NCBI GenBank assembly: GCA_945900785.1 | Contig: CAMDJM010000011.1 | Span: 1-64,000, forward strand | DNA: 64,000 bases | Reading direction: 5' to 3' | Source of the DNA: Akkermansia muciniphila | Lineage (GTDB): Bacteria; Verrucomicrobiota; Verrucomicrobiia; Verrucomicrobiales; V1-33 | Part shown: positions 1-64,000 of the stretch, one piece after another | Position numbering within the stretch: the first letter of the stretch is position 1 | Layout of the letters: every line of letters starts with the position of its first letter | Position numbers and translations under genes: made by a program | The notes under the pieces: generated by a model | What the model was told of the DNA's origin: nothing | Databases searched by the model: none | Seen by the model: only the letters and a program-made list of their open reading frames with translations

Positions 1-704
1 AGCATCTTTTGAACCTCATCCAGAGCGGCCAGCAGGCGCTTGTCATCGGCGGTCACCTTGTAGCCCGTCGCCTGCGTGCTGGGAATCCAATGCTGGATCA
101 GGGCATTCAGGGCATCCTCGTCCAAGTTTTCCAATTCCTGCCCCTTGAACTTCCCAACATGGACCTTGGTTTGCTGCCATCCCTTTGGTTCTTCAGGGAC
201 ATCGGTCTTGTTGTAGGCTGCCCCGGTATTGGTTTCGTCATTCTTGATCTTGTCCCGCTGGCGGATGTATTTGCCGGAAGGTTTCATTCCTCCCGGTTCT
301 TTGTCCGATCCAAGCCACGTCATGTTGGCGTAGATGGTTCCCTCATCGTTCTTGTGCTCGATGATGAGCTTCACCGGCTTCCCGATCAGGTCATCCGTAT
401 CAAAACGATCCGGCAGTTTGTTGAGTCCGAAAATCTTCAGCGCATCCTTCTGGAAGTTCGACCTGTCCCCAAGGACGGGGCTGAAATTATCGCCATTCTT
501 GACAGCGGTATAGCCGTGCGACCAGAAGGTGAAATTGTTCCCATCCTTGTCCTTGGTTTCGGTTTCAAAGACGATGGCGAATTTCCACCTCATCCCATAA
601 GTCGTTTGCTTCTCTCTTGGCTCGGTGAGGTCCACGACAACAGCACGGATGGGGCCGTCGGCGGCGGGATGCGGTTCAAATTTCTTGGTTGTTTCAGCGA
701 TCAT
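1..704 (-). CDS. Phage-like protein with possible OB-fold/SSB-like core and GKxKG motif (partial, runs off left edge)
   Basis: The frame is open from an ATG at 704 to the left edge (234 codons, no stop), so the C-terminus lies outside the window. The N-terminal half is a compact hydrophilic domain with alternating beta-type segments (VVVDLTEP, RWKFAIVFETE, GKPVKLIIEH). This resembles the small phage proteins grouped with DUF669/SSB-like single-strand binding proteins, but no family can be assigned firmly. Near the visible end VGKFKGQELENL is followed by an amphipathic stretch ending in HW. That recalls the GKYKG motif of the exonuclease X C-terminal/DUF3820 type. It is the last visible gene of a leftward group starting at 1543. 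The opposite strand has a long open frame that I treat as a shadow. Confidence 0.7.
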   Translation of the reverse strand, partial: MIAETTKKFEPHPAADGPIRAVVVDLTEPREKQTTYGMRWKFAIVFETETKDKDGNNFTFWSHGYTAVKNGDNFSPVLGDRSNFQKDALKIFGLNKLPDRFDTDDLIGKPVKLIIEHKNDEGTIYANMTWLGSDKEPGGMKPSGKYIRQRDKIKNDETNTGAAYNKTDVPEEPKGWQQTKVHVGKFKGQELENLDEDALNALIQHWIPSTQATGYKVTADDKRLLAALDEVQKM

Positions 705-739
705 ATATGTTGGTATTTGGTGTTTTTTTGGTTTGCCTG

Positions 740-904
740 TTAGGGAAATCTGCGGATGAATTCCATGTAATCCTCATGGTGTGCGGCTTGGCGGCGGTGC
801 ATCCGGCGAAGGCGTTTCCAGTTCATTTCGACGTTCACGAAAATCACCAAAAACAAGATTGGTAGGAGGATTAGAATCAGACCTAAGAGGGTTTCTAAGT
901 TCAT
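740..904 (-). CDS. Small single-pass membrane protein (54 aa)
   Basis: Starts at MNLETLLG. Residues about 4-25 are almost purely hydrophobic (LLGLILILLPILFLVIFV), followed by a basic tail rich in Arg and His (WKRLRRMHRRQAAHH). That is the topology of a one-helix membrane protein with a cytoplasmic C-terminus by the positive-inside rule. It overlaps the 3' part of the upstream gene in another frame, 36 bp before the next gene begins. No clear Shine-Dalgarno sequence is seen. A longer upstream reading of the same frame looks non-coding, so the internal Met is preferred. Embedded one-helix proteins occur in phage lysis and superinfection-exclusion cassettes, but no function is assigned. Confidence 0.45.
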   Translation of the reverse strand: MNLETLLGLILILLPILFLVIFVNVEMNWKRLRRMHRRQAAHHEDYMEFIRRFP

Positions 905-1289
905 GAGTGGAAGAGGTAAAAACATAATTGAGAGCTTCCGCGCAGGTAAGGCCGGCGCGATCCTGGGTGAGGCTGAGGATTGAATTGAAGGCGTCCAGAC
1001 AGAAGGACGGGGACTTGGCGAGAGTGCGGAGTGAGGCCAGTTGAGCATCATCCATCTCTGGTTCTCCCAGCATATAGGCCATCAGGCTGGGGACATGGAT
1101 GTAGGTAATCCCTTGATCTCCCCGTCCCTGTCCAGCCACATGCTTGTAGCGGACTTTGGCCGGGACGCCCCGTTGCGGCACCCCGTAGATGAGTTGTTGA
1201 ATCTTCCGCCGGCTCCAGCCGGACACCGGGCACTTGGCACCACGACGGGCAGCAGGCAGGTGAATCCACGTTTGCTGAATGGCGGTCAT
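774..1289 (-). CDS. Hypothetical protein with possible N-terminal HTH-like segment
   Basis: This gene encodes 171 aa. The N-terminal 80 residues are rich in basic and aromatic residues (CPVSGWSRRKIQQLIYG), with the look of a helix-turn-helix or recognition segment. The middle (MDDAQLASLRTL...CAEALNYVF) looks helical. The last 40 residues are Pro/Arg-rich, low in complexity, and overlap the small membrane gene, so the true end may be functionally unimportant. Its ATG overlaps the stop of the upstream gene (ATGA at 1286-1289), indicating translational coupling. No family is recognised. Confidence 0.55.
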   Translation of the reverse strand: MTAIQQTWIHLPAARRGAKCPVSGWSRRKIQQLIYGVPQRGVPAKVRYKHVAGQGRGDQGITYIHVPSLMAYMLGEPEMDDAQLASLRTLAKSPSFCLDAFNSILSLTQDRAGLTCAEALNYVFTSSTHELRNPLRSDSNPPTNLVFGDFRERRNELETPSPDAPPPSRTP

Positions 1290-1543
1290 GGATGAATCAG
1301 GCTGTTGGGTGTCCCGGTCGGCAGGTCGCCATAGCGGGCGGCTCTCGTGCTATGCCCCGCCCTTTTTTCTTGGCTGGTTTTTTCAACGGCTTGCGGGGGG
1401 CTTGATCCATTCAGTTTGGCAAGAATTGCCTCCACAATAAATTGATCCGATTTGATTCCCAGTGCCGCTGCTTTGGATTCGACCTGTATCAGATGCTCCG
1501 GCGTCAAAGTGGCTGATGGTATGATAGTGATAGTGATGTCCAT
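1286..1543 (-). CDS. Small hypothetical protein, first gene of leftward element operon
   Basis: An 85-aa protein. The N-terminal 45 residues read as a small alpha/beta fold (MDITITII...TPEHLIQVESKAAALGIKSDQFIVEAILAKL) like short arc/ribbon-helix-helix proteins: a beta strand followed by two helices. The C-terminal 35 residues are polar and low in complexity. It is the promoter-proximal gene of a leftward operon (1543 to 1) and is divergent from a repressor-like gene across 131 bp of AT-rich, repeat-bearing DNA. An antitoxin- or Cro-like regulatory role is inference from fold and position only. Confidence 0.5.
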   Translation of the reverse strand: MDITITIIPSATLTPEHLIQVESKAAALGIKSDQFIVEAILAKLNGSSPPQAVEKTSQEKRAGHSTRAARYGDLPTGTPNSLIHP

Positions 1544-1560
1544 AATTGGAGATGAAATTT

Positions 1561-1674
1561 ATTTAGCACTTTGCGAATCTATTTCAAGTAAAGTCTGCAA
1601 AGTGATGAAAAAAAGTTTGAGTTCTGGAGAAAATGATTTGCAGTCTGCTAAATTTTGATTTAAAATTTAGCACT
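1561..1674. promoter_or_regulatory. Divergent operator/promoter region of the phage-like element
   Basis: This AT-rich spacer lies between the leftward operon and the rightward repressor gene. Repeats visible: ATTTAGCACT as an exact 10-bp direct repeat at 1561-1570 and 1665-1674; CACTTTGC (1567-1574) inverted as GCAAAGTG (1597-1604); AGTCTGC at 1592-1598 and 1642-1648; AAATTTT (1650-1656) inverted as AAAATTT (1662-1668). The last copy of the direct repeat ends next to the repressor ATG at 1675. The arrangement fits a lambdoid-style switch with one operator autoregulating the repressor. Confidence 0.55.
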
Positions 1675-1974
1675 ATGAACCCACAACAAATCAAGCAATG
1701 GCTGAAGCAATCTGGGCACGACCGTCAATGGTTGGCCGGAAATTGCGGCGTCAGCAAATCCACGGTGGACGGATGGCTGTCTCCAAACGGAGCGAGGAAT
1801 ATTCCCAAGCCTTCGCAGTCCATCATTGCAGCCCTGATGTATAAGGAAAAACCAATCGAGCCGCGCTTCACCGTAGAGCAATACGCCCGCATTCAAAAGG
1901 CAGCCAAAAATGCCGGCATGGAGGTTGATCAATGGATCGAGCAAGCCATCATCAGCTTGGCTACAAATATTTGA
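1675..1974 (+). CDS. HTH repressor-like DNA-binding protein
   Basis: A 99-aa protein. Residues about 4-45 form a classic lambda-repressor-like helix-turn-helix pattern: IKQWLKQSG, DRQWLAGNCGVSKSTVDGWLS, with IPKPSQSIIAALM as the closing helix. A second helical segment (FTVEQYARIQKAAKNAGMEVDQWIEQAI) may mediate dimerisation. The ATG at 1675 is preferred over the upstream ATG at 1633 because the added residues are encoded by operator repeats. It is divergent from the leftward operon and is the natural candidate for its repressor. Confidence 0.7.
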   Translation: MNPQQIKQWLKQSGHDRQWLAGNCGVSKSTVDGWLSPNGARNIPKPSQSIIAALMYKEKPIEPRFTVEQYARIQKAAKNAGMEVDQWIEQAIISLATNI

Positions 1975-2119
1975 TCTTCTACCGCATTCCAGATCCTCCG
2001 CTCTGAGGCTGATCCCAGCGGACATCCGTTGGCGTTCTCTACACGGGTCGGTCTCCATTGTGTTGCTCCCCTGATTTCGTGACTTGATTTTCTTCATGGC
2101 GACATTTTCATCAAGATCT

Positions 2120-2170
2120 TCTGATGCGCCATGCTGCGCAGTGATGCGCAATGCTGCACAGTGCATCAGA
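2120..2170. repeat. Two 20-bp tandem repeats inside an inverted repeat, upstream of an RHH gene
   Basis: 2123-2142 and 2143-2162 are adjacent 20-bp repeats matching at 18 of 20 positions (core GATGCGCxATGCTGCxCAGT). They are bracketed by TCTGATGC (2120-2127) and its inverted copy GCATCAGA (2163-2170). The array ends 21 bp before the start codon of the ribbon-helix-helix gene at 2192. This is where an autoregulated RHH repressor would bind. The rest of the 1975-2191 gap shows nothing else. Confidence 0.6.
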
Positions 2171-2191
2171 TTTCCAACTTCTCTTAAATAC

Positions 2192-2563
2192 ATGCCCCGA
2201 GTCACCATCAACATCTCCGACGACCTGCTCGCTGTCCTCGAAACCATCAAAGTCCGCGAGCGCTATACCTCCCCGTCCGAGGTGGTGCATTCGTTCCTCC
2301 GCCATTGGGCGCTGTCTCAGCAGGAGCATAAGCTCACCGGCGAATGGGCACGGCTGGCAGGCCCGGAGCGCGACGCCTTGGACGCCGGCCTGCTCAAGCT
2401 GGTGAAGGCCGGGAAGAATAAAAAGGGCAGTTGGCTTAAAGCACAAATTTACGCCGCCATTAAAGAAGCCCACGGCGCAGACGCCAAATCCCCCACCATT
2501 GACCAAGTGCTGTCCGTCCTGCCTGATGTCCTCAGGCGCGAAATCCTCAACCAAAAATCATAA
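2192..2563 (+). CDS. Ribbon-helix-helix protein (CopG/ParD-like N-terminus)
   Basis: A 123-aa protein. The N-terminus PRVTINISDDLLAVLETIKV followed by YTSPSEVVHSFLRHW is the ribbon-helix-helix pattern: a short beta strand with alternating residues, helix A, then a turn with SPSE starting helix B. The remaining 75 residues are helical with a basic patch (KAGKNKKGSWLKAQIYAAIKEA) and are unrecognised. The start at 2192 is chosen because the beta strand begins there; the longer frame upstream reads through the repeat array. No toxin partner follows: the next gene is a tRNA on the other strand. It may be a regulator of the element rather than an antitoxin. Confidence 0.65.
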   Translation: MPRVTINISDDLLAVLETIKVRERYTSPSEVVHSFLRHWALSQQEHKLTGEWARLAGPERDALDAGLLKLVKAGKNKKGSWLKAQIYAAIKEAHGADAKSPTIDQVLSVLPDVLRREILNQKS

Positions 2564-2601
2564 TGCGCACATCGGCACGTTCCATTCCAGATTTTTTTAT
2601 C

Positions 2602-2634
2602 ATTCCCGTTTTATTCCCGTTTCACTCCCGAAAC
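2602..2634. repeat. Three tandem 11-bp repeats next to tRNA-Ser (possible integrase arm sites)
   Basis: ATTCCCGTTTT (2602-2612), ATTCCCGTTTC (2613-2623) and ACTCCCGAAAC (2624-2634) lie head to tail, 27 bp from the tRNA 3' end. Short direct repeats flanking a tRNA-embedded attachment site are typical arm-type sites for tyrosine recombinases. That reading is inference, since no integrase gene is in view. Confidence 0.4.
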
Positions 2635-2660
2635 TTCAGTTATCATCGGTGGAATAAAGG

Positions 2661-2750
2661 TGGCGGAAGGGGTGGGATTTGAACCCACGGTGAGTTGCCC
2701 CACGTTCGATTTCGAGTCGAGTGCCTTAAACCGAGCTCAGCCACCCTTCC
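2661..2750 (-). tRNA. tRNA-Ser(CGA), CCA encoded
   Basis: The acceptor stem GGAAGGG (2744-2750 on the complement) pairs with CCCTTCC (2665-2671). The discriminator G and an encoded CCA follow (2661-2663). The anticodon loop is CTCGAAA, giving anticodon CGA. The T arm is GTGGG-TTCAAAT-CCCAC. A long type II variable arm (GTGGG/CTCAC) confirms serine. The outermost anticodon-stem pair appears to be a C-A mismatch. The 3' end points toward the phage-like genes, the usual orientation for a tRNA used as an integration site. Confidence 0.95.
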
Positions 2751-2892
2751 GGACAAATTCATCCTAGGCGGGTGGCGGCGGAGGTAAAGGCGGGAATTGG
2801 GCCCGCTGCATCTTTTTTCATAATGTCCGTGGGATTTCCCTGCGGATGCCGTTACAGCAGGGATTCCTTTTTTTACAATCAAACCGCATTTC

Positions 2893-3486
2893 ATGGACTG
2901 GAACAGCCTGGGCACTTTCTTCAATTTCGGCGTAAACCATGTGCTTCATGGCCTGGACCATCTGTTATTTGCTTCGGCGCTGGTGCTTTCGCTCCGGAGT
3001 TTTTGGGAGGTGTTCAAGGTGATCGGGGTCTTTACGGTGGCGCATTCGCTGAGTGTTTCCCTGTCGGTGATCCGGGGGGCTCCTCCGCTGCCCTCGTGGT
3101 TCGTGGAACCCTGTATCGCGGCCAGTATTGTCTTTGTTTGTCTGGAGAATATTTTTCTGCCGGGTTATGCCATCAGCACGCGGCGGCTCGCGGTGGCGTT
3201 CCTGTTCGGTTTGATCCACGGGCTGGGCTTTGCGGGGGCTTTGCTGGAAACGCTGGCGGGGATGTCAGGCCCCATCAAGGTCTGGGCGGTGGTGTTGTTC
3301 TGTATTGGGGTGGAGGTCGGTCACCTGTGCGTCGTGGCTCCATTGTCCGGGGCGCTGAAAATCGGGCGCGACCAAGGCGGGGAAGGATTCCACACGGCGG
3401 TCCTGAAATACGGCTCGATCCTGATTGGCTTGGGCGGGGTGTTTTTCCTGCTGGGAGCCTTGGGACTTTTGGGCAAGGGATCCTGA
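2893..3486 (+). CDS. HupE/UreJ family membrane protein
   Basis: A 197-aa protein with about six hydrophobic segments. It carries the family signatures: FGVNHVLHGLDHLLF (about 12-26), FTVAHSLSVSLSV and GLIHGLGFAGALLE. These histidine-bearing membrane motifs characterise the HupE/UreJ family, some members of which are nickel or cobalt transporters linked to hydrogenase or urease. Neither enzyme is nearby, so the substrate is unknown; many bacteria carry isolated copies. It is monocistronic, with the frameshifted gene on the other strand ending tail-to-tail with it. Confidence 0.85.
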   Translation: MDWNSLGTFFNFGVNHVLHGLDHLLFASALVLSLRSFWEVFKVIGVFTVAHSLSVSLSVIRGAPPLPSWFVEPCIAASIVFVCLENIFLPGYAISTRRLAVAFLFGLIHGLGFAGALLETLAGMSGPIKVWAVVLFCIGVEVGHLCVVAPLSGALKIGRDQGGEGFHTAVLKYGSILIGLGGVFFLLGALGLLGKGS

Positions 3487-3489
3487 AGC

Positions 3490-4064
3490 CAAGCCACCGG
3501 GCCGATCAGCGTCACTTCGGGTTTGCGGAGGATGCCTTCCTCTCCGGTGGAGCCGGAGTGGGCGAAGCCGGGGGTGAGGATGGATTCGAAAACTTTCCTG
3601 GGAATGCCGGGCCTGGGTGAGTTCGTTTTTGGAGAGCTGGCACAGTTCCTCCGCATCCTTTAACTCATTTTGACGGATCAGAATCCCGGATTTGAGTTTC
3701 CGCATCGTTTGATTCAGGATGATTTCCTCCGTTTCGGATAAGCGGACGGCTTCGCCTTTTTCCCAGGATTCCTCCAAGGTCCGCACTTTGCGGGCGGCAG
3801 CCTGTTCGGCTTGGGCGAAACTTTGGAGGCGGGCCTGAAAGCCAGTGCGCGCTACGGCTTCCATCTCGGCGTATTTTCCGGCCAGATCATCCGTTTTTTC
3901 TGGAGGTCGGATTCGCGTCGCAGGGCCTCCTGTTCCTTGCTAATCAGGTCATCCAGATATTTTTCAAGGCGCGACATTTCAGTGTTCACCCGATCCAAGT
4001 GGCGGCCTTCGGGGGGAAGGGTCGGAACCTGAAATGATGGGGCGAAGGGGGTGCTGGTTACCAT
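3490..4064 (-). pseudogene. Frameshifted coiled-coil protein gene
   Basis: Read from the ATG at 4064, the protein starts MVTSTPFAPSFQVPTLPPEG and enters a charged helical stretch (NTEMSRLEKYLDDLISKEQEALRRESDLQKK). At an A6 run near 3895 the coding quality moves to another frame, where LAGKYAEMEAVARTGFQARLQSFAQAEQ continues a coiled coil to about 3610. A second shift near 3600 leads into KVFESILTPGFAHSGSTGEEG. One inserted A in the A6 run would join the first two parts exactly. There are therefore two disruptions within 600 bp; the left end is uncertain because the last frame stays open into hupE. Either this is a decayed gene or the assembly has errors here. Confidence 0.6.
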
Positions 4065-4120
4065 GTTGAATCCAAAAGAAAATTGATGATGAGAATGATC
4101 GCAAATACCACAAAAATCAT
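4058..4120 (-). CDS. Possible 20-aa hydrophobic peptide overlapping the coiled-coil gene start
   Basis: An ATG at 4120 opens a 20-codon frame whose residues 1-16 are nearly all Ile, Val, Leu, Phe or Ala (core FVVFAIILIINFLL). The stop TAA overlaps the next ATG as ATGGTAA (4064 to 4058), a coupling arrangement. It could be a tiny membrane peptide or leader translated before the coiled-coil gene; chance remains possible. The DNA from 4121 to 4283 shows no other feature. Confidence 0.3.
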   Translation of the reverse strand: MIFVVFAIILIINFLLDSTW

Positions 4121-4283
4121 AAAATGCCGGGGATTTATTCTGATTTCTTAAACCTCCATAACTGATTGAACACCATCCTGTCGCGCCAGTTCGTAGCATG
4201 GGGAAACGGGGGGACTGCTGGCATGAAATCCAAGTCCAGATTTGGGCAAGATCCTATTTAAAAAGGGATCGGATTTTGATTTT

Positions 4284-5057
4284 TCAGCCGGGCAGGGCGA
4301 GTTGTTTCAGGCGCTCCGGGGTGGTGTGGCCGATGAGTTGCATGATTTTTCCGTCCTGCTTCCAGGTGATGGTTTCCCAACCGTTCACGCTGGCGAGCAG
4401 CGGGGCGGAAAGGTCGGCGGGCAGGTCGCTGGCGTTGATCGTGAAAAGGTGCACGGTGCCGGCATCCTGAGTTTCGAAGCAGACTAGAGTGACCTGGTGT
4501 CCCTGCCATTGGAAAATTTCACAGCCATGGGTGGGCAGGGGGGAGAGGCTGCTGGAAATCTTCTCAGCATGGGACGTGGAGTGGCTGGCGAGGTAGGTTT
4601 GCAGCTCGCTAAAGTCCCCGGAGGCCTTGGAGAAATGGATCCCGCCATTATTGACCTTTTTCGTGGTGGCATCTCGGAATTCCGTCAATCCGGCGTTGGC
4701 CTGTGTTTTGGCAATTTCATGACCGGAAGGGAACAACTGGGGTTTGACGAGAAGACTGGAGACGCCGATGGCGAGCAGGGCTGCGGCGCTGAAGACCGTA
4801 AGGCGGCGGCGCCACCAAGGGATCTGCGGCGTGATGCGGGCTCCGGCGAGGATACTGCTGCGCAAGGCGGATGGCACGGTAATGGAGCGCAGCTTTTCTC
4901 CGATCAGGGCGTCGAAGGCGGCGTCATCTTCCAGTTCTTTTATGAGGTCTGGGAGGTTTTCGATGGTCTGCCGGGCTTCTGCCATGGCTGGCAAGGAGTC
5001 GTCCTGGCCCCGGGCGCGCCGGCATTGCAGGATCAATCGGGCTTCTTGAGGGTTCAT
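4284..5057 (-). CDS. Putative anti-sigma factor (single-pass membrane protein)
   Basis: A 257-aa protein. A cytoplasmic N-terminal part of about 90 residues is acidic and helical (PDLIKELEDDAAFDALIGEKL). It is followed by WWRRRLTVFSAAALLAIGVSSLLV, a single membrane helix at about 100-120, and a 130-residue extracytoplasmic domain with several aromatic strands. The ATG overlaps the stop of the ECF sigma gene (ATGA, 5054-5057), and this order is the standard sigma/anti-sigma operon. The classic zinc-binding HxxxCxxC anti-sigma motif is not seen; the assignment rests on topology and context. Confidence 0.65.
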   Translation of the reverse strand: MNPQEARLILQCRRARGQDDSLPAMAEARQTIENLPDLIKELEDDAAFDALIGEKLRSITVPSALRSSILAGARITPQIPWWRRRLTVFSAAALLAIGVSSLLVKPQLFPSGHEIAKTQANAGLTEFRDATTKKVNNGGIHFSKASGDFSELQTYLASHSTSHAEKISSSLSPLPTHGCEIFQWQGHQVTLVCFETQDAGTVHLFTINASDLPADLSAPLLASVNGWETITWKQDGKIMQLIGHTTPERLKQLALPG

Positions 5058-5599
5058 GAGCGGGCCTCCTTTCTTTTGGGGGATTGCATAGGGATGATGT
5101 TGTTCGCGGGCCGGCCTTCGCTGCGGTCTTTCATTTTATCGCGCAGCAGGGCCTTGCCCCGCCAGAGTCGGGACATCACGGTGCCTTCCGGCACGTTGAG
5201 GATGGCGGCGATTTCCTGGTAGGAATGGTCTTCGAGGTAAAACAAAACAAGGGGAGCGCGGAAGGTTTCGTCGATTTCCTGAAGGGCGCTGATGACTTCC
5301 GAGGCTTCGAGGGACCGCACGGCGTTGGAGTCGACGGGCGGCAATTTGGATTCGACGTCGGATAATTCATCCTGTGGAAAGCGCGTCAGGTGGCGGCGGC
5401 GGTTCAGAAAAAGGCGGTAGAGGGTGGTGAAAAGCCAGGATTTGGCTTTGGAGGCATCCCGCAACTGTCCGGATTTCTGAGCCCAGCGGAGAAATGTCTC
5501 CTGCGTCAGATCGCTGGCATCCGCCTCGCTGTGGGCAAGGCTCCAGGCGAACTGATACAGGCCACGGTAGTGGGTATCGACCAAGGTTGTAAAATCCAT
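5054..5599 (-). CDS. ECF RNA polymerase sigma factor
   Basis: A 181-aa protein from the Met at 5599. Region 2 is visible in FTTLVDTHYRGLYQFAWSLAHSEADASDLTQETFLRWAQ, and region 4 in ISALQEIDETFRAPLVLFYLEDHSYQEIAAILNVPEGTVMSRLWRGKALLRDKM, with its helix-turn-helix at the end. The length is normal for ECF factors. The internal Met is preferred because the upstream 25 residues are not part of the fold. It is co-transcribed with the membrane anti-sigma candidate. Targets are unknown; the divergent YdeP oxidoreductase shares the same promoter region. Confidence 0.85.
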   Translation of the reverse strand: MDFTTLVDTHYRGLYQFAWSLAHSEADASDLTQETFLRWAQKSGQLRDASKAKSWLFTTLYRLFLNRRRHLTRFPQDELSDVESKLPPVDSNAVRSLEASEVISALQEIDETFRAPLVLFYLEDHSYQEIAAILNVPEGTVMSRLWRGKALLRDKMKDRSEGRPANNIIPMQSPKRKEARS

Positions 5600-5677
5600 G
5601 CCACGGTAGGAAACGTCAGCCTTCCGCTTTATTCCCGGGAAAAGAATCTTTTTTGTGGAGGCCCCCGGGAGCAAGAA

Positions 5678-5700
5678 ACCGGCTATGCAATTGCCGGTTT
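5678..5700. promoter_or_regulatory. Inverted repeat between the sigma operon and the oxidoreductase
   Basis: AACCGGC (5678-5684) and GCCGGTT (5694-5700) form a 7-bp perfect inverted repeat with a 9-bp loop. It lies in the divergent spacer, 27 bp before the YdeP ATG and 79 bp upstream of the sigma ATG. It may be an operator or a 5'-UTR hairpin. Confidence 0.3.
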
Positions 5701-5726
5701 GCGTCGTAGATCAGGAACTCCCTCCC

Positions 5727-8024
5727 ATGCCACAGACTCCTGAATCCAACGCCTTCACTCCGCTGGAAAACCCAGCGGAACTCTCCACCCGGACTCCTGC
5801 CCATGCTGCCGCCGGCGCTGCTGCGGTGGTCTCCTCCTTCCGTCATTTGTTATCCCGCACGGGTCCCCTGCGCGCGGCGGCGGGGATGCTGGGCTTGAAC
5901 CAGACGACTGGATTTGACTGTCCGAGCTGCGCCTGGCCGGATCCGGACGGGCACCGCAGTGCTTTCGAGTTTTGTGAAAATGGCGCGAAGGCGCTGGCCT
6001 CGGAAATCACCTCCTCCCGGGCAGATCCGGCGTTTTTTGCCCAGCACTCCATTGCGGAACTGGCCCGGCATTCTGATTTCGAGCTGGACCAGGCGGGCCG
6101 CCTGACGCATCCGATGGTGCTCCGGCCGGGGGCCACGCATTATCAAGCAATTTCCTGGGAGGACGCCTTCGCCCTGGCGGCGGAGGAGTTCAAGGCACTG
6201 CCGGTGGCGGATCAGGCGGTTTTTTACACCTCCGGGCGGGCCAGCAACGAAGCGGCTTTCGTCTGGCAGCTCTTTGCCCGGCAATTGGGCACCAACAATC
6301 TCCCTGACTGCTCAAATATGTGCCACGAGTCCAGCGGCTATGCCATGCAGGAAGCCATCGGGGTAGGGAAGGGCACCGTGACCCTGGACGATCTGCACCA
6401 CGCTGACATGATCCTCCTGATGGGACAAAATCCGGGGACAAATCACCCCCGGATGCTCACCGCTCTCCAGACCTGTGTCCGGAATGGCGGTCATCTGGTG
6501 GCGGTGAATCCTTTGCGCGAGGCTGGATTGCTGGGCTTCATGCATCCCCAGGAGATGCTGGGGACGCTGGGAAAAGCCACCCCGCTGGCCGCTGATTATT
6601 TGCAGCCTCAGCTGAATGGCGACATGGCTCTGCTGCGTGGCATGGCCAAAACCCTGGTCGAGGATAACACCATTGATGCTGACTTTATCCGCGCCCACAC
6701 CAACGGCTTCGAACTTTACGCCAATGCGGTGCGGAGTCAAAGTTGGGAAGAGCTGGAGCAGCTCAGCGGACTCCCCCGGGAGGCCATGCAGCGCACTGCC
6801 CGGGCCGCCGCCACCCGGCGGAATCTCATCACCTGCTGGGCGATGGGCCTCACCCAGCACCGCAATGCAGTGGCCACCATCCGGGAGGTGATCAACGTGC
6901 ATTTGCTGCTGGGAGCCATTGGTAAACCGGCAGCCGGGCTGTGTCCCGTCAGGGGGCATTCCAATGTCCAGGGAGACCGCACCATGGGCATTTTTGAGAA
7001 AATGCCGGAAGCGTTTCTGGACCGTCTGGAGCAGGAATTTTCCTTCCCCGCGCCCCGGCATCATGGCTACGACACTGTCGCTTCCATCCGGGCCATGCAT
7101 GATGGGAAGGTGGGAATCTTTGCGGCGCTGGGCGGTAATTTTTTGCAGGCAGCGCCGGATACAGAATACACCGCCCAAGCGCTGTCGAACTGCGCCCTGA
7201 CCCTTCATATTGCCACCAAGCTCAACCGCTCCCACCTCGTGACCGGCCGCACCGCGCTCATCCTGCCCTGCCTTGGCCGCAGTGAGGAAGACCTGCGCGA
7301 CGGCGTGCCGCAGTTTGTCACTGTGGAGGACAGCATGAGCATGGTGCACGCCTCCCGGGGCAGTTTAAAACCGGCCTCGCCAAACCTCCTGAGCGAGACC
7401 GCCATTGTCTGCGGACTGGCGGCAGTGGCCTTGGCGCAGAAAACGACCGTGCCGTGGGATGCCTATGCGGCGGATTACGATAAAATCCGCGACTCCATTT
7501 CCCGGGTGGTCCCGCATTTCGACCATTTCAATGAGCGCGTGCTCGCCCCGGGAGGCTTCCGCCTGCCCAACGATGCCAGCCGCCGGGTCTGGGACACGGA
7601 TTCGGGCAAGGCTGGATTCCACACCGTCCCCGTCAGCGCCTTCAAGGCGGCTCCCGGACGCTTCGTGCTCCAGACTTTCCGCAGTCACGATCAATTTAAT
7701 ACCACCATCTACGGGATGAACGACCGCTACCGGGGCATCAGTCATGGCCGCCGGATCATTTTCATGAATCCGGCCGACCTGAAAAAACTGGGCCTGCGGC
7801 CGCTCCAGCAGGTGGATCTGACCAGTTACTGGTCCGACGGCATCCGCCACGCGGAGGGATTCCAGGCCATCCCCTATGAAATGCCTTCCGGCAATTGCGC
7901 CGCCTATTATCCGGAAGCGAATGTGCTCGTTCCTCTCGGATCAGCGGCGGACTTCAGTGGCACTCCCACGTCAAAAAGTATCGAAGTCAGCATTGCACCG
8001 TCCCGGCTGCCTAATCAGATATAG
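5727..8024 (+). CDS. FdhF/YdeP family molybdopterin oxidoreductase
   Basis: A 765-aa protein matching the YdeP type of formate-dehydrogenase-alpha-like enzymes. It has a single CPSC pair at about 65-68 in place of the full four-Cys 4Fe-4S set, then the molybdopterin regions YTSGRASNEAAFVWQLFAR, NMCHESSGYAM, LMGQNPGTNHPRML and GHSNVQGDRTMG. The C-terminal molydopterin dinucleotide-binding domain has FRSHDQFNTTIYG. It is cytoplasmic, with no Tat signal. E. coli YdeP contributes to acid resistance; the substrate is undefined. The start at 5727 is taken over upstream starts since earlier residues overlap the promoter hairpin. Confidence 0.85.
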   Translation: MPQTPESNAFTPLENPAELSTRTPAHAAAGAAAVVSSFRHLLSRTGPLRAAAGMLGLNQTTGFDCPSCAWPDPDGHRSAFEFCENGAKALASEITSSRADPAFFAQHSIAELARHSDFELDQAGRLTHPMVLRPGATHYQAISWEDAFALAAEEFKALPVADQAVFYTSGRASNEAAFVWQLFARQLGTNNLPDCSNMCHESSGYAMQEAIGVGKGTVTLDDLHHADMILLMGQNPGTNHPRMLTALQTCVRNGGHLVAVNPLREAGLLGFMHPQEMLGTLGKATPLAADYLQPQLNGDMALLRGMAKTLVEDNTIDADFIRAHTNGFELYANAVRSQSWEELEQLSGLPREAMQRTARAAATRRNLITCWAMGLTQHRNAVATIREVINVHLLLGAIGKPAAGLCPVRGHSNVQGDRTMGIFEKMPEAFLDRLEQEFSFPAPRHHGYDTVASIRAMHDGKVGIFAALGGNFLQAAPDTEYTAQALSNCALTLHIATKLNRSHLVTGRTALILPCLGRSEEDLRDGVPQFVTVEDSMSMVHASRGSLKPASPNLLSETAIVCGLAAVALAQKTTVPWDAYAADYDKIRDSISRVVPHFDHFNERVLAPGGFRLPNDASRRVWDTDSGKAGFHTVPVSAFKAAPGRFVLQTFRSHDQFNTTIYGMNDRYRGISHGRRIIFMNPADLKKLGLRPLQQVDLTSYWSDGIRHAEGFQAIPYEMPSGNCAAYYPEANVLVPLGSAADFSGTPTSKSIEVSIAPSRLPNQI

Positions 8025-8288
8025 GGTTGCTGATTTCTGCTCATAACGATAAATTCCTTTCCGGTTTGGTTTTTTTACTACCCTATGGCCGGGAATTTTC
8101 AGGAGTTGATAAAAACAGTCAAGGGAATTGCAGGAACAGAGCTGGGTCTTTGAACAGGAGCATGCCGCAAAAAGTCTTCCATCACGCCTGGCGGCAATTT
8201 TGATAAAAATGCATGAATGGGATTTTTTTCCGTTTTGCGACTCAGGAAGAACTTGAACTGGCGGGCCATACGGATGAATGGGCAGGGA
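8025..8288. other. Intergenic spacer, leader of the GH9 pseudogene
   Basis: This 260-bp spacer is AT-richer than its neighbours. I see no gene, strong hairpin or repeat. The same frame as the GH9 gene is open upstream to 8217, but the residues before 8289 do not resemble a signal peptide. Confidence 0.5.
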
Positions 8289-11200
8289 ATGAATCTGTTG
8301 AAATTCCGGACTTGGGTCAGCGTGAACCGCGCGGCGGCCGTTTTGTTGTCTCTCCTTCCCTCCCGGATGTTGGCCGATCAGGCTGCGTTGGATGGAACCT
8401 CCCTAACTTTGCCTCAGGTGGGGGAGCATTGCCTGCGTGTCCTGGATTCCGGGACTTTGGAACTGCTGCGGATCAATGGCATGCCTCCGGGAGGGACGGT
8501 GGACAGTTGAAATTTTGATGTGACCGGGGGAGTTTTCACCAGCCCGCCTCTGACGGAGTTTAATGTTACGGTGGACGGCCAGGCCGTTGCCGTCACCAGA
8601 TCAGGCTTCCGACGCCGGGCCGTGTCCGTGCCTCCGCAGGTGCGGGATCTGCGGGTGGAGAGCCGGCTTTTTCTGCGTCTTGCGGCTCCGGTGCCGGAAG
8701 GGGCGGTGGTCGTTGTGACCAATCCAGGGGCCGCCCTTTGGCCAGCTGGTTTTTCCTTCGCCATCACGGCCAGTCCGCTGCGGCTGAGCCATGCGATCCA
8801 CGTGAATCAGGAAGGTTACACCACCACTCTGCCGAAGCAGGTGATGATCGGTTATAATCTGGGCAGCCTGGGGGAACTGCCGCTGAATCCAGCCTTGGGG
8901 TTCAGCCTGGTGGAAACGGGATCGGGAAACACGGTTTTCAGCGGCCCGCTGACCCGGCGGGCTGACGCAGGATTCACCATGGCTCCCCTGCCGTATCAGG
9001 AAGTGCTCCAGGCGGATTTCAGTGCTTGGCAAACTCCAGGGGAATACCGGCTGCAAGTGCCCGGGCTGGGGGCTTCCCTGCCGTTTTTGATCGCCGATGG
9101 CATGGCGATGAATTTCACCCGGGCCTATGCGCTGGGCATTTACCAGCAGCGCTCCGGGGCTCCCGTGGGGTTGCCCTTCTCCCGTCATTCCCACGCCGCC
9201 AGCCATCTGGCCCCAGCCCAGGTGCCGGTGCCCTCAGCCTCCTTTGTAAAAGCCTGGCAGAATATTGCTTCGGTCAACGGCAACTACAATCTGAATCCCC
9301 GTCACACCGCCCCCCGTCTGGCGACTGAGGCGGATCAGTTGTTTCCCTTCATCAATGCCAGCCATATCGACGTCTCCGGCGGCCACTATGATGCCGGGGA
9401 CTACAGCAAATATACCATCAACAGCGCCCAGATGCTGCATTACCTGACGTTTGCCGTGGATTCCATGCCGGGCGTGGCGGCTCTGGATAATCTGGGCCTG
9501 CCGGAGAGTGGCGATGGGATCAGCGATGTGCTGCAGGAGGCCATGCACGAGGCGGCTTTTCTGTCAAAAATGCAGGACGCCGATGGAGGCTTTTATTTCC
9601 TCGTCTATCCCAAGGAACGCAAATATGAGGACAACGTGCTCCCGGACCAGGGGGATCCGCAAATTGTCTATCCGAAAAACACCTCGGCCACGGCGGCGGC
9701 CACGGCTGCGCTGGCGGAGCTGGCATCTTCCCCAACTTTCCAAAACCTCTATCCGGCGCTGGCAGCCAGCTATCTGCAGAAGGCAAATCTGGGCTGGCAG
9801 TTCCTGCTGAACGCCATCGCCACCTACGGCAAGGATGGATGCTATCAAAAAATAACCCATTATGGCGACGTCTTCATGCACGATGATGAGCTGGCCTGGG
9901 CGGCCTGTGCGATTTTCTTGGCGACAGGGGATGCCAACGCCCACAGCCTGCTGCGCACCTGGTATGATCCTTCCGACCGGAACACCCGCCGGTGGACCTG
10001 GTGGCGGCTGTTTGAGGCCTATGGATGTGCGACGCGCAGCTACGCCTTTGCCGTCAGCAGCGGGCGGCGCACGGCTGGGGAGACGGATGCGGCCTACCTG
10101 ACCAAGTGCCGCAATGAGGTCCAAGGCGCCGGTGATTATGCCCTGACAAATAGCCTCAACAGCGCCTACGGCACGGGCTTTGATTCCGCTTCCAAGCGCA
10201 CCCGCTCAGCCGGCTGGTATTTTTCCTAGGAACGCGCTTTTGATATCAGCGCCGCCCGGGCGCTGCTGGACAAGCCCGGCTACCTCGCCGGGATCATGAC
10301 CAACCTGAACTACGAAGCCGGCGGCAATCCGGTCAATATCTGCTATATCACCGGCATCGGCCAACGGCGTCAGCATGAGATCGTGAACCAGTATGCCAAA
10401 AATGACCGGCGCGATTTGCCACCTTCCGGCATTCCCCAGGGCAATCTGCAAACCGGTATCCCGTGGCTGAATCTGTATGGCACCGAGCCTGCTTCCCTGA
10501 CTTTTCCCAGGGACAGTGCGGATACCGCGCCTTATGCTTTTTACGACCGTTGGACGGATACCTTCAACACCAGCACGGAGGCGGTGACGGTGGATGCCAC
10601 CCGCAGTCTGGTCAGCCTGGCCATGGTCGCGGCCGGCACCCCGGGCGCCACCCAGGCGTGGCAGAGCAGTCCTGCTACCATTATCATTCCACCGGGGGAT
10701 GTCACCGTGGGCACGCCGGTAACGGCGGTGCTGTCCGCTCCAGGCGTGGATCTTTCCCAGGCCAGAATTGTCTGGGAGTCCGGCGATGTTCCTCCCGCCT
10801 ATAGCGGGACGGAGTGGACCTTCACGCCTGCCAGTGTTGGATTGCAATGGATTGAGGTGGAGGCTGCGTTGCCGGATGGGCGGCGGGTCGCCGCTGCAAC
10901 GTCCTTTGCCACCAAGGTCGTGAGTGGTGATTATCCCTGGGAGAGTGACAGCAATACCCTGGCGCTCTATCACTTTGACGGGAATTGGCAGGACAGCAGC
11001 AGCCGGGGCTTCCACCTCACGGCGGCTGGCGCGGTAACCAAAGCCACGGACAACCGGGGCTGGATGGCCTATCCGGCCGGGGGCACGGCCCGGTTTACGG
11101 CTTTCGGGCAGACCTTGAGCGTGGCGATTCCCGATTCCCTGATCATGCCAGGCAGTGTCAGGCCGGATCTGACGATCGAGGCCCGGATTTATCCCCGGGC

Positions 11201-11558
11201 GTGGAAAGCCTATGGGGTGAGCAATGGCCCGGTGGTTTCCCTCCGTCAGGAGTGGGATAACTCCCTGGAACTGCGCGATGGCAAATGGAACAGCCCGGCG
11301 GCTCCCTTGGCAGCGGCGGGGAATGTGATCGCGGCCAACAGTGCGGCATGGTCACCGGCCTGCACTCTGAATACCTGGCATTTGTTGAAACTGACCCTCT
11401 CCAGCAGTGGCTCGATTCAATGCCGCCTGGATGGCAACCTGGTAGGAACCGCCAATGCCGCAGCATTTTCCGGCAATCGGACCAATGCCTGGATCTTTAC
11501 GCTGGGGAATTTTGACGGGGATCTGGATGAAGTCCGCGTCAGCAATGTGGTCCGATAA
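8289..11558 (+). pseudogene. GH9 endoglucanase-like gene interrupted by two in-frame stops
   Basis: A single reading frame runs from the ATG at 8289 to 11558, broken only by TGA at 8508-8510 and TAG at 10227-10229, with no frameshift. Across both stops the protein continues sensibly: a signal peptide; an N-terminal Ig-like domain (HVNQEGYTTTLPKQVMIGY); the GH9 catalytic domain with GGHYDAGDYSKY (catalytic Asp), LPESGDGISDVLQEAMHEA and STEAVTVDATRSLVSLAM (catalytic Glu); then an Ig-like segment and a C-terminal LamG/concanavalin domain (NTLALYHFDGNW). TGG to TGA and CAG to TAG single transitions would explain both stops. GH9 enzymes cleave beta-glucans such as cellulose. The intact protein would be exported and about 1090 residues long. 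Confidence 0.85.
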
Positions 11559-11589
11559 GTTGGTTTCCTGGCGGGTAGTCAGGAAACGT

Positions 11590-11650
11590 GAGGACTGCGG
11601 CGCAGTGACTCCCGCAGGCGGGTGACTGGGAGTCCGCAGCGCTCCGGCAG
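11590..11650. repeat. GC-rich interspersed palindromic repeat
   Basis: ACTCCC and GGGAGT flank a CCCGC/CGGG mini-hairpin, with CTGCGGCGC on the left answered by CCGCAGCGCT on the right. It lies between two genes and looks like a REP-type element. Confidence 0.35.
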
Positions 11651-11754
11651 GAAGCTCTGGGCGACGTTGCCACTGCTTTTACTCGTCGCGCTCCCGTTTT
11701 TTGATGGAGCAGGGATGGCTGGGAGAGGCGTATGGCGGCGTTGAGTCATTATTG

Positions 11755-11783
11755 AGTATTGTAATTATGAAAATTATAATACT
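11755..11783. terminator. AT-rich inverted repeat between converging genes
   Basis: AGTATTGTAAT (11755-11765) is answered by ATTATAATACT (11773-11783), ten of eleven positions paired, around a 7-nt loop. It lies between the converging GH9 and sulfatase genes, where a terminator or processing hairpin would be expected. GC content is low, so a protein-binding site is equally possible. Confidence 0.3.
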
Positions 11784-11852
11784 GCTTCGAAAAAAATCAA
11801 ACTGTTCTTTTGATTGATTGCCCGTGAGAGAATGCCTGCCTGGCCGCAGGCT

Positions 11853-13286
11853 CTATCGTTTTGCGGGTGCCCCATCGCGTAATGGCCAGTGTGGATTGGG
11901 ACGGCGGGCCGATTCCAGGGTCGTTTCGGCCCGGTCAACGATTTCCGGCAGGGTTGAAGCGAGGTTTCTCGACTCGGTGGGGTCGGTGCTTAGGTCGTAA
12001 ATTTCCAAGGGAGCATCCTGACGCTGCAGGCGGAGGGCTTTCCAGCGTCCATCGAGGAGGAGGGCTTGGCTGGTGCCGCCTTCGTGGAATTCCCAGTAGA
12101 GAAATTCGTGCTTTTTGACCTCGCCCTGACCACTGAGCAGGGGCACCAGGCTGAGGCTATCCCGCTCCGGCGGCAGGGGCTGGGCAGCCAGTTCGGCGGC
12201 GGTGGCCATGAGATCACCGAAGTAAGCAGCGTGGCCGCTGGTGCCGGGAGGGATGACGCCAGGGAGGCAGGCGATGAAGGGCACCCGGATGCCGCCCTCG
12301 GTGAGGGAGCGTTTGATGCCCCGGAAGGGTCCGGAGGATTGGAAAAACGCCGGTTCATTGCCGCCCTCGGCATGGGGGCCGTTGTCACTGGTGAAAAGGA
12401 TCAGGGTGTTATGCTCCAAGCCGGCGGTGGCGAGGGTCTCGCGGAGGCGGCCGACGCAGCGGTCGACGCGCGAAATGCTGGCGGCCTGGCCTTTGTTAGG
12501 CTGGGTCCAGGGTTCTGAGGCGTAGGCACCGTAATCCGGGACTTCCATGCCGTCCTTCAAAGCCCGGTTGCGTTCATTGTTGGCGTGGGGGCTGACAAGG
12601 GAGAGGCAGAGGAAGAAGGGGCGCCCAGGTTCCTGCTGGATGAATTTCACGGCTTCATCAGTAAAAAGATCGTCGGCGAATTCGAGGCGGTTCGTGGAGT
12701 AGCCACTGCCTTCCGTGCCGATAGGGGTGAGGTCGTTTTTCAGAGGCTGGCGGATGCGGCCGCGCCAGAGAAAGTCCGGATAGTGATTGTGGGCGTGGGT
12801 CTGGTCCAAGTAGCCGAAGAAGGAATTGAACCCTTTTTCCAGGGGATGGCCGGGGCCGTCCACTGCGTCTCCCAGGCCCCATTTTCCGATGAGACCCGTG
12901 CGGTAGCCGGCGGCTTGGAGAATCGAGGGCAGAGTGGGTTCTTCTGCCGTGAGGGTCTGGGCGGCGGGGTTGTTCTTGGCGGCGTTGCCGCGGACGGTGG
13001 TGTGGCCGGTGTGCTGGCCTGTCATGAGCACGGAGCGCGATGGAGCGCAAACCGTGCTGCCGGCGTAGAATTGCGTAAAGCGCAGGCCTCCGGTGGCCAT
13101 GCGGTCGAGGTGTGGGGTTTTGATTTTCTGTTGGCCGTAGCAGCCTAAATCACCATAACCAAGGTCGTCGGCGAGGACCAGCAGAATGCTCGGCTTCCCG
13201 GGAAATGGAGCCGCTGGGCTGTGGCCAGGAAACGCCAGCAGGAACAGGACAAGGCTGCAGGAGCGAAATTTCGGCAGGTAGAACAT
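11853..13286 (-). CDS. Arylsulfatase family protein, secreted
   Basis: A 477-aa protein from the Met at 13286 (FYLPKFRSCSLVLFLLAFPGHSPAA, a signal peptide). Type I sulfatase signatures: ILLVLADDLGYGDLGCYGQ (metal-binding Asp pair), CAPSR at about 80-84 (the C-x-P-x-R site whose Cys becomes formylglycine), GKWGLGD, and LILFTSDNGPHAEGGN with the metal ligands DNG. It hydrolyses sulfate esters, probably on polysaccharides, in the periplasm or outside. The neighbouring broken GH9 suggests a former polysaccharide-use locus. A formylglycine-generating enzyme must be elsewhere, as none is in the window. Confidence 0.92.
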   Translation of the reverse strand: MFYLPKFRSCSLVLFLLAFPGHSPAAPFPGKPSILLVLADDLGYGDLGCYGQQKIKTPHLDRMATGGLRFTQFYAGSTVCAPSRSVLMTGQHTGHTTVRGNAAKNNPAAQTLTAEEPTLPSILQAAGYRTGLIGKWGLGDAVDGPGHPLEKGFNSFFGYLDQTHAHNHYPDFLWRGRIRQPLKNDLTPIGTEGSGYSTNRLEFADDLFTDEAVKFIQQEPGRPFFLCLSLVSPHANNERNRALKDGMEVPDYGAYASEPWTQPNKGQAASISRVDRCVGRLRETLATAGLEHNTLILFTSDNGPHAEGGNEPAFFQSSGPFRGIKRSLTEGGIRVPFIACLPGVIPPGTSGHAAYFGDLMATAAELAAQPLPPERDSLSLVPLLSGQGEVKKHEFLYWEFHEGGTSQALLLDGRWKALRLQRQDAPLEIYDLSTDPTESRNLASTLPEIVDRAETTLESARRPNPHWPLRDGAPAKR

Positions 13287-13366
13287 CACCACGCCATCGC
13301 CCGCCAAGGCCGGAGCACAAGCGCTCTGGCTTACGCAATCGGGGCATGCTGTCCGGGCGACTTTCC

Positions 13367-13408
13367 CACAAAAAACCCCAAAGCGGTGTGGGGCTTTGGG
13401 GTTTTGTG
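13367..13408 (-). terminator. Intrinsic terminator downstream of the PilT genes
   Basis: The stem is GCTTTGGGG (13393-13401) pairing with CCCCAAAGC (13376-13384), extended by the flanking A and T runs with a two-base bulge. Read leftward it ends in a T6 tract after the stem, the form of a rho-independent terminator for the leftward pilT pair. Confidence 0.75.
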
Positions 13409-13446
13409 AATTGCGGTAGTGCGGGGCGGCACCCTGGCTTTATGCC

Positions 13447-14529
13447 TTACGCCATGTGGTCGGAGGTTTCCTTGGTGAGGTATTTCTTGAAGCGGGTCTT
13501 GTCGATGGCTTTCATGTAGGCCTCCATCGGGGTGACCTTTTCAATCTTCAGGTTTTCCCAGATGGCATTGTCCATGAACTGCATGCCGTAGGCGGCACCA
13601 CCGGTGATCACGTCGGATAGCTTCTGGGTGGCCCCTTCACGAATGATGGCGGCCACCGCCGGGGTGGCGACGAGGATTTCATTTACCGCCACACGGCCGT
13701 TGCCATCTGCAGTTTTCATGAGCAACTGGGCTACGACGCCGCGCAGGGAGGCGGCGAGCATGGTGCGCACCTGGGATTGCTGGTCAGAGGGGAACACGTC
13801 GACCAGACGGTCAACCGTCTTGCGGGCGTTGTTGGTGTGCAGGGTGCCGAAGACAAGCAGGCCGGTTTCCGCTGCTGTGAGGGCGAGGGAGATGGTTTCC
13901 AGGTCGCGCATTTCCCCCACCAGCACGATGTCCGCATCCTCACGGAGGGAGGCGCGCAGACCATCGGAGAACGTGGGCGTCTGGATCGGCACTTCCCGTT
14001 GGGTGATAATGCTCTTCTTGTTGCGGTGGACGAATTCGATGGGTTCCTCGACCGTGATAATGTGGCGGGAGAAGTTGACGTTGATGTAGTCGATCAGCGC
14101 GGCGAGCGTGGTGGACTTGCCGGATCCGGTTGGCCCGGTCACGAGCACCAACCCGCTGCGCATTTCGCCGAAGCGCTTCACGACCTCAGGGATGCCGAGA
14201 TCCTCAAGGGTTTTGATCTTGGTCGGAATCAGACGGAAGACGGCACCATAGCCATTTTGCTGCTTGTAGTAGTTGCAGCGGAAGCGTGAGTCCTCATCCA
14301 TTTCATAGGCAAAGTCGAGGTCGCCGCGGGCAATGAATTTTTCCCAAGCGCGGGGTTCGCAGATGCCGGTGAGCATGGTTTCCATGACTTCACGGGTGAG
14401 GATTTCCTCGGAAATGGCGCGCACGCCGCCGTGCACGCGCACTTTGGCCGGCTGGCCCTCGGCGATGTGAAGGTCGGAACCGCCGAGTTCGATAAGATGG
14501 TGGAAGAGTTGGTCAATGACAGCAGCCAT
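13447..14529 (-). CDS. pilT: PilT-like type IV pilus ATPase (retraction motor)
   Basis: A 360-aa cytoplasmic GspE/PilT-family hexameric ATPase. The N-terminal PAS-like domain begins DQLFHHLIELGGSDLHIAEGQPAKVRVHG. Walker A is TGPTGSGKST at 131-140; the Asp box EEPIEF follows; Walker B is ADIVLVGEMRD at about 199-209; the His box is GTLHTNNARKTVDRL. The PilT-specific AIRNLIRE-type helix appears as AAIIREGATQKL. It would power pilus retraction and twitching. It is the second gene of a leftward pair, 66 bp after a paralogue, and is followed by a strong terminator. No other pilus genes are in the window. Confidence 0.9.
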   Translation of the reverse strand: MAAVIDQLFHHLIELGGSDLHIAEGQPAKVRVHGGVRAISEEILTREVMETMLTGICEPRAWEKFIARGDLDFAYEMDEDSRFRCNYYKQQNGYGAVFRLIPTKIKTLEDLGIPEVVKRFGEMRSGLVLVTGPTGSGKSTTLAALIDYINVNFSRHIITVEEPIEFVHRNKKSIITQREVPIQTPTFSDGLRASLREDADIVLVGEMRDLETISLALTAAETGLLVFGTLHTNNARKTVDRLVDVFPSDQQSQVRTMLAASLRGVVAQLLMKTADGNGRVAVNEILVATPAVAAIIREGATQKLSDVITGGAAYGMQFMDNAIWENLKIEKVTPMEAYMKAIDKTRFKKYLTKETSDHMA

Positions 14530-14595
14530 AGCAGTCTGGGAGGGAAAAAGTTGGAAAAAGGAATGGCACCAGGCGGGCCCGGCACCAGGAGGGGG

Positions 14596-15699
14596 TTACA
14601 TTTTGAGATCCTTGCGCATCTGGTCCTGGTCGATGGCGCGGAAGAGACAGTCTTCTGCGGTGATAACGTCCCGGTCGTAGAGGTTTTTCAGCGCGTCATC
14701 CATGGTGACCATGCCGACAGAACGGCCGGTCTGCATGATGCCCGGCAGCATGAAGGTTTTGCCTTCGCGGATACAGTTGGCGACGGCGGGGGTATTCACC
14801 AGCAGCTCGATGGCGAGGGCGCGGCCGTTGCCGTCCTTCCGGGGCACCAACTGCTGGGAAATGATGCCGCGCAGGGATTCACTCACCATGATGCGGATCT
14901 GATCCCGCTGGTCGGTGGGGAACACATCAAGCACACGGTCCAGCGTCCGGGGAGCGGAACCGGTGTGCAGGGTGCCCAGCACCAGGTGACCCGTTTCCGA
15001 AGCGGTAATGGCGAGGGAGATGGTTTCAAGGTCGCGCATTTCCCCGACCATGATGACGTCAGGATCCTGACGGAGCGCCCCGCGCAGCGCCGCCGCGAAG
15101 GAGTCCGTGTGGCTGTGCACTTCGCGCTGGTTGACGTGGCATCCTTTGGACTCGAAGACATATTCAATCGGGTCTTCGAGGGTAATGATATGGTCATTCC
15201 GCTCCACATTGATGGCATCGACAAGGGCGGCCAGGGTAGTGGATTTTCCGGAACCCACCGCTCCCGTAACGAGCACGAGGCCGTTGTGATATTGGGTGAG
15301 GGGGATCAGGCTTTTGGGCAGCTTCAATTCATCCATGGTCCGCACGGAGGTATTGATGATCCGGAAAGCCATGTCGTAGCCGAGGCGCTGGCTCACCACC
15401 GAGGCACGGAAGCGGCCAAACGGCGTGGCATAAGCAAAGTCCACGTCACCCCGCTCCTGGAGCCGGGCCATTTCCTTGGGGGCGAGGAAACCCTCCACGA
15501 GGCGCTTGGCATCGGCGGCGGTGAGCTTCTCCGCGTTGGACCAGATCTGCTGGAGCTGGCCATAGCGCCGCCACAGGGGGGGCGAGGCGGTGGCCAGGTG
15601 CATGTCGGAACAATCATATTCCTGACCGATTTTGAGATATTCGTCAACGTGGGGCAGGGTCGCCACGGTGTCCGGGTTTGCTTCAGTAGCCTCGCTCAT
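14596..15699 (-). CDS. PilT/PilU-like type IV pilus ATPase paralogue
   Basis: A 367-aa PilT-family ATPase with Walker A GAVGSGKST (about 146-154), EDPIEYVF, Walker B PDVIMVGEMRD and HTGSAPRTLDRVLDVFP. The terminal helix motif is ANCIREGKTFML. It diverges clearly from the adjacent copy and has a longer N-terminus (SEATEANPDTVATLP). In other bacteria a second PilT-like protein (PilU) assists retraction, so PilU is the likely role, but sequence reading cannot tell them apart. It is the first gene of the pair and ends at the shared terminator past 13447. Confidence 0.88.
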   Translation of the reverse strand: MSEATEANPDTVATLPHVDEYLKIGQEYDCSDMHLATASPPLWRRYGQLQQIWSNAEKLTAADAKRLVEGFLAPKEMARLQERGDVDFAYATPFGRFRASVVSQRLGYDMAFRIINTSVRTMDELKLPKSLIPLTQYHNGLVLVTGAVGSGKSTTLAALVDAINVERNDHIITLEDPIEYVFESKGCHVNQREVHSHTDSFAAALRGALRQDPDVIMVGEMRDLETISLAITASETGHLVLGTLHTGSAPRTLDRVLDVFPTDQRDQIRIMVSESLRGIISQQLVPRKDGNGRALAIELLVNTPAVANCIREGKTFMLPGIMQTGRSVGMVTMDDALKNLYDRDVITAEDCLFRAIDQDQMRKDLKM

Positions 15700-15783
15700 G
15701 CAGGGGGATTCCTATGGGATAAAGGGTGGTGGTGGAAAAACAGTCGCGGTTTAGGCGAAGGATGGGTCCAGAGCAAGGCGGGG

Positions 15784-16185
15784 TTATTCTTTTTTACGCA
15801 GGAGATCTGCAAGCATTTTTTTCCCGAAATCAGCGATTTGCGGGCCATATTTTTCTATCCCTTTCTCCAGCAGGGTCCCGGCAACTGCGGTGCCAGCCAT
15901 GCCAGCCGCCCCCGAGGCAGTGGGTTTCAGGTGTTTGAAGGCTTCCTCCGCCAGCTCCCGGGCGATTTTTCTCGCAGAAGGCGTGGCCAGCAGCCGCGAA
16001 AGCACGACCCCCGCCAGGACGGCCCCGCCTGCCAGGACGATTGGATTCCGGGCGAGGGATTCCAGGGAAGGGTGGAGCGGACGCGGGTGCGGTGCCTTCG
16101 ATTCCCCCGGCACACTCCCGGCAGGAGGCAGCACGACGAAGTTGGGAGTCGATTCAGGAAGATTCAGCGGTGATTCGGCAGACAT
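15784..16185 (-). CDS. Small membrane-associated protein, unknown
   Basis: A 133-aa protein from the Met at 16185. A proline-rich N-terminus (LNLPESTPNFVVLPPAG) precedes LARNPIVLAGGAVLAGVVLSRLLA, one membrane helix at about 58-78. A helical segment with a Gly/Ala-rich hydrophobic part (AAGMAGTAVAGTLLEKGIEKYGPQIADFGKKMLADLLRKKE) ends the protein. It follows the DUF883-like gene by 23 bp and is probably co-transcribed with it. The pairing suggests a membrane-anchored envelope or stress factor; no family is recognised. Confidence 0.65.
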   Translation of the reverse strand: MSAESPLNLPESTPNFVVLPPAGSVPGESKAPHPRPLHPSLESLARNPIVLAGGAVLAGVVLSRLLATPSARKIARELAEEAFKHLKPTASGAAGMAGTAVAGTLLEKGIEKYGPQIADFGKKMLADLLRKKE

Positions 16186-16208
16186 GGCAGGGAAGCGGGG
16201 CAGGGGGA

Positions 16209-16505
16209 TTATTTCTCGCGGAACAGCAGACCAATCAAAAAGCCGGCCCCAAGTCCAGCCAACACTGACTTGCCGGGATTTTCTTTGACATAAGCCATCG
16301 CGTGATCGCCCAGTTCCTTCCATTTGCCGGAGGAATCCCCGAGGAGACGGCTGGCGGTTTCCTTGAGGTCTGCGAGCTTTTCGCCGGCGTTCTGGCCGAA
16401 TTCCCGGGCCTTGGCTTCCGCCGCTGCTTTGAGATCATGGACCGCGTCCACCACTGTTGAATCCACCAGAGGCGGGGAATCGGGAGTTGAGGAAAAATCA
16501 TTCAT
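16209..16505 (-). CDS. YqjD/ElaB (DUF883)-like membrane-anchored protein
   Basis: A 98-aa protein from the Met at 16505. An amphipathic helical body (VDAVHDLKAAAEAKAREFGQ...LADLKETASRLL) ends in YVKENPGKSVLAGLGAGFLIGLLF. This is the C-terminal tail anchor typical of the YqjD/ElaB/DUF883 group, including the ENPGKSVL lead-in and the Gly-rich helix. E. coli members bind ribosomes at the membrane in stationary phase. It is the first gene of a two-gene leftward unit, divergent from the SET gene. Confidence 0.75.
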   Translation of the reverse strand: MNDFSSTPDSPPLVDSTVVDAVHDLKAAAEAKAREFGQNAGEKLADLKETASRLLGDSSGKWKELGDHAMAYVKENPGKSVLAGLGAGFLIGLLFREK

Positions 16506-16629
16506 GGTGCAGGAGGGGTGATGTTGAAAACGGAACAGGCTGTGCTCCACTCACCCTGGCACCACGCCTGCATAAATCAAGCCTGGCCCCGTGAACACTT
16601 TCCATCCCCCCGCCTGAAAAACGCCCTCC

Positions 16630-17202
16630 ATGCCCGCTGCTCCTGTTGAACCCTGGTATATCGTCCGCCAATCGTCTGTTCATAATCTCGGCGTCTTTGC
16701 CGCACGGGACATCCCCAGGGGGGCCCGCATCCTGGATTACAAGGGCCACAAAATAACCAAAGCGGAATCCACCCGCCGCGGCACCGCCCAGTTGGAGGAA
16801 GCCGCCCTCACCGGCGAAGGTGCTGTCTACATTTTTATTCTGAACAAGAAATACGACATTGATGGCAATGTCCCCTGGAATGACTGCCGGCTCATCAACC
16901 ACACCTGCGAGCCGAATTGTGAGGCCCGGATCATCCGTGGGGTGATCTGGCTGGTCGCTACCAAAAACATCCCGGAAGGCACCGAAATCGGATTCAACTA
17001 CGGCTTTGACCTGGAGACCTGGGACGATCATCCCTGCCGCTGCGGCACAAAAAGCTGCTGCGGCTACATCGTGGGCAAGGAATACTGGCCCAAGCTGCGC
17101 CGCCTCATCAAGAAACGTCAGGAAGCCATCGACGAAGCCAATGCCGAAGCCGCCGCCGCCGCCAAAAAAGCCGCCCACAAAAAGAAAAAGGCCTCCTCTT
17201 AA
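16630..17202 (+). CDS. SET-domain protein lysine methyltransferase
   Basis: A 190-aa protein. The SET core is complete: GVFAARDIPRGARILDYKG (about 21-39), then LINHTCEPNCEARI with the NHxCxPNC AdoMet-binding motif at 90-97, then IGFNYGFD (about 121-127) with the catalytic Tyr. A post-SET zinc-binding CRCGTKSCCGYI (136-147) follows. The last 30 residues are an Ala/Lys-rich tail like histone H1. It would transfer methyl groups from AdoMet to lysines of an unknown protein. Bacterial SET proteins of this compact type recur in Verrucomicrobia and Chlamydiae; a nucleoid protein is a plausible but unproven target. Confidence 0.92.
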   Translation: MPAAPVEPWYIVRQSSVHNLGVFAARDIPRGARILDYKGHKITKAESTRRGTAQLEEAALTGEGAVYIFILNKKYDIDGNVPWNDCRLINHTCEPNCEARIIRGVIWLVATKNIPEGTEIGFNYGFDLETWDDHPCRCGTKSCCGYIVGKEYWPKLRRLIKKRQEAIDEANAEAAAAAKKAAHKKKKASS

Positions 17203-17265
17203 TATTTCATCCTCCAGCCGAAATCCGGCAGCCAATAACTAATAACCAGTAACCAATAAAGCCGC

Positions 17266-17393
17266 ACGGGCCACGGATGGCACGGATCAAACGGATGACA
17301 CAGATAATATAAGCAAAAAATAAAACCCCAGCTCCCCACTCCTTTTCATAACATCCGTGCCCATCCGTTAAATCCGTGCCATCCGTGGCCCGT
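17266..17393. mobile_element. 128-bp MITE-like element with perfect 22-bp terminal inverted repeats
   Basis: 17266-17287 and 17372-17393 are exact reverse complements over 22 bp (unit CACGGATGGCACGGAT). The complementarity continues imperfectly inward to about 45 bp on each side. The interior is AT-rich with no gene. A target duplication is not obvious. The right end reaches into the putative start region of the AEC transporter gene. Confidence 0.65.
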
Positions 17394-18356
17394 AACTCCT
17401 CCTCCCCCTCCCCCCCATTGCCCTCCGCCGCCATCATCTTCTCCTCCATCGCGGAACTCTTCGGCCTGTTCGCCCTCGGCTGGTTCATTCGGCGGCGCGG
17501 CTATGCCGGGACGGAGGATCTGGGGAAATGGGGGCGCATCTGCACGGAGCTGTTCTATCCGCTCCTGATTTTTCATAGCATCCTCACAGGATTTGATCCG
17601 GGACGGGTGCGGCAGCTCTGGATCATGCCCGCCCTGGCCTTTGGCCTGATGGCTGCCGGCATGGGGTGCGGCCTGCTTTTAAGGTTCGCCCTGCAGCGTC
17701 AGGATCCGGCGCACCGGCGCACTTTTGTGCATTGCTGCACCATTAATAATTTCGTTTACCTGCCAATTTTCATCATTCAAAACAGCCCCGGCCTGCCGGG
17801 GAGCGCTCTGGCTGATTTCTTCGTCTTCAATCTGGGCAGCACCATCGGCTTCTGGACGCTGGGGGTGCTCACTCTGGGGGGCGGCGCGGGTTGGCGCACT
17901 ACCGTCAAACACCTGCTGTCCCCGGCGATTCTTAGCATGTTCGCCGCCGTTGCCATTGCCTGGTCCGGCACCGGGCACTACCTGCCTGGTCCCTTGGTGG
18001 GGGCCTGCCGGGACGCCGGCTCCATCGCCGTGCCCCTGGTGCTGGTGATCATCGGGGCCAGCCTGCAGGGCTCCTTCCAGCGCCACCAGACCCGCGACTT
18101 GATCTTCTTCACCCTGCTGCGGCTGATCGGCCTTCCATTTATTTACATCCTCCTCATCCGCGCCCTTCCGTTGCCGCCGGATCTGGAACTCCTCGCCACT
18201 ATCGTCGCCCTGATGCCTACCTCTGCCGTCTCCCCCATGATGGCGCGGCTTTACGGGGGAGATCCCGCCTTTGCGGCCTCAGCTACCCTGGTGAGCCATC
18301 TCGCTTCCCTCGTCACCGTCCCGCTGGCCTTCTGGTGGCTGGGTCACGCGGGCTGA
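17376..18356 (+). CDS. AEC (auxin efflux carrier) family transporter
   Basis: As drawn the protein is 326 aa with a GTG start at 17376; a TTG at 17418 would also fit and removes the part encoded by the repeat element. There are about ten hydrophobic segments. Family features are ELFGLFALGWFIRRRGY, ICTELFYPLLIFHSI, INNFVYLPIFIIQ and GASLQGSF, with the closing SAVSPMMARLYGGDPAFAASATLVSHLASLVTVPLAFWW typical of AEC carriers. It is probably an inner-membrane exporter or transporter of organic anions; the substrate is unknown. The start codon is the doubtful point. Confidence 0.85.
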   Translation: MPSVARNSSSPSPPLPSAAIIFSSIAELFGLFALGWFIRRRGYAGTEDLGKWGRICTELFYPLLIFHSILTGFDPGRVRQLWIMPALAFGLMAAGMGCGLLLRFALQRQDPAHRRTFVHCCTINNFVYLPIFIIQNSPGLPGSALADFFVFNLGSTIGFWTLGVLTLGGGAGWRTTVKHLLSPAILSMFAAVAIAWSGTGHYLPGPLVGACRDAGSIAVPLVLVIIGASLQGSFQRHQTRDLIFFTLLRLIGLPFIYILLIRALPLPPDLELLATIVALMPTSAVSPMMARLYGGDPAFAASATLVSHLASLVTVPLAFWWLGHAG

Positions 18357-18428
18357 GCTGGCGGCGGCAGCATTTTTCCGCTTTCCCGGTAGAAGACAAA
18401 AGCGGTCCGGCTCCCCCGTTTATAGCCT

Positions 18429-19289
18429 GTGTTCCGTCTCCTTGCCCTCTCTCTCCTGACCGTGCTGTTTTCCCCTGCTGCTCCCGCAGCAGAGCCGGAG
18501 ACCCGCATCCTCACCTTCAATCTGCGCTATCAAAACTCCGGGGACAAGAACCAAAAATCCTGGACCGTCCGCCGCGAGCTGGCCGCAGGGCTCATCAAGG
18601 CAGACCACCCCGATCTCATCGGCTATCAGGAAGCCCTGCGCCCCATGCTCGACGATCTCCGGGAGCGCATTCCCGGTTATCAGGAAATTGGCGTTGGCCG
18701 CGAGGATGGGAAAACCAAGGGCGAATACTCTGCTATCTGGATCCGGCAGGAACGTTATACAGTCAGGGATTCCGGCACCTTTTGGCTGTCCGAAACGCCG
18801 CAGGTCCCCAACTCCATGAGCTGGGGAAACCGTATCACCCGCATCTGCACCTGGGCGCAACTCCAGGACAAGACCACCGGACGGATCTTCCACTTTTGCA
18901 ATCTCCACCTCGACCACCAATCCCAGGAATCCCGCGAAAAAGGCATGCAGCAGGTTTTGAAATTCATGGAAAGCCGGCCGCCCGCCCAGCCTTTTGTCCT
19001 CGCCGGCGATTTCAATGCCGGCGAAACCAACCCTGCCATTCTGTTGGTGAAAAATCATGCGCTGCATCCCGTGGACACCTGGCGGCAGCTCCACAGGGAC
19101 ACTCCGGCAGCAGAATCCGGCACCTTCCACAACTTCACCGGCCATGGAGGCGAATCGAAAATCGACTACATCTTTGTGCCCAAAACGGCCAAACTCCTCT
19201 CCGCCGAAATCATGCGCTTCCAAAAAGAAGGGACCTTTCCCTCCGATCATTTTCCCGTCCGCGCCTCCATCCAATGGCCGGAACCCTGA
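18429..19289 (+). CDS. Secreted endonuclease/exonuclease/phosphatase family protein
   Basis: A 286-aa protein with a signal peptide (FRLLALSLLTVLFSPAAPAAE). The EEP fold motifs are in order: ILTFNLRYQNSGD; IGYQEALRPMLDDLRERI (metal-binding Glu); HFCNLHLDHQSQESREKG; FVLAGDFNAGETNP (catalytic Asp and Asn); KIDYIFVP; and SDHFPVRASI (catalytic His). These are conserved in DNase I-like and sphingomyelinase-like hydrolases. It is exported, so a phosphodiester or phospholipid substrate outside the cell is likely; the exact one cannot be told. Confidence 0.88.
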   Translation: MFRLLALSLLTVLFSPAAPAAEPETRILTFNLRYQNSGDKNQKSWTVRRELAAGLIKADHPDLIGYQEALRPMLDDLRERIPGYQEIGVGREDGKTKGEYSAIWIRQERYTVRDSGTFWLSETPQVPNSMSWGNRITRICTWAQLQDKTTGRIFHFCNLHLDHQSQESREKGMQQVLKFMESRPPAQPFVLAGDFNAGETNPAILLVKNHALHPVDTWRQLHRDTPAAESGTFHNFTGHGGESKIDYIFVPKTAKLLSAEIMRFQKEGTFPSDHFPVRASIQWPEP

Positions 19290-19398
19290 CCTACGAGCCG
19301 AGGCACGGAAGGCGATTGATTCTGCGATCGACCTCGACCCGCAAGACCCGCTCAACCGCTACATCCGCGACAACTTAGAACGTTTTTTCAAGAAATGA
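19290..19398 (+). pseudogene. 3' fragment of an unidentified gene
   Basis: Right after the EEP stop, one frame reads LRAEARKAIDSAIDLDPQDPLNRYIRDN, then LERFFKK and a stop at 19398. It is strongly coding-like, but it has no start of its own. It looks like the C-terminal end of a larger helical protein whose 5' part has been lost, upstream of the Fic and hsdR remnants. Confidence 0.4.
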
Positions 19399-19430
19399 AC
19401 CCCACCTGGTTACCAAACGGCTTGAGTAAT

Positions 19431-19497
19431 CATGTAAAAAAAGCCCGTTTTTCTTTACATGAGGTGCCGGACGCGATAAGGAAAGGCCACTTTCCTT
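19431..19497 (+). promoter_or_regulatory. Tandem inverted repeats ahead of the fic gene (putative operator)
   Basis: CATGTAAA (19431-19438) is inverted as TTTACATG (19454-19461). AAGGAAAG (19478-19485) is inverted as CTTTCCTT (19490-19497). Both units end in a TTTAxATGAG sequence, the second carrying the fic ATG itself at 19501. This position fits autoregulation by the winged-helix C-terminus of the Fic protein. Confidence 0.55.
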
Positions 19498-19500
19498 TAT

Positions 19501-20577
19501 ATGAGCAAGCTGCCATTATTGCCATTACCCGACATCGCTCCGCTGGAAACCCGCGAAGTATGGGCGGCGTTGACGGCGGCGCACCGGCATCTGGCGGAGC
19601 TGAAAGGGCTGTGTGACTCGCTGCCGAATGAAGGCATTCTTCTGGATACCCTGTGCATCCAGGAGGCGAAGGACAGTTCGGAGATCGAGAACATTATCAC
19701 GACGCATGATGAACTTTACGCGTCGCAGCCGGACGCGGCGGTCTCCCCGGCGGCGAAAGAGGTGCGGCACTATGTGTCCGCCCTGCGCGTGGGGTATGAG
19801 GCGGTGCGGGCGTCGGGCCTGATCCGGCTGGAGACGGTGCTGGCTGTGCAGGGGGAACTGGAGCAGAACCGGGCCGGCCTGCGGAAGCTGCCGGGCACCA
19901 TTTTGAAGAACGAAGCCACCGGCCGGACGATCTATGAGCCGCCGCAGGACGCCGTGGAGGTGGAGAGGCTGATGGGAAATCTCATTGACTTCATCCATGC
20001 GGATGACGGTCTGGATCCACTGCTGCGCATGGCCATTGTGCATCATCAGTTCGAGAGCATCCACCCGTTCTATGACGGAAATGGCCGCACGGGGCGCATC
20101 CTGAATCTGCTGATGCTCCAGCGCGAAGGGCTGCTGGATCTGCCGGTGCTTTACCTGAGCCGCTATATCACCACGACGAAGCCGGACTACTACCGGCTGC
20201 TGCAAACGGTGCGCGACGAGGACCGCTGGGAGGACTGGTGCCTCTATCTGCTGCGCGGGGTGGCCCTGACCTCCCGCAGCGCCATCACCCTGGTGAAGGC
20301 CTTCCGCGAACTGATGCTGAAGACGAAACATGAAATGCGGGAACGCCTGCCCAAGCTCTACAGCCAGGACCTTCTGAACAACCTCTTCCGTTACCCTTAT
20401 ACGAAGATCGAATTCATCGTGCACGAGCTGGGGGTATCGCGCCCGACGGCTTCCAAATACCTTGAGCAGCTTACCGCCGCCGGGCTGGTGAGGAAGCAGC
20501 GCATGGGGAAGACGAACTTCTACATCAACGAGCCGCTGTTTGCCCTGCTTAGTAGTGTAACTTTACAGCTGCCATGA
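19501..20577 (+). CDS. Fic family protein with N-terminal inhibitory motif and C-terminal winged helix
   Basis: A 358-aa protein. The Fic motif HPFYDGNGRTGR is intact at about 188-199, so AMPylation of a target hydroxyl is possible. An N-terminal SSEIEN (about 59-64) matches the S/T-x3-E-G/N inhibitory motif of self-inhibited Fic proteins. The C-terminus (LFRYPYTKIEFIVHELGVSRPTASKYLEQLTAAGLVRKQ) is a winged helix-turn-helix. Its stop overlaps the start of the hsdR remnant (ATGA, 20574-20577). Fic genes of this architecture are often embedded in type I restriction loci, as seems to have been the case here. Confidence 0.92.
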   Translation: MSKLPLLPLPDIAPLETREVWAALTAAHRHLAELKGLCDSLPNEGILLDTLCIQEAKDSSEIENIITTHDELYASQPDAAVSPAAKEVRHYVSALRVGYEAVRASGLIRLETVLAVQGELEQNRAGLRKLPGTILKNEATGRTIYEPPQDAVEVERLMGNLIDFIHADDGLDPLLRMAIVHHQFESIHPFYDGNGRTGRILNLLMLQREGLLDLPVLYLSRYITTTKPDYYRLLQTVRDEDRWEDWCLYLLRGVALTSRSAITLVKAFRELMLKTKHEMRERLPKLYSQDLLNNLFRYPYTKIEFIVHELGVSRPTASKYLEQLTAAGLVRKQRMGKTNFYINEPLFALLSSVTLQLP

Positions 20578-21090
20578 ACGAAGCCGAAACCCGCGCCGTG
20601 CACATCGCCCCCGCCTTGAAAGCGGCGGGCTGGGGCACCGTGGAAGGCAGCCCCGATCACCTTGGGACGGATCAAAGGATACGGAAAACGCGACAAGGCC
20701 CTGACAGCGGACTACGTGCTGGAATACCGGAATACCAAGCTGGCGGTGGTGGAGGCGAAGGCGTGGGGTGAAGCGGTGACGGAAGGCGTGGCGCAGGCGA
20801 AGAACGATGCGGGCAAGCTGGCCATCCGTTATGGATTTTCCACCAATGGGCAGGGGATTTACGGCATCGACATGGAGACGGGCAAGGAGGGCGGGACTCC
20901 CGCCTATCCGACGCCGGAAGCGCTCTGGGCCAGCACCTTCGCGGAGGCGAATGCGTGGCGGGACCGCTTCGCCGCCATCCCGTTTGAGGACCGGGGCGGC
21001 TACTTTCTGCCACGCTACTATCAGGACATCGCCGTCGAACGGGTGTTGCAGGCCATCGCGGCGGACGCGGCGGACTGCCGGCGTAATTTG
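20574..21090 (+). pseudogene. Truncated and frameshifted type I restriction R subunit (hsdR remnant)
   Basis: The start MNEAETRAVHIAPALKAAGW is a textbook HsdR N-terminus. At about 20651 the frame changes: the expected residues between VEGS and PITLGR are missing, consistent with a 17- or 19-nt deletion. The next frame continues LTADYVLEYRNTKLAVVEAKAW (the PD-(D/E)xK nuclease region: D, then E-x-K), and on to GGYFLPRYYQDIAVERVLQAIA. Homology stops near 21080, just before the helicase Walker A should appear. No hsdM or hsdS is present. The fragment cannot encode a working restriction enzyme. Confidence 0.88.
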
Positions 21091-21137
21091 CACGCGATTT
21101 ACCCGGTAATTTGCACGCGCCAAGTAATTTGCACGCG
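21083..21137. repeat. Three copies of a 14-bp direct repeat at the hsdR truncation point
   Basis: GTAATTTGCACGCG occurs exactly at 21083-21096, 21106-21119 and 21124-21137, starting where HsdR homology ends. The spacing of 23 and 18 bp is irregular. Clustered subterminal repeats are found at ends of some insertion sequences, so this may be a residual transposon end. The rest of 21138-21317 shows no gene. Confidence 0.6.
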
Positions 21138-21317
21138 GCCTTGGCGGCGGCGCTCTGGTGGTTTTCTCCAGCGAATCCTCCTGTGGTGGCAAAGGAAAGC
21201 TGATGTCCGTAAGCCGTCGCGCACCGGGAAAAACCATCGCTTGCCGCCCCCGGAATCCAGGGCAGTCTGCGAGCCCGCTAATTTTCCCCTTTCCGGTTTA
21301 CCTTCCATTCCATCATC

Positions 21318-23111
<1,794 letters not shown>

Positions 23112-23291
23112 GCCAGACTTTCTTTAAAAGAGGCGGAGGCAGATGAAATAGGCGGTGCTGGCCAGAGTGCTGAAGGTGGCGGGCAGGTGCAGCTTATCAA
23201 AGGAGGAAGTGGCGCTGGTGGAGTTCATGGCGTGGATTTCGTGTTGCGTGGAATAACCGCACACCACCAGGGACTGGGCCAGAGTTGGGGT
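23112..23291. other. Intergenic spacer between converging genes
   Basis: There is no convincing gene. One leftward frame shows a 34-codon stretch starting MNSTSATSSFDKLHL and ending at a TAA, which could be a degenerate tail. I do not annotate it. No clear terminator hairpin was found. Confidence 0.4.
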
Positions 23292-24725
23292 TCAGGCGAG
23301 GATGTCCTTAATAACCCGGGCGGGTTCCACCCCGGTGAGGCGTTGGTCGAGGCCCTGGAAGGCGAAGGTGAGCCGCTCGTGGTCCAGTCCGAGGGCGTGC
23401 AGGATGGTGGCATGGAAGTCCCGCACGCTGACTTTATCGACAAGGGCTTTGTGGCCGATGTCATCGGTCGCGCCGTAGTGGGTGCCGCCCTTGATGCCGC
23501 CGCCGGCCAGCCAGGCGGTGAAGGCGTGGGGATTGTGATCGCGGCCCGGCTTGTCGCCTTTTTGGGAGATGGGCAGGCGGCCAAATTCCCCGGCGCAGAC
23601 GACGAGGGTTTCGTCAAGCAGGCCGCGCTGGGCGAGATCTTCCAGGAGCGCGGCAAAGGGCTGATCGGTTTCCCTGGCAAATCCGGTATGATTGCCTGCC
23701 AAATCATTATGGCAGTCCCATGACTGCTGGTTATCCATGCCGCCGCTGTAGATCTGGACGAAGCGGGTGCCGCGTTCCACGAGGCGGCGGGCCATCAGGC
23801 ACTGGGAGGCGATGTGGGCGCAGTGAGGCTGATCGAGGCCATAGCTTTTGCGCACGCTTTCCGGTTCCTGCTTCAGGTCAAACGCGTCCGGGGCGGCGGT
23901 TTGCATGCGGTAGGCCAGCTCAAAGCTGTCAATCCGGGCGGCGAGTTCGCTGTCCTCGGCGGATTCTGTCAGAGCTTCATGATTGAGAGTGGCCAGCAGG
24001 TCGAGTTGTCCGCGCTGCCGGCGCTCCTCAAGGTCAGCGGGACGGGCCAGATTATCCATGGGATGTCCTTTGGGCTTGAGCCACGTGCCCTGGAAAACGC
24101 CGGGCAGAAAACCCGCAGTCCAGTTGCTGGCACTGCCCTTGGGCAGACCGCGGTCCTTGGGGTCGCTCATGACGATGAAAGCCGGCAGTTCCTCACTGGC
24201 GGCTCCCAGCCCGTAAGTCACCCAGGCACCGGTGCTGGGGTGGCCCATGCGCGTCGTGCCGGTATTCATCATGAACAGGGCTGGGGAGTGGTTGTTGGAA
24301 TCCGTGTGCATGGAATGGATGAACGCCATGCGGTCCACCTGCCGGCTCAGGTGGGGAAAGAGGGAACTGACCCAGGTGCCGCTCTGGCCCTGCTGGGACC
24401 ATTGAAACGGCGAGGCCATGAGCGGTCCTACCGCATCGGGAAAGAAACCGGTTTTGGCATCAAATCCAGGCAGGGGCTGGCCATGGCGCTTTTGCAGCTC
24501 GGGTTTGTAATCCCAGGTATCCACATGGCTGGGCCCTCCATTCATGAAAAGCCAGATCACCGATTTTGCCTTGCCTGCAAAGTGAGGAAGTTTCTTGCCT
24601 GGCGCGTGGATGGGAGTGCTGGCCCCGGAGCGTGCGATGAGGGACTGGAGGGCCAGCAGGCCAAAGCCGGAACCCGCCCGCTGGAGCAAATGACGCCGTG
24701 TGGAATGATGGAAGGAGGAGGGCAT
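23292..24725 (-). CDS. DUF1501 family protein 1 (Tat-exported, alkaline-phosphatase-like fold)
   Basis: A 477-aa protein from the Met at 24725, just after the stop of the partner gene. The twin-arginine signal STRRHLLQRAGSGFGLLALQS is at about 7-27. DUF1501 landmarks: VIWLFMNGGPSHVDTWDYKPEL, MAFIHSMHTDSNNHSPA, CLMARRLVERGTRFVQIYSGG, LVVCAGEFGRLP and GRDHNPHAFTAWLAGGGIKGG. The family has a sulfatase/alkaline-phosphatase-like fold with conserved metal-type ligands; its reaction is not established. It is the second gene of a leftward pair with the PSD1 protein, the standard PVC gene order. Confidence 0.9.
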   Translation of the reverse strand: MPSSFHHSTRRHLLQRAGSGFGLLALQSLIARSGASTPIHAPGKKLPHFAGKAKSVIWLFMNGGPSHVDTWDYKPELQKRHGQPLPGFDAKTGFFPDAVGPLMASPFQWSQQGQSGTWVSSLFPHLSRQVDRMAFIHSMHTDSNNHSPALFMMNTGTTRMGHPSTGAWVTYGLGAASEELPAFIVMSDPKDRGLPKGSASNWTAGFLPGVFQGTWLKPKGHPMDNLARPADLEERRQRGQLDLLATLNHEALTESAEDSELAARIDSFELAYRMQTAAPDAFDLKQEPESVRKSYGLDQPHCAHIASQCLMARRLVERGTRFVQIYSGGMDNQQSWDCHNDLAGNHTGFARETDQPFAALLEDLAQRGLLDETLVVCAGEFGRLPISQKGDKPGRDHNPHAFTAWLAGGGIKGGTHYGATDDIGHKALVDKVSVRDFHATILHALGLDHERLTFAFQGLDQRLTGVEPARVIKDILA

Positions 24726-24726
24726 A

Positions 24727-27700
24727 TCAATCGGCATAAACAAATTCGTTGAGAGCGCACACCATCTGGCAAAAGTCCGCCAGCGCCCGGGCCGGGGGAT
24801 CGGGTTGTCCGGTGGATTGATAGGAAGCGGTGCCGCTGGCGATGAAGGCGGTGGCGGCGGCCAGCTCTGCAGGGCGGGGTTCCCGGCCCAGCGCCAACTG
24901 ATAGGCGCGGACCACCTGGGCTGCGGGATCAGCCGGTTTTTCCAGACGCAGGATGCGGTGGGCAAAGGCCTGCGCCCCTGTCCGGGCCTGCGGGCTGTTC
25001 ATCATCAAAAGGGCTTGGGGAGCTACGGTGGTGGTGGGACGGCTGCCCTGGCTGACGAGGGGTTCCGGAGCATCGAAGACCACCATGCTGTTCACCAGTT
25101 GGCTGCGTTTGACGGTGAAGTAAATACTGCGGCGATGGCTGTTTTCGTCGAGATTGCCAGGGCCATACATCGTTGGATCAAGCAGCCCGGCTACGGCCAG
25201 GGTGCTGTCCCGGACCGCTTCTGCCTCAAGGCGGCGGGGGATGCGGCGCAGAAAAAGATTGTTGTCAGGGTCAGCGGCGGTTTTGGCGGGATCCGCGGCC
25301 GTATTTTGTTGGTAGGCGGCACTGGTCATGATGAGCCGGTGCAGGGCTTTCAGTTGCCAGCCATGGCGGATGAGTTCTCCCGCCAGCCAATCCAACAGGG
25401 CCGGATTGGTCGGCAGGGCACCGGTTTTGCCAAAATCGTTGGGCGTGGCGACGAGGCCACGGCCGAAGTGGTGCTGCCAGAGCCGGTTCACGGCGACCCT
25501 CGCCATCAGCGCGCCGCCGCCCTTTTCCACATCGGTCATCCAGTTCGCAAGGGAACGTCGCCGGCCGGAATATTTGGCCCCGGCGGGCGGGGTCCACTGC
25601 CACGGGTCCGCCTGCGGCGTGCGGCTGAGCACTTGGAGGAATCCCGGCCGGGCCAATTCCTGTTTTTGGTTGGTATCACCCCGTTTCAGAAGATGGGTCT
25701 CCGGTAAAAAGGGCGGCCCCTGGGAGTGCATCACGATAGGATCATAACCCTCGGCGCAGACCATGACCATTTGGGAAGCGTCCGGCTTCTGCTTTTCATG
25801 CGCCAACATTTTGTCCTGCGCGGCTTTCCAAACGGGCTGGTTTTGCTTCCACCATTGGAACAGGGACTCCTGCTCATTCTTATTGAGGGCATCCTTCCGC
25901 TGGATGAGTTTTGTCAGCGCTTCCGGGATCGCGGCACCTTTCAATTCCGGCACTCCATTGGAGCAGATCGAGAATTTTGGCCGTGCGATGGTGTGCCTGG
26001 AGTTCACTGCGAACTCCATGGTCACGGTCAGACGCGTGCCTCCTGGAAAACCCAGCGGCTCAGCGAAGCGGAAGGCGGCCGATTGATCCCTGCCAATCCC
26101 ACCAGCATCGACCGCCCAGCCGGTTTGGGCATTTTCGTCCAAGGCGCTGGCCACACTCAGGCCATCCTTGTTTTGTTCGTGCGTGGCTTCGGCGGAAGCG
26201 ATCTTTACCTCCACCGCCGCGCCGCCCGCAGCCGGCGCGGCGGTGATGTGGATCTTGCCCAGAGCGAAGTTGCCATTGCCAGCCCGTCCGGGTCCCCGGG
26301 CGGTCAGGGAATCATGAGTTAGAGCATCCAGTTTCAGCCCGCTCAGCTGTGCTTGGTTGGTCTGCGCCGTCACCGTGTAGGTGTCGGCGTCGGGGTTGGT
26401 GCCTTCTGCGAGCCATGAACCATCTTCCAGTTTGCGGAAGCTGGCACCGCCCGAGGAGGAAATATGATCCAACTCCAGCACCGTCCATGACGGCAGGTCT
26501 TCCGTTGGTGCCTGCCGCCATGACTTGAATGCCGGGATCAGGCTGCCTTCCACTTGCTGCAAATCAGCTGCCAGTTTGGCCTGCGCTGCGGCATGGGCCG
26601 CTTCGGCCTTGGCCTGCCCGGCAGGATCCAGCACCAGACGGACATTGCTCCGCACTGTGGTGGTGAAGGTGGAGAGCAGCCGGTAATAATCAGCAGTCGG
26701 AATCGGATCGAATTTATGATCATGGCAGCGGGCGCAGCCAACTGTCAGGCCGAGAAAGGCGCTGCTGGTGGTGCTGAGCATGTCGTCCATCGCATCATAA
26801 CGGGTGCGCTCCACCTCGTTGGCCGTGATTTGGGTAGGGAAGACGCCGGCCCCGAGAAAGCCGGTCGCCATCATCGCTTCAGGATTGTCCGGAGCAAACT
26901 CGTCCCCTGCCAGTTGCCAGCGCGTGAATTGATCAAAGGGCATGTCCGTATTCAGCGCCCGGATCACAAAATCCCGGTAATGGAAGGCGAAGGGCCGGTC
27001 GTAGTCGTGCTCAAAACCGCTGCTCTCCGCGAAGCGGGCGACATCCAGCCAATGCCGGGCCCAGCGCTCCCCATAGGCGGGGGAAGCCAGCAGGTCATCA
27101 AGGCATTTTCCCCATGCTTCCGGCGATGGCGCTGCCGAAAAGGAGGCGGCCATTTCTGGTGAGGGGGGCAGGCCGGTCAAATCCAATGAAGCGCGTCTGA
27201 CCAGACGCCGCGCCTCCGCAGGAGGGTTGAAAGTCAGGTGTTTTTCCTGTGCCGCCTTGAGCAGGAAAGCATCAATGGGATGGGAAGAGCCCGCTGGCGG
27301 AACCACCTTCATCAGGGGTTGAAACGCCCACCACTGGCGGTCGGTATCACTCACTTTTGAGCGGTCCCGCGGGGCTGCTTTGCCCGCGACCAAGGCGGCA
27401 TCATAGGGCGCACCCAAGTCGATCCACCGGGCGATTTTGGCGATAACCTCCTCCGTGAGCTTCGGCTTCTTTTCCGGCATGGAGGGTTTTTCCTCGTGGC
27501 GGATCAGCTTCATCAAGCGGCTCCCGGTAGAAGAAAACGGCACCACCACGGTCCCCTCTGCACCGCCCAGCAGCATCCCCTCCCGCGTCGCCAAATCCAA
27601 ATCCGCTTTGGTTTTAGCCCCGCCATGGCAATCCACACAGTTCTCCTTCAACACGGGAGCGATGTCCGTTTTGAACAATTCCAATCCGGCATGCATCCTC

Positions 27701-27777
27701 GCAGCATGGTCTTCCGGCACCGCCGCATGGGCGCATGCCGCCAGCAGGGTCAAGGACATCAGCAGCTTCATCGGCAT
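24727..27777 (-). CDS. PSD1 cytochrome c/DUF1549/DUF1553 protein 1
   Basis: A 1016-aa protein with a signal peptide (KLLMSLTLLAACAHA). Domain order: a planctomycete cytochrome c-like domain with CVDCH (heme motif CxxCH) near 50; DUF1549 (LTGLPPSPEMAASF... to GERWARHWLDVARFAES); a second CxxCH in GCARCHDHKFDPIPTADYY; a central beta-rich insert; and a C-terminal DUF1553 (RVAVNRLWQHHFGRGLVATPNDFGKTGALPTNP). The family is abundant in Planctomycetes and Verrucomicrobia and is linked by context to polysaccharide metabolism, with the function untested. It ends 1 bp before the DUF1501 start, so the two are coupled. Confidence 0.92.
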   Translation of the reverse strand: MPMKLLMSLTLLAACAHAAVPEDHAARMHAGLELFKTDIAPVLKENCVDCHGGAKTKADLDLATREGMLLGGAEGTVVVPFSSTGSRLMKLIRHEEKPSMPEKKPKLTEEVIAKIARWIDLGAPYDAALVAGKAAPRDRSKVSDTDRQWWAFQPLMKVVPPAGSSHPIDAFLLKAAQEKHLTFNPPAEARRLVRRASLDLTGLPPSPEMAASFSAAPSPEAWGKCLDDLLASPAYGERWARHWLDVARFAESSGFEHDYDRPFAFHYRDFVIRALNTDMPFDQFTRWQLAGDEFAPDNPEAMMATGFLGAGVFPTQITANEVERTRYDAMDDMLSTTSSAFLGLTVGCARCHDHKFDPIPTADYYRLLSTFTTTVRSNVRLVLDPAGQAKAEAAHAAAQAKLAADLQQVEGSLIPAFKSWRQAPTEDLPSWTVLELDHISSSGGASFRKLEDGSWLAEGTNPDADTYTVTAQTNQAQLSGLKLDALTHDSLTARGPGRAGNGNFALGKIHITAAPAAGGAAVEVKIASAEATHEQNKDGLSVASALDENAQTGWAVDAGGIGRDQSAAFRFAEPLGFPGGTRLTVTMEFAVNSRHTIARPKFSICSNGVPELKGAAIPEALTKLIQRKDALNKNEQESLFQWWKQNQPVWKAAQDKMLAHEKQKPDASQMVMVCAEGYDPIVMHSQGPPFLPETHLLKRGDTNQKQELARPGFLQVLSRTPQADPWQWTPPAGAKYSGRRRSLANWMTDVEKGGGALMARVAVNRLWQHHFGRGLVATPNDFGKTGALPTNPALLDWLAGELIRHGWQLKALHRLIMTSAAYQQNTAADPAKTAADPDNNLFLRRIPRRLEAEAVRDSTLAVAGLLDPTMYGPGNLDENSHRRSIYFTVKRSQLVNSMVVFDAPEPLVSQGSRPTTTVAPQALLMMNSPQARTGAQAFAHRILRLEKPADPAAQVVRAYQLALGREPRPAELAAATAFIASGTASYQSTGQPDPPARALADFCQMVCALNEFVYAD

Positions 27778-27858
27778 GGATAGGGCAAATTCACAGGCTG
27801 GTTTTTATCCGGTTGGCCAGCAGAAAATGCTGGGAGCCAAGGCGCTGGCCGTTGGGGC

Positions 27859-29325
27859 TTATGCGAGGATGTCCTTGACGACTTTGGCGGGTTCGACTCC
27901 GGTGAGGCGTTGGTCGAGGCCCTGGTATTTGAAGCCGAGCCGGTCGTGGTGGATGCCGAGCTGGTGCAGGAGGGTGGCGTGGAAGTCGTGGACGTGGACG
28001 GGGTCTTTGACAATGTTATAACCCATTTCGTCGGTTTCGCCGTAGGTGAGGCCGGGCTTGATGCCGCCGCCGGCCGTCCAGAGGCTGAAGCAGCGGGGGT
28101 GGTGGTCGCGACCGTAGGTGGTTTCGGTAAGTTCGCCCTGGGAGTAGACGGTGCGGCCGAATTCGCCGCCGAAGACGACCAGGGTGTCGTCGAGCATGCC
28201 GCGCTGTTTAAGGTCCTGCACGAGGGCATAACAGGCTTGGTCGACGTCCTTGCATTGTTGGGCGATGTCGTTGGGGAGATTGCCGTGCTGGTCCCAGCCG
28301 CGGTGGAAGATCTGCACAAAGCGCACGCCGCGCTCAACGAGGCGGCGGGCCATGAGGGCGCTGTTGGCGAAGGTGCCACGGTTTTTGGAGTCGGCTCCGT
28401 AGAGGTCGAAGGTGGCGTCCGTCTCCTTGCTGAGATCGGTCAGGTCCGGCACGCTGGCCTGCATGCGGAAGGCCATTTCGTATTGCTGGGTGCGGGTCTG
28501 GATTTCGGGATCGCCGACCAGTTCGTAGGTGGATTGGTTCAGGGCGGAGAGTCCGTCGAGCATGTTGCGGCGGAGTTCCCGGGAGATGCCAGGAGCGTCT
28601 TTGAGGAAGAGGACGGGATCGCCTTTGGCACGGAGGGAAACGCCAGCGTGTTTTCCTGGCAGGAAGCCGGCTCCCCAGAGCCGGGCAGAGATGGCCTGCA
28701 CGTTGGAGCCGGGATTGGAGTGGGTGGCGTGAAGGACGACGAAGGTGGGGAGGTCCTGATTGCTGGAGCCGAGTCCCCAGGAGAGCCAGGAGCCGATGGA
28801 GGGCTTGCCGCTGATCATGCTGCCGGTATACATGAGCTGGTTGGCGGGCTCATGGTTGATGGCGTCCGTTTTCATGGAGCGGATGAGGCAGATGTCATCG
28901 GCCATTTTGGCGGTCCAGGGCAGGGTTTCGCTGAACCAGGTGCCGGCCTGGCCATGCTGGCTGAACTTGAAGACGGAAGGGGCCACGGGAAAGCTTCCCT
29001 GGCCGGCGGTCATGCCGGTGAGGCGCTCGCCCTGGGTGGCGAGGAAGTCCTTGAGGTCCTTCTTGAAGGCGGCTTTGAGATCGGGCTTGTAGTCGAAGAG
29101 GTCGAGCTGGGAGGGGGCCCCGATGAGGGAGATGTAAATGGCACGTTTGGCCTTGCCCGGGAAGAAGGCACCGGGCGGCAGGTCATCGCCCAGGCTGCGG
29201 CCCTGACCGAGCAGGGAGGCCAGAGCGGCGGTGCCGAGGCCCATGGCGTTGCGGCGGAAAAACTGGCGCCGGGTGACGGTGTTATTCCACGTTTCGACGG
29301 CGGAAAGATTGGCGGGGTGGATCAT
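27859..29325 (-). CDS. DUF1501 family protein 2 (Tat-exported)
   Basis: A 488-aa protein. The Tat signal TRRQFFRRNAMGLGTAALASLLG sits at about 18-40 behind an extended N-terminus. Core motifs: AIYISLIGAPSQLDLFDYKPDL, ICLIRSMKTDAINHEPANQLM, ALMARRLVERGVRFVQIFHRGWD, LVVFGGEFGRTVYSQ and YGRDHHPRCFSLWTAGGGIKPG. This is the GWDQHGN subtype, with a His-rich pocket unlike copy 1. It is the second gene of a leftward pair, 21 bp after its PSD1 partner. The same start choice gives a usual-length protein. Confidence 0.9.
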   Translation of the reverse strand: MIHPANLSAVETWNNTVTRRQFFRRNAMGLGTAALASLLGQGRSLGDDLPPGAFFPGKAKRAIYISLIGAPSQLDLFDYKPDLKAAFKKDLKDFLATQGERLTGMTAGQGSFPVAPSVFKFSQHGQAGTWFSETLPWTAKMADDICLIRSMKTDAINHEPANQLMYTGSMISGKPSIGSWLSWGLGSSNQDLPTFVVLHATHSNPGSNVQAISARLWGAGFLPGKHAGVSLRAKGDPVLFLKDAPGISRELRRNMLDGLSALNQSTYELVGDPEIQTRTQQYEMAFRMQASVPDLTDLSKETDATFDLYGADSKNRGTFANSALMARRLVERGVRFVQIFHRGWDQHGNLPNDIAQQCKDVDQACYALVQDLKQRGMLDDTLVVFGGEFGRTVYSQGELTETTYGRDHHPRCFSLWTAGGGIKPGLTYGETDEMGYNIVKDPVHVHDFHATLLHQLGIHHDRLGFKYQGLDQRLTGVEPAKVVKDILA

Positions 29326-29346
29326 GTCGGGAAAGAAGTGAAAGGG

Positions 29347-32300
29347 TTATTTGGTGAGGGATTCATCCATGTTCATGATCTGACTGGCGGTGAGGGTCCA
29401 AGCGGCGAGGTCAGCCGGGGGCAGGGTGGGATCGGGCTTGGAATCGCCAACGCTGATGAGGGCGGTGGCGGCGGTGGGATCGGCCTGATAGGCGGCCTGG
29501 GCCTGGGCCTGGGTGCGCAGGGAAACGGCCCGCTCCTTTTCCGTGAAGGCGCGGGAGAGCAGTCGTGCGGTGAGGTAGTCCAGCCTCGCCTGTGGGTCCG
29601 TGGAGGCGGTGATAGCGCGGGCGGCGAGCTGGCGGGCGGCTTCCACAAACTGCGGGTCGTTCATGGTCACGAAGGCCTGGAGCGGGGTGTTGGTGCGCTC
29701 GCGCCGGGTGCAGAAGGTTTCGCGGCTGGGGGCATTGAGAATATCCATGCTGGCAGGCGGGGCGGTGCGTTTCCAGAGGGTATACATGGAGCGGCGGTAG
29801 AGGCCATCGCCGGTGTCCTGGGTGTAGTTTTTGGTATTGGATTCCTTCATGGCCACGGCTTCCCAGACACCTTCGGGTTGATAGGGCCGCACCGGCGCTC
29901 CTCCCATGGTTCTCACCAGCAGACCGGAGGCGGCGAGGGCACCATCGCGGATTTGTTCGGCATCGAGCCGGTAGCGGGGGCCGCGGGAGGTGAGCAGATT
30001 CAGAGGGTCTTTTTCCAGTTTTTCCGGCGTAAACTTGGCGGATTGGCGGTAGGCTTGGGAGAGGACCATGCGCTTGACCATGGCCCGGTAATCCCAGCCG
30101 CTTTCCATGAAGGCGACGGCTTGCCAGTCGAGGAGGTCCTGATTGACGGGGCGGCTGCCACTGATGCCGAGGTCTTCTGTAGTCTCTACAATGCCGGTGC
30201 CAAAAAGATAACTCCAGACGCGGTTGACGGTGACGCGGGCGGTGAGGGGATTTTGTTTGGAGACCAGCCACTGGGCCAGACCCAGCCGGTTTTTTGGAGC
30301 GTTGGCGTCCATGGGGGGCAGGGAAGTGAGAGTGCCCGGAGCCACGCGGTCCGTCTTCTTCCGGTAGTCGCCGCGGGAGAGGACGAAGGCGAAAGGTTCT
30401 TCCTTTTTCTCCTCCATGACGAGCGTCTTCAGGATGCCTTTCTGCACCTTGTTCAGATCATCCTTGAGCGCGGCGAGTTCATTCTGCAATTGTTGGCCAG
30501 GTTTGTCGAAGGTGGGGAGATAGCGCTCAAACAAGGCGTTATTCTGCTCCGGGTTGCGGGCGGCTTCGGCGGTGGCCAGCCACTGCTGGAGAGGCAGGCG
30601 GATGGAGAGGGTCTGCACTTCCTCCGCAGTGAGGGCCCGGTCATACAAGCGGACATCCTGCACGGCGACCTTGCCGGAGAGCACGGATTCCAGACTGCCG
30701 GTGCCATTGCTGCGGCCTCCGAGGCGGAGGGGAGTATCGATGGAAATGTCAGGCCCCAGGGCGTTGACTTCGGCGTCGGTTTTCTGAAGCACGCCATCGG
30801 CGTAGAGCGCGATGGCCTCCGCGCCGGTTTTGGTGCCGTCAAAGACGACCATGAGTTGGTGCCAACTGTTGGCTGGGAGGGCCTTTTTGGCGACGACCTT
30901 GATCGCTTTGTCCGGCCAATGATCGATGATGTGCACGGTTGGCTTGTTATCCGTGAGGAAAAGGTCCCAGCCCCGGAAGCCGAGGGCCGCATCCATGCGG
31001 GAGAGCAGGGCCCCTGACACATTGCCTTCCGTGCGCAGCGTTAGGCCAAAGCTGGCCATGCCATTCCGTTCGATGGCGGGGGCTTCCCCGCTGATGGCCT
31101 GACCGCTGGCCAGAGGCGCGTTGCCGTTCAGGCCGTCGGTGGTTTCCTTGGATTCCGTCCAGGTGAGTGGCTTGCCCTTGCTGGTGCCCTGGAAGACGCG
31201 GGAGGATTCATTGAGAGGAAGATGCAGGGAAAGGGCGTCCTGGGCAGGATCGGCGAGGGGAGATTTGGCGCGCTCGGCGAGCCATTGCCCGAATTCACCC
31301 CGGGCAGCCTGACGGCGCTCGTCGATGGCTTTTTGTTTGGCGTCGATTTCCCTGGGCAAGCTATCCAGCCGGGCCTGCTGCGCTTCGGTGGGCAGGGAAA
31401 GCACAGGCGGGTGTTCGGCGTTATTCCCGTCCAGGGAAGCCATGGGGGTATTCCGGAAAAAAGCCGTGAGGGAATAGAAATCCTTGGTCGGTATGGCGTC
31501 GAATTTGTGGTCGTGGCAGGTGGCACAGCCGACGGTGAGTCCCAGCCAGACGGCTCCCATGGTGTCGGCGCGGTCCTTGGCATACACCGCGTCATATTCC
31601 TCGCCGATGGCTCCGCCTTCTCCGGTGGTGGGCATGCAGCGGTTGTAGCCGCTGGCAATTTTCTGGTCCAGCGAGGCATCCGGGATCAGGTCGCCCGCCA
31701 TCTGGTCGATGGTGAATTGATCAAAGGGCTGGTTGGCCTTGAAGGCCCGGATCACCCAGTCCCGGTAGGGCCAGATGGAGCGGTAGTTATCGATGTGAAT
31801 GCCGTGGGTGTCTGCGTAGCGCACCGTATCCAGCCACTGGCGGCCGAATTGCTCCGCGCAGGCATCGGTGGCCAGCAGGCGGTCGACGGCTTTTTCCCAG
31901 GCATTGGGGGAAGTGTCCGCAAGGTAAGCGAGGAGGGACTCCAGGTCCGGCGGCAGACCGGTCAGGTCATAGCTGAGGCGGCGGAAGGCGCGGGCGCGGT
32001 CCTCGGGCGGGTTAAGCGTCAGGCCGGTTTCGCGGAGTTTGGCAGAGACCAGCTGGTCGATTTCAGTCAGGGTGGCGTCCGGGGCCGGGGCACTGGCTGG
32101 GGCCGGCATCGTGGGCTTGACCGGAGGCAGATAGGACCAATGGCTTTCATATTTGCCGCCTTCAGCGATCCAGCGTTCCAGCAGGGCTTTGTCTTCCGGT
32201 TTGAGTTCCTTGTGGGACTCCGGCGGCGGCATCACCTCGTCAGGATCCGTGCTGCGGATGCGGTGGATCACCGGCGACTTGGCAGGGTCGCCTTTCACAA

Positions 32301-32538
32301 TCGCGGGACCCTCATCGCCCCGGGGGGCAAAAGCATATTGTTCAGCATCCAGGCGCAAGGGATCTTTCTTGGGCTTCCGGGTTGCGGCATCCGGCCCATG
32401 GCAATGATAGCAGTATTCCGAAAGGATCGGCTGGATCTGCTTATTGAAGGACACAGGCTGCTCCGCCTGCGCACTGACTGGCAAGGCAGCGAGGAGCAGA
32501 ACAAGGGAAGCGGAGGTTTGACGGCGGACTTGGCGCAT
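29347..32538 (-). CDS. PSD1 cytochrome c/DUF1549/DUF1553 protein 2 with LamG-like insert
   Basis: A 1063-aa protein from the Met at 32538 (RQVRRQTSASLVLLLAALPVSAQAE, signal peptide). The cytochrome domain has CYHCHGPDAATRKPKKDPLRLD; DUF1549 has YDLTGLPPDLESL and FGRQWLDTVRYADTHGIH; the second heme motif is GCATCHDHKFDAIP. A concanavalin/LamG-like insert lies at about 460-650. DUF1553 (RVTVNRVWSYLFGTGIVETTEDLGISGSRPVN) closes the protein. This copy is of the subtype with YRSIWPYRDWVI and GYNRCMPTTGEGGAIGEEY. It is the first gene of a leftward pair and is divergent from the redoxin fusion. Confidence 0.92.
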   Translation of the reverse strand: MRQVRRQTSASLVLLLAALPVSAQAEQPVSFNKQIQPILSEYCYHCHGPDAATRKPKKDPLRLDAEQYAFAPRGDEGPAIVKGDPAKSPVIHRIRSTDPDEVMPPPESHKELKPEDKALLERWIAEGGKYESHWSYLPPVKPTMPAPASAPAPDATLTEIDQLVSAKLRETGLTLNPPEDRARAFRRLSYDLTGLPPDLESLLAYLADTSPNAWEKAVDRLLATDACAEQFGRQWLDTVRYADTHGIHIDNYRSIWPYRDWVIRAFKANQPFDQFTIDQMAGDLIPDASLDQKIASGYNRCMPTTGEGGAIGEEYDAVYAKDRADTMGAVWLGLTVGCATCHDHKFDAIPTKDFYSLTAFFRNTPMASLDGNNAEHPPVLSLPTEAQQARLDSLPREIDAKQKAIDERRQAARGEFGQWLAERAKSPLADPAQDALSLHLPLNESSRVFQGTSKGKPLTWTESKETTDGLNGNAPLASGQAISGEAPAIERNGMASFGLTLRTEGNVSGALLSRMDAALGFRGWDLFLTDNKPTVHIIDHWPDKAIKVVAKKALPANSWHQLMVVFDGTKTGAEAIALYADGVLQKTDAEVNALGPDISIDTPLRLGGRSNGTGSLESVLSGKVAVQDVRLYDRALTAEEVQTLSIRLPLQQWLATAEAARNPEQNNALFERYLPTFDKPGQQLQNELAALKDDLNKVQKGILKTLVMEEKKEEPFAFVLSRGDYRKKTDRVAPGTLTSLPPMDANAPKNRLGLAQWLVSKQNPLTARVTVNRVWSYLFGTGIVETTEDLGISGSRPVNQDLLDWQAVAFMESGWDYRAMVKRMVLSQAYRQSAKFTPEKLEKDPLNLLTSRGPRYRLDAEQIRDGALAASGLLVRTMGGAPVRPYQPEGVWEAVAMKESNTKNYTQDTGDGLYRRSMYTLWKRTAPPASMDILNAPSRETFCTRRERTNTPLQAFVTMNDPQFVEAARQLAARAITASTDPQARLDYLTARLLSRAFTEKERAVSLRTQAQAQAAYQADPTAATALISVGDSKPDPTLPPADLAAWTLTASQIMNMDESLTK

Positions 32539-32776
32539 ATTATAAATGTATACCTTGAAAAGTATGGTTTCTTTCAACAGATCTGGTCCGCACGGGTGGT
32601 TTTGCGGGGTGGGTTCGGCCACTCAGGTCCGGAGGTCTTGTGGCAGAGGGGGCGTGAAAAGTGTCGACTAGTATTGAATACGGCAAAAGCCTGTAGCGTG
32701 GGTGCGTATCTTCTTGTAACGTCACATTGTTTACTGTCGTCCGGGTGATCACCATCCCTTTGATCTGTCTTCCTGT
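32539..32776. promoter_or_regulatory. Divergent promoter region between PSD1-2 and the redoxin fusion
   Basis: A 238-bp spacer between outward-facing genes, so it must hold promoters for both. I cannot assign boxes with confidence. A TATAAT at 32540-32545 on the leftward strand is too close to the start codon to be its -10 unless the true start is internal. Confidence 0.4.
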
Positions 32777-34780
32777 ATGAAAATTTCCATCGTTCTCGCC
32801 GCCAGTGCGACTTTGTTCCTGAACCATCCGCTGTCTGCCATGGAGGCTCCGCAGGTGAGGCCTGCGGTGGAGGCGGGGATTGGCCATCAGGTGGGCAATC
32901 CATCGCTGGTGGATTTGGACGGGAAAACCCATCGTCTGGCCGGGATCACGGGAGCGCAGGACTTTACCGTGATTGCAGTCACCAGCCCCACCTGTCCTCT
33001 GAGCCGGAAATATGCGCCTACTCTGGCGGCCCTGGAAAAAGCCTGGAAGGACAAGGGGGTGGGCTTTTTGTTTGTCGGGGCCATCGCTTCGGATACCCCC
33101 GCCGCCATGTCGGCTTTGGCTGCGGAACACGGGTTCACCGGGCCCTGCAGCATGGATGAAAAACAGGCGGTGCTTCAAGCGCTGCGGGCGCTCAGCACGA
33201 CGGAGGTTTTCCTGGTCGACCGCTCCCGCACGCTGCTCTACCGGGGCGCGGTGGATGACCAGTATGGGATTGGCTATCAAAAGGATCAGCCCTCGCGGCA
33301 CTACTTGGCCGCTGCTCTGGAAGCCGTCACCCATGGCCAGCGCCCGGGGATCGAAGCGACCAGTGCTCCCGGTTGTGCCTTGGAAATCGCTGCGCCGGAC
33401 GCCTCCGGGGCGGCTGCCGTCACCTCCCTCACCTGGCACCGAGATATTTCCCGGGTGATCCAGCGGAATTGTCAGGAATGCCACCGGCCAGGGGGCACGG
33501 GGCCGTTTGAGATGATGAAGATGGAGGATGTCATCGGCCACGCCGGCATGATCAAAAAAGTCATCGCCAAAGGATTGATGCCGCCTTGGTTTGCCGCACC
33601 GCAGAGCGGGGAGCATGCCATCACCTGGGCCAATGACCGCTCCCTTTCCGGGGCCGAGCGGGAGGCGCTCCTGACCTGGCTGTCAGGGGATCGCGCGGCG
33701 GGCGATCCGGCAGAGGCCCCGGTGCCGCGGCAGTGGCCGACGGAATGGGTCCTCGGCACTCCGGATGCCGTGGTGGAAATTCCCCAACCAGTGGCGGTGG
33801 AAGCCACGGGACGGATGAAATATCAATATCGTGAAGTGGTGACCAGCTTTTCCGAAGACCGGTGGATCACGGGATTGGAAGTGCGCCCTACCGCCATGGC
33901 CCAGGTGCATCACGTTCTTGTGTTCGTTTCGCCGCCCGGTCAGAAGAAAGTCACGGATGGGGATGATTTTCTGGCTGCCTATGTGCCGGGCAGTTCTGCG
34001 GTGATCTATCCATCAGGCTATGCCAAAAAACTCCCTGCAGGAGCCAAGCTCACCTTCCAGCTCCACTACACCCCTAACGGCACCGCCTGCGAGGACCGCA
34101 CCCGGCTGGGCTTGCGCTTTGCTGCGGAAGCCCCCCGTTACGAGGTGCATGTCGCCGCAGCCAAACAACACCGTTTTGCCATCCCGCCGGGGCATCCCAA
34201 CTTCGAAGTCAAAGGGGCTCTGCCGGTGCCATTTGATACACAAATCCTCTCCTTCATGCCCCACATGCACATGCGGGGCAAAGCCTTCCGCTACGATCTG
34301 GTGGACGCGGCAGGAGCACGCCGGGAGCTGCTGAATGTGCCCCGCTACGACTTTAACTGGCAATTGCTCTACCGTGCCGCCGAGCCCCTCGTCCTGAAAT
34401 CGGGCAGCCGCATTGAGGCAACCGCCTGGTTTGACAACAGTCCCGAAAATCCCAACAATCCCGACCCTGCCAAAACGGTGGTCTGGGGTGACCAGACGGA
34501 GGACGAGATGATGCTGGGTTACCTGGAATACGTCAGGATTCCTGCCTCCTCCGCCAAAACCGCCGCTGTCCCGCCATTGTCCCTCACGCCCAAGGCGCTA
34601 GGGGTGCTGGGCCGCCGTCTGGATATTAACAAGGACAACCGGGTTTCCCGTGAGGAAGCCGGCCCCACTTTTCTTCCACTGCATCAGCGGCTGGATCAAA
34701 ATCAGGATGGGTATGTCACGGCGGAGGAAGCGAAAGCGGCGACGGCCAAAGCTGCGGTCGCCAAAGCCGCGCATCCATAA
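32777..34780 (+). CDS. Secreted fusion: redoxin + cytochrome c + copper monooxygenase-like + two EF-hands
   Basis: A 667-aa protein with a signal peptide (about 1-21). Residues about 30-190 are a thioredoxin-like redoxin domain (FTVIAVTSPTCPLSRKYAPTLAAL), with only one Cys at the active position. NCQECHRPGGTGPFEM near 232 is a heme CxxCH. Residues about 330-600 resemble the copper type II ascorbate-dependent monooxygenase fold: QVHHVLVFV, FQLHYTPNG and FMPHMHMRGK supply histidine and methionine ligands. Two EF-hands end it (DINKDNRVSREE and DQNQDGYVTAEE). It is flanked by PSD1/DUF1501 pairs and probably acts with them in the periplasm. Confidence 0.85.
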   Translation: MKISIVLAASATLFLNHPLSAMEAPQVRPAVEAGIGHQVGNPSLVDLDGKTHRLAGITGAQDFTVIAVTSPTCPLSRKYAPTLAALEKAWKDKGVGFLFVGAIASDTPAAMSALAAEHGFTGPCSMDEKQAVLQALRALSTTEVFLVDRSRTLLYRGAVDDQYGIGYQKDQPSRHYLAAALEAVTHGQRPGIEATSAPGCALEIAAPDASGAAAVTSLTWHRDISRVIQRNCQECHRPGGTGPFEMMKMEDVIGHAGMIKKVIAKGLMPPWFAAPQSGEHAITWANDRSLSGAEREALLTWLSGDRAAGDPAEAPVPRQWPTEWVLGTPDAVVEIPQPVAVEATGRMKYQYREVVTSFSEDRWITGLEVRPTAMAQVHHVLVFVSPPGQKKVTDGDDFLAAYVPGSSAVIYPSGYAKKLPAGAKLTFQLHYTPNGTACEDRTRLGLRFAAEAPRYEVHVAAAKQHRFAIPPGHPNFEVKGALPVPFDTQILSFMPHMHMRGKAFRYDLVDAAGARRELLNVPRYDFNWQLLYRAAEPLVLKSGSRIEATAWFDNSPENPNNPDPAKTVVWGDQTEDEMMLGYLEYVRIPASSAKTAAVPPLSLTPKALGVLGRRLDINKDNRVSREEAGPTFLPLHQRLDQNQDGYVTAEEAKAATAKAAVAKAAHP

Positions 34781-34872
34781 AGGTTGGATAAAGCGGTTAA
34801 AATACCAATAGGCCAGCGGCCATGGGGACGTATAGGTCAGGGAAGGGCATACCGCCGCCTCGTTCCGCTCCC

Positions 34873-37800
34873 ATGACATTTTCCCTCCGAACCAGCATCC
34901 AGGCCGCCGCCTTCTCCCTGAGGTGCCGGGCGGCTGCGTTTTTATTTCCGGTCATCCTGGCAGGTGGCGTGGCTGAATCCAGTGTGGCGGCTGGGATTGA
35001 CCCAGCCACCTTGCCGCCGGCTTCCGCTGCGGTGGTGGATTTTGCGAAAGACATTGAGCCGCTCCTTACCGCACATTGTGTGAAGTGTCATGGTCCCGAA
35101 AAGCAAAAAGGGGGCCTGCGCCTGGATCACAAGGCGGCCGCGCTGCAAGGGGGAGATGACGGCAAGGTGCTGGTGCCGGGCAAGGGGGCGGAAAGCCGCT
35201 TGGTGCACTTGGTGGCGGGACTGGAGGAGGACAAGATCATGCCACCCAAGGGAGAACGCCTCACGGCGGAGCAGATCGGCCTGCTGCGCGCTTGGATCGA
35301 CCAGGGAGCGCTCTGGCCGGATACCGGAAAAATGGTGGAGGTGCGCAGCCAGCACTGGTCCCTGCAGCCCTTGAAGCTGCCCCCGGTGCCCGACCAGGCA
35401 CCGGATGCGATCGATGCGTTGATCCGCGCCCGGCTGGTAAAGGAAGGTCTGACATTATCGCCGGAAGCGGACCGCGCCACCTTGATCCGCCGGCTGAGCT
35501 TTGATCTCATCGGCCTGCCGCCCACGCCTGGGGAGGTGGATGCTTTTGTGGCGGATGCCTCTCCCCAGGCTTATGCGGGTCTGGTGGATCGGCTGCTGGC
35601 GTCCCCTCACTATGGCGAGCGCTGGGGGAGGCATTGGCTGGATGTGGCCCGCTATACGGAGAGCCAGGGCTTTGAATACGACCGGCTGCGCGATCATGCC
35701 TGGCATTACCGGGACTATGTGATCCGGAGCTTCAATGCGGACAAGCCCTACAACCGCTTCATGGAGGAACAGATTGCGGGGGATGTGATGGAGCCGGTCA
35801 CCAGCGATGGCATCGTGGCCACCAGCATGCTGGTTTGTGGTCCGTGGGATCAGGCGGGGAATGCCCAGGCCAACGTTACCCAGCGCGCCATCACGCGTGA
35901 GGACGAACTGGAGGATATGTTGGGCGTGGTCGGTCAATCATTTTTGGGACTGACGGTGAATTGCGCCCGATGTCACACCCACAAGTTCGACCCGATCCCG
36001 CATGCCGACTATTACCGGATGAAGTCGGTCTTCGAAGGCGTCAAGCATGGCGAGCGGCCGATTGCGGGGGCTGAGGAAATAAAGCAGCACAACGCTCAGC
36101 GGACTGCCTTGGAAAAGCGGAAGGCTGAAGCGTTGGGCCGCCTCCGGGAACTGGAAGCCGCTGCGGCCAAACGGGTGGCGGCGAAAAATCCTGCGGTGCC
36201 CGCCACGCCGGGGCCCATGCCCTACCTGCGTTGGGACTTCAGCCAGGCGAATCCGCAGGGGCAAATCAAAGGCAAAGCCACCACCGTCAATGGAGCCCTC
36301 AAGCTAACGAATGAAGGGGACTTTTTCCAATCGGATCCCATCCCCCGTGAGATCCGGGAAAAGACCCTGGAGGCCTGGGTTTCCTTGGCCAGCCTGGAGC
36401 AGGGCGGCGGCGCACCCATTTCGCTGCAACTGGCGGATGGCAGCCGTTTCGATGCCATTGTGTTTGCTGAGCGCCAGCATGGAAAATGGATGGCTGGCAG
36501 CGAAGGCTTCAGCCGAACCAAGGACCTCGATGTTCCCGAGGAGACCGCCGCACCGGGCGCCTTTGTTCATCTGGCGGTGGTTTACGGCGCCGATAATAGC
36601 ATTTCACTGTATCGGAATGGCGAACCGCTTGGAAAAAGTTATACGCCCGGCGTTCCCCTCCAGACTTATGCGGCAGGCAGTGCGGCCGTCATTTTGGGCC
36701 GGCGTCATTCCGGCGGCGGGCGGGCTTTCCTGACGGGTGAGGTCCGGCAGGCCGCCCTTTACGACCGGGCACTGACGGGCGCAGAGGTCGCGGCATCCTA
36801 TCGCTCTGGAGGATTCAGCATCCCGCATGAGGAAATCCTGGCCGCGCTGAGTGCGGAGGAGCGTCAGGCCCGGATGGAGGCCTTGGCTGGAATTGAAACC
36901 TGCCGTGCCGCGCTGGAGGCCCTGCCTCCCGTTTCCGGGGAGGTTTCCTACGCAGGCGTGCGGGTCCAGCCAGCGCCCACCCGTCGGCTGATCCGGGGCG
37001 AAGTCAATTCGCCGGATGAAGTGGTGACGCCTGGTGCTCTCACGGCTATTGCAGATTTGAACCCTGACTTTGACATGGCGGCAGATGCTCCGGAAAACGG
37101 GCGCCGGCTGAAGTTTGCCGCCTGGCTGAGCGATCCCAAAAACCCGTTGCCTGCCCGGGTCATGGTCAACCGCATCTGGCATCTGCATTTTGGTCAGGGC
37201 CTGGTGAATACGCCAAATGATTTCGGTGTCAGTGGTGCCCGGCCCACCCATCCGGAATTGCTCGATTGGCTGGCCGTTCATTTCATTCAGAGCGGATGGA
37301 AGGTGAAGGACGTGCACCGCCTGATCGTCAATTCTGCCACCTACCGGCAGGCTTCCGCTTTTCGGGAAAAGGCGGCGGCGGTGGATGCGGATAACCAATG
37401 GCTCTGGCGTTATACCCCGCGCCGTCTGGAGGCGGAAGCAGTGCGGGACGCCATGCTGGCCGTCAGCGGACAGCTCAATCCCGCGATGGGCGGGCCCAGT
37501 TTCCGGCCCTTCAGCGTCACGGATTTTAACGCCACCTTCTACACTCCGGAGGACCGGGCCGGACCGGAGTTCAGCCGCCGCACGGTCTACCGGATCAATG
37601 TGAACAGCGGCAAGGATCCGCTGCTGGATGCTTTCGACTGCCCGGATCCTGCGGTGAAAACACCCCGCCGCGGTGTGACTACCACGCCACTGCAGGCGCT
37701 CGGACTGATGAACAATGCCTTCGTCCAGAGACTGGCAAAACACCTGGCCGAACGGGCCCTGCAGACTGCGGGAAATGAGCCTGGTGCCGCTTTGACAGCC

Positions 37801-37935
37801 GCCTATCGTCTCGCGCTGGGGCGCTCCCCTGACGAGGAAGAGACCGCACGTGCTGCAGTCGCCGCCCGGCAACGGGGTCTCCAGAGCGTTTGCTGGGCTT
37901 TGCTGAACTCCACTGAATTTGTCTATATGCGTTAG
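34873..37935 (+). CDS. PSD1 cytochrome c/DUF1549/DUF1553 protein 3 with LamG-like insert
   Basis: A 1020-aa protein from the ATG at 34873, which begins a signal-like stretch (TFSLRTSIQAAAFSLRCRAAAFLFPVILAGG). Cytochrome motif HCVKCHGPEKQKGGLRLD; DUF1549 with FDLIGLPPTPGEVDAF and GERWGRHWLDVARYTES; second heme motif NCARCHTHKFDPIPHADYY; a coiled coil (EEIKQHNAQRTALEKRKAEALGRLRE); a LamG-like insert; then DUF1553 (RVMVNRIWHLHFGQGLVNTPNDFGVSGARPTHPELLDW). Its usual DUF1501 partner is displaced by a VapBC module. A mutated copy of codons around the coiled coil lies at 46026-46251. Confidence 0.92.
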   Translation: MTFSLRTSIQAAAFSLRCRAAAFLFPVILAGGVAESSVAAGIDPATLPPASAAVVDFAKDIEPLLTAHCVKCHGPEKQKGGLRLDHKAAALQGGDDGKVLVPGKGAESRLVHLVAGLEEDKIMPPKGERLTAEQIGLLRAWIDQGALWPDTGKMVEVRSQHWSLQPLKLPPVPDQAPDAIDALIRARLVKEGLTLSPEADRATLIRRLSFDLIGLPPTPGEVDAFVADASPQAYAGLVDRLLASPHYGERWGRHWLDVARYTESQGFEYDRLRDHAWHYRDYVIRSFNADKPYNRFMEEQIAGDVMEPVTSDGIVATSMLVCGPWDQAGNAQANVTQRAITREDELEDMLGVVGQSFLGLTVNCARCHTHKFDPIPHADYYRMKSVFEGVKHGERPIAGAEEIKQHNAQRTALEKRKAEALGRLRELEAAAAKRVAAKNPAVPATPGPMPYLRWDFSQANPQGQIKGKATTVNGALKLTNEGDFFQSDPIPREIREKTLEAWVSLASLEQGGGAPISLQLADGSRFDAIVFAERQHGKWMAGSEGFSRTKDLDVPEETAAPGAFVHLAVVYGADNSISLYRNGEPLGKSYTPGVPLQTYAAGSAAVILGRRHSGGGRAFLTGEVRQAALYDRALTGAEVAASYRSGGFSIPHEEILAALSAEERQARMEALAGIETCRAALEALPPVSGEVSYAGVRVQPAPTRRLIRGEVNSPDEVVTPGALTAIADLNPDFDMAADAPENGRRLKFAAWLSDPKNPLPARVMVNRIWHLHFGQGLVNTPNDFGVSGARPTHPELLDWLAVHFIQSGWKVKDVHRLIVNSATYRQASAFREKAAAVDADNQWLWRYTPRRLEAEAVRDAMLAVSGQLNPAMGGPSFRPFSVTDFNATFYTPEDRAGPEFSRRTVYRINVNSGKDPLLDAFDCPDPAVKTPRRGVTTTPLQALGLMNNAFVQRLAKHLAERALQTAGNEPGAALTAAYRLALGRSPDEEETARAAVAARQRGLQSVCWALLNSTEFVYMR

Positions 37936-38022
37936 CTTCCCCCCACTTATGAGCTGATCCCGACTGGAAACCCTCATCCTGCATTCTGTATCAACGTGCT
38001 GGATGTTTCTTGATTGACGCGC

Positions 38023-38059
38023 TTATCCATGCAATCCATTCAATCCATTTATCCATGCA
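38023..38059 (+). promoter_or_regulatory. TTATCCATGCA direct repeats around the vapB start (putative VapBC operator)
   Basis: TTATCCATGCA occurs at 38023-38033 and 38049-38059. ATCCATT units lie between. The second copy contains the antitoxin ATG (38055). A third TTATCCATG at 38732-38740 holds the start codon of the following DUF1501 gene. The pair fits autoregulation by the antitoxin. Confidence 0.45.
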
Positions 38060-38300
38060 AAAGATTCAAATTCTATTTCCTGATCCACTGATGGATGCCC
38101 TCCGGAAACTCGCCAGCATTGAGGATCGTCCGGTCAGCGAGATCGTCCGTCGTGCAGTGGATCGCGATGTGGAGCAGCGCTCCGGCCTGCTGCAACGCGG
38201 CCCCGTCCCAGCATCTTTCTTTCCAGTGTTCGATGGTGGAAAGGTCCTCGTCTCCGCCGCAAACATGAAATCCGTCGTTTACGGCGGAGAACTTCCATGA
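38055..38300 (+). CDS. VapB-like antitoxin (ribbon-helix-helix)
   Basis: An 81-aa protein from the ATG at 38055. QKIQILFPDPLMDALRKLASIEDRPVSEIVRRAVDRDVEQR is a ribbon-helix-helix DNA-binding domain, with the beta strand and the VSEIVRRAV helix. The C-terminal 35 residues (ASFFPVFDGGKVLVSAANMKSVVYGGELP) would wrap the toxin. Its stop overlaps the PIN gene start (ATGA, 38297-38300). It sits downstream of PSD1-3 and in the same direction, and probably represses its own promoter. Confidence 0.8.
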   Translation: MQKIQILFPDPLMDALRKLASIEDRPVSEIVRRAVDRDVEQRSGLLQRGPVPASFFPVFDGGKVLVSAANMKSVVYGGELP

Positions 38301-38731
38301 ATAGCCTGGACACCAATATTCTGATCTATGCCGCCAACAGCGCGGCCCCTGAGCATGCGAAGGCGATTGCCTTGGTGAACCTGATGTTGACCAGTCCTGG
38401 TGAGTGGATCATCGCTGATCAGGTGCTGTGGGAATTTTACAAAGCGCTGCGCCATCCGAAAATTCTGCAAAAGCCCAGGAATGCCGCTCAGGCAGCGGCA
38501 CACATCCGCTTTTTGCGGGAACAGAGCGGCGTGGCCTGCTGTGCTACCGAAACAGGCCACTACAGCGATATTATCACCTTTCTTGAGAAGCCCAGATTCC
38601 CCTATCAGCGGACCCATGACACGGTGCTCGCTGTAACCCTGCGACGCCAGGGCGTGAAGGTTTTGTATACCCGGAACGTAAAAGTCTTTGCAGACTCCGG
38701 GCTACCGGGTGTCATCAATCCAATCGATTAG
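38297..38731 (+). CDS. VapC-like PIN-domain toxin
   Basis: A 144-aa PIN-domain ribonuclease. The acidic triad is visible: D5 in SLDTNILIYAAN, E46 in VLWEFYKAL and D108 in RTHDTVLAVTLRR. The TRN...F signature (LYTRNVKVF) near 125-131 completes the active site. PIN toxins cut RNA, often tRNA, when freed from the antitoxin. It overlaps the antitoxin by 4 bp, and its stop is 6 bp before the DUF1501 start, so read-through transcription could link it to that gene. Confidence 0.85.
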   Translation: MNSLDTNILIYAANSAAPEHAKAIALVNLMLTSPGEWIIADQVLWEFYKALRHPKILQKPRNAAQAAAHIRFLREQSGVACCATETGHYSDIITFLEKPRFPYQRTHDTVLAVTLRRQGVKVLYTRNVKVFADSGLPGVINPID

Positions 38732-38737
38732 TTATCC

Positions 38738-40183
38738 ATGAGTTTTTCCATGCCTCCCGAACCACTCCCACTCTCCCGCCGGCACTTTCTTTGGAATTCC
38801 GGCGGCGGGCTAGGTGCCATTGCCCTGGCCTGGATGCTGGACCGGGACAAGGCGCGGGCCATGGATGTTGTTGCCGCATCCGGCCCAAAACCGCACTTTC
38901 CCGCAAAAGCCAAACGAATCGTGCAGATCTTTTGTGCGGGCGGGGTGAGCCACCTGGAGACTTTCGACTACAAGCCGCATTTGGAAAAGATGCATGGGAA
39001 GTCAATGGAAGGACGAGGCGAGAACCTCGGTTTCTTTGGCCAGCCGGGGAATCTGATGAAGAGCCTCTACGAGTTCAAACAGCACGGAAAATCCGGTTCA
39101 TGGGTGAGCAGTTTGTTGCCGAAGATCGCGGGCTGCGCGGATGATTTGTGCTTCATCCACTCGATGTTCGCCAAGAGTAATAACCACACCCCGGCCGCCT
39201 TCCAGATGAACAGCGGATTCACGCTCAATGGCTTTCCCAGCATGGGGGCGTGGCTCAGTTATGGCCTTGGCACGGAAAACGAAAACCTGCCTGCTTTCGT
39301 CGTGTTGCCCGATCCCCGCGGACTTCCGGCCGGGGGCTCGATCAATTGGACCTCCGGCTTCCTTCCGGCGAATCATCAGGGTGTGGCTTTCCGCACCTCG
39401 TCTGCCGAGCCCATCGCAGATCTCCGCACGCCTGTGGGCATTTCCCCGGAAGACCGCTCGGCGGATATGGAGCTGCTAGCCTCCATGAACCGTGATTTTG
39501 TCACCACCAATCCCGGGGATGGAGCTTTTGCCGCCCGCCTGCGGTCTTACGAACTTGCCGCCCGCATGCAGTCCAGTATTCCTGAAGCCACCAATCTGGA
39601 TAGCGAGCCTGACCATATCAAAAAACTCTACGGGATCGATGAACCATCCAATAAAGGTTTCTCCGGCAACTGCCTCATGGCGCGCCGTCTCCTGGAGCGC
39701 GGCGTGCGTTTTGTGCAGATCCTCAATGGAGGCTCGTTCGGCAGTCCCCGCATCAATTGGGACGGCCACGAAAACATGAAGGAGAACCACGACACTCAGG
39801 CCGCCACCATGGACCAGCCGGTGGCTGCGTTGATTCAGGATCTGAAACAGCGCGGGATGTTTGAAGACACGCTGTTCGTCTGGACCACGGAGTTTGGCCG
39901 TTGTCCCGTCACCCAGGGCATCGGCTCCACCGGCCGCGATCACCACCCCGCCGCCTTCACCTGCTTCCTGGCAGGAGCGGGGGTGAAGCCTGGCTACCAT
40001 TACGGCCTGACGGATGATGTGGGGTATTCCGTCGCCCAGGACAAGGTTGAAATTCCTGACTTCCACGCCACCCTCCTGCATCTCCTGGGCTTGGACCACA
40101 AAAAGCTTACTTTCTACCACAACGGCATCGACCGCCGCCTCACCAATGTGGAAGGGGAAGTCGTCCATGGCGTTTTGGCCTGA
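38738..40183 (+). CDS. DUF1501 family protein 3 (Tat-exported)
   Basis: A 481-aa protein. The Tat signal LSRRHFLWNSGGGLGAIALAWMLD is at about 12-34. Core motifs: IVQIFCAGGVSHLETFDYKPHL, LCFIHSMFAKSNNHTPAAFQMN, CLMARRLLERGVRFVQILNGG, LFVWTTEFGRCPVTQG and GRDHHPAAFTCFLAGAGVKPGYHYG. It is the likely partner of PSD1-3 but is separated from it by vapBC. The 3' end overlaps the start chosen for PSD1-4. Expression may depend on the vapBC promoter. Confidence 0.9.
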   Translation: MSFSMPPEPLPLSRRHFLWNSGGGLGAIALAWMLDRDKARAMDVVAASGPKPHFPAKAKRIVQIFCAGGVSHLETFDYKPHLEKMHGKSMEGRGENLGFFGQPGNLMKSLYEFKQHGKSGSWVSSLLPKIAGCADDLCFIHSMFAKSNNHTPAAFQMNSGFTLNGFPSMGAWLSYGLGTENENLPAFVVLPDPRGLPAGGSINWTSGFLPANHQGVAFRTSSAEPIADLRTPVGISPEDRSADMELLASMNRDFVTTNPGDGAFAARLRSYELAARMQSSIPEATNLDSEPDHIKKLYGIDEPSNKGFSGNCLMARRLLERGVRFVQILNGGSFGSPRINWDGHENMKENHDTQAATMDQPVAALIQDLKQRGMFEDTLFVWTTEFGRCPVTQGIGSTGRDHHPAAFTCFLAGAGVKPGYHYGLTDDVGYSVAQDKVEIPDFHATLLHLLGLDHKKLTFYHNGIDRRLTNVEGEVVHGVLA

Positions 40184-43100
40184 AATTTGCGGGAACTTTC
40201 CCCATTACCGAGTGAACAGCCGCCCCTTTAAATTCATCAGAGCCTTCGGAATAGGGGTGTGTTTCGTGGGCTCCCTGACCTCCGGCCTGGCGCAGGAGGT
40301 TGAGTTTTTTGAAAAGCGCATCCGACCCGTTTTGCATGAAAACTGTGTGGGATGCCACGGACCAGAAAAGCAAAAAGGTGGCCTTCGCCTCGACTCCCGC
40401 CCTGCCATGCTGGAAGGCGGGGACTCCGGCCCTGTCATCGTTCCGGGCAAGCCGGACGAAAGTCTTCTCTTAAAAGCAGTGCGGCATATTGAAAAGGATC
40501 TGCAAATGCCGCCTTTAAAAGCGGGGCCGAAACTCCCGGAAACCACCATCGCTGACTTCGCGGCATGGGTCCTGGCCGGTGCTGCATGGCCCCAGGGGGA
40601 TACGGCAGCAGCCCCGGCAAAGAAAGCGTCATTCGATCTTGAGGCACGCAAGCAGCGTCTGCCCTGGATTTGGCAAACGCCGCAACGCCAGCCGGTTCCT
40701 GATGCGGCAGGAGCGACGGAGGTGGATAAATTCATCTCCGCGAAACTCGCTGCCCAGGGCCTGGCACCAGCTCCCGCTGCTGATGACCTGACCTGGTTCC
40801 GCAGGGTCTCTTTTGCGGTCACCGGCCTGCCTCCCCAGCGGGATGCCATGCAGGCCTTCCTCCAGGACGGGTCTCCCCAGCGGCGTGGACGGGTGGTGGA
40901 TGCGATGCTGGGCTCGCCGCAGTTTGGTGAGCGCTGGGCGCGGCACTGGATGGATCTCGTCCGCTACGCCGAGACCCGGGGGCATGAAGGCGACTACCTC
41001 ATCGCCAATGCCTGGCGGTATCGCGACTACCTGATCCGTGCTTTCAATGCGGATGTGCCTTACGACCGGTTTGTGTCAGAGCACCTTGCTGGCGATTTGC
41101 TGCCGCCAAGGCTGGATCCGGCCACGGGGGCCAATGAATCGGTGCTTGCCACCGGGTGGGCCTTTCTCGGTGAGGAAAACCACAGCCCGGTGGATATCCG
41201 CCAGGATGAATGTGAGCGCATCGACAACAAAGTGGACGTCCTCACCAAAACCTTCATGGGGCTGACTGTTGCCTGCGCCCGCTGCCACGATCACAAATTC
41301 GATGCCATTACGCAGAAGGACTACTACGCCATGAGCGGGTTTCTGCTGGGTTCACCCTACCGCCAGGTCCGGTTCGGGACCATGGCGGCGCATTCCGAAG
41401 CCACTGGGAAGCTAAGCGCTATTCGTGCGGAACACCATGCAGCGATGGCCGCCGCTTTTGCCGGCGAGGCCAGACCGGCAGTGGAGCAGCTTGCCAGCCA
41501 ACTCCTTGCTGCGGCCCGGGCCCTGGCAGGGTTGAACCCGGGCGTCGTGACCGCGCCGGACAGGGAACCGGCCGCATGGGTGGAGCATCTGAAGCAGGCG
41601 TCTGAAAATGCGCAGCATCCGCTTCATGCTTTCGCCGTGCTGGCCAAGGATCCGGAAACGGCCAATCCGGAACGGTTCAAGGAGCTGCTCCGGAAAACCC
41701 TCACACCTCTCCCGCCAAGACCACCGGATGCCAGCATCGTGGCTGATTTTACCGGCCCTGGTGCCACGGCATGGAAACCCGACGGCCCCACCTTTGGGCC
41801 ACGCGCCTTGACCACGGGAGAAGTGATCCCCGGCACCGCCGGGCAAGCACTGCTGCGCGTGATGAGTTATGGGGCCGCCGTGCGGGATCCGTTCTGGAAC
41901 CGCCTGTCCCTCGCGTCTGGGACTGAGGTGGATTCCAGCAGTCAATCTGCCACCGCCCGCGCGGGACGGACGCTGGTGACGCCGCGATTCACCCTGAAGA
42001 GTGGCCGCCTGCACTATCTGATCCGGGGAAAAGCTTCCGTTTATGCCGGCGTGGACACGCACATTATGGTCGCAGGGCCGCTGCATGGCGGGCTGGTGGC
42101 CCAATTTGACACCTCAGAAAAGTTAGGATGGGTGACGCATCCACTCAACGCCTACACCGGGCACCGGACCCATGTGGAGATGGCCCCGGTGGGCGACTCC
42201 CCGCTGGAAGTGCTCATGGTAGTGGATGCCGCAGAGCCCCCAGCATGGCTTCCTTCCCTGACATGGCTCCCGGAAGCCGGGGTGGCCTCGCTGGAGGCGG
42301 CAGCAGAGTCCCTGCAGACCGATGCTCTGGCGGTCCTGGACGCTTTGGCATCAGGAACGACCAGCATCGGGGCTGGCCTTGCACCTCCCGCCAGCTGGAT
42401 GCTCCAGCAGGAGTCCCTGCTGGGCGTGAATCAGGGCATCCTGACCGGGTCTGCAGCCGGATTTCTGAAGGCGCAGGAAGAGCTGGCCAGCACCATCCGC
42501 TGGGATTCGGCGCTGGCCCCGGCCCTCATGGATGCGTCAGGAATCGACGGAAACGTGCTCATCCGCGGGAACCCTCAACGGCCGGGTGCCTTGGCCAGGC
42601 GTGGTTTGCCGGAAGCCTTTGGTCAGGCCAGCATTGCTCCTGCCGACTCCAGCGGCCGCCTGCAACTGGCTAGTCAACTAACGGATCCTGGCAATCCACT
42701 TGTGGCCCGCGTGATGGTGAACCGGGTTTGGCATCACCTCTTCGGGCGCGGTATCGTGCCTACGGTGGATAACTTTGGTTTCCTCGGAGAGCGCCCCTCA
42801 CATCCGGAACTGCTCGATCATCTCTCATGGCAATTCAGCCACGGGGACCACTGGTCCGTGAAAGGCCTGATCCGCCGGCTTGTCCTGACTGACGCCTTTG
42901 CGCGCAGCAGCCGGGCGTCGGATCCCCGGGCCACCGGGATCGATCCGGCGAACCTTCTGCTGCACCGCATGCCGGTCCGTCGCCTCGAGGGGGAAGCGAT
43001 CCGCGACGCGTTGCTTTCGATTTCCGGGCGGCTGGACGAAACGCTTTTTGGAGCGCCCATTCCGGTCCACCTGACTGAGTTTTTGATTGGGCGTGGCTCC

Positions 43101-43526
43101 CCGGAATCCGGCCCGCTGGACGGTAATGGCAGGCGCAGCATCTACACTTCGCTCCACCGGAATTTTCTTCCGGGGATGATGCAGGCTTTCGATTTCCCCA
43201 CCCCTTTCAGCACCGTGGGCCGCCGTAATACCACGAATGTCCCAGCCCAATCGCTCGTCATGATGAATGATCCCTTTGTCAGGGAACAAGCCGCGCTCTG
43301 GGCCGCCCGTCTGATGAAGGAACGGCCGGATGCTTTGGATGAAGTGCGCATCAGGTGGCTCTTTGAGTCAGCGTTCACCCGGCCACCTGGCGCTGGGGAA
43401 ATCCGGATTGCGCTCGATTCCCTGGCGGATTTGCGGTCCCTTTACACCGGGGATCAGGCGGCTTCCATCTGGCCGGAATTTTGCCACGCCCTGGTGAATG
43501 CCAATGACTTTATCTATCTGAAATGA
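40167..43526 (+). CDS. PSD1 cytochrome c/DUF1549/DUF1553 protein 4
   Basis: A 1119-aa protein with an ATG at 40167 inside the end of the DUF1501-3 gene, preceded by a good GAAGGGGAAG ribosome-binding sequence. A GTG at 40212 would give a more compact signal peptide (NSRPFKFIRAFGIGVCFVGSLTSGLAQ). Cytochrome motif NCVGCHGPEKQKGGLRLD; DUF1549 with FAVTGLPPQRDAMQAF and GERWARHWMDLVRYAETRGHEGDY; second heme motif ACARCHDHKFDAI; a long central beta-rich region; DUF1553 (RVMVNRVWHHLFGRGIVPTVDNFGFLGERPSHPELL). It is coupled to DUF1501-4 by an ATGA overlap at 43523-43526. Confidence 0.9.
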   Translation: MAFWPEICGNFPHYRVNSRPFKFIRAFGIGVCFVGSLTSGLAQEVEFFEKRIRPVLHENCVGCHGPEKQKGGLRLDSRPAMLEGGDSGPVIVPGKPDESLLLKAVRHIEKDLQMPPLKAGPKLPETTIADFAAWVLAGAAWPQGDTAAAPAKKASFDLEARKQRLPWIWQTPQRQPVPDAAGATEVDKFISAKLAAQGLAPAPAADDLTWFRRVSFAVTGLPPQRDAMQAFLQDGSPQRRGRVVDAMLGSPQFGERWARHWMDLVRYAETRGHEGDYLIANAWRYRDYLIRAFNADVPYDRFVSEHLAGDLLPPRLDPATGANESVLATGWAFLGEENHSPVDIRQDECERIDNKVDVLTKTFMGLTVACARCHDHKFDAITQKDYYAMSGFLLGSPYRQVRFGTMAAHSEATGKLSAIRAEHHAAMAAAFAGEARPAVEQLASQLLAAARALAGLNPGVVTAPDREPAAWVEHLKQASENAQHPLHAFAVLAKDPETANPERFKELLRKTLTPLPPRPPDASIVADFTGPGATAWKPDGPTFGPRALTTGEVIPGTAGQALLRVMSYGAAVRDPFWNRLSLASGTEVDSSSQSATARAGRTLVTPRFTLKSGRLHYLIRGKASVYAGVDTHIMVAGPLHGGLVAQFDTSEKLGWVTHPLNAYTGHRTHVEMAPVGDSPLEVLMVVDAAEPPAWLPSLTWLPEAGVASLEAAAESLQTDALAVLDALASGTTSIGAGLAPPASWMLQQESLLGVNQGILTGSAAGFLKAQEELASTIRWDSALAPALMDASGIDGNVLIRGNPQRPGALARRGLPEAFGQASIAPADSSGRLQLASQLTDPGNPLVARVMVNRVWHHLFGRGIVPTVDNFGFLGERPSHPELLDHLSWQFSHGDHWSVKGLIRRLVLTDAFARSSRASDPRATGIDPANLLLHRMPVRRLEGEAIRDALLSISGRLDETLFGAPIPVHLTEFLIGRGSPESGPLDGNGRRSIYTSLHRNFLPGMMQAFDFPTPFSTVGRRNTTNVPAQSLVMMNDPFVREQAALWAARLMKERPDALDEVRIRWLFESAFTRPPGAGEIRIALDSLADLRSLYTGDQAASIWPEFCHALVNANDFIYLK

Positions 43527-44959
43527 GCCATTCCCTGAATCTGCCACTTCCCCACCTTTCCCGCCGCAGGCTGCTGCAACGGGCCAGTGGGGGCTTTGGA
43601 GCGATGGCTTTCTCCGCCTTGTTCGGGAAGTCCAGCACCGCTGACGCGGCCTCGAATCCTTCCCTCGCCAGGGCACCGCATTTTCCGGCGAAGGCCCGCA
43701 GCGTCATCTTTCTCTTCATGGAAGGAGCGCCTTCCCAGGTGGATAGTTTCGACTACAAGCCGATGCTGGAAAAGCACCATGGCAAGGACCCGCGGCAGGT
43801 CATTGGCAGACTGGAGAAGACGCAGTTTGAGAATGTCGGCACGGTGATGAAATCCTATTGGGATTTCAGGCAGCGCGGGCAGAGCGGCCTCTGGATCAGT
43901 GATCTCTTTCCTCATATTGCAGAACGGGCGGATGATCTTTGTGTGCTGAATTCGATGACATCCCAGTTCCCGGAGCATACCAGCGCCAACTATTTTCTGC
44001 ACAGCGGGCTCGGCCTCCAGGGCCGGCCCAGCATGGGGGCGTGGGTGGCCTATGGCCTGGGCAGCCACAATGACAATTTGCCAGGATTTGTGGTCCTGAA
44101 TGGCGGTCAAATTCCGTCCGGTGGTCTGGATTGTTTTGGCAGCGGCTTCCTGCCCGCGAGTTATCAGGGCTCACTGTTGAATGCCAATGGCACCCCCATC
44201 GCGAACATCGTTCCCGGGGAAAAAATCCCGGCCCAGCAACTGGCCAAGCGGCATCTGGCAGAACGCCTGAACCGGCTCAGTTTGGTGGACTCCGGCGGGA
44301 GCGATGCCTTGGAAAGTGCCATCGCCAACGCTGAACTGGCGGGCCGCATGCAATCCACCGTGCCGGATCTGCTTGATTTGTCAGGAGAAAGCGAAGCCAC
44401 GAAAAAACTCTACGGCATGGATGCGGCATACGATCACACCAGAACCTATGCCCGGCAGTGCCTGCTCGCCCGCCGCATGGTCGAGCGTGGCGTCCGGTTT
44501 ATCGAACTGACGATCCCCATGGTGGATGGCTATAGCCGCTGGGATGCCCATGGCGGGCTGAAAACCAATCACGGCAACAACGCGCGCGCGGTCGATCAAC
44601 CCATTGCCGGCCTGCTGGCCGATCTCAAACAACGCGGCCTGCTGGACTCCACCCTGGTCGTCTTCGGCGGCGAGTTTGGGCGCACCCCTTTTGCCCAGGG
44701 CGGTGATGGCCGTGACCACAACGAATACGCCTTCAGTATGTGGCTGGCAGGTGGTGGGGTGCGCCCCGGCATGTCCTGGGGCAGCAGCGATGAGTGGGGC
44801 TATAAAGCCCAGGAGAATCCCATGGAGATGCATGACCTGCATGCCACCATGCTCCACCTGCTGGGTATGGATCACAACAGGCTCACCTATCGCTTTGGCG
44901 GCCGCGACATCCGGCTGACGGACGTCCACGGACAGGTGGTGCGCGGTATTCTGACGTGA
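43523..44959 (+). CDS. DUF1501 family protein 4 (Tat-exported)
   Basis: A 478-aa protein. The Tat signal LSRRRLLQRASGGFGAMAFSALFG is at about 12-34. Core motifs: VIFLFMEGAPSQVDSFDYKPML, LCVLNSMTSQFPEHTSANYFLH, CLLARRMVERGVRFIELTIP, LVVFGGEFGRTPFAQ and GDGRDHNEYAFSMWLAGGGVRPGMSWG. The GWDAHGG-type pocket appears here as RWDAHGGLKTNHG. It overlaps PSD1-4 by 4 bp and is followed after 37 bp by the beta-propeller gene, making a three-gene operon. Confidence 0.92.
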   Translation: MSHSLNLPLPHLSRRRLLQRASGGFGAMAFSALFGKSSTADAASNPSLARAPHFPAKARSVIFLFMEGAPSQVDSFDYKPMLEKHHGKDPRQVIGRLEKTQFENVGTVMKSYWDFRQRGQSGLWISDLFPHIAERADDLCVLNSMTSQFPEHTSANYFLHSGLGLQGRPSMGAWVAYGLGSHNDNLPGFVVLNGGQIPSGGLDCFGSGFLPASYQGSLLNANGTPIANIVPGEKIPAQQLAKRHLAERLNRLSLVDSGGSDALESAIANAELAGRMQSTVPDLLDLSGESEATKKLYGMDAAYDHTRTYARQCLLARRMVERGVRFIELTIPMVDGYSRWDAHGGLKTNHGNNARAVDQPIAGLLADLKQRGLLDSTLVVFGGEFGRTPFAQGGDGRDHNEYAFSMWLAGGGVRPGMSWGSSDEWGYKAQENPMEMHDLHATMLHLLGMDHNRLTYRFGGRDIRLTDVHGQVVRGILT

Positions 44960-44996
44960 CACCCTTTTACCATCCAACCTAAAATAAAAGCAAACC

Positions 44997-45917
44997 ATGC
45001 ACTCTTCCTTCTTCAAACTGACTCCCCTTTGGGCCGTTTTCGGCATGATGGCTTCGGCTATCGCAGCGGATCCTCCAGCCATCCGGCATTCCTATCTCGT
45101 CATGGGAGGAAAAACCGCCATCATCAGCGAGGACGGCACCGCCGTGTGGGAATACCAGGGAGGCACCAGGGACGGCTTCGTGCTGCCCAACGGCAATATC
45201 CTCCTGGCCTGGAGTGATCACGTTGAGGAAGTGACCCGGGGGAAGGAGATCGTTTTTTCCTACAAGCTGGACAAGGCGAACGAGGAGATCGGGACCACGC
45301 AACGGCTCTATAACGGAAACACCCTGGTTACTGAACTGGGGGCCAAGCCGCGTCTGCTGGAAGTCAATGCCAAGGCGGAGATCGTCCACGAACTCACCCT
45401 GCAGCCGGAGACGGATAACACCCACATGCAAACCCGCATGGCCCGGCAGTTGAAGAACGGGAACTATCTGGTGCCCCATCTGCTGGCCTTTGCCATCAAG
45501 GAATACCGTCCTGATGGGCAGGTGCTCGCCACCTTGAAGACCGACCCGCAGGAACTCGGCGGACGTGCCGCTGAGCCATGGCCGTTCACCGCCATCCGTC
45601 TCGACAATGGCAACACGCTGGCCTCCCTCACCCACAGCAATCAGGTGGTGGAACTGAATCAGAAGGGGGAAGTGGTGTGGAAGATTACCAACGCCGACGT
45701 GAACGGTCTCTTCAAAGACCCCTGCGGTTCCCAGCGCCTCGCCAATGGCAATACCGTGATCGGCAGTCACGCCGCCAGCACCGGCATCTCGATGGTGGAA
45801 GTTTCTCCTGACAAAAAAATCGTCTGGAGCAGTGATCATCCTCTCGCTGCCGGGGTGCATCATTTCCAGATCCTCACCACGAATGGGAAATCCGAGCCGG
45901 GCATGCCCCTCAAGTAA
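44997..45917 (+). CDS. Secreted beta-propeller protein (PQQ/ASST-like repeats)
   Basis: A 306-aa protein with a signal peptide (HSSFFKLTPLWAVFGMMASAIAA). Repeats of the form RLYNGNTLVTE, QLKNGNYLVPH, RLDNGNTLASL and RLANGNTVIGS, each followed by a xEVxxxGxxVW strand, mark blades of a six- or seven-bladed propeller like the PQQ-like and arylsulfotransferase groups. No catalytic His pattern was identified. It follows DUF1501-4 directly; such propellers often accompany DUF1501/DUF1553 genes in PVC bacteria. A binding role is more likely than catalysis. Confidence 0.85.
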   Translation: MHSSFFKLTPLWAVFGMMASAIAADPPAIRHSYLVMGGKTAIISEDGTAVWEYQGGTRDGFVLPNGNILLAWSDHVEEVTRGKEIVFSYKLDKANEEIGTTQRLYNGNTLVTELGAKPRLLEVNAKAEIVHELTLQPETDNTHMQTRMARQLKNGNYLVPHLLAFAIKEYRPDGQVLATLKTDPQELGGRAAEPWPFTAIRLDNGNTLASLTHSNQVVELNQKGEVVWKITNADVNGLFKDPCGSQRLANGNTVIGSHAASTGISMVEVSPDKKIVWSSDHPLAAGVHHFQILTTNGKSEPGMPLK

Positions 45918-45922
45918 CTGCC

Positions 45923-46024
45923 GTGAACCAGTCTGATTCAACCCTGGGGCCGGTGGATATTCTGGTGCTCAATGCGACGCCGGCCCAGCCGCAGCGGTCA
46001 ATCGAAGACTATTCCCAGGACTAA
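45923..46024 (+). pseudogene. Short-chain dehydrogenase (SDR) gene fragment
   Basis: A 33-codon GTG-started frame reads LGPVDILVLNATPAQPQRSIEDYSQD and a stop. VDILVLNAT plus the IEDY helix matches the central region of SDR oxidoreductases (the NAG/NAT strand). The cofactor-binding TGxxxGxG part and the YxxxK active site are both missing. It ends at a sharp junction, where sequence matching PSD1-3 starts 2 bp later. Confidence 0.6.
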
Positions 46025-46025
46025 A

Positions 46026-46251
46026 GGTGAATTGCGCGCGACGCCACACCCACAAGTCCGACCCGATCCCGCATGCCGGCTATCACCCGATGAAGCCGGT
46101 CTTCGAAGGCGTGAAGCATGGGGAGCGGCAGCTTGCGGGGGCGGGGGAAATAAAGCAGCACAACGTCCATCAGAGTGCACTGGAAAAGCGGAAGGCCGAA
46201 GCGCTGGGCCGCCTCCGGGAACTGGAAGCCGCTGCGGCCAAACGGGTGGCG
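46026..46251 (+). pseudogene. Mutated 226-bp duplicate of an internal PSD1-3 segment
   Basis: This segment aligns without gaps to 35955-36180 at a constant offset of 10071 bp, with roughly 23 differences by eye (about 90% identity). The copy turns the heme motif CARCH into CARRH, so it is not functional. It keeps HKSDPIPHAGY and the coiled-coil coding part (EKRKAEALGRLRELE). Both ends are abrupt: SDR fragment to the left, unrelated sequence to the right. Confidence 0.85.
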
Positions 46252-46326
46252 CGCAGGGCGTTTTGGCCGGAGCTATCTTTCTTTTGTTTTTCCTGATGCT
46301 CCTGCTTGAGGTGCAAGGAGAGCCGC

Positions 46327-47334
46327 TCAGGAGTCAAGCGCCCCCGGCACGGCGGCAGGCACTGGCACCAGAAGTTCATCGCTCCACCGGGCGGGCACGC
46401 CGGAGGCAGCACCGAGGAGGGCGCCGACCACCGCACCGCGATGGCAGTTGTCGCCGCCGCACATGGTGTTGGCGATGATGCCGGCGCTGAAATCACCAGC
46501 GTGTTTCCATGCAAGATAGAGCGCGGCTGGAAAGGCTTCACCGATGTAGCAGGCGGAGCTGAATTGTTGGCCGACGATGAGGGGATCGGGTTGGTTTTGC
46601 CAGGAGAGGGCTTTCTTTTCGGAGAAAAAGTCATTTCCCAGGGCGGCGATGGCAGGGCGGAGGGGTTGGCCGGCTTTGATCGCGAGGAGGAGACGGGTCA
46701 GGGTATCGGCGGCGCGGAGCACGCCGGGGTTTTGATGAGTGAGGGAGACGTGGAGTTTCACCGCGGCGCGCAGGGTGGATTCATCGGCGGAGGGAAGGGC
46801 GGCACAAAGAGCGGGCACCTGGGCGAGGCCGCCGATGTGGTTGTCATTGATGCCACAGGCGCGGGGATTTTTGCCTTTGGCGTAGTGGGTGAAAAAGGCG
46901 CGGTGGTATTCCTCCACATAGGTATCCCGGTGCATCCCGGGGGTGAGCATGAAGTGAATGTAACACTCCAGCCAGACATCGGGGTCATAGCTGCCGGTGC
47001 GGGCGGTCAGGGCGTGCAGGGCCCGCGCCAGTTGGAGATTCAGGGTGTTTTCCCCGGCTTGGAGGAACTGATGATAGTGCACCTCCGGCTGGCCCCACCA
47101 GACGGCCTGTTCGCGCAGGATATCGCCTTTTTCGTTGAGGGCAAGGTAGCGGGAGCGGTGCAGAATGCTGCCGGAGTGCCTGGACTGGGGTTTCAGATAG
47201 TGGTCGACAAGGCCGTAGTCAGCCTGGAGGGCAGCCCGGTCGTAATACCAGTGCACCGGCATCGCCAGAGCATCGGCGGCCAGCGAACCGGCGAAGGCGG
47301 CATGTGAGGAATCCGGGGACGGGGCGTAAAACAT
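46327..47334 (-). CDS. ADP-ribosylglycohydrolase family protein
   Basis: A 335-aa protein from the Met at 47334; an upstream start at 47361 is also possible. The N-terminal AAFAGSLAADALAMPVHWYYD is the characteristic first helix. The C-terminal IIANTMCGGDNCHRGAVVGALLGAASGVP holds the metal-binding GGD motif, in a variant with NCH in place of TDT. The family removes ADP-ribose from proteins or small molecules using Mg2+. Similar proteins with the variant motif are common in environmental bacteria; the substrate is unknown. It is probably cytoplasmic, and ends close to the duplicated PSD1 scar. Confidence 0.85.
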   Translation of the reverse strand: MFYAPSPDSSHAAFAGSLAADALAMPVHWYYDRAALQADYGLVDHYLKPQSRHSGSILHRSRYLALNEKGDILREQAVWWGQPEVHYHQFLQAGENTLNLQLARALHALTARTGSYDPDVWLECYIHFMLTPGMHRDTYVEEYHRAFFTHYAKGKNPRACGINDNHIGGLAQVPALCAALPSADESTLRAAVKLHVSLTHQNPGVLRAADTLTRLLLAIKAGQPLRPAIAALGNDFFSEKKALSWQNQPDPLIVGQQFSSACYIGEAFPAALYLAWKHAGDFSAGIIANTMCGGDNCHRGAVVGALLGAASGVPARWSDELLVPVPAAVPGALDS

Positions 47335-47544
47335 AGGGGGGGGGAGGCAGGCTGGGCCCACATCGGGCGGCGGACCTTGCCTTTGCGGGAAATACGTGTC
47401 AGAGGATGGGCGGGTTGGTGATTTATGGGTTCGCCGGAAGCCGCCGGCCTGATTTGGTGCGGCAGGACAGGTCTGGCATAAAATGCAGCGGATTGCCCCG
47501 CGAAAATTGAACAGGCCGCACGGTCCGGCGGTCTATAGGGGGGC

Positions 47545-47940
47545 TTGGACTTTCCTAAAATCAAACGAGACCGCATCGACCTGCACGGCCTGGGCCTGGT
47601 GGCCAATCTCGGCGTGCCGGAAGAGGAACGCGCCGTGCCGCAACGGCTGGAAGCGGATTTGAGCCTGTGGCCTGAGGCTCCCTTGGCCGCGCTGAAGGAG
47701 GACCTTTCCCGCACCGTGAATTATTACGATGTGGCGGTGGCCTGCCGGGATGAGGCGCTGCGGCGCGAGCGGCTTTTGCTGGAAACCCTCGCGGAAGACC
47801 TCTGCCGCCTCCTCCTGCGCCGGTGGCCGCTCTCCCTCGTGCGGGTGCGGCTGCACAAATTTATCCTCCCGGACACCCGTGCGGTGTCCGTCACCTTAAC
47901 CCGGCAGCCGGCGGATTTCGCCTCATCCGCCTCTTCCTGA
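47545..47940 (+). CDS. folB: Dihydroneopterin aldolase (FolB) family protein
   Basis: A 131-aa protein with a TTG start at 47545 preceded by AGGGGGG. The tunnelling fold is visible: IDLHGLGLVANLGVPEEERAVPQRLEADLSL, NYYDVAVACRDEALRRERLLLETLAEDLCRLLL and VRVRLHKFILPDTRAVSVTLTR. FolB uses a conserved Glu and Lys to cleave dihydroneopterin in folate synthesis; HKFILPDT matches the family KP/KF region loosely, and the Glu is in LLLETLAEDLC. It is shorter in the loops than E. coli FolB. It precedes an ECF sigma gene by about 80 bp; no other folate genes are near. Confidence 0.8.
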   Translation: MDFPKIKRDRIDLHGLGLVANLGVPEEERAVPQRLEADLSLWPEAPLAALKEDLSRTVNYYDVAVACRDEALRRERLLLETLAEDLCRLLLRRWPLSLVRVRLHKFILPDTRAVSVTLTRQPADFASSASS

Positions 47941-48021
47941 AAAAATGCCGTGTCCTTTAGCGCTTCCCTCGTGTCAGGATTCCCTGTGGCTGCCCCGGCC
48001 ACGTCTTATCGCCCCCAACGT

Positions 48022-48615
48022 ATGGCCGACGCCGTTTTGACTGATAAACAGGAGGACCGCGTGCTCGTGGAGCGTGCGCAGGAGGGCGACTGCCCGGCCT
48101 TCGATACCCTCGTGGTCAAATACAGCCAGCGCCTTTACGCGCTGATCTACCACATGACCAGCCATCGGGAGGACACGAATGACCTCCTTCAGGAAGTCTT
48201 CGCCCGGGCCTTCCGGAATCTGAAGAGCTTCCGCGGGCAAAGCGGCTTTTACACCTGGATTTACACCATCGCGGTGAATCTCACTCTGAATTTCCTCAAA
48301 AAGCGCAACCGCCGCCGCATGCTCAGCCTGGACGACGTGGACAGCGGCGTGCAAAATGACGGGGAATTCCTCGAACTCACCGCCAGCAGCGACCCCGTGC
48401 GCGAGGCCGGCCTGAATGAACTTCAAAAGCATTTGAACGAAGCGCTCCAGAAACTGTCCGATGATCATAGAGCCGTGGTCACCCTCTTCGACATTCAAGG
48501 CATGCCCCACGCCGAAATCAGCAAGATCCTCGGGGTCAGCGAAGGCACCGTCCGCAGCCGCCTTCACTATGCGCACAAACAACTGCAAGCCCACCTTTCC
48601 AACTACCTCTCCTGA
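48022..48615 (+). CDS. ECF RNA polymerase sigma factor (RpoE-like)
   Basis: A 197-aa protein from the ATG at 48022. Region 2: FDTLVVKYSQRLYALIYHMTSHREDTNDLLQEVFARAFRNLKSFRGQSGFYTWIYTIAVNLTLNFLKKRNR. Region 4: LNEALQKLSDDHRAVVTLFDIQGMPHAEISKILGVSEGTVRSRLHYAHKQLQ. It is closer to the RpoE group than the sigma at 5054. It is followed after 89 bp by a gene for a small membrane protein, possibly its regulator. Confidence 0.9.
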   Translation: MADAVLTDKQEDRVLVERAQEGDCPAFDTLVVKYSQRLYALIYHMTSHREDTNDLLQEVFARAFRNLKSFRGQSGFYTWIYTIAVNLTLNFLKKRNRRRMLSLDDVDSGVQNDGEFLELTASSDPVREAGLNELQKHLNEALQKLSDDHRAVVTLFDIQGMPHAEISKILGVSEGTVRSRLHYAHKQLQAHLSNYLS

Positions 48616-48704
48616 ACCCCGATCCCCCCGAATGCGGGCATTTCCGTTGCTGGATTTCCCTTTCCCTGATCCCTTTCCCTGATTTTCATTTCCAATCTTT
48701 CCTC

Positions 48705-49187
48705 ATGAACAAGGACGAACAACTGGCGCGCCTGCTCCGACTGAAGCGGCATGAAAAACCTGACGAAGCCTACTTCGAAGGGTTTCTCGGGCAATTCCAC
48801 GACTACCAGCGCAAAGCGATAGCAACGCAAAGTGCCGCTGCCCTCTTTTGGGAGCGGGTCTGCACCATGGTGACCGCCCTGCGGCGTCCCTCCACTGCCT
48901 GGGCTGCAGCTGGGGCCTACGCTGCCATCATGCTCCTGATCTATGCCTGGCCCGCCCCGGATCACGCGGTCAAAACCACCTTGGTCATTTCCAACCAGGG
49001 CCCCATGGTCCAGCCCGGTCCTGGCAACCCGGCTCCCCCCGCCCCGGGCGATGCCCCCTCATGGCAAGCTACCGTGCCCGCCGGTCAAACCATAACCGTC
49101 AGCGATGGCCCGGCTTTGCAGCCGCCTGCCTCCGGCAAGCGCCGCACCATTGACCAGCCCGCAGAAAGGGAAGGCCCTAAAAATTGA
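48705..49187 (+). CDS. Single-pass membrane protein, candidate anti-sigma partner
   Basis: A 160-aa protein. The N-terminal 70 residues are cytoplasmic and charged (NKDEQLARLLRLKRHEKPDEAYFEGFLGQFHDYQRK), then one membrane helix at about 65-80 (AWAAAGAYAAIMLLIYAW). A proline-rich extracytoplasmic tail follows. Position after an ECF sigma gene and topology suggest an anti-sigma factor, though no zinc motif is present. The KPDEAYFEGF segment recurs in verrucomicrobial small membrane proteins by my recollection, which cannot be checked here. Confidence 0.6.
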   Translation: MNKDEQLARLLRLKRHEKPDEAYFEGFLGQFHDYQRKAIATQSAAALFWERVCTMVTALRRPSTAWAAAGAYAAIMLLIYAWPAPDHAVKTTLVISNQGPMVQPGPGNPAPPAPGDAPSWQATVPAGQTITVSDGPALQPPASGKRRTIDQPAEREGPKN

Positions 49188-49305
49188 GCGTTGGAACCTG
49201 GAAAAAGACTCCGCCCTTCGGGCGAAAGCCAGCAAATGCCCGGGCGCGGCGCGGTTTTTTTACAAGCCGTCCCGGCAGCTCCCCCTGATTCCCGGCTCTG
49301 ATTAG

Positions 49306-49398
49306 TTCTACTTTGTTAAGTTCCCCGTGGCGCAGGCTTCCAGCCTGTGCGGCCAGCGGGCTTCCAGCCCGCTGATTCCCCAACTTAACAAAGTAGAA
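49306..49398. mobile_element. 93-bp MITE with perfect 17-bp inverted ends and TTAG target duplication
   Basis: 49306-49322 (TTCTACTTTGTTAAGTT) and 49382-49398 are exact reverse complements. TTAG lies immediately outside both ends (49302-49305 and 49399-49402), consistent with a 4-bp target duplication. Inside are two hairpins: CAGGCT-TCC-AGCCTG (49333-49347) and AGCGGGCT-TCC-AGCCCGCT (49355-49373). There is no coding capacity, so it would need a transposase in trans. Confidence 0.85.
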
Positions 49399-49478
49399 TT
49401 AGCCCCCATTTCCACCGCCCCGCTTCCGGCCTCCGTTGACACCCGTCCGGACGCGGCCTAATTCGGGACTTGGCCACT

Positions 49479-50333
49479 ATGTTAAAATGGATCGTCCTCA
49501 GCAGCGGCAGCGCGGGCAACAGTGCCGTGGTCTGCACCGGATCCTCACGTCTGCTGATTGATGCCGGACTCAGCGCGGCCCGCTTGCTGGAACGCCTGCA
49601 CGCCATCGGCGTCGCCCCGGATTCCCTCTCGGGGATTTTCATCACCCACGAGCATGGCGATCATTGCAAAGGGCTGGATATCCTGACTAAAAAGCATCCC
49701 CTGCCCATTCTCTGCAACGCCCGCACCCGCGAGGTCCTGCGGGATTCCATCAAAGCTGAAAAACACTGGCAGCTCATCCCGGGAGCCGGTGCGTTTGAAT
49801 TTGCCGGGCTGCAAATCGAGACCTTTTCCGTTCCCCACGACGCTGCAGACCCCGTCGGCTTGGTCCTGCGTCATGGGGACAGCGCTTTGGGGGTCGTGAG
49901 TGATGCCGGCCACACGACCGCCATGATGCGCCAGAAGCTGCGCGATTTGGATACGTTATTTATTGAGGCGAACTACGATACCGGATTGCTCAGCAGCGAC
50001 ATCAGGCGCCCATGGTCCACCAAACAACGCATCCAGGGCAGACACGGCCATCTTTCCAACGAACAGGCGGCGGCCTTTATCACGGAGGTGCTCTCCCCCC
50101 GTCTGGAAAGAATCGTGCTCGGGCATCTGAGTCAGGACTGCAACTCCCCTGACTTGGCCACTTCGACGGTTCAATCCGCCCTTCTGCGGGCACAGCGGCC
50201 GGATGTTCATGTCAGTTGCGCCGCCCCCCACGGGCCGACCCCTTGGTTCCCGGTCCGTCTCCACCGCCCGGAACCCGTCCGTCCGGCCTTGCTGTCAGGC
50301 CATTCCGGATGGCATCAAATGGATCTGTTGTGA
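49479..50333 (+). CDS. MBL-fold metallohydrolase (YycJ/WalJ-like)
   Basis: A 284-aa protein from the ATG at 49479. Metal-site motifs of the metallo-beta-lactamase fold: LLIDAGLSAARLLERL, then ITHEHGDHCKGLDIL (HxHxDH type, here HEHGDH), FSVPHDAADPVGLVL, VVSDAGHTT, FIEANYD and IVLGHLSQDCNSP. This set is typical of YycJ/WalJ, a single-strand DNA exonuclease-like protein tied to cell-wall or DNA-repair processes. The C-terminal 40 residues are atypical and basic and may be an extension or read-out into low-quality sequence. Confidence 0.85.
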   Translation: MLKWIVLSSGSAGNSAVVCTGSSRLLIDAGLSAARLLERLHAIGVAPDSLSGIFITHEHGDHCKGLDILTKKHPLPILCNARTREVLRDSIKAEKHWQLIPGAGAFEFAGLQIETFSVPHDAADPVGLVLRHGDSALGVVSDAGHTTAMMRQKLRDLDTLFIEANYDTGLLSSDIRRPWSTKQRIQGRHGHLSNEQAAAFITEVLSPRLERIVLGHLSQDCNSPDLATSTVQSALLRAQRPDVHVSCAAPHGPTPWFPVRLHRPEPVRPALLSGHSGWHQMDLL

Positions 50334-50420
50334 TTCCAAAAAAGGAGTGAAATGGAAAGCGGCCGGGTTTGGGATTCCTTTAAAATGCTGGTGGCTTTTT
50401 CGCGGGGAATCCATGGCACT

Positions 50421-50603
50421 TCATGCCAAGGTGTGTGAAACTATGAACGCCATCCCAGCCTTCCCCAGCGCGTGCCCCCGCGCCAAATCAGGAGCCACCT
50501 GCAGCCTCAGCCGGTCACACAGCTCCAGAGGCACCATCCGCGTCTCCACCTCATGAAACCCATCCGACCGCCGCCTTAGCGCCCTCAGCCACAGATTTGA
50601 CCT
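50421..50603 (-). pseudogene. ispE fragment (4-diphosphocytidyl-methylerythritol kinase N-terminus)
   Basis: On the minus strand one frame reads NLWLRALRRRSDGFHEVETR, then MVPLELCDRLRLQ, matching the IspE N-terminus (the KINLxLxVLGRRxDGFHExET pattern). A stop lies just upstream of the homology, so no start remains. The frame continues only to 50421, without the ATP-binding PxGAGLGGG loop. It is about 45 recognisable codons of a gene that normally has about 280. Confidence 0.75.
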
Positions 50604-50670
50604 CTATTGAAACATGAAACTTCCGGATGGGGTGTTTACCCCATAGGAACTTTGAGTAACACGTAATAGA

Positions 50671-50784
50671 ATGATCCGCCATAATTGGCATTCAAATGCC
50701 ATCGTCACTTTTGTGAAGACCGGCCAACTCCAGCACCGCTGCAGCCACTGCGGCGGAACCATGACTCATTGCACGACGCACTAG
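50671..50784 (+). CDS. Possible 37-aa metal-binding peptide
   Basis: An ATG at 50671 opens 37 codons ending LQHRCSHCGGTMTHCTTH. The C-x2-C pair at 24-27 and the H-C-x2-H group at 33-37 could hold a zinc or copper ion. It sits just before the YHS and lipoprotein genes of the metal cassette. No clear ribosome-binding site is seen, so it may be chance. Confidence 0.35.
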   Translation: MIRHNWHSNAIVTFVKTGQLQHRCSHCGGTMTHCTTH

Positions 50785-50826
50785 ACTCCGGTCTGCAAGC
50801 AACAGCCTCATTTAAAATCAAACATT

Positions 50827-51012
50827 ATGAATGATCAAAAAACTGAAACGAAGGATCCCGTCTGCGGGATGACGGTGGATGAAGCCAATGCTCTGCATAC
50901 CGAGCGCGACGGCAAAGACTTCTACTTTTGCAGCGCTCAATGCCAGCAGAAATTCCGGGACGCCCCTGCCGGCACCTACCCTTCCGGTAAATCCAGTTGC
51001 TGCTGCGGGTAG
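50827..51012 (+). CDS. YHS-domain protein
   Basis: A 61-aa protein. KDPVCGMTVDEANALHTERDGKDFYFCSAQCQQKF is a complete YHS domain, with the DPVCGM start and FCSxxC centre that bind metal. The tail ends in a Cys-rich SSCCCG. Such small proteins accompany heavy-metal efflux ATPases; a copper or zinc chaperone role is likely. It lies upstream of a small lipoprotein and the P1B ATPase, in the same direction. Confidence 0.9.
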   Translation: MNDQKTETKDPVCGMTVDEANALHTERDGKDFYFCSAQCQQKFRDAPAGTYPSGKSSCCCG

Positions 51013-51081
51013 CCGCCGCGTTCCAAGGCTCAATTCCCCCCCGGAAAATTCGCGATCACTAAAACCAAACCAAATACAAAA

Positions 51082-51267
51082 ATGAAAATGAAAATAAAAT
51101 CCAGTGCCATTCGACTAATTAGACTATCCATCATCCTCGCTGCCACCTTTTCCTTCATAGGCTGCACGGGCACGGACCACAGCAATGATGTTAAAACGCA
51201 TGAGATGGGCGGTCCAAAACCGTCCTATTCAATGCAGAACAAGGACATGCCCGGGCGCACCAATTGA
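51082..51267 (+). CDS. Small lipoprotein of the metal cassette
   Basis: A 61-aa protein. A basic start (KMKIKSSAIRLIRL) precedes a hydrophobic helix (SIILAATFSFIGC) whose FIGC is a lipobox with Cys at about 27, so signal peptidase II processing is expected. The mature part is short, with His and Met (DHSNDVKTHEMGG and SYSMQNKDM), residues that can bind copper. No family name can be given. Confidence 0.7.
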   Translation: MKMKIKSSAIRLIRLSIILAATFSFIGCTGTDHSNDVKTHEMGGPKPSYSMQNKDMPGRTN

Positions 51268-51291
51268 CTCGGCTGAACGGCTCCAGATAAG

Positions 51292-51329
51292 ATGATGCCC
51301 ATGATGGACAAAATGATGGGTATGGGGAG
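51292..51329 (+). other. Met-rich coding scrap (MMPMMDKMMGMG)
   Basis: Twelve codons from the ATG at 51292 give seven Met plus an Asp, the kind of repeat seen in copper-binding periplasmic proteins. From 51330 the DNA becomes zwf-like in another frame, so only this 5' piece of some metal-related gene remains. Confidence 0.4.
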
Positions 51330-51864
51330 ATCTCAGCGGCGGAATCGATTGGGATCAAAAGCCGCGCCGCCTTCTATGAAACCGCTGGCGCATTCCGCGA
51401 CATGATGCAGACCCTCGCTCTCATCACCATGGAACCACCGGCTTCGCTGCCAGGAGAATTCGCGCGCAATGAAAAGGCCAGGTTTCTCCAAGCCATTCGC
51501 GTCCCCAAGCCAGAGGAGGTGATGCGCGATATGCTGCGCGGCCAGTATGGGCCGGGCCAGATCAACGGCAAACCCACCGCCGGGTGTCGCAAAGAACCGG
51601 GCGTGTAATTGGAGTCAACGGTCGAAACCTTTGCCGCTGCCAAGCTGTGGGTGGACAACTGGCGCTGGGCCGGCGCGCCCTTTTATCTGCGCACCGGTAA
51701 GCGACTGGAGCGACGCGTCACTGAGATCATTGTCCATTTCAAGCGTCCGCCACTCCCGCTTTGGCGGCACGGAATGTTCTCCGCTCGGCCCCAATTTGCT
51801 CATCATGCACTTCCAGCCTGAGGAAGGCATCACCCTGCAAATGCGCGCGAAGACGCCGGGGCCC
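51330..51864 (+). pseudogene. Glucose-6-phosphate dehydrogenase (zwf) internal fragment
   Basis: One frame gives AAESIGIKSRAAFYETAGAFRDMMQ, TLALITMEPPASL and LRGQYGPGQINGKP, then a TAA at 51606-51608. The same frame resumes at [20 protein letters not shown] and [15 protein letters not shown]. After a frameshift near 51770 another frame gives [25 protein letters not shown]. All are in the order found in Zwf. The NADP-binding N-terminus and the C-terminal end are absent, and about six codons are missing after RDMMQ. The fragment is non-functional and fused to the Met-rich scrap. Confidence 0.88.
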
Positions 51865-51880
51865 TTCATAACACACTGCC

Positions 51881-54199
51881 ATGAACGACGAACCAACTCA
51901 TCCTGCGCCTGCTGCGAGGCCCGATTGCTGCAGCAGACACGATCATCACAGCGATGTGAAGCCATCATCAACGGCGAAATACTTTTGCCCCATGTGTCCC
52001 GGCGTGGAATCAGACAGGCCGGGCGACTGCCCGAAATGTGGCATGGCGCTGGAGCGCAATCCGGCGTGGAAGGCTGCGACCAAAGCGATCTACACCTGCC
52101 CGATGCACCCGGAGATCGAGCAGGATCTTCCCGGTGATTGCCCGAAGTGCGGTATGACTCTCGTGCCCAAAGCAGGCATGGCGGCACCGGAAGAAGACGA
52201 CAGCGAACTGCGCGACATGACGCGGCGTATGTGGATTAGTGGTGTGCTCGCACTGCCTTTGTTCATCGTGGCCATGCTGCATCTCGTTCCTTCGATGGCC
52301 CATGCTTCATGGGTAGTGAGCGATGCATCACGCTGGATGCAGTTCATCCTCAGCACGCCGGTTGTGCTGTGGGCGGGCGCACCCTTTTTTCGCCGCGGCT
52401 GGCGCTCGTTGATCACGCGGCACTTCAACATGTGGACGCTCATCATGCTCGGCGTGGGGGCCGCTTATTTGTTCAGCGTGGTGGCCATGCTCGTGCCCTC
52501 GGTGTTTCCTGAATCGATGCTAATGCACGGCAAGCCGGCCATCTATTTCGAGGCGGCTGCGGTGATCGTCGTGCTCGTGTTGCTTGGTCAAGTGCTCGAA
52601 CTCCGTGCCCGGAGCCGCACCGGCAGCGCGATCAAAGCGTTGCTGAATCTCGCGCCGCCGACAGCGCGGCAAGTTGCTGACGGCGGCGATCATGAAGTCC
52701 CGCTCGATCAAGTCAAAGTTGGCGATTGGTTGCGCGTGGTGCCCGGGGACAAGGTGCCGGTGGATGGCGAGGTCGTCGAAGGTCACTCCAACGTGGAGGA
52801 GTCCATGATCACTGGCGAACCGCTGCCGGTGGAAAAGGCCGTCGGCGACAAAGTGACGGGCGGCACCGTCAATGGCCCCGGTAGTTTTATCATGCGCGCC
52901 GAGAGGGTTGGCAGCGACACGTTGCTCGGGCAGATCGTGAACATGGTAGCCGAGGCCCAGCGCAGCCGCGCGCCCATTCAAGGTCTCGCCGACAAAGTCG
53001 CGGGCATCTTCGTGCCCGTGGTGCTGGCGGTTTCGGGGCTCACCTTCGTCCTGTGGATGTGGCTTGGGCCAGAGCCAAGGCTTGCGCACGCCATCGTCAA
53101 CGCGGTTGCCGTTCTCATCATCGCCTGCCCCTGCGCGCTTGGTTTGGCCACGCCCATGTCCATCATGGTGGGTGTCGGGCGCGGCGCGCAGGAGGGAGTG
53201 CTGGTGAAGAACGCCGAGGCACTCGAACGATTGGAGGAGATCACCACGCTCGTTGTGGACAAAACGGGCACTCTCACCCAAGGCAAACCCAAGCTCATGG
53301 ATGTGATGCCCAGCGACGGCTTTGATCCGAACGAGTTTCTGCGTCTCGCCGCCTCACTGGAGCAAAACAGCGAGCACCCGCTTGCCGCCGCGATTGTGGA
53401 AGGCGCGAAGGACCGGGGGGTCGTTATCGAGGCCGTGAAAGACTTTCGTTCCGTCACGGCGGGTGGTGTTGTCGGCACCATCGCGGGTCGTGTGGTGATG
53501 ATCGGCAAACCTGATTTTCTGCGGAACGAAAAGGTCGGCAACTTGGAGGCGCTTGAAGCTTCGGCAGTGAAACTTCAGGAGGAAGGCAAGACAGCGATGT
53601 TTGTCGCCATTGATGGCAAACCAGCAGGCATCCTCGCTGTGGCCGATCCGATCAAATCCACCACCGTCGAAGCCATCCGCGATCTTCAAGCGCTTGGCTT
53701 AAAGATCGTCATGCTCACCGGCGATAACCGCCGCACCGCCGCTGTGGTGGCGAAGCAACTCGGTCTCGATGCAGTGGAAGCCGAGATCGAACCCGCCGGA
53801 AAAGTCGCCCATGTGAAGAAGTTGCGCGAGGAAGGCAAACACGTCGCGATGGCGGGCGACGGCATCAACGATGCCCCCGCCCTCAGCGAAGCAGAAGTCG
53901 GCATTGCGATGGGCACCGGCACCGACGTTGCCATGCAAAGCGCGGGCATCACCCTCGTTAAAGGTGACCTGCGCGGCATCGCCAAAGCCATCCGCCTCAG
54001 TCGCGCCACAATGCGGAACATCCGGCAGAATTTGTTCTTCGCCTTTCTTTACAACGCACTGGGCATTCCAGTGGTGGCTGGCGTCCTGTATCCCTTCTTC
54101 GGCCTGCTGCTCAGCCCCATGCTTGCCGGGGCCGCGATGAGCTTGAGTTCCGTGTCCGTCATCACCAATGCGCTGCGCTTGAGGAGCGTGAAGCTATGA
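51881..54199 (+). CDS. copA: Copper/heavy-metal P1B-type ATPase
   Basis: A 772-aa protein. Two heavy-metal-binding modules open it: [20 protein letters not shown] (about 34-53, an unusual CPMC for CPMH) and [20 protein letters not shown] (about 71-90). About eight membrane helices follow. ATPase motifs: TGEPLPVEK (actuator), [10 protein letters not shown] (metal-site helix), [11 protein letters not shown] (phosphorylated Asp), HP in [10 protein letters not shown] and [10 protein letters not shown]. It exports Cu+ or a similar cation across the inner membrane. It is likely co-regulated with the YHS protein and lipoprotein; a repressor gene is not seen. Confidence 0.93.
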
Positions 54200-54399
54200 A
54201 CCCACACGCTGAACAAGACAGCGCGAGTCACCCGATTATCCCTTCGCCCCAGATGGTGGCCAATATGAAGGCCGGCAAGATGGACGGCTATTGTATTGGC
54301 GAACCATGGAAGGCCAAAGCATCCCGGAGGGGTCGCAGCCGCAACAGGCGGATGGGAGCAGAATGGGACTGCGACCCCTGCCGGGGTCGGGACAGGTGA
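54196..54399 (+). pseudogene. Nitrate/bicarbonate ABC binding-protein (nrtA/cmpA) fragment
   Basis: A 67-codon frame overlaps the copA stop (ATGA, 54196-54199). Codons at about 54237-54320 read IIPSPQMVANMKAGKMDGYC and then IGEPWKAKA, a conserved block of the NrtA/CmpA solute-binding proteins (PQMVxNxKxGxMDGFCVGEPWNA). The rest of the frame is repeat-derived. Only about 28 of over 400 codons survive. Confidence 0.7.
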
Positions 54400-54530
54400 T
54401 GAATTTTTTCCGGTGGTGTCGCTGGCGCGCAACCATCGGCTACCCGCTGTCAAACCTCCGGCTTGAATGCCGCAAAACGGTTCACCCGCTTTCCCAGCAG
54501 GTCAGAATGTCTGAGGCTGGGACTGCGACC
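54328..54530. repeat. Inverted and direct GC-rich repeats after the metal cassette
   Basis: AGGGGTCGCAG (54328-54338) is inverted as CTGCGACCCCT (54369-54379). TGGGACTGCGACC at 54364-54376 recurs exactly at 54518-54530. Short dispersed repeats of this look fill the stretch where the nrtA fragment ends. No gene is seen from 54400 to 54603. Confidence 0.6.
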
Positions 54531-54603
54531 TTCATAGTTTTTTCAGGAGTTTTCCCGACAATTCAGGATCATTGGATCTCATGGCGGACGTTGGATCAGG
54601 ATG

Positions 54604-57600
54604 TCAGGGTGTCAGGGTGATACGGAGGCGGACGTAGGCAGCGGGCGGGGTGGTGGTGAATTGAACGGTGGCGGTTTCGGTGCCGTCGCCGTGATCGCTG
54701 AGGGTGGCCGTAGTGCTGCCAGGGAGCCAGGTTTTCAAGTCTGAGGAAATTTCCGGGGCGTATGTCAGGTCGAAGGCTTGCTTGAGGCGGCGGTAGGAGA
54801 AGTTGATCTGGTTCAAGGGAAGGGGGGTGAGGGTGCCAGAGCTGGAGGCGGGCAGGGTGCCGCTGCGGGGCAGGGCGAGGGCGTAGCGGAGGAGGTTGGA
54901 TAGACCGCCGGGGCCGGCGGAGGGGCCGCTGAGGAGAGGATCGGCGAGTTCCTCCGGGGTGAATTGCTGGTGCCGCCAACCTTCGAATTCGTGGCTGAAG
55001 ATGGGCCCATTGGGTGCGCCGGGGTTGCCGTGGATTTGGGCGCTGATGGCCCAGGCGGCGGGTTGGTTGAGATTCGGGGTCAGGGCGTTTTCGGCAGCGG
55101 CGACCATGGACCAGCCGGGGCCATCGGTATGGGGGAACCAGGCGTCGGAATAGCTGAAGGACTGGATGATGCCGCCGGTGGCATCGGTCAGGGTGACGGT
55201 TTCGCCGCCATTGGAGAAAGCATCGGTGGGGTATTCGCCAAGGATGTTGATGCCAGGTCCATAACGCGCCTCGAAGGCGCTGCGCTTTCGGACGATGACG
55301 GCATATTGGTTGCCGCCGAGCAGGGCGGTATCCGGGAAGGTGAAGTCGACCCCGGCGGTGGTGTGCACGCCTTTAAGGCTGATGGGGCTGCCGGCCAGGT
55401 TTTTCACTTCCAGAAACTCGAAATCGCTGGCAGACGTGCTGGCGGCCAGCTCTGCCGGGGTGGCAGGACCGGCCGGGTGATAGTGGAGTTCGGTGATACG
55501 CAGGCAGTCGCAGGGATTGACCGGGGGCAGGGTGTTGGTGATAGTGATCGTCCGGGTGCCCAGCAGGGTGCCGTCGTAGCTCCGGGCTTCGAGGGAGATG
55601 GTATTTTCCCCGCGGTTGAGGGGAAGCACGGTGCGCCATTTGGTGTCGGTGGTCCATGTCAGGGAAAGGGAATCCTGGCTGCCGGCGCGGCGGAGTTCGC
55701 GGATATCGATCCAGCCGGTGCCTTCCAGCAGGGCTTCGTCAGCGGCAGTGGAAAAGGCGGCCCCGCCGTTGGTGGTGATGGCAAAGAGCGCATTGGCGGG
55801 ATATTGGCGGGCAGCGGCAGCGGCGCGGGCGGTGAGATAGCTTACAGTGCCGCCGTAGTTTTGCCCCACCACGGAGCCGTAATGGCTCAGCCATGGAGTC
55901 AGGTAGGCCGGATTGAAGACGGTGGCGATGAGGTTCCTGACGTGACCGAAGTAGAGCCTGCGGTGGGTGGGCACATTGCTGATGAGACGGCCCAGATTGG
56001 TGCCGGAGGGCATGAGCGCGGCATCGGTGGCCCCATACATGGTGAAGTCCATGTCCCAGGGGAGGAAGGTGATGCCCCGGCCATCATCGGGGGTGAAGAG
56101 CCGTAAATTGTGATGGGAGACGGAGGTGTAGTAGGTATCCGCAATGCCCCAGAGATTCACCAGAGCGGTGCAGCGCAGCACTTCATCCAGATCCAGCACC
56201 TGCGGGGCCTGGATGGCGAGCTGGGTGTTGTCGAGGGCCATGGTTTTGCAAAGGGCCATCACGCCGCTGTAGTTGTCCCGGCGCTTGCCGGCCCGGATGT
56301 CGAAGGGGCCGCGGTATTGCTCCTTGTCATCGCCCAGGTCCAGCATGTCGGTGGTGACGTGGATGAAAGGCACGGGCGGTTTCAGGCTTTCCACACTGGA
56401 GGTCAGGGTGGTGGTGGGATCATAGGTGAAGTCGTAATTGAATACCGTGCCCTGCTTGTCGAATTGCGAGTCAGCCCAGAGGCCGCTGTAGGTGGCCAGC
56501 TGGAGAATGGCGGTGCCGGTGTGGATGGACTGTGGCGCGACGAAGTAGCAGAGATCGTCCACCGGACAGGGAATGCCGGCGCGTTGGAAGGTTTGCCTGA
56601 CGTAGATTTCATCCTGCTGGCGCACCACCGGCGAGCGGCCGGAGCGGTCCACGCCCACGGATTCCTGGAGCCCGCGGAAGAGATGATCCGGGGGGAAACC
56701 GATGTCATAGCCCAGATAATCGTCCCCATCCCTGACCCTTCCGGCGGCGGTGCCCTGGAGGCGCACACCGGCATCATAATAGATTTCCCTCCCCCGGTAA
56801 ATGACGGTGCCGGGAATGCGTTCCGTGCTGAGCTTGTTCAAATCAGCGAGGAGGAAATCGCGGTCGGCATTGAGCATGAGCAAGCGCAGCTCGTGGGCCG
56901 GGAGGTTGGAGGCCGGGGTGCTGGTTACCCATGGGATCAGGGCGCGGGAATCCGGGCCTTTGGCGGGTCCGAAGCTGGTGGCTCCTGCCTGGTCAGTGGC
57001 TTCCACGTAGAATTGCAGGATGGCTCCGGCGGATTGGCCAGGGAGCACGGCGGTCCAGCGTCCGGCGCTTTCTGTCAGGGGCGTTTGATTGAAGGTGGTG
57101 GCTCCATTCAGGCGGTAGCGCAGGGTGAGGGAGGCCACGCCGTCCGGATCTGCCGCTGTCAGCGAAACCGTGACTGGAGCGCCAGGAGCGGGGATCGCGG
57201 GGGAATGCGTGAGGGCGGTCAGGGCCGGGCCGGCATTGGCGAGGAAGCGGGAGTTGACGGCCCCGGGCGTGCCAAGGCGGGCCGGGATAGGCAACTCCAC
57301 GGTGCGGGCAATTTTTTGATAGTAGCCCCGCAGGTTGAGTTGGTTGGTGCCTCCCAGCCAGCGGGCCCGGAAGCTGACTTCGTGGGTGGCGGTGGCGCTG
57401 AGGATGCGGTTGCTCACAAAAGTGGACTCCGCGTGATTATGATTGGTTTCGGCAGGGCCGCTGGCGCTGAGACGGAGCACGTGATTGGCGGCATTGCCCG
57501 GTTCTTCAATGACGCTGCTGCTGCGGTGATTGCCGAGGAAGCGCCACTTCGCCCCAGCGGGGGTGGTTTCGAAATTGCCATTCTGGATGACTTCGGTGGC

Positions 57601-60600
57601 GGCAGTATCCGGATTGGCTTTGACGGAAAGCTCATCGATCAGACAGTCCCCCACATCGAGCATGCCGACGCGCATTTCATTCCAGGTGGTGGGGCCGAAT
57701 TTTTGACTACCGGGGAGACGGTATCGGAATGTTTGCCAGGAACTTTTAGCGGTTTCATCGCTGTCTGCCCAGGCGGAAGGCAGGGAATTATCGCTATGGG
57801 GATCGCGCAGTTCCAGGCTGGAGCCGCCACCATCGGCCAGGCCGGTGGCGGGATAGCTGACTTCATCGGCGGGATTTCCGGCGGCATCCAGGAGGTTGAT
57901 GCGTGCGCCGGCGTTGCCCAGGCTGCTGGAGAAATCCCCCAGGATGCGCTCCGCGGTTTCGGGCCATTTGGCTTTGAGCAGGGCTGCATTCCGGGCGATG
58001 ACGAGGTATCCGCCGGGTTCCATGATAGTGCCTGGGGGAAACTGGAAGCCGATGGCTCCGGTGAGTTTCCAGCCCGTGAGATTCCGGGGGGTGCTCCCCT
58101 GGTGGTGCAGCTCGATCCATTCCTCCGGATCTGAAGTCACGGGAATGGCGGCCTGGCCAGGGGTGAGATAGCTGATCGCGCTGAGGCGTGCGCCGCAGAT
58201 GAGATCGCTGCCGGACGGGGTTTGATTGTGGACTTCGATGGAAAGGCGGTTCAGTCCAGCCTGGAGGTTCAGCCCGGCGGGGGCGATGGATTTTGGGGCG
58301 CTGAGGGTGGCATTGGCGACGCTGACCGTCGCATTGCTGGTGAAGAGATTCGGGCCGGGGGGCAGGCCGATGCGCAGGTTCTTCAATTCGACGCCATTGA
58401 TGTAAAACGCCGCGCCATCATCGACCGCATACTCCAGTCTCAACTCGCCGAGCGTGGCCAGTTGTGCCGCGCTCAGTTCAAAATCCGTTTCGAAATAGCA
58501 AGTCGGCGCATTGGTTGAAACAAACGGCGTGCGCAGGGGGGTGGGCAGGGTGGTGGCGGTGCTGAATCCCAACAAGCCGGGACCGCTTTGCCAGTCCGGA
58601 GTGCCGGCGGGGTGGGCAATTTGTGCCCAGTTCAGGCCGGGGTCGGTATTGCTATTCTTGTAGCGCCAGGTGGCATCGAGCGGCAGGAGCACCGTGGTGG
58701 CGGTGGTGGGTGGCACGGCGGGCTGGGAAGGACGTGGGGGAAAATGATACATGATCTCGTTGATCACGGTGCCCTGGTTCAGCGTCAGGGCATTTTCCGC
58801 CCCAAAGCTGGCCGCTGCGGCATTGAGGAGCCGGCCTTGATAGCGTGCTTTGAGGCCCGGGCCGGCGTTGGCGGCATCCAAGAGGGTCTGGCCCCCATCG
58901 GCGAAGAGGAAGAGGCGGTCGCCATCCGCCGGCCGGAATCCCAGCTGGGATTCATCCATGACGAGCAGGCCCCCCGGTGCCAGCAGACCCGGAGGCAAAG
59001 CAGCCTTGCCCAGTTTCATCCCGGCTGGATTTAGGCTGGCGGTGCCTTCGTTTTTCAGTTCGATCCGGAACAGCGGGTCGTTGACGCCCGCGATTTCATT
59101 GATCACCAGCTTCAGGCTATTGGCCTGGGGGATGATGGCTTCGGTGCTCAGGGCGAGATCGAAAACCATGTCAGGCAGGCGGGGCCCATAGACTTCCAGT
59201 TCATCAATGCAGATGCCATTCGTGGTGGCGATGAGGCGCACGCCGGTGGCGGAGACGGCTGGAAAATCATAGCGGTGACGGCGCGAGGGCTGGGTGAAAA
59301 GCGGCGGGGCAGCCGCGCCGTAATTGAGGGTGCCGATAGAGGTCCAGGAAGCGGCAGGAGTGGTGGCCGAGGGATTGGCCACCGTGGTGTATTGCACGGT
59401 ATAGGTGCCGCTGGTGCGGTCTGTCAGGGCACCGGTGTTATCGCGGCCGAAGGCGATGCTGGCCACGGGGACTGGGGTGGCTCCCAGCCGGATGCCGCAG
59501 AAGCTGTTGGAGGAATTGCCGATCCAACTGCTGGCATTGCCGGAGGTGCCGTTGTTGAGATTGGGGATGGTGTGGGTGGGGGCAAAGCCCGGCAGCAGGT
59601 CCTTGGCAAAAGCCACCGCACCCAGACTGGCGAGGGCAAGGTTGCTGCTGCTGTCCATGGTGCCGCCTTCCTCCACGCGGGTCAGCGCGGCTGGGGGCGG
59701 GGCATCGGGGGGGGCATCGTGCAGGGAAACAGCGAGGAGATTGGATCCTGGCAGGAGATCCTGAACGGGCAGGATGATTTCAGAAATTGCGGCATTGCCG
59801 ACCGCCGTCTGGGCACGGGAGGACGGGGTGACAGGTCCTGCGGGGAGGTTGCGGCGGGCGATTTCGCGCCCGTTTAAATAGATCACCGCCCCGTCATCGA
59901 TGAGCAGCCGCGCCGACAATCGGGTCTGGGCAGGATCGCCATCGAAGGTGAAGGTTTTTTGGAAATAGCAGACCGGCAGGGCCGTAGTCAGAGGATTGGC
60001 CAGCACCGTGCCGACAGGGAGCGGCGGGGCGGTTTCATCGAAGGAGAAGGCTCCCGTGCCAGACTGCCACCCCCCTTGGCCGGCGGTGGCGGGGGTGCCT
60101 GCCCACTCCGCTCCGGGGTCTGCCCCTTGAAGAAAGATCCAGCCGCTGCCGGTGCTGATGCGGGGTTGAGCGGGTCCCAGCACCGGGCCTTCCGGAAAAT
60201 TCACCTTTCCCGGCGTACCCCCGGTCTGCCAACTGGCGCTCCAGGCCTCCGGCAGGGCGCTGCTGTTATCCGGCAGCAGCTTGGAGAGGGAGGCACCCGA
60301 GCCATCGGCCCCCAGCGGCCAACGCCCGCTGTCCGACCATGACAGCCGGTCCATGACGCGTCCGCTGAGGTTTTTCAGTTCGATGGCTTCGCCGCTGTTG
60401 TCCAGTTTCCCCGTCCACGGTCCCAGGGTTTGCCGCATGGATCCGGCCGGGCCGGCGATGACCAGGTAGCCGCCGGATGGCAGAACGGTATTCACCGGAA
60501 AGGTGAAATTGACGCCCCCCGTGATCCGCCAGCCGGAGAGATCCATATTCACCGCCATCTGGTTATACAGCTCGATCCATTCCACCCCCGAGGTATCGCT

Positions 60601-60732
60601 GGGGTGATACATGACTTCATTGAAAACCACCGCGCTATCCACCGCCCGGAGCATGGGGCATGTGGTGAGCAGGGTCCCGAGGCCGATAAGCAGCCCGGTG
60701 AGGCGGAAGGATGAATGGGAAGGTTGGATCAT
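54604..60732 (-). CDS. Giant secreted lamin-tail/CotH protein (2042 aa)
   Basis: Starts at the Met at 60732 (IQPSHSSFRLTGLLIGLGTLLTTCPMLRA, signal peptide). Domain order by eye: a lamin-tail domain (about 30-150: VFNEVMYHPSDTSGVEWIELYN); jelly-roll segments (CYFQKTFTFDGDP); a discoidin-like part; a second lamin-tail (EEWIELHHQGSTPRNLTGWKL, near 870-1010); an Ig-like domain; a CotH kinase-like domain (about 1280-1680: ADRDFLLADLNKL, FLPWDMDFTMYG); and a third lamin-tail (CLRITELHYHP, near 1740). CotH domains can phosphorylate proteins using ATP. It is probably a cell-surface or extracellular protein. No sorting tail is evident. Confidence 0.88.
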   Translation of the reverse strand: MIQPSHSSFRLTGLLIGLGTLLTTCPMLRAVDSAVVFNEVMYHPSDTSGVEWIELYNQMAVNMDLSGWRITGGVNFTFPVNTVLPSGGYLVIAGPAGSMRQTLGPWTGKLDNSGEAIELKNLSGRVMDRLSWSDSGRWPLGADGSGASLSKLLPDNSSALPEAWSASWQTGGTPGKVNFPEGPVLGPAQPRISTGSGWIFLQGADPGAEWAGTPATAGQGGWQSGTGAFSFDETAPPLPVGTVLANPLTTALPVCYFQKTFTFDGDPAQTRLSARLLIDDGAVIYLNGREIARRNLPAGPVTPSSRAQTAVGNAAISEIILPVQDLLPGSNLLAVSLHDAPPDAPPPAALTRVEEGGTMDSSSNLALASLGAVAFAKDLLPGFAPTHTIPNLNNGTSGNASSWIGNSSNSFCGIRLGATPVPVASIAFGRDNTGALTDRTSGTYTVQYTTVANPSATTPAASWTSIGTLNYGAAAPPLFTQPSRRHRYDFPAVSATGVRLIATTNGICIDELEVYGPRLPDMVFDLALSTEAIIPQANSLKLVINEIAGVNDPLFRIELKNEGTASLNPAGMKLGKAALPPGLLAPGGLLVMDESQLGFRPADGDRLFLFADGGQTLLDAANAGPGLKARYQGRLLNAAAASFGAENALTLNQGTVINEIMYHFPPRPSQPAVPPTTATTVLLPLDATWRYKNSNTDPGLNWAQIAHPAGTPDWQSGPGLLGFSTATTLPTPLRTPFVSTNAPTCYFETDFELSAAQLATLGELRLEYAVDDGAAFYINGVELKNLRIGLPPGPNLFTSNATVSVANATLSAPKSIAPAGLNLQAGLNRLSIEVHNQTPSGSDLICGARLSAISYLTPGQAAIPVTSDPEEWIELHHQGSTPRNLTGWKLTGAIGFQFPPGTIMEPGGYLVIARNAALLKAKWPETAERILGDFSSSLGNAGARINLLDAAGNPADEVSYPATGLADGGGSSLELRDPHSDNSLPSAWADSDETAKSSWQTFRYRLPGSQKFGPTTWNEMRVGMLDVGDCLIDELSVKANPDTAATEVIQNGNFETTPAGAKWRFLGNHRSSSVIEEPGNAANHVLRLSASGPAETNHNHAESTFVSNRILSATATHEVSFRARWLGGTNQLNLRGYYQKIARTVELPIPARLGTPGAVNSRFLANAGPALTALTHSPAIPAPGAPVTVSLTAADPDGVASLTLRYRLNGATTFNQTPLTESAGRWTAVLPGQSAGAILQFYVEATDQAGATSFGPAKGPDSRALIPWVTSTPASNLPAHELRLLMLNADRDFLLADLNKLSTERIPGTVIYRGREIYYDAGVRLQGTAAGRVRDGDDYLGYDIGFPPDHLFRGLQESVGVDRSGRSPVVRQQDEIYVRQTFQRAGIPCPVDDLCYFVAPQSIHTGTAILQLATYSGLWADSQFDKQGTVFNYDFTYDPTTTLTSSVESLKPPVPFIHVTTDMLDLGDDKEQYRGPFDIRAGKRRDNYSGVMALCKTMALDNTQLAIQAPQVLDLDEVLRCTALVNLWGIADTYYTSVSHHNLRLFTPDDGRGITFLPWDMDFTMYGATDAALMPSGTNLGRLISNVPTHRRLYFGHVRNLIATVFNPAYLTPWLSHYGSVVGQNYGGTVSYLTARAAAAARQYPANALFAITTNGGAAFSTAADEALLEGTGWIDIRELRRAGSQDSLSLTWTTDTKWRTVLPLNRGENTISLEARSYDGTLLGTRTITITNTLPPVNPCDCLRITELHYHPAGPATPAELAASTSASDFEFLEVKNLAGSPISLKGVHTTAGVDFTFPDTALLGGNQYAVIVRKRSAFEARYGPGINILGEYPTDAFSNGGETVTLTDATGGIIQSFSYSDAWFPHTDGPGWSMVAAAENALTPNLNQPAAWAISAQIHGNPGAPNGPIFSHEFEGWRHQQFTPEELADPLLSGPSAGPGGLSNLLRYALALPRSGTLPASSSGTLTPLPLNQINFSYRRLKQAFDLTYAPEISSDLKTWLPGSTTATLSDHGDGTETATVQFTTTPPAAYVRLRITLTP

Positions 60733-60970
60733 CGGATGGGCCCGGAGGGCAGGTTTTTCCCTGCAAGCCAGGGGGACTGCCGGGAATGAAGCAAATCCAG
60801 CACCCGATGGCCAGTCTTTTCCGCCACCGGCCCGGATCGCCGCCGGATTTGCCATCATGCGTTCCGAAATCAATCGTCAGCATTTTCCTCAGTCGATCTG
60901 ATTTATTGATATTGAACCACTCCATGTCCCCTGTTTCTGCTCAGGCAGTAGCGGGGAGCCAACCCGCCGT
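60733..60970. other. Spacer upstream of the lamin-tail/CotH gene
   Basis: A 238-bp spacer. The CotH frame is open upstream to 60873, but the added residues do not look like a signal peptide. No repeat or RNA structure stands out; it should hold the promoter of the giant gene. Confidence 0.4.
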
Positions 60971-61123
60971 TTACCCAGCGGTTGGCAGCAGTGGCAGCCC
61001 CAGCTCCTTCAGGAACTGATTGTGCTTCCCCGTCGCCTTTCGGATGCAGAGGGTGTTGCCCAGTTGTTTTTGGTTGGTGTCGTTCAGGTGGTTCGGGGAA
61101 CTTTCGATTTGGCCACTTTCAAA
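60971..61123 (-). other. In-frame open extension beyond the AlbA_2 gene stop
   Basis: Directly after the TAG at 61124-61126 the same frame stays open for about 50 codons to a TAA at 60971-60973. It has a clearly coding-like composition (NQKQLGNTLCIRKATGKHNQ and FLKELGLPLLPTAG). It may be the former C-terminus of this protein or a fragment of another gene. AlbA_2 proteins I know normally end near the present TAG. Confidence 0.4.
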
Positions 61124-62287
61124 CTATGCTGGAAAAAGCCCGATAGTCGCTACCACCTCCTCGCTCTCCGTGTCATTGACCCACGAAATCGAGGGCCAAA
61201 TCTTTAAAGCGCGGACAATCCCGCTGCCAATGCCGCGAAAGTTGAGAAGATCAGGTGCGAACGAGGCCAATAGAACGTTGCGGCTTCGACGAATGCCCCG
61301 TCGAATTTGACTGACCGTTAGACTATTCGGCAATTTGCCCGGGCTGCGGATTTCTATCCGATCATCGAAAATGAACAGCTTGATGGAATCCTTGATGAAA
61401 TAGTCGCGGTGAATCAAGGCGTTGACCAGCAACTCCTCAAAAACCGTTTCTGAGATTTCAGGGTGTCCAGTCTGGTTGAACGACCCCTCTCCTTGAATTC
61501 TGGAATTCCAGCGCTTGAAGAAACCGAGTCCTTCGTCGAATTGCTCGCCCAATGCGCCTGTGATCTGGCGTTGATCGTGCCATTCGGTCGATGCGCGTTC
61601 GGTGCCTTTGAACCATACGGCATCGATCTTCATTTCAGGTAGAAGAACCCGGAGGCGTCTGCCGAAAAGCAGCAATCCGGCCACCGTTACGCGGCCGGAG
61701 TTCACCAGTTCCAGGTTTTCGAGGGTCCTCTGGTAGGCCTCGCCGTTTTCCTTCCGATCTGGCGGCAATTCAGAATATTTAGTCGCGTAAAACCTATCGA
61801 AACGCTGGTGGTCAAAGTCCTCCAGTGTCGAGGCTGCAACGACTTGGCTTTCAGCGTAGAGCTTCTCCCCCGACTGGAATAACCGCGCTAGCTCTTCAGG
61901 GCTCTGCACCCGCCGTTTGTCCGGCCCATTCTTCACCCAATACACGCCCTTGTTGTCGCAATAGGGTTTGGACGGACCATTGGCTATCTTGATGACGACA
62001 ACGATACCGTCACCCGTGGGAATCGACTTCGACAGAATAGAGAATGGGGGGCGAACACTGTCCCAAGCGACTTTCGCCATGTCCTCGCCGACCTTCTCTG
62101 CCTCTTCGCCAGTTAGTCCGGCGATGGAGCCGTCTTTTTCGACACCGACGAAGATTCGGCCTCCTCCACTGTTGGCGAATGCAACGATCTCGCCCGCCAT
62201 CTTGGCGTCAGCCGAAGGCTCGCGTTTAAATTGCCGCGTGCTGTCTTCTCCAAGGAGTATTTGGTTTCTCAGTTCGAACTCTTCCAT
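61124..62287 (-). CDS. AlbA_2 (Schlafen-type) ATP-binding protein
   Basis: A 387-aa protein. The N-terminal AlbA_2 domain is about 5-130: EDSTRQFKREPSADAKMAGEIVAFANSGGGRIFVGVEKDGSIAGL. The middle part links to a GHKL-type ATPase-like domain: VFEELLVNALIHRDYFIKDSIKLFIFDDRIEIRSPGKLP, the NAxxHRDY signature of RecG-like putative transcriptional regulators. A winged part (ISWVNDTESEEVVATI) ends it. The start overlaps the 3' end of the ATPase gene by 19 bp, so the two are coupled. Proteins of this kind occur as regulators and in defence modules; a nucleic-acid-binding sensor role is inference. Confidence 0.88.
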   Translation of the reverse strand: MEEFELRNQILLGEDSTRQFKREPSADAKMAGEIVAFANSGGGRIFVGVEKDGSIAGLTGEEAEKVGEDMAKVAWDSVRPPFSILSKSIPTGDGIVVVIKIANGPSKPYCDNKGVYWVKNGPDKRRVQSPEELARLFQSGEKLYAESQVVAASTLEDFDHQRFDRFYATKYSELPPDRKENGEAYQRTLENLELVNSGRVTVAGLLLFGRRLRVLLPEMKIDAVWFKGTERASTEWHDQRQITGALGEQFDEGLGFFKRWNSRIQGEGSFNQTGHPEISETVFEELLVNALIHRDYFIKDSIKLFIFDDRIEIRSPGKLPNSLTVSQIRRGIRRSRNVLLASFAPDLLNFRGIGSGIVRALKIWPSISWVNDTESEEVVATIGLFPA

Positions 62288-64000
62288 AATTGATAAATTT
62301 CTTTTCTGCGCCGGAATGCGTCTTCGCCACCTTCCATCACAGTGACGATGCGCTTTTGGATGTCCTTGTCGTCGATGCTGCCATGGTCAAAGGAAAAGGA
62401 TTCCCCTTCCTTCCGGCATACGATGGCCTGCTCCGCATCACCAAGCACCGGGATGTTGGGATTGTGGGTGGCGAAAATAAACTGCGTCAGTTCCTTCCGC
62501 TTCAGTAATTGGCGGATGAAGTGGCTATATAGCGTTTCGTTGTCCAGATCGTCTTCCGGCTGGTCGATGAGAATGACCGGGTGCCGCTGAAGATGCATGA
62601 GAATATGCAGGATCACCGTTGCCCGCTGCCCGAGCGAAAAATCCCCCAAGGGCTTCTGGTGGAACAGGATGACCGTTTCATCCGGCGTCCGGAAACTCAG
62701 GAAATCTGCCAGATGCTCCAGCAACGTGGAGCGCACCTTTACAGCAGCGTTTTCACTCAGATGCTTCTCCAGGTCTGTTCGGGCTTGATACAGCTCTCGG
62801 CCATCCACAAACGCGTCCTGTATTGTGTCGTAGGATGGTCCCTGCAAACCGGACCCCCGGAACTTGGAGCGAAGGAAGTCACCGAACGCGCTGCGCTTGC
62901 CTTTGAAGGCCGTCTGAAGACGAATTTCCTGTGGAAGTTCCGATTCGAGGCGACGCACCTCGGCTTCACGCTCCGTGAACCTTTCCCGCCAGAAATCGTG
63001 CAGCTTGTTGACCGCCGCGCCCAGCAGGTCACGCGCCGCTTGCTCGGTTTTGGCACGCTGGGCACCTGCCGCCAGCAGCTTCACCAACTGATCAAGCTGG
63101 GACTTCTTCTTGCGGAACAGGTCCAAATCGAGCTGGGGTTCGTTCAGGGTCTTTTGAAGCTCGGCCACCTCCTGCTTCATCTCGTCCTGCACCGGTGCCA
63201 GTTTTTGAAGCGCCTCGCCTACCGCAGTGAATGCTGCCCGCAGGGTTTGGAGCGCCGCTCGAGCGGTCGACTTGGCCTCGTCGGACTTTGCTTTTGCCGC
63301 AGCGAGGTCGGCTGCAATGGGTTCGCTCCGCTTGGATTTCAGCACCGGGAAGGCCTCATCCGCTTCGTCCCAATCTGCTGACTCCTTGAGGTTTGTGCCC
63401 AGCTCCTTCAATGCCTGTTGCCATATCACAATCACCTGCCGGTCCCCATCAAAGAGAGTCATATCGGCGAGCTTCTTGTCCACGCCCTTGTCCGTGAAGA
63501 CTTGAAGCTGTGCATCCAGTTCGTTCTTCTCCTTTTGCAGCGCGGCGATCTTTTCCGTGGCTTCCAATGTCTCTTTCAGTTGCCGGGCCGCTTGGCGCAC
63601 GCCTTCGATGAGCGCCGCCTCTTCCTGCGGCTTTGGATCGAGCCGGTCCGCCAGCAGCTTGTCCAGAAAGCTCTCGTCGAACGATTCCGAGCGGGTCGAA
63701 AGGTCCTTCTGCCCAAAGTAGAGAATGTCTTTCAGGATCGAGCCGGGAGAGATGTCGCGATAAACGCCATCCAAATAAACCGAAGGCTGGCCGGTGCGTT
63801 CGCGTTCGATCCGCACTTCACGACCGAATTCATCCACCGCTTCCACCACGACCTTGCCCGCAGGGGAAAGCATCCGATCCACTAGACCCGACTTGTAGCG
63901 ATCATCCGAGACTTCGCGGAAACCCAAGGCATGACGGAGGCATTCGATTACCGCCGACTTGCCATTCCCTCTCGGACCAATCAGGCAGTTCAATGAGGCG
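62269..64000 (-). CDS. SMC/RecN-like ATPase (TrlF-like), N-terminus beyond the window
   Basis: The frame is open to the right edge, and residues before the first visible start read ASLNCLIGPRGNGKS, so the gene begins outside. Walker A is GPRGNGKS. A long coiled coil occupies the middle (about 130-380 of the visible part). The ABC signature is FSLGQRATVILHIL, Walker B is HPVILIDQPEDDLDN, and the switch His is in FIFATHNPNIPVLGD. LIDQPEDDLDNETLY and GFREVSDDRYKSGLVDRML are features I associate with TrlF-type PHP-ATPase proteins. Whether a PHP nuclease domain precedes it cannot be seen. It is translationally coupled to the AlbA_2 gene. Confidence 0.85.
   Translation of the reverse strand, partial: ASLNCLIGPRGNGKSAVIECLRHALGFREVSDDRYKSGLVDRMLSPAGKVVVEAVDEFGREVRIERERTGQPSVYLDGVYRDISPGSILKDILYFGQKDLSTRSESFDESFLDKLLADRLDPKPQEEAALIEGVRQAARQLKETLEATEKIAALQKEKNELDAQLQVFTDKGVDKKLADMTLFDGDRQVIVIWQQALKELGTNLKESADWDEADEAFPVLKSKRSEPIAADLAAAKAKSDEAKSTARAALQTLRAAFTAVGEALQKLAPVQDEMKQEVAELQKTLNEPQLDLDLFRKKKSQLDQLVKLLAAGAQRAKTEQAARDLLGAAVNKLHDFWRERFTEREAEVRRLESELPQEIRLQTAFKGKRSAFGDFLRSKFRGSGLQGPSYDTIQDAFVDGRELYQARTDLEKHLSENAAVKVRSTLLEHLADFLSFRTPDETVILFHQKPLGDFSLGQRATVILHILMHLQRHPVILIDQPEDDLDNETLYSHFIRQLLKRKELTQFIFATHNPNIPVLGDAEQAIVCRKEGESFSFDHGSIDDKDIQKRIVTVMEGGEDAFRRRKEIYQLWKSSN

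Follow-up and report, generated by a model that had tools for sequence, protein, structure and literature searches.

A temperate-phage-like element probably integrated at tRNA-Ser(CGA) in a Verrucomicrobiales bacterium

Genes and repeats next to tRNA-Ser(CGA)

The stretch analysed here (the window, the first 64,000 nucleotides of contig C11) starts with a block of small genes at whose right edge lies a tRNA-Ser(CGA) gene, placed at 2661-2750 of the minus strand by both ARAGORN and Rfam. As described in the first-pass annotation, the 3' end of the tRNA points at this block and host-type sequence lies across the tRNA from it; a gene of the HupE/UreJ family marks this chromosomal side. The features of the block, of its junction with the chromosome and of a putative second end on another contig of the same assembly (C133) are:

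1-2660: left arm of the putative integrated element as assembled, from contig end to tRNA edge, recognized by GC content and matches to a sister element
3-704, minus: predicted ssDNA-binding (OB-fold) replication protein, from profile and fold matches; C-terminus cut by the contig end
774-1289, minus: 171-aa protein, second in the leftward operon
1286-1543, minus: 85-aa protein, leading the leftward operon
1544-1674: predicted divergent promoter and operator interval carrying the repeats ATTTAGCACTTTG / TTTGCAGTCTGCTAAAT, between 1675-1974 (plus) and 1286-1543 (minus)
1675-1974, plus: 99-aa regulator, N-terminal HTH and C-terminal NikA-type RHH-like stretch
2122-2170: array of iterated repeat units of about 10 bp, upstream of the RHH gene
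2192-2563, plus: predicted RHH-type DNA-binding protein (NCBIfam NikR-type), 123 aa, adjoining attL
2601-2630, minus: three 11-bp direct repeats of CGGGARTRAAA type, with two more copies at C133:920-940
2661-2691, minus: putative attL core, the last 31 nt of the tRNA including CCA, 97% match to the C133 copy
2661-2750, minus: tRNA-Ser(CGA), the proposed integration target (RF00005, 50.4 bits)
2893-3486, plus: HupE/UreJ-family host gene on the chromosomal side (PF13795, E 1.1e-31)
C133:1-915, minus (locus L006): tyrosine integrase gene, running off the contig
G000:C133:1015-1045: putative attR core, displaced copy of the tRNA 3' end and partner of the attL core

Position 1 of the window is the left end of C11, which makes a leftward extension of the element impossible and also accounts for the lack of an integrase gene of the element in the window, as correctly stated from the sequence. 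The left arm has a GC content of 52.2%, and the 294 other stretches of 2.6 kb that were sampled along the window all have higher values, with a minimum of 55.3% and a mean of 60.7%. Comparison of five genes with those of the sister element gave dN values of 0.08-0.26 and dS values of 0.81-1.30 (0.17 and 1.12 for the 85-aa protein, 0.15 and 0.92 for the 171-aa protein), that is, strong purifying selection, indicating that these are real genes.

The leftward operon proposed earlier is indeed coupled, with 1286-1543 and 774-1289 overlapping by 4 nt and 3-704 coming next. The product of the latter matched NCBIfam NF046043 (rep_init_NGO0469) with E 1.6e-5 and 24.5 bits, well below the cut-off of 75. 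A search with its predicted structure (pLDDT 77.4) retrieved PrgE (PDB 8s4t, E 2e-4) together with many SSBs, and the fold search returned phage DUF669 proteins, the nearest viral match being a 37%-identical Caudovirales protein (E 8e-21). The gene transcribed divergently from this operon, 1675-1974, probably encodes a repressor: its product matched the PHROGs transcriptional regulator family phrog_4779 (E 2e-4), along with NikA-like PF21983 over residues 57-92 (E 4.9e-5, 23.8 bits, below the cut-off of 27) and NCBIfam MobA (E 0.048). Since this HTH gene faces 1286-1543 across an interval that carries direct and inverted ATTTAGCACTTTG-type repeats, the suggested arrangement of a divergent repressor with operator repeats is borne out; within 1544-1674, conservation in the sister element is highest at these repeats. 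The additional RHH regulator that had been annotated at 2192-2563 is plausible, with matches to NCBIfam NikR-type RHH models over residues 1-46 (E 5.8e-5); these fall far under the curated cut-off, and Pfam gave no match. The repeat array upstream of this gene is probably an operator as well, judging from its sequence.

A second end on another contig and a sister element

A duplicated tRNA 3' end and a tyrosine integrase had been predicted to lie at the other end of the element, and both were found together on C133. There, a 31-nt sequence identical to the tRNA-Ser(CGA) 3' end at 30 positions (97%, E 1.9e-6) adjoins the integrase gene, with host genes beyond the copy; a direct repeat of the tRNA 3' end is thus present at both putative element ends, and its orientation is consistent with an order of tRNA 3' end, element, copy and host genes. 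The integrase matched phrog_1 (E 8.4e-31), PF00589 (36.5 bits, cut-off 27.1) and PF13102 (28 bits, cut-off 22.3), and is cut by the contig end at position 83 of the 172 of PF00589, so that its catalytic C-terminus is off the contig. No tRNA gene was detected at the copy or elsewhere on C133, and no further Ser(CGA) gene was found besides that at 2661-2750. An origin of the copy from tRNA-Ser(UGA) was rejected, its acceptor-stem sequence being of the Ser(CGA) type. The 11-bp repeats offer a second connection between the two contigs: a 20-mer of the motif occurs exactly at C11:2602-2621 (minus) and C133:920-939 (plus) only, with no further site at up to 3 mismatches in the whole 5.08-Mb assembly, and the longest word common to both ends has 22 nt, versus a maximum of 14 in 400 random pairs. 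Their position beside both cores suggests that they are probably arm-type integrase sites. C133 also encodes a nuclease-like protein with 62-71% identical relatives in all four congeners, so this contig belongs to the same genus. Taking these data together, we infer that C11 and C133 carry the two ends of one element.

The single mismatch between the cores is located in the T-loop, where the window tRNA has A and the displaced copy has G, as do all four congeners. This would fit a tRNA rebuilt with an element-derived 3' end. Across the 30 best loci, one per genome, the base was G in 27 and A in two, including this genome, with one unmatched by the pattern. The A-type base was considered as proof of the exchange and rejected, because the relative G035 also carries A without a comparable element; its downstream copy of the tRNA end is degenerate and likewise A-type. 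The core itself is present in 81 IMG/VR stretches, and among the 80 loci listed the variable base was G in 74 and A in six; searches of these 80 with 14 query proteins gave no match at E<=1e-5. ARAGORN, run on 20 of them, found 13 without a tRNA-Ser at the core; this att sequence is therefore shared widely and is not diagnostic on its own.

A close relative of the element was identified in a 19.9-kb contig (RFSU01000018.1) of MAG WB4_2_0052, labelled Sphingomonadaceae. In tblastn searches its orthologues were 87% (integrase), 86% (repressor), 75% (171-aa protein) and 64% (SSB) identical, and the first 49 residues of the 85-aa protein had a match of 86% identity; at the DNA level, window positions 1-389, 559-1292 and 1319-1956 match at 75-80% identity. 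Both elements share the integrase, the repressor, the two small genes and the SSB in like order, as well as the integrase-side repeats. The sister differs in having two extra genes between those for the 85-aa and 171-aa proteins, in lacking the RHH gene (no tblastn match to the 2192-2563 product) and in having no tRNA-Ser core between integrase and repressor. These last two genes lie side by side, with the orthologues of both ends about 100 bp apart, which is the arrangement expected of an unintegrated circular form. The sister integrase has a nearly whole PF00589 domain (positions 9-170, E 3e-23). After the SSB, the contig runs on into phage-type replication genes, namely a PolB-type exonuclease, a Dda helicase (phrog_325, E 8e-70), a phrog_1499 ATPase, a helicase and a methyltransferase (phrog_16) and a Toprim primase (phrog_2249), and ends inside a gene for a 1568-aa protein without family match. 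Two family scans of this contig detected no relaxase or type IV secretion family.

When 19.2 kb of the sister were searched against the G000 assembly, matches were limited to C133:1-953, C11:1-1956 and one weak integrase match on C39, so the element interior is absent from this bin. Two other routes to the interior, using alignments from distant relatives, were discarded: the PD-(D/E)XK exonuclease is absent from the bin, and PrimPol-PolA matched only C129 (polymerase region), C25 (exonuclease region) and C80 (own integrase). These were the wrong search proteins, because different genes occupy this place in the close sister. In IMG/VR there was no relative of the SSB, the integrase, the sister SSB or the sister 1568-aa protein, and the repeat motif was in none of its stretches. 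Likewise, annotated phages and plasmids gave no tblastn match to the SSB, annotated phages none to the 1568-aa protein, and a search of 239 genomes from the order with the C-terminal part of the latter gave no match.

The genes flanking the tRNA were also compared among five congeneric genomes, this one included. The HupE gene on the 5' side is common to three of them, adjoining tRNA-Ser in G001 and G004 too (73.5% identical). The 3' flanks had no mutual blastn match at E<=1e-3; the same genes are thus not found beside tRNA-Ser in all relatives, an outcome that had been named as contrary to integration. Neither an empty site nor the C133 host genes beside tRNA-Ser could be found in the four other congeners; in three of these, the contig with the tRNA stops no more than 1.5 kb away from it. 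A 27-nt duplication that includes the tRNA end is present in G003, 3.1 kb downstream of tRNA-Ser(CGA).

Nature of the element and alternative explanations

These results support the initial proposal of an integrated phage-like element at the tRNA-Ser(CGA) 3' end, and we consider it very likely that window positions 1-2660 are the attL-side arm of a temperate-phage-like prophage of a Verrucomicrobiales bacterium. Besides the second end with its integrase and tRNA-end copy, a phage-type replication and regulation module is present, made up of the predicted SSB and the probable divergent HTH repressor with its putative operators, and followed in the sister by the replication run.

An integrative conjugative or mobilizable element, or an integrative plasmid, with phage-shared replication genes and integrase and transfer by conjugation, is an unlikely alternative. 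The element DNA seen has no structural phage gene (terminase, portal and capsid included), an RHH protein and iterons adjoin attL, PrgE stems from the conjugative plasmid pCF10, and the C-terminal half of the 1675-1974 product resembles the mobilization family NikA. However, this match is under the cut-off and lies behind an HTH in repressor position, the nearest viral fold match of the SSB is a Caudovirales protein and the sister continues with phage-type replication genes. Apart from the sub-threshold NikA-like match, no sign of relaxase or conjugation genes was seen in the 2.66-kb arm, at the end on C133 or among the sister genes scanned. It is also improbable that the element is a decayed remnant, of which the two ends alone survive, with C11 and C133 separated by a short gap. 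The bin contains no more than some 3.7 kb of DNA from the element and no interior gene, but both contigs stop within open genes (3-704 and the integrase) and dN is well under dS in all five genes. The bin is 86.4% complete, and bins often lose mobile DNA.

The lack of a physical join between the contigs would also allow the two ends to come from different elements, C133 marking the far end of an earlier or second insertion and C11 carrying another one; the duplication in G003 suggests a hot spot in the 3' flanks of tRNA-Ser(CGA). We regard this as very unlikely, given that the identical repeat motif occurs at these two places only, the orthologues of both ends are neighbours in the sister and no other Ser(CGA) gene was found. 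The missing linkage is the sole point in favour of 1-2660 being ordinary chromosome and the C133 match a chance hit or degenerate tRNA pseudogene, an explanation whose probability is close to negligible in view of the significance of the copy, the integrase beside it, the unique shared repeat, the sister element and the unconserved tRNA 3' flank in congeners.

Returning to the prophage, a more specific and tentative proposal is that the two ends represent a temperate phage lineage of Verrucomicrobiota without close relative in the searched phage records and IMG/VR contigs, which integrates at tRNA-Ser(CGA), has a hybrid HTH-RHH repressor and carries attP in a replaceable segment between integrase and repressor. 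This segment holds here the core, the RHH gene and the iterons, and in the sister another, short sequence. If the proposal is true, the element could switch its target and accessory regulator while retaining integrase and immunity.

Proposed integration mechanism and comparison with known systems

In the proposed mechanism, the tyrosine integrase would bind the 11-bp direct repeats, as arm-type sites, on either side of attP and recombine the latter with the tRNA-Ser(CGA) 3' end. The exchange would take place within 11 nt, ACCGTGGGTTC, immediately 5' of the single differing base; the tRNA would acquire an element-derived 3' end and its original end would be moved to attR. After integration, the integrase start adjoins attR and its upstream region overlaps the repeats, so that a coupling of integrase expression to integration is probable. 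The divergent HTH(-RHH) repressor would probably maintain lysogeny through the operators in 1544-1674, which would control the leftward early operon, encoding two small proteins and the ssDNA-binding protein, and then the replication genes.

The element is of an ordinary kind and leaves the accepted view of how such elements work unchanged. Its integration was correctly predicted from the tRNA context alone, and its second end was traced, in a fragmented assembly, to a separate contig by means of the displaced tRNA end and the shared repeats. The element contributes a temperate-phage-like lineage, probably from Verrucomicrobiales and with a close relative in a differently labelled MAG, and identifies tRNA-Ser(CGA) as a site of integration in the genus. 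The open-access literature searched yielded no account of this kind of element at tRNA-Ser in Verrucomicrobia.

With respect to its replication gene, the 3-704 product shares an OB-type fold with ssDNA-binding proteins of the DUF669/PrgE type. Its weak profile match leads to NGO0469 of the gonococcal prophage NgoPhi1, whose neighbours differ; its authors guessed that NGO0469 was a primase (PMC1931599), whereas the predicted fold of the 3-704 product points to ssDNA binding. Homologues of the 3-704 product (33-45% identity) are encoded at the head of DNA-replication runs in other genomes of the order, in modules composed of SSB, PD-(D/E)XK exonuclease, Dda/PIF1 helicase and PrimPol/PolA fusion (L117-L132), although the close sister has a different set after the SSB. 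As for integration, the nearest known systems are temperate phages and islands whose lambda-like tyrosine integrases use tRNA 3' ends. Work on one of these, KplE1/IntS at argW (PMC2951348), describes a similar layout, with a tyrosine integrase, a core at a tRNA 3' end, arm-type sites by the core (predicted in our case) and an integrase upstream region that overlaps the att region, for which negative autoregulation was shown there. The two systems differ in that the KplE1 integrase promoter overlaps the attL that holds the argW end, while the integrase described here is at the distal end, by the displaced tRNA end, and its putative arm and binding sites are deduced from sequence.

Gene block at tRNA-Ser(CGA) and a second end on another contig

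The first-pass annotation had proposed that an element, phage-like or integrative, has its edge next to tRNA-Ser(CGA). This was right in substance, since an integrase and a copy of the tRNA end are found on another contig of the assembly, C133. The tRNA itself was confirmed on the minus strand at 2661-2750, with its 3' end towards 1-2660, and the genes there are arranged as that annotation had described.

Genes of the block facing the tRNA 3' end
1286-1543, leftward, 85-aa gene, overlapping 774-1289 by 4 nt
774-1289, leftward, 171-aa gene, second of the overlapping pair
3-704, leftward, following 774-1289, SSB gene
1675-1974, divergent from the leftward genes, HTH gene
2192-2563, 123-aa gene with weak RHH similarity

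The divergent interval 1544-1674 holds repeats of the type ATTTAGCACTTTG / TTTGCAGTCTGCTAAAT, both direct and inverted, and a 10-bp iterated array lies at 2122-2170, upstream of the RHH gene. The GC content of the block (52.2%) was the lowest among the 2.6-kb stretches sampled in the window, the other 294 all having at least 55.3%.

The window covers C11:1-64000, and its position 1 is the end of that contig. When the assembly (172 contigs, 86.4% complete) was searched with 1-2750, three places matched: the window itself, a tRNA-Ser(UGA) on contig C121, and 31 nt on C133 (1015-1045, 97%, E 1.9e-6). The latter is the second copy of the tRNA end that had been anticipated. To its left is the tyrosine integrase gene, likewise anticipated, with its start at 915 and its other end cut off by the contig end; it matches phrog_1 (E 8.4e-31) and exceeds the cut-offs of PF00589 and PF13102. 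A tRNA scan of C133 (9,652 nt) gave no tRNA gene. To the right of the copy the gene content is that of ordinary host DNA: a nuclease-like gene with weak family matches, whose relatives in all four congeneric genomes (G001-G004) are 62-71% identical, followed by genes that we take, from reading their sequence, to be methyltransferase-like, hydrolase-like and Mrp-like. The tRNA is thus followed by the element, the integrase, the displaced copy of the tRNA end and then host DNA, an orientation that fits a single insertion.

That both ends belong together is indicated by the 20-mer AACGGGAATAAAACGGGAAT, of which the assembly has exact copies at C11:2602-2621(-) and C133:920-939(+) and, with up to 3 mismatches allowed, none elsewhere; the reversed pattern, used as control, gave one match. 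The longest word common to the 300-nt flanks of the two ends has 22 nt, whereas 400 random pairs gave no more than 14. The repeat unit, 11 bp long and in direct orientation, occurs three times at the C11 end and twice at the C133 end; these repeats lie where arm-type integrase sites would be and are probably sites of this type. A further sign is the single core mismatch, a T-loop base, A in the window tRNA and G in both the displaced copy and the four congeners. With an exchange in ACCGTGGGTTC, 5' of this base, the tRNA would take its end from the element, and its original end would be displaced. This swap should not be over-read, since the tRNA of one relative (G035) also has the A; a degenerate A-type copy of its end lies 4.5 kb downstream, with what are apparently host genes in between.

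A sister element and the relatives of the SSB

A scan of genome contigs for the SSB family (26 loci) yielded RFSU01000018.1 (19,920 nt), from MAG WB4_2_0052, labelled Sphingomonadaceae. On this one contig, in the same order, are orthologues of the integrase (87%), the HTH gene (86%), the 85-aa gene (86% over the first 49 residues), the 171-aa gene (75%) and the SSB (64%), which likewise indicates that the C11 and C133 ends belong together. The next best integrase among 386 genomes of the order is 42% identical. Integrase and HTH gene are about 100 nt apart, the layout that a circle unbroken at attP would show in comparison with the integrated form. The five common genes have dN of 0.08-0.26 versus dS of 0.81-1.30. 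Searched against the assembly, 19.2 kb of the sister matched C133:1-953, C11:1-389, 559-1292 and 1319-1956, with a weak integrase match on contig C39, and nothing else in the assembly. After its SSB come a PolB-type exonuclease, a Dda helicase (phrog_325, E 8e-70), a phrog_1499 ATPase, a helicase plus methyltransferase (phrog_16) and a Toprim primase (phrog_2249); a 1568-aa gene lying beyond the integrase had no family match, and the RHH gene and iterons are missing. Of the 25 other SSB-family loci, one is in a Planctomycetota MAG and the rest are in MAGs named for Verrucomicrobia groups or plain 'bacterium'. The label of the sister's MAG would reflect either mis-binning or a wide host range.

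The 3-704 product is predicted to be an OB-fold ssDNA-binding protein. Its structure model (27 sequences, pLDDT 77.4, pTM 0.58) matched PrgE of pCF10 in the PDB (E 2e-4), a run of SSBs there more weakly, and, among viral models, a Caudovirales protein (37% identical, E 8e-21) and several DUF669 proteins. Of 288 genomes of the order that were searched, 14 others have homologues with 35-45% identity, and at many of these loci the SSB heads exonuclease, Dda/PIF1 helicase and PrimPol-PolA genes. At six loci (L118, 5358-9462; L119, L120, L127, L130, L131) a conserved set of SbcC-like AAA ATPase, histidine kinase and response regulator (clusters 1, 6 and 5), possibly a regulatory or defence cassette, adjoins this module. 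At another (L124, G254:C41:20001-38685, 10073-17772) its neighbours are a Cas4-Cas1 fusion and a 1391-aa protein that resembles C2c1 (Cas12b) and has a RuvC-like domain (E 6e-20), which apparently puts a CRISPR system on a mobile replication module or right next to one.

The tRNA site in congeners and other probable integrated elements

HupE is on the 5' side of tRNA-Ser(CGA) in the genome under study, G001 and G004. By blastn the 3' flanks of the five congeners had nothing in common, those of G001, G002 and G004 being only 1.3-1.4 kb long, and in G003 a duplication including the tRNA end lies 3.1 kb downstream; the 3' side is thus variable, as at an integration hot spot. An empty site was not found in the four congeners, where the C133 host genes sit elsewhere.

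Features of other sites
L081 (G003:C59) 6964-10155, 3.1 kb downstream of the tRNA, bounded by a 27-nt direct repeat that takes in the tRNA-Ser(CGA) 3' end; presumably YciF-like, DUF72-like and recombinase-like reading frames in the 3.1 kb, named from their sequence
C80 (L018) 417-944, presumably a resolvase-like ORF, named from its reading
C80 988-2598, 536-aa protein with a match to the central part of the PrimPol-PolA model
C80 4368-5768, tyrosine integrase
C80 near 5850, tRNA-end-like sequence TTCGAGTC

Contig C80 (417-5900) holds a probable second integrative element of the same genome. In G004 (L088, C13, 9619-9911) another tRNA-Ser-type 3' end lies beside an integrase at a contig end (N-terminus 45% identical), and its acceptor stem suggests a different serine tRNA. 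A single viral contig, IMGVR_UViG_3300035072_000033 (L219 and L264), carries a complete tRNA-Ser(UGA) and a second copy of the same 31-nt core without a tRNA gene, the pattern that a prophage carrying both att sites would show.

Nature and possible working of the element

The element is best read as a temperate phage. An ICE/IME or integrative plasmid is unlikely, and keeps some weight because the element is seen only at its two ends and because the C-terminal part of the HTH protein gives a sub-threshold NikA-like match. For the putative phage, integrase, arm-type sites and core would most likely bring about site-specific integration at the tRNA 3' end, with the tRNA restored. The HTH protein and the putative operators in 1544-1674 are likely a lysogeny switch, since the repeats are the best-conserved parts of this interval between the two elements. 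The RHH gene and iterons beside attL look like an accessory regulatory unit.

Phage-like elements integrated at tRNA genes are a well-known kind; what is new is the window element itself and its sister. The start of the integrase gene is next to attR, and the repeats overlap the region upstream of it; its expression may therefore be autoregulated, by analogy with intS of KplE1, for which autoregulation has been shown (PMC2951348). In KplE1 the promoter of the integrase gene overlaps attL, the side with the argW end, whereas here the integrase starts beside attR.

Follow-up and report, generated by a model that had tools for sequence, protein, structure and literature searches.

Anatomy of the element and its surroundings

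The window, the whole 64-kb stretch of DNA analyzed here, contains a 93-bp noncoding element situated between the end of a separate gene and the likely promoter of the next gene, which encodes a metallo-beta-lactamase-fold protein (Table 1). The element is short, has TIRs, and carries no gene, as expected of a MITE. In order, it is made up of a TIR (17 bp), CCCC, a 48-bp double hairpin beginning with GTGG, ATTCCCC, and a second TIR (17 bp). The perfect 17-bp ends and the outer TTAG direct repeat given in a preliminary description of this DNA were exact to the base. The TIR arms pair at 17 of 17 positions, and the arms called automatically reach 20 nt at 95% by taking in some flank. No further TIR match was found in the window at ≤3 mismatches (0.01 expected).

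TABLE 1 Window coordinates of the element, its parts, and neighboring features
Feature	Position	Strand or type	Basis
MITE (whole element), 93 bp	49306-49398	noncoding	Sequence
Left target site duplication, TTAG	49302..49305	.	Sequence; compare exact 4-bp duplications in 19/28 whole copies
Left TIR, TTCTACTTTGTTAAGTT	49306..49322	+	Sequence; fixed positions of IS701 end consensus all fit
Spacer, CCCC	49323..49326	.	Sequence
REP doublet, 48 bp, 5′ GTGG	49327..49374	+	Same as unit of stand-alone REPs and inverted arms of carB REPtron
Hairpin 1, GCGCAGGCT-TCC-AGCCTGTGC	49330..49350	+	Inverted-repeat search, RNA and DNA folds
Hairpin 2, CAGCGGGCT-TCC-AGCCCGCTG	49354..49374	+	Inverted-repeat search, RNA and DNA folds
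Spacer, ATTCCCC	49375..49381	.	Sequence
Right TIR, perfect complement of left TIR	49382..49398	-	Inverted-repeat and TIR match searches
Right target site duplication, TTAG	49399..49402	.	Sequence
Context: likely promoter of next gene (TTGACA, 17-nt spacer, TAATTC)	49436..49464	+	Read by eye; absent from consensus-scan list
Context: metallo-beta-lactamase-fold gene, downstream of element	49479..50333	+	ORF list, domain search

Both hairpins and the lack of coding capacity, likewise noted in the preliminary description, were confirmed. The hairpins have in common the core GGCTTCCAGCC, which occurs twice in 64 kb (0.11 expected), while their outer stems are unlike (GCGCAGGCT/AGCCTGTGC versus CAGCGGGCT/AGCCCGCTG). 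A 68-amino-acid minus-strand frame runs across the element by chance, with no sign of coding. The predicted fold of the element strand, two hairpins on a 17-bp stem, has a free energy of -55.6 kcal/mol as RNA (z = -9.9 versus shuffles) and -32.5 as DNA (z = -9.0 versus shuffles). An Rfam scan of positions 48500 to 50500 returned nothing relevant.

The window copy ends about 37 bp upstream of the TTGACA -35 box at 49436, and TTGACA with equal spacing is also present in two related genomes, G002 (same genus) and G003. In G002, the upstream gene is different and the element is absent, and the region from CATTTCC through TTGACA to the metallo-beta-lactamase-fold gene is alike. Comparison with related genomes yielded no alignable empty site for this copy. 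Its position upstream of a conserved promoter suggests that it is probably not transcribed together with the downstream gene, and it is probably neutral.

A recent multicopy burst with 4-bp duplications and an empty site

Copies of the element were collected by searching its own genome (G000; 5.08 Mb in 172 contigs, 86% complete). About 31 near-full copies were found, along with additional partial copies. The consensus of 28 whole copies is 93 bp long, the same as the window copy, and these copies have a mean identity of 97.3% to the consensus and 94.7% to one another. Exact 4-bp duplications flank 19 of the 28 (TTAA, 9; TTAG, 5; CTAA, 3; TTAT, 1; ATAA, 1); the other 9 differ at one base (3 copies) or two (6 copies). 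YTAR accounts for 42 of the 56 flanking 4-mers. Among 37 related genomes, including its own, the whole element was found in its own genome only; G002 has the core and lacks the whole element. The burst is thus recent and probably confined to this species.

On contig C43, a copy (L014) sits within an ECF-type sigma-factor gene, which is split into two frames because the element plus its duplication amounts to 97 bp. When the flanks were rejoined by a single CTAA, the frame became continuous and aligned without a gap at the junction (GRFRTFL/IASLNHFL) to 9 of 9 related loci compared; this empty site is one site, examined at the protein level. Given the copy number, the 19 exact duplications, the empty site inside a gene, and transposons with matching ends (see below), we classify the element as a MITE, and the earlier call of a MITE with a TTAG duplication holds, as do the genome-wide copy count and the empty-site check proposed with it.

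The TIRs vary at 47 of 952 sites (4.9%) and the core at 15 of 1,344 (1.1%; P = 5e-8; copies L001 to L029). A core less variable than the TIRs is unusual for a MITE, although the difference is not significant for private changes alone (P = 0.08). Variants shared among copies lie at inner TIR positions 13 to 15 and 79 to 81. Since these shared variants drive the difference, we did not use low core variation as an argument for selection.

The ends of the element are of the IS701 family

IS701 family members have ends of the form ---YACT-Y--YR, produce 4-bp duplications, and are 1,400 to 1,550 bp long (PMC2266710). TTCTACTTTGTTA agrees with this consensus at all fixed positions, and the flanking duplications are likewise 4 bp. 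Near-identical ends were found on complete IS701 elements in related genomes of the same order. One (L118) is 1,523 bp long, with ends TTCTACTTAGTTAAA, TTAA duplications, and a protein that matched NF033540 (7.6e-91) and DDE_5 (2e-55) in profile searches; the other (L155) is about 1,503 bp long, with ends TTCTACATTGTTAAGTT and TTAA. An IS701-like element of 1,496 bp on a Methylococcaceae contig (L252) has TTCTACTTTGTTAAATT at both ends and flanks of TTAG and TTAA. TTAR followed by the TIR, with A or G as the 15th base, gave exact matches in several phyla. On this evidence, we assign the ends of the element to the IS701 family. The IS5 group, which also targets YTAR, was considered as the parent family and dropped when the transposases of the related genomes proved to be IS701 (NF033540 and DDE_5).

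The element's own genome contains two multicopy IS701-like elements with ends TTCTACTGTGTTAT and TTCTGCTTTGGTAA, mostly next to YTAR and 2 mismatches from the TIR of the element. Only the ends of these elements are visible, because multicopy elements break the assembly. Breaks of this kind were seen at the ends of contigs C5, C8, C16, C17, C28, C32, C34, C45, C57, C70, C76, C85, C93, C98, C123, C132, and C138, each showing about 120 to 150 bp of one IS701-like end. On C85, one IS701-like element is inserted into TTAA inside a MITE-type TIR. A Pfam DDE_5 search of this genome gave no match, as only the C-terminal ends of IS701 genes survive at the contig ends; the 51-amino-acid C terminus had no match in a plasmid search. 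The preliminary description had proposed, as a check, finding a transposase gene with matching 17-bp ends. Such ends, near identical, occur on IS701 elements in relatives and distant phyla, but a search of the element's own genome, for which the assembly has a completeness of 86% and is interrupted at IS copies, revealed no IS701 element that was both complete and bounded by exactly these 17-bp ends.

In three other genomes (G048, G093, and G110), MITEs of about 310 to 330 bp with the TIR TTCTACTTTGGTAAGTTATC and YTAR-type duplications were observed (L160, L164, L166, L167, L172, L176, and L178). They contain no transposase frame, and we assign them to a second family of IS701-type MITEs within the order.

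The interior is a REP doublet that also occurs without TIRs

A search of the element's own genome gave 138 matches to the core GGCTTCCAGCC and 0 to a reversed control pattern, and the core outnumbered the control in the majority of 57 related genomes. Doublets outside the MITE agree with those within it in their 24-bp spacing and in their limits (GTGGCGC...CCGCTG, 48 bp). Some are solitary, and others are part of a longer arrangement that includes an inverted copy at a distance of about 58 bp; decayed TIRs of the CTCTACTTTGTCA type are present in some of these longer arrangements. GTGG precedes hairpin 1 in the place of the 5′ tetranucleotide of REPs, and hairpin 2 has no tag of its own. GTGG is a reported variant of the GTAG-type REP tetranucleotide (PMC3733652). 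On contig C20, a RAYT gene is framed by the doublet in inverted orientation, as arms with 35 and 18 matched nt, and the same arrangement is found in G002. The preliminary description had suggested a REP-like role, which proved apt more literally than first meant: a RAYT gene has this very core as its flanking REP. Elsewhere in the tested genomes, RAYT loci had different palindromes or none of this kind, and the REP family appears to be specific to this RAYT, which lies in carB.

In the element's own genome, the stand-alone doublets mostly read CAGTGGG and the MITE copies CAGCGGG, which argues that the former do not derive from the recent burst. G002 has both the REP and the RAYT without the TIR, suggesting that the MITE captured an existing REP and not the reverse. 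The 48-bp double hairpin exists without TIRs elsewhere in its own genome and in relatives, which points to capture as a unit and speaks against the earlier proposal that the hairpins arose by internal duplication.

Four loci of the element's own genome (L272, L273, L185, and L271) hold elements whose TIRs approximate CTCTACTTTGTCA and whose interior combines the same REP doublet with an inverted REP and, at the center, a GGCCTTCCAGGCC hairpin; their ends are often decayed. Judged by these features, they are a second, older IS701-type MITE with the same REP cargo. Within the 93-bp element, TTCCCC flanks the REP core as a direct repeat at 49321 to 49326 (the last two TIR bases plus CCCC) and 49376 to 49381, as though a tiny palindrome had received the hairpin unit; the pair is perhaps a trace of REP entry.

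The associated RAYT lies in frame inside carB

The RAYT is inserted in frame in a loop of the CarB oligomerization domain, giving a protein of 1,346 amino acids in G000 and 1,368 amino acids in G002; in eight other relatives, the same loop is short. The carB-RAYT loci with their inverted REP flanks are L289:17-4057 (-) on contig C20 of G000 and L292:1133-5239 (+) on contig C43 of G002. The carB RAYT matched NF047646 at 1.5e-16, under the curated cutoff, and the profile of the TnpA_REP structure 4er8 at 1.9e-7. HuH and tyrosine motifs are invariant among seven RAYT examples, and the catalytic motifs are intact. Between G000 and G002, dN/dS was 0.03 to 0.05 for CarB, 0.07 for the RAYT domain, and 0.45 to 0.67 for the linkers that hold the REPs. 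The value for the RAYT domain indicates that selection has kept its sequence within CarB, and we conclude from these ratios that the domain is under purifying selection.

RAYT domains were also seen in frame in leuS and alaS of the element's own genome, in ispG of G056, and in a DUF5107-TPR gene of G020, and a diverged RAYT occupies the same CarB loop in G006. These are the five further RAYT loci (L290:507-3752 [+], L291:1156-4773 [-], L320:1155-3761 [-], L318:375-4514 [+], and L322:1370-5395 [+]).

Origin of the element and alternative explanations

With IS701 ends, multicopy spread, YTAR-type 4-bp duplications, and a clean empty site observed for the element, and with the doublet found both in TIR-free form and on either side of a RAYT gene in inverted orientation, we consider it highly probable that the element is a nonautonomous IS701-type MITE whose interior is the captured REP doublet of a RAYT system in the same genome. 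A founder would have formed when a REP came between two IS701 ends, and amplification of this single founder would then have brought the copy number in this species to about 31. An IS701-family DDE transposase would act in trans on the 17-bp ends, and the 93-bp unit would be excised and inserted into 4-bp YTAR sites. The interior would be a captured REP doublet with no remnant of a transposase gene, the REP being carried as passenger DNA.

The tie between the core and a RAYT would also suit a REP/BIME cluster spread by the RAYT, with the TIRs merely the outer stems of the repeat. However, the mobile unit ends at the TIR tips, which adjoin the 4-bp duplications, and it is established that RAYT/IS200-type transposition makes no target duplications. 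REPs occur without TIRs, TIRs occur on complete IS701 elements, and the empty site in the sigma-factor gene has neither the TIRs nor the core; we regard this explanation as most improbable. The element might instead be a classical internal-deletion MITE, with the hairpins duplicated inside it and the stand-alone REPs seeded later by end loss, and old decayed MITEs with a REP core and degenerate TIRs do exist. Such an origin is unlikely in view of G002, which has doublets, including two that flank the carB RAYT, and no TIRs, and in view of the difference between the CAGTGGG of most stand-alone doublets and the CAGCGGG of the MITE copies.

A function as an RNA processing, attenuation, or mRNA-stabilizing site would agree with the very stable fold (z = -9.9) and with a core somewhat more conserved than the TIRs, but recent spread matches that conservation, and another copy disrupts the sigma-factor gene. 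The window copy itself follows the end of a separate gene and stands upstream of a promoter kept in G002 and G003, a position that makes RNA processing there unlikely. Overall, we find it quite unlikely that the element acts as such a site.

An extension of the preferred reading, REP capture by an IS701-type MITE, is put forward tentatively, and we hold it to be possible but doubtful. The element may be doubly mobile, with an IS701 transposase moving the whole as double-stranded DNA and the REP core still serving as a substrate of the CarB-domain RAYT nuclease. RAYTs of this bacterial group would have repeatedly entered essential genes in frame, and the MITE would have spread REP targets. If this is true, RAYTs in essential genes (carB, leuS, alaS, and ispG) would be unlosable.

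Relation to known mobile elements

MITEs are usually viewed as shrunken copies of the transposon they come from. In this case, the element carries as cargo a repeat from an unrelated system of single-strand transposition, such that one mobile DNA spreads the target sites of another. This would provide a second route, besides RAYT, for the multiplication of REPs, a question not yet settled in the REP field, and RAYT domains kept by selection in essential enzymes bear on the persistence of domesticated RAYT genes. The kind of element is known, and its novelty lies in joining IS701 ends to a REP cargo. Among the open-access full texts searched, we found no IS701-derived MITE, REP-carrying MITE, or in-gene RAYT.

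With the IS701 family (DDE transposase; PF13546/NF033540), the element shares the end consensus, the 4-bp duplication, YTAR-like targets, and near-identical TIRs, but it has no transposase, is 93 bp long rather than 1.4 to 1.55 kb, and has an interior unrelated to the IS. Like bacterial MITEs of the RUP, NEMIS, ERIC, and Nezha type (PMC3733652), it is noncoding and multicopy, with TIRs, a target duplication, and a stable fold; unlike them, it has as its interior the REP doublet of an unrelated tyrosine-transposase system. GTGG palindromes, inverted copies flanking a RAYT, and high copy number are features of the REP/BIME/REPIN systems with their RAYT (TnpA_REP; PMC3733652, PMC6006769, and PMC8266576), whereas here the REP is borne by IS701 ends and the RAYT lies in frame inside carB and is not a separate gene.

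Rickettsia palindromic elements (RPE; PMC3733652) are similar in that palindromes are tolerated inside genes; here, by contrast, the inserted sequence can amount to an entire RAYT domain that selection maintains. A REP doublet inside a gene was observed in G030, where the 48-bp unit (16 codons) lies in frame in a thiC-like open reading frame, named by reading its sequence, on the minus strand near position 1500 of L063.
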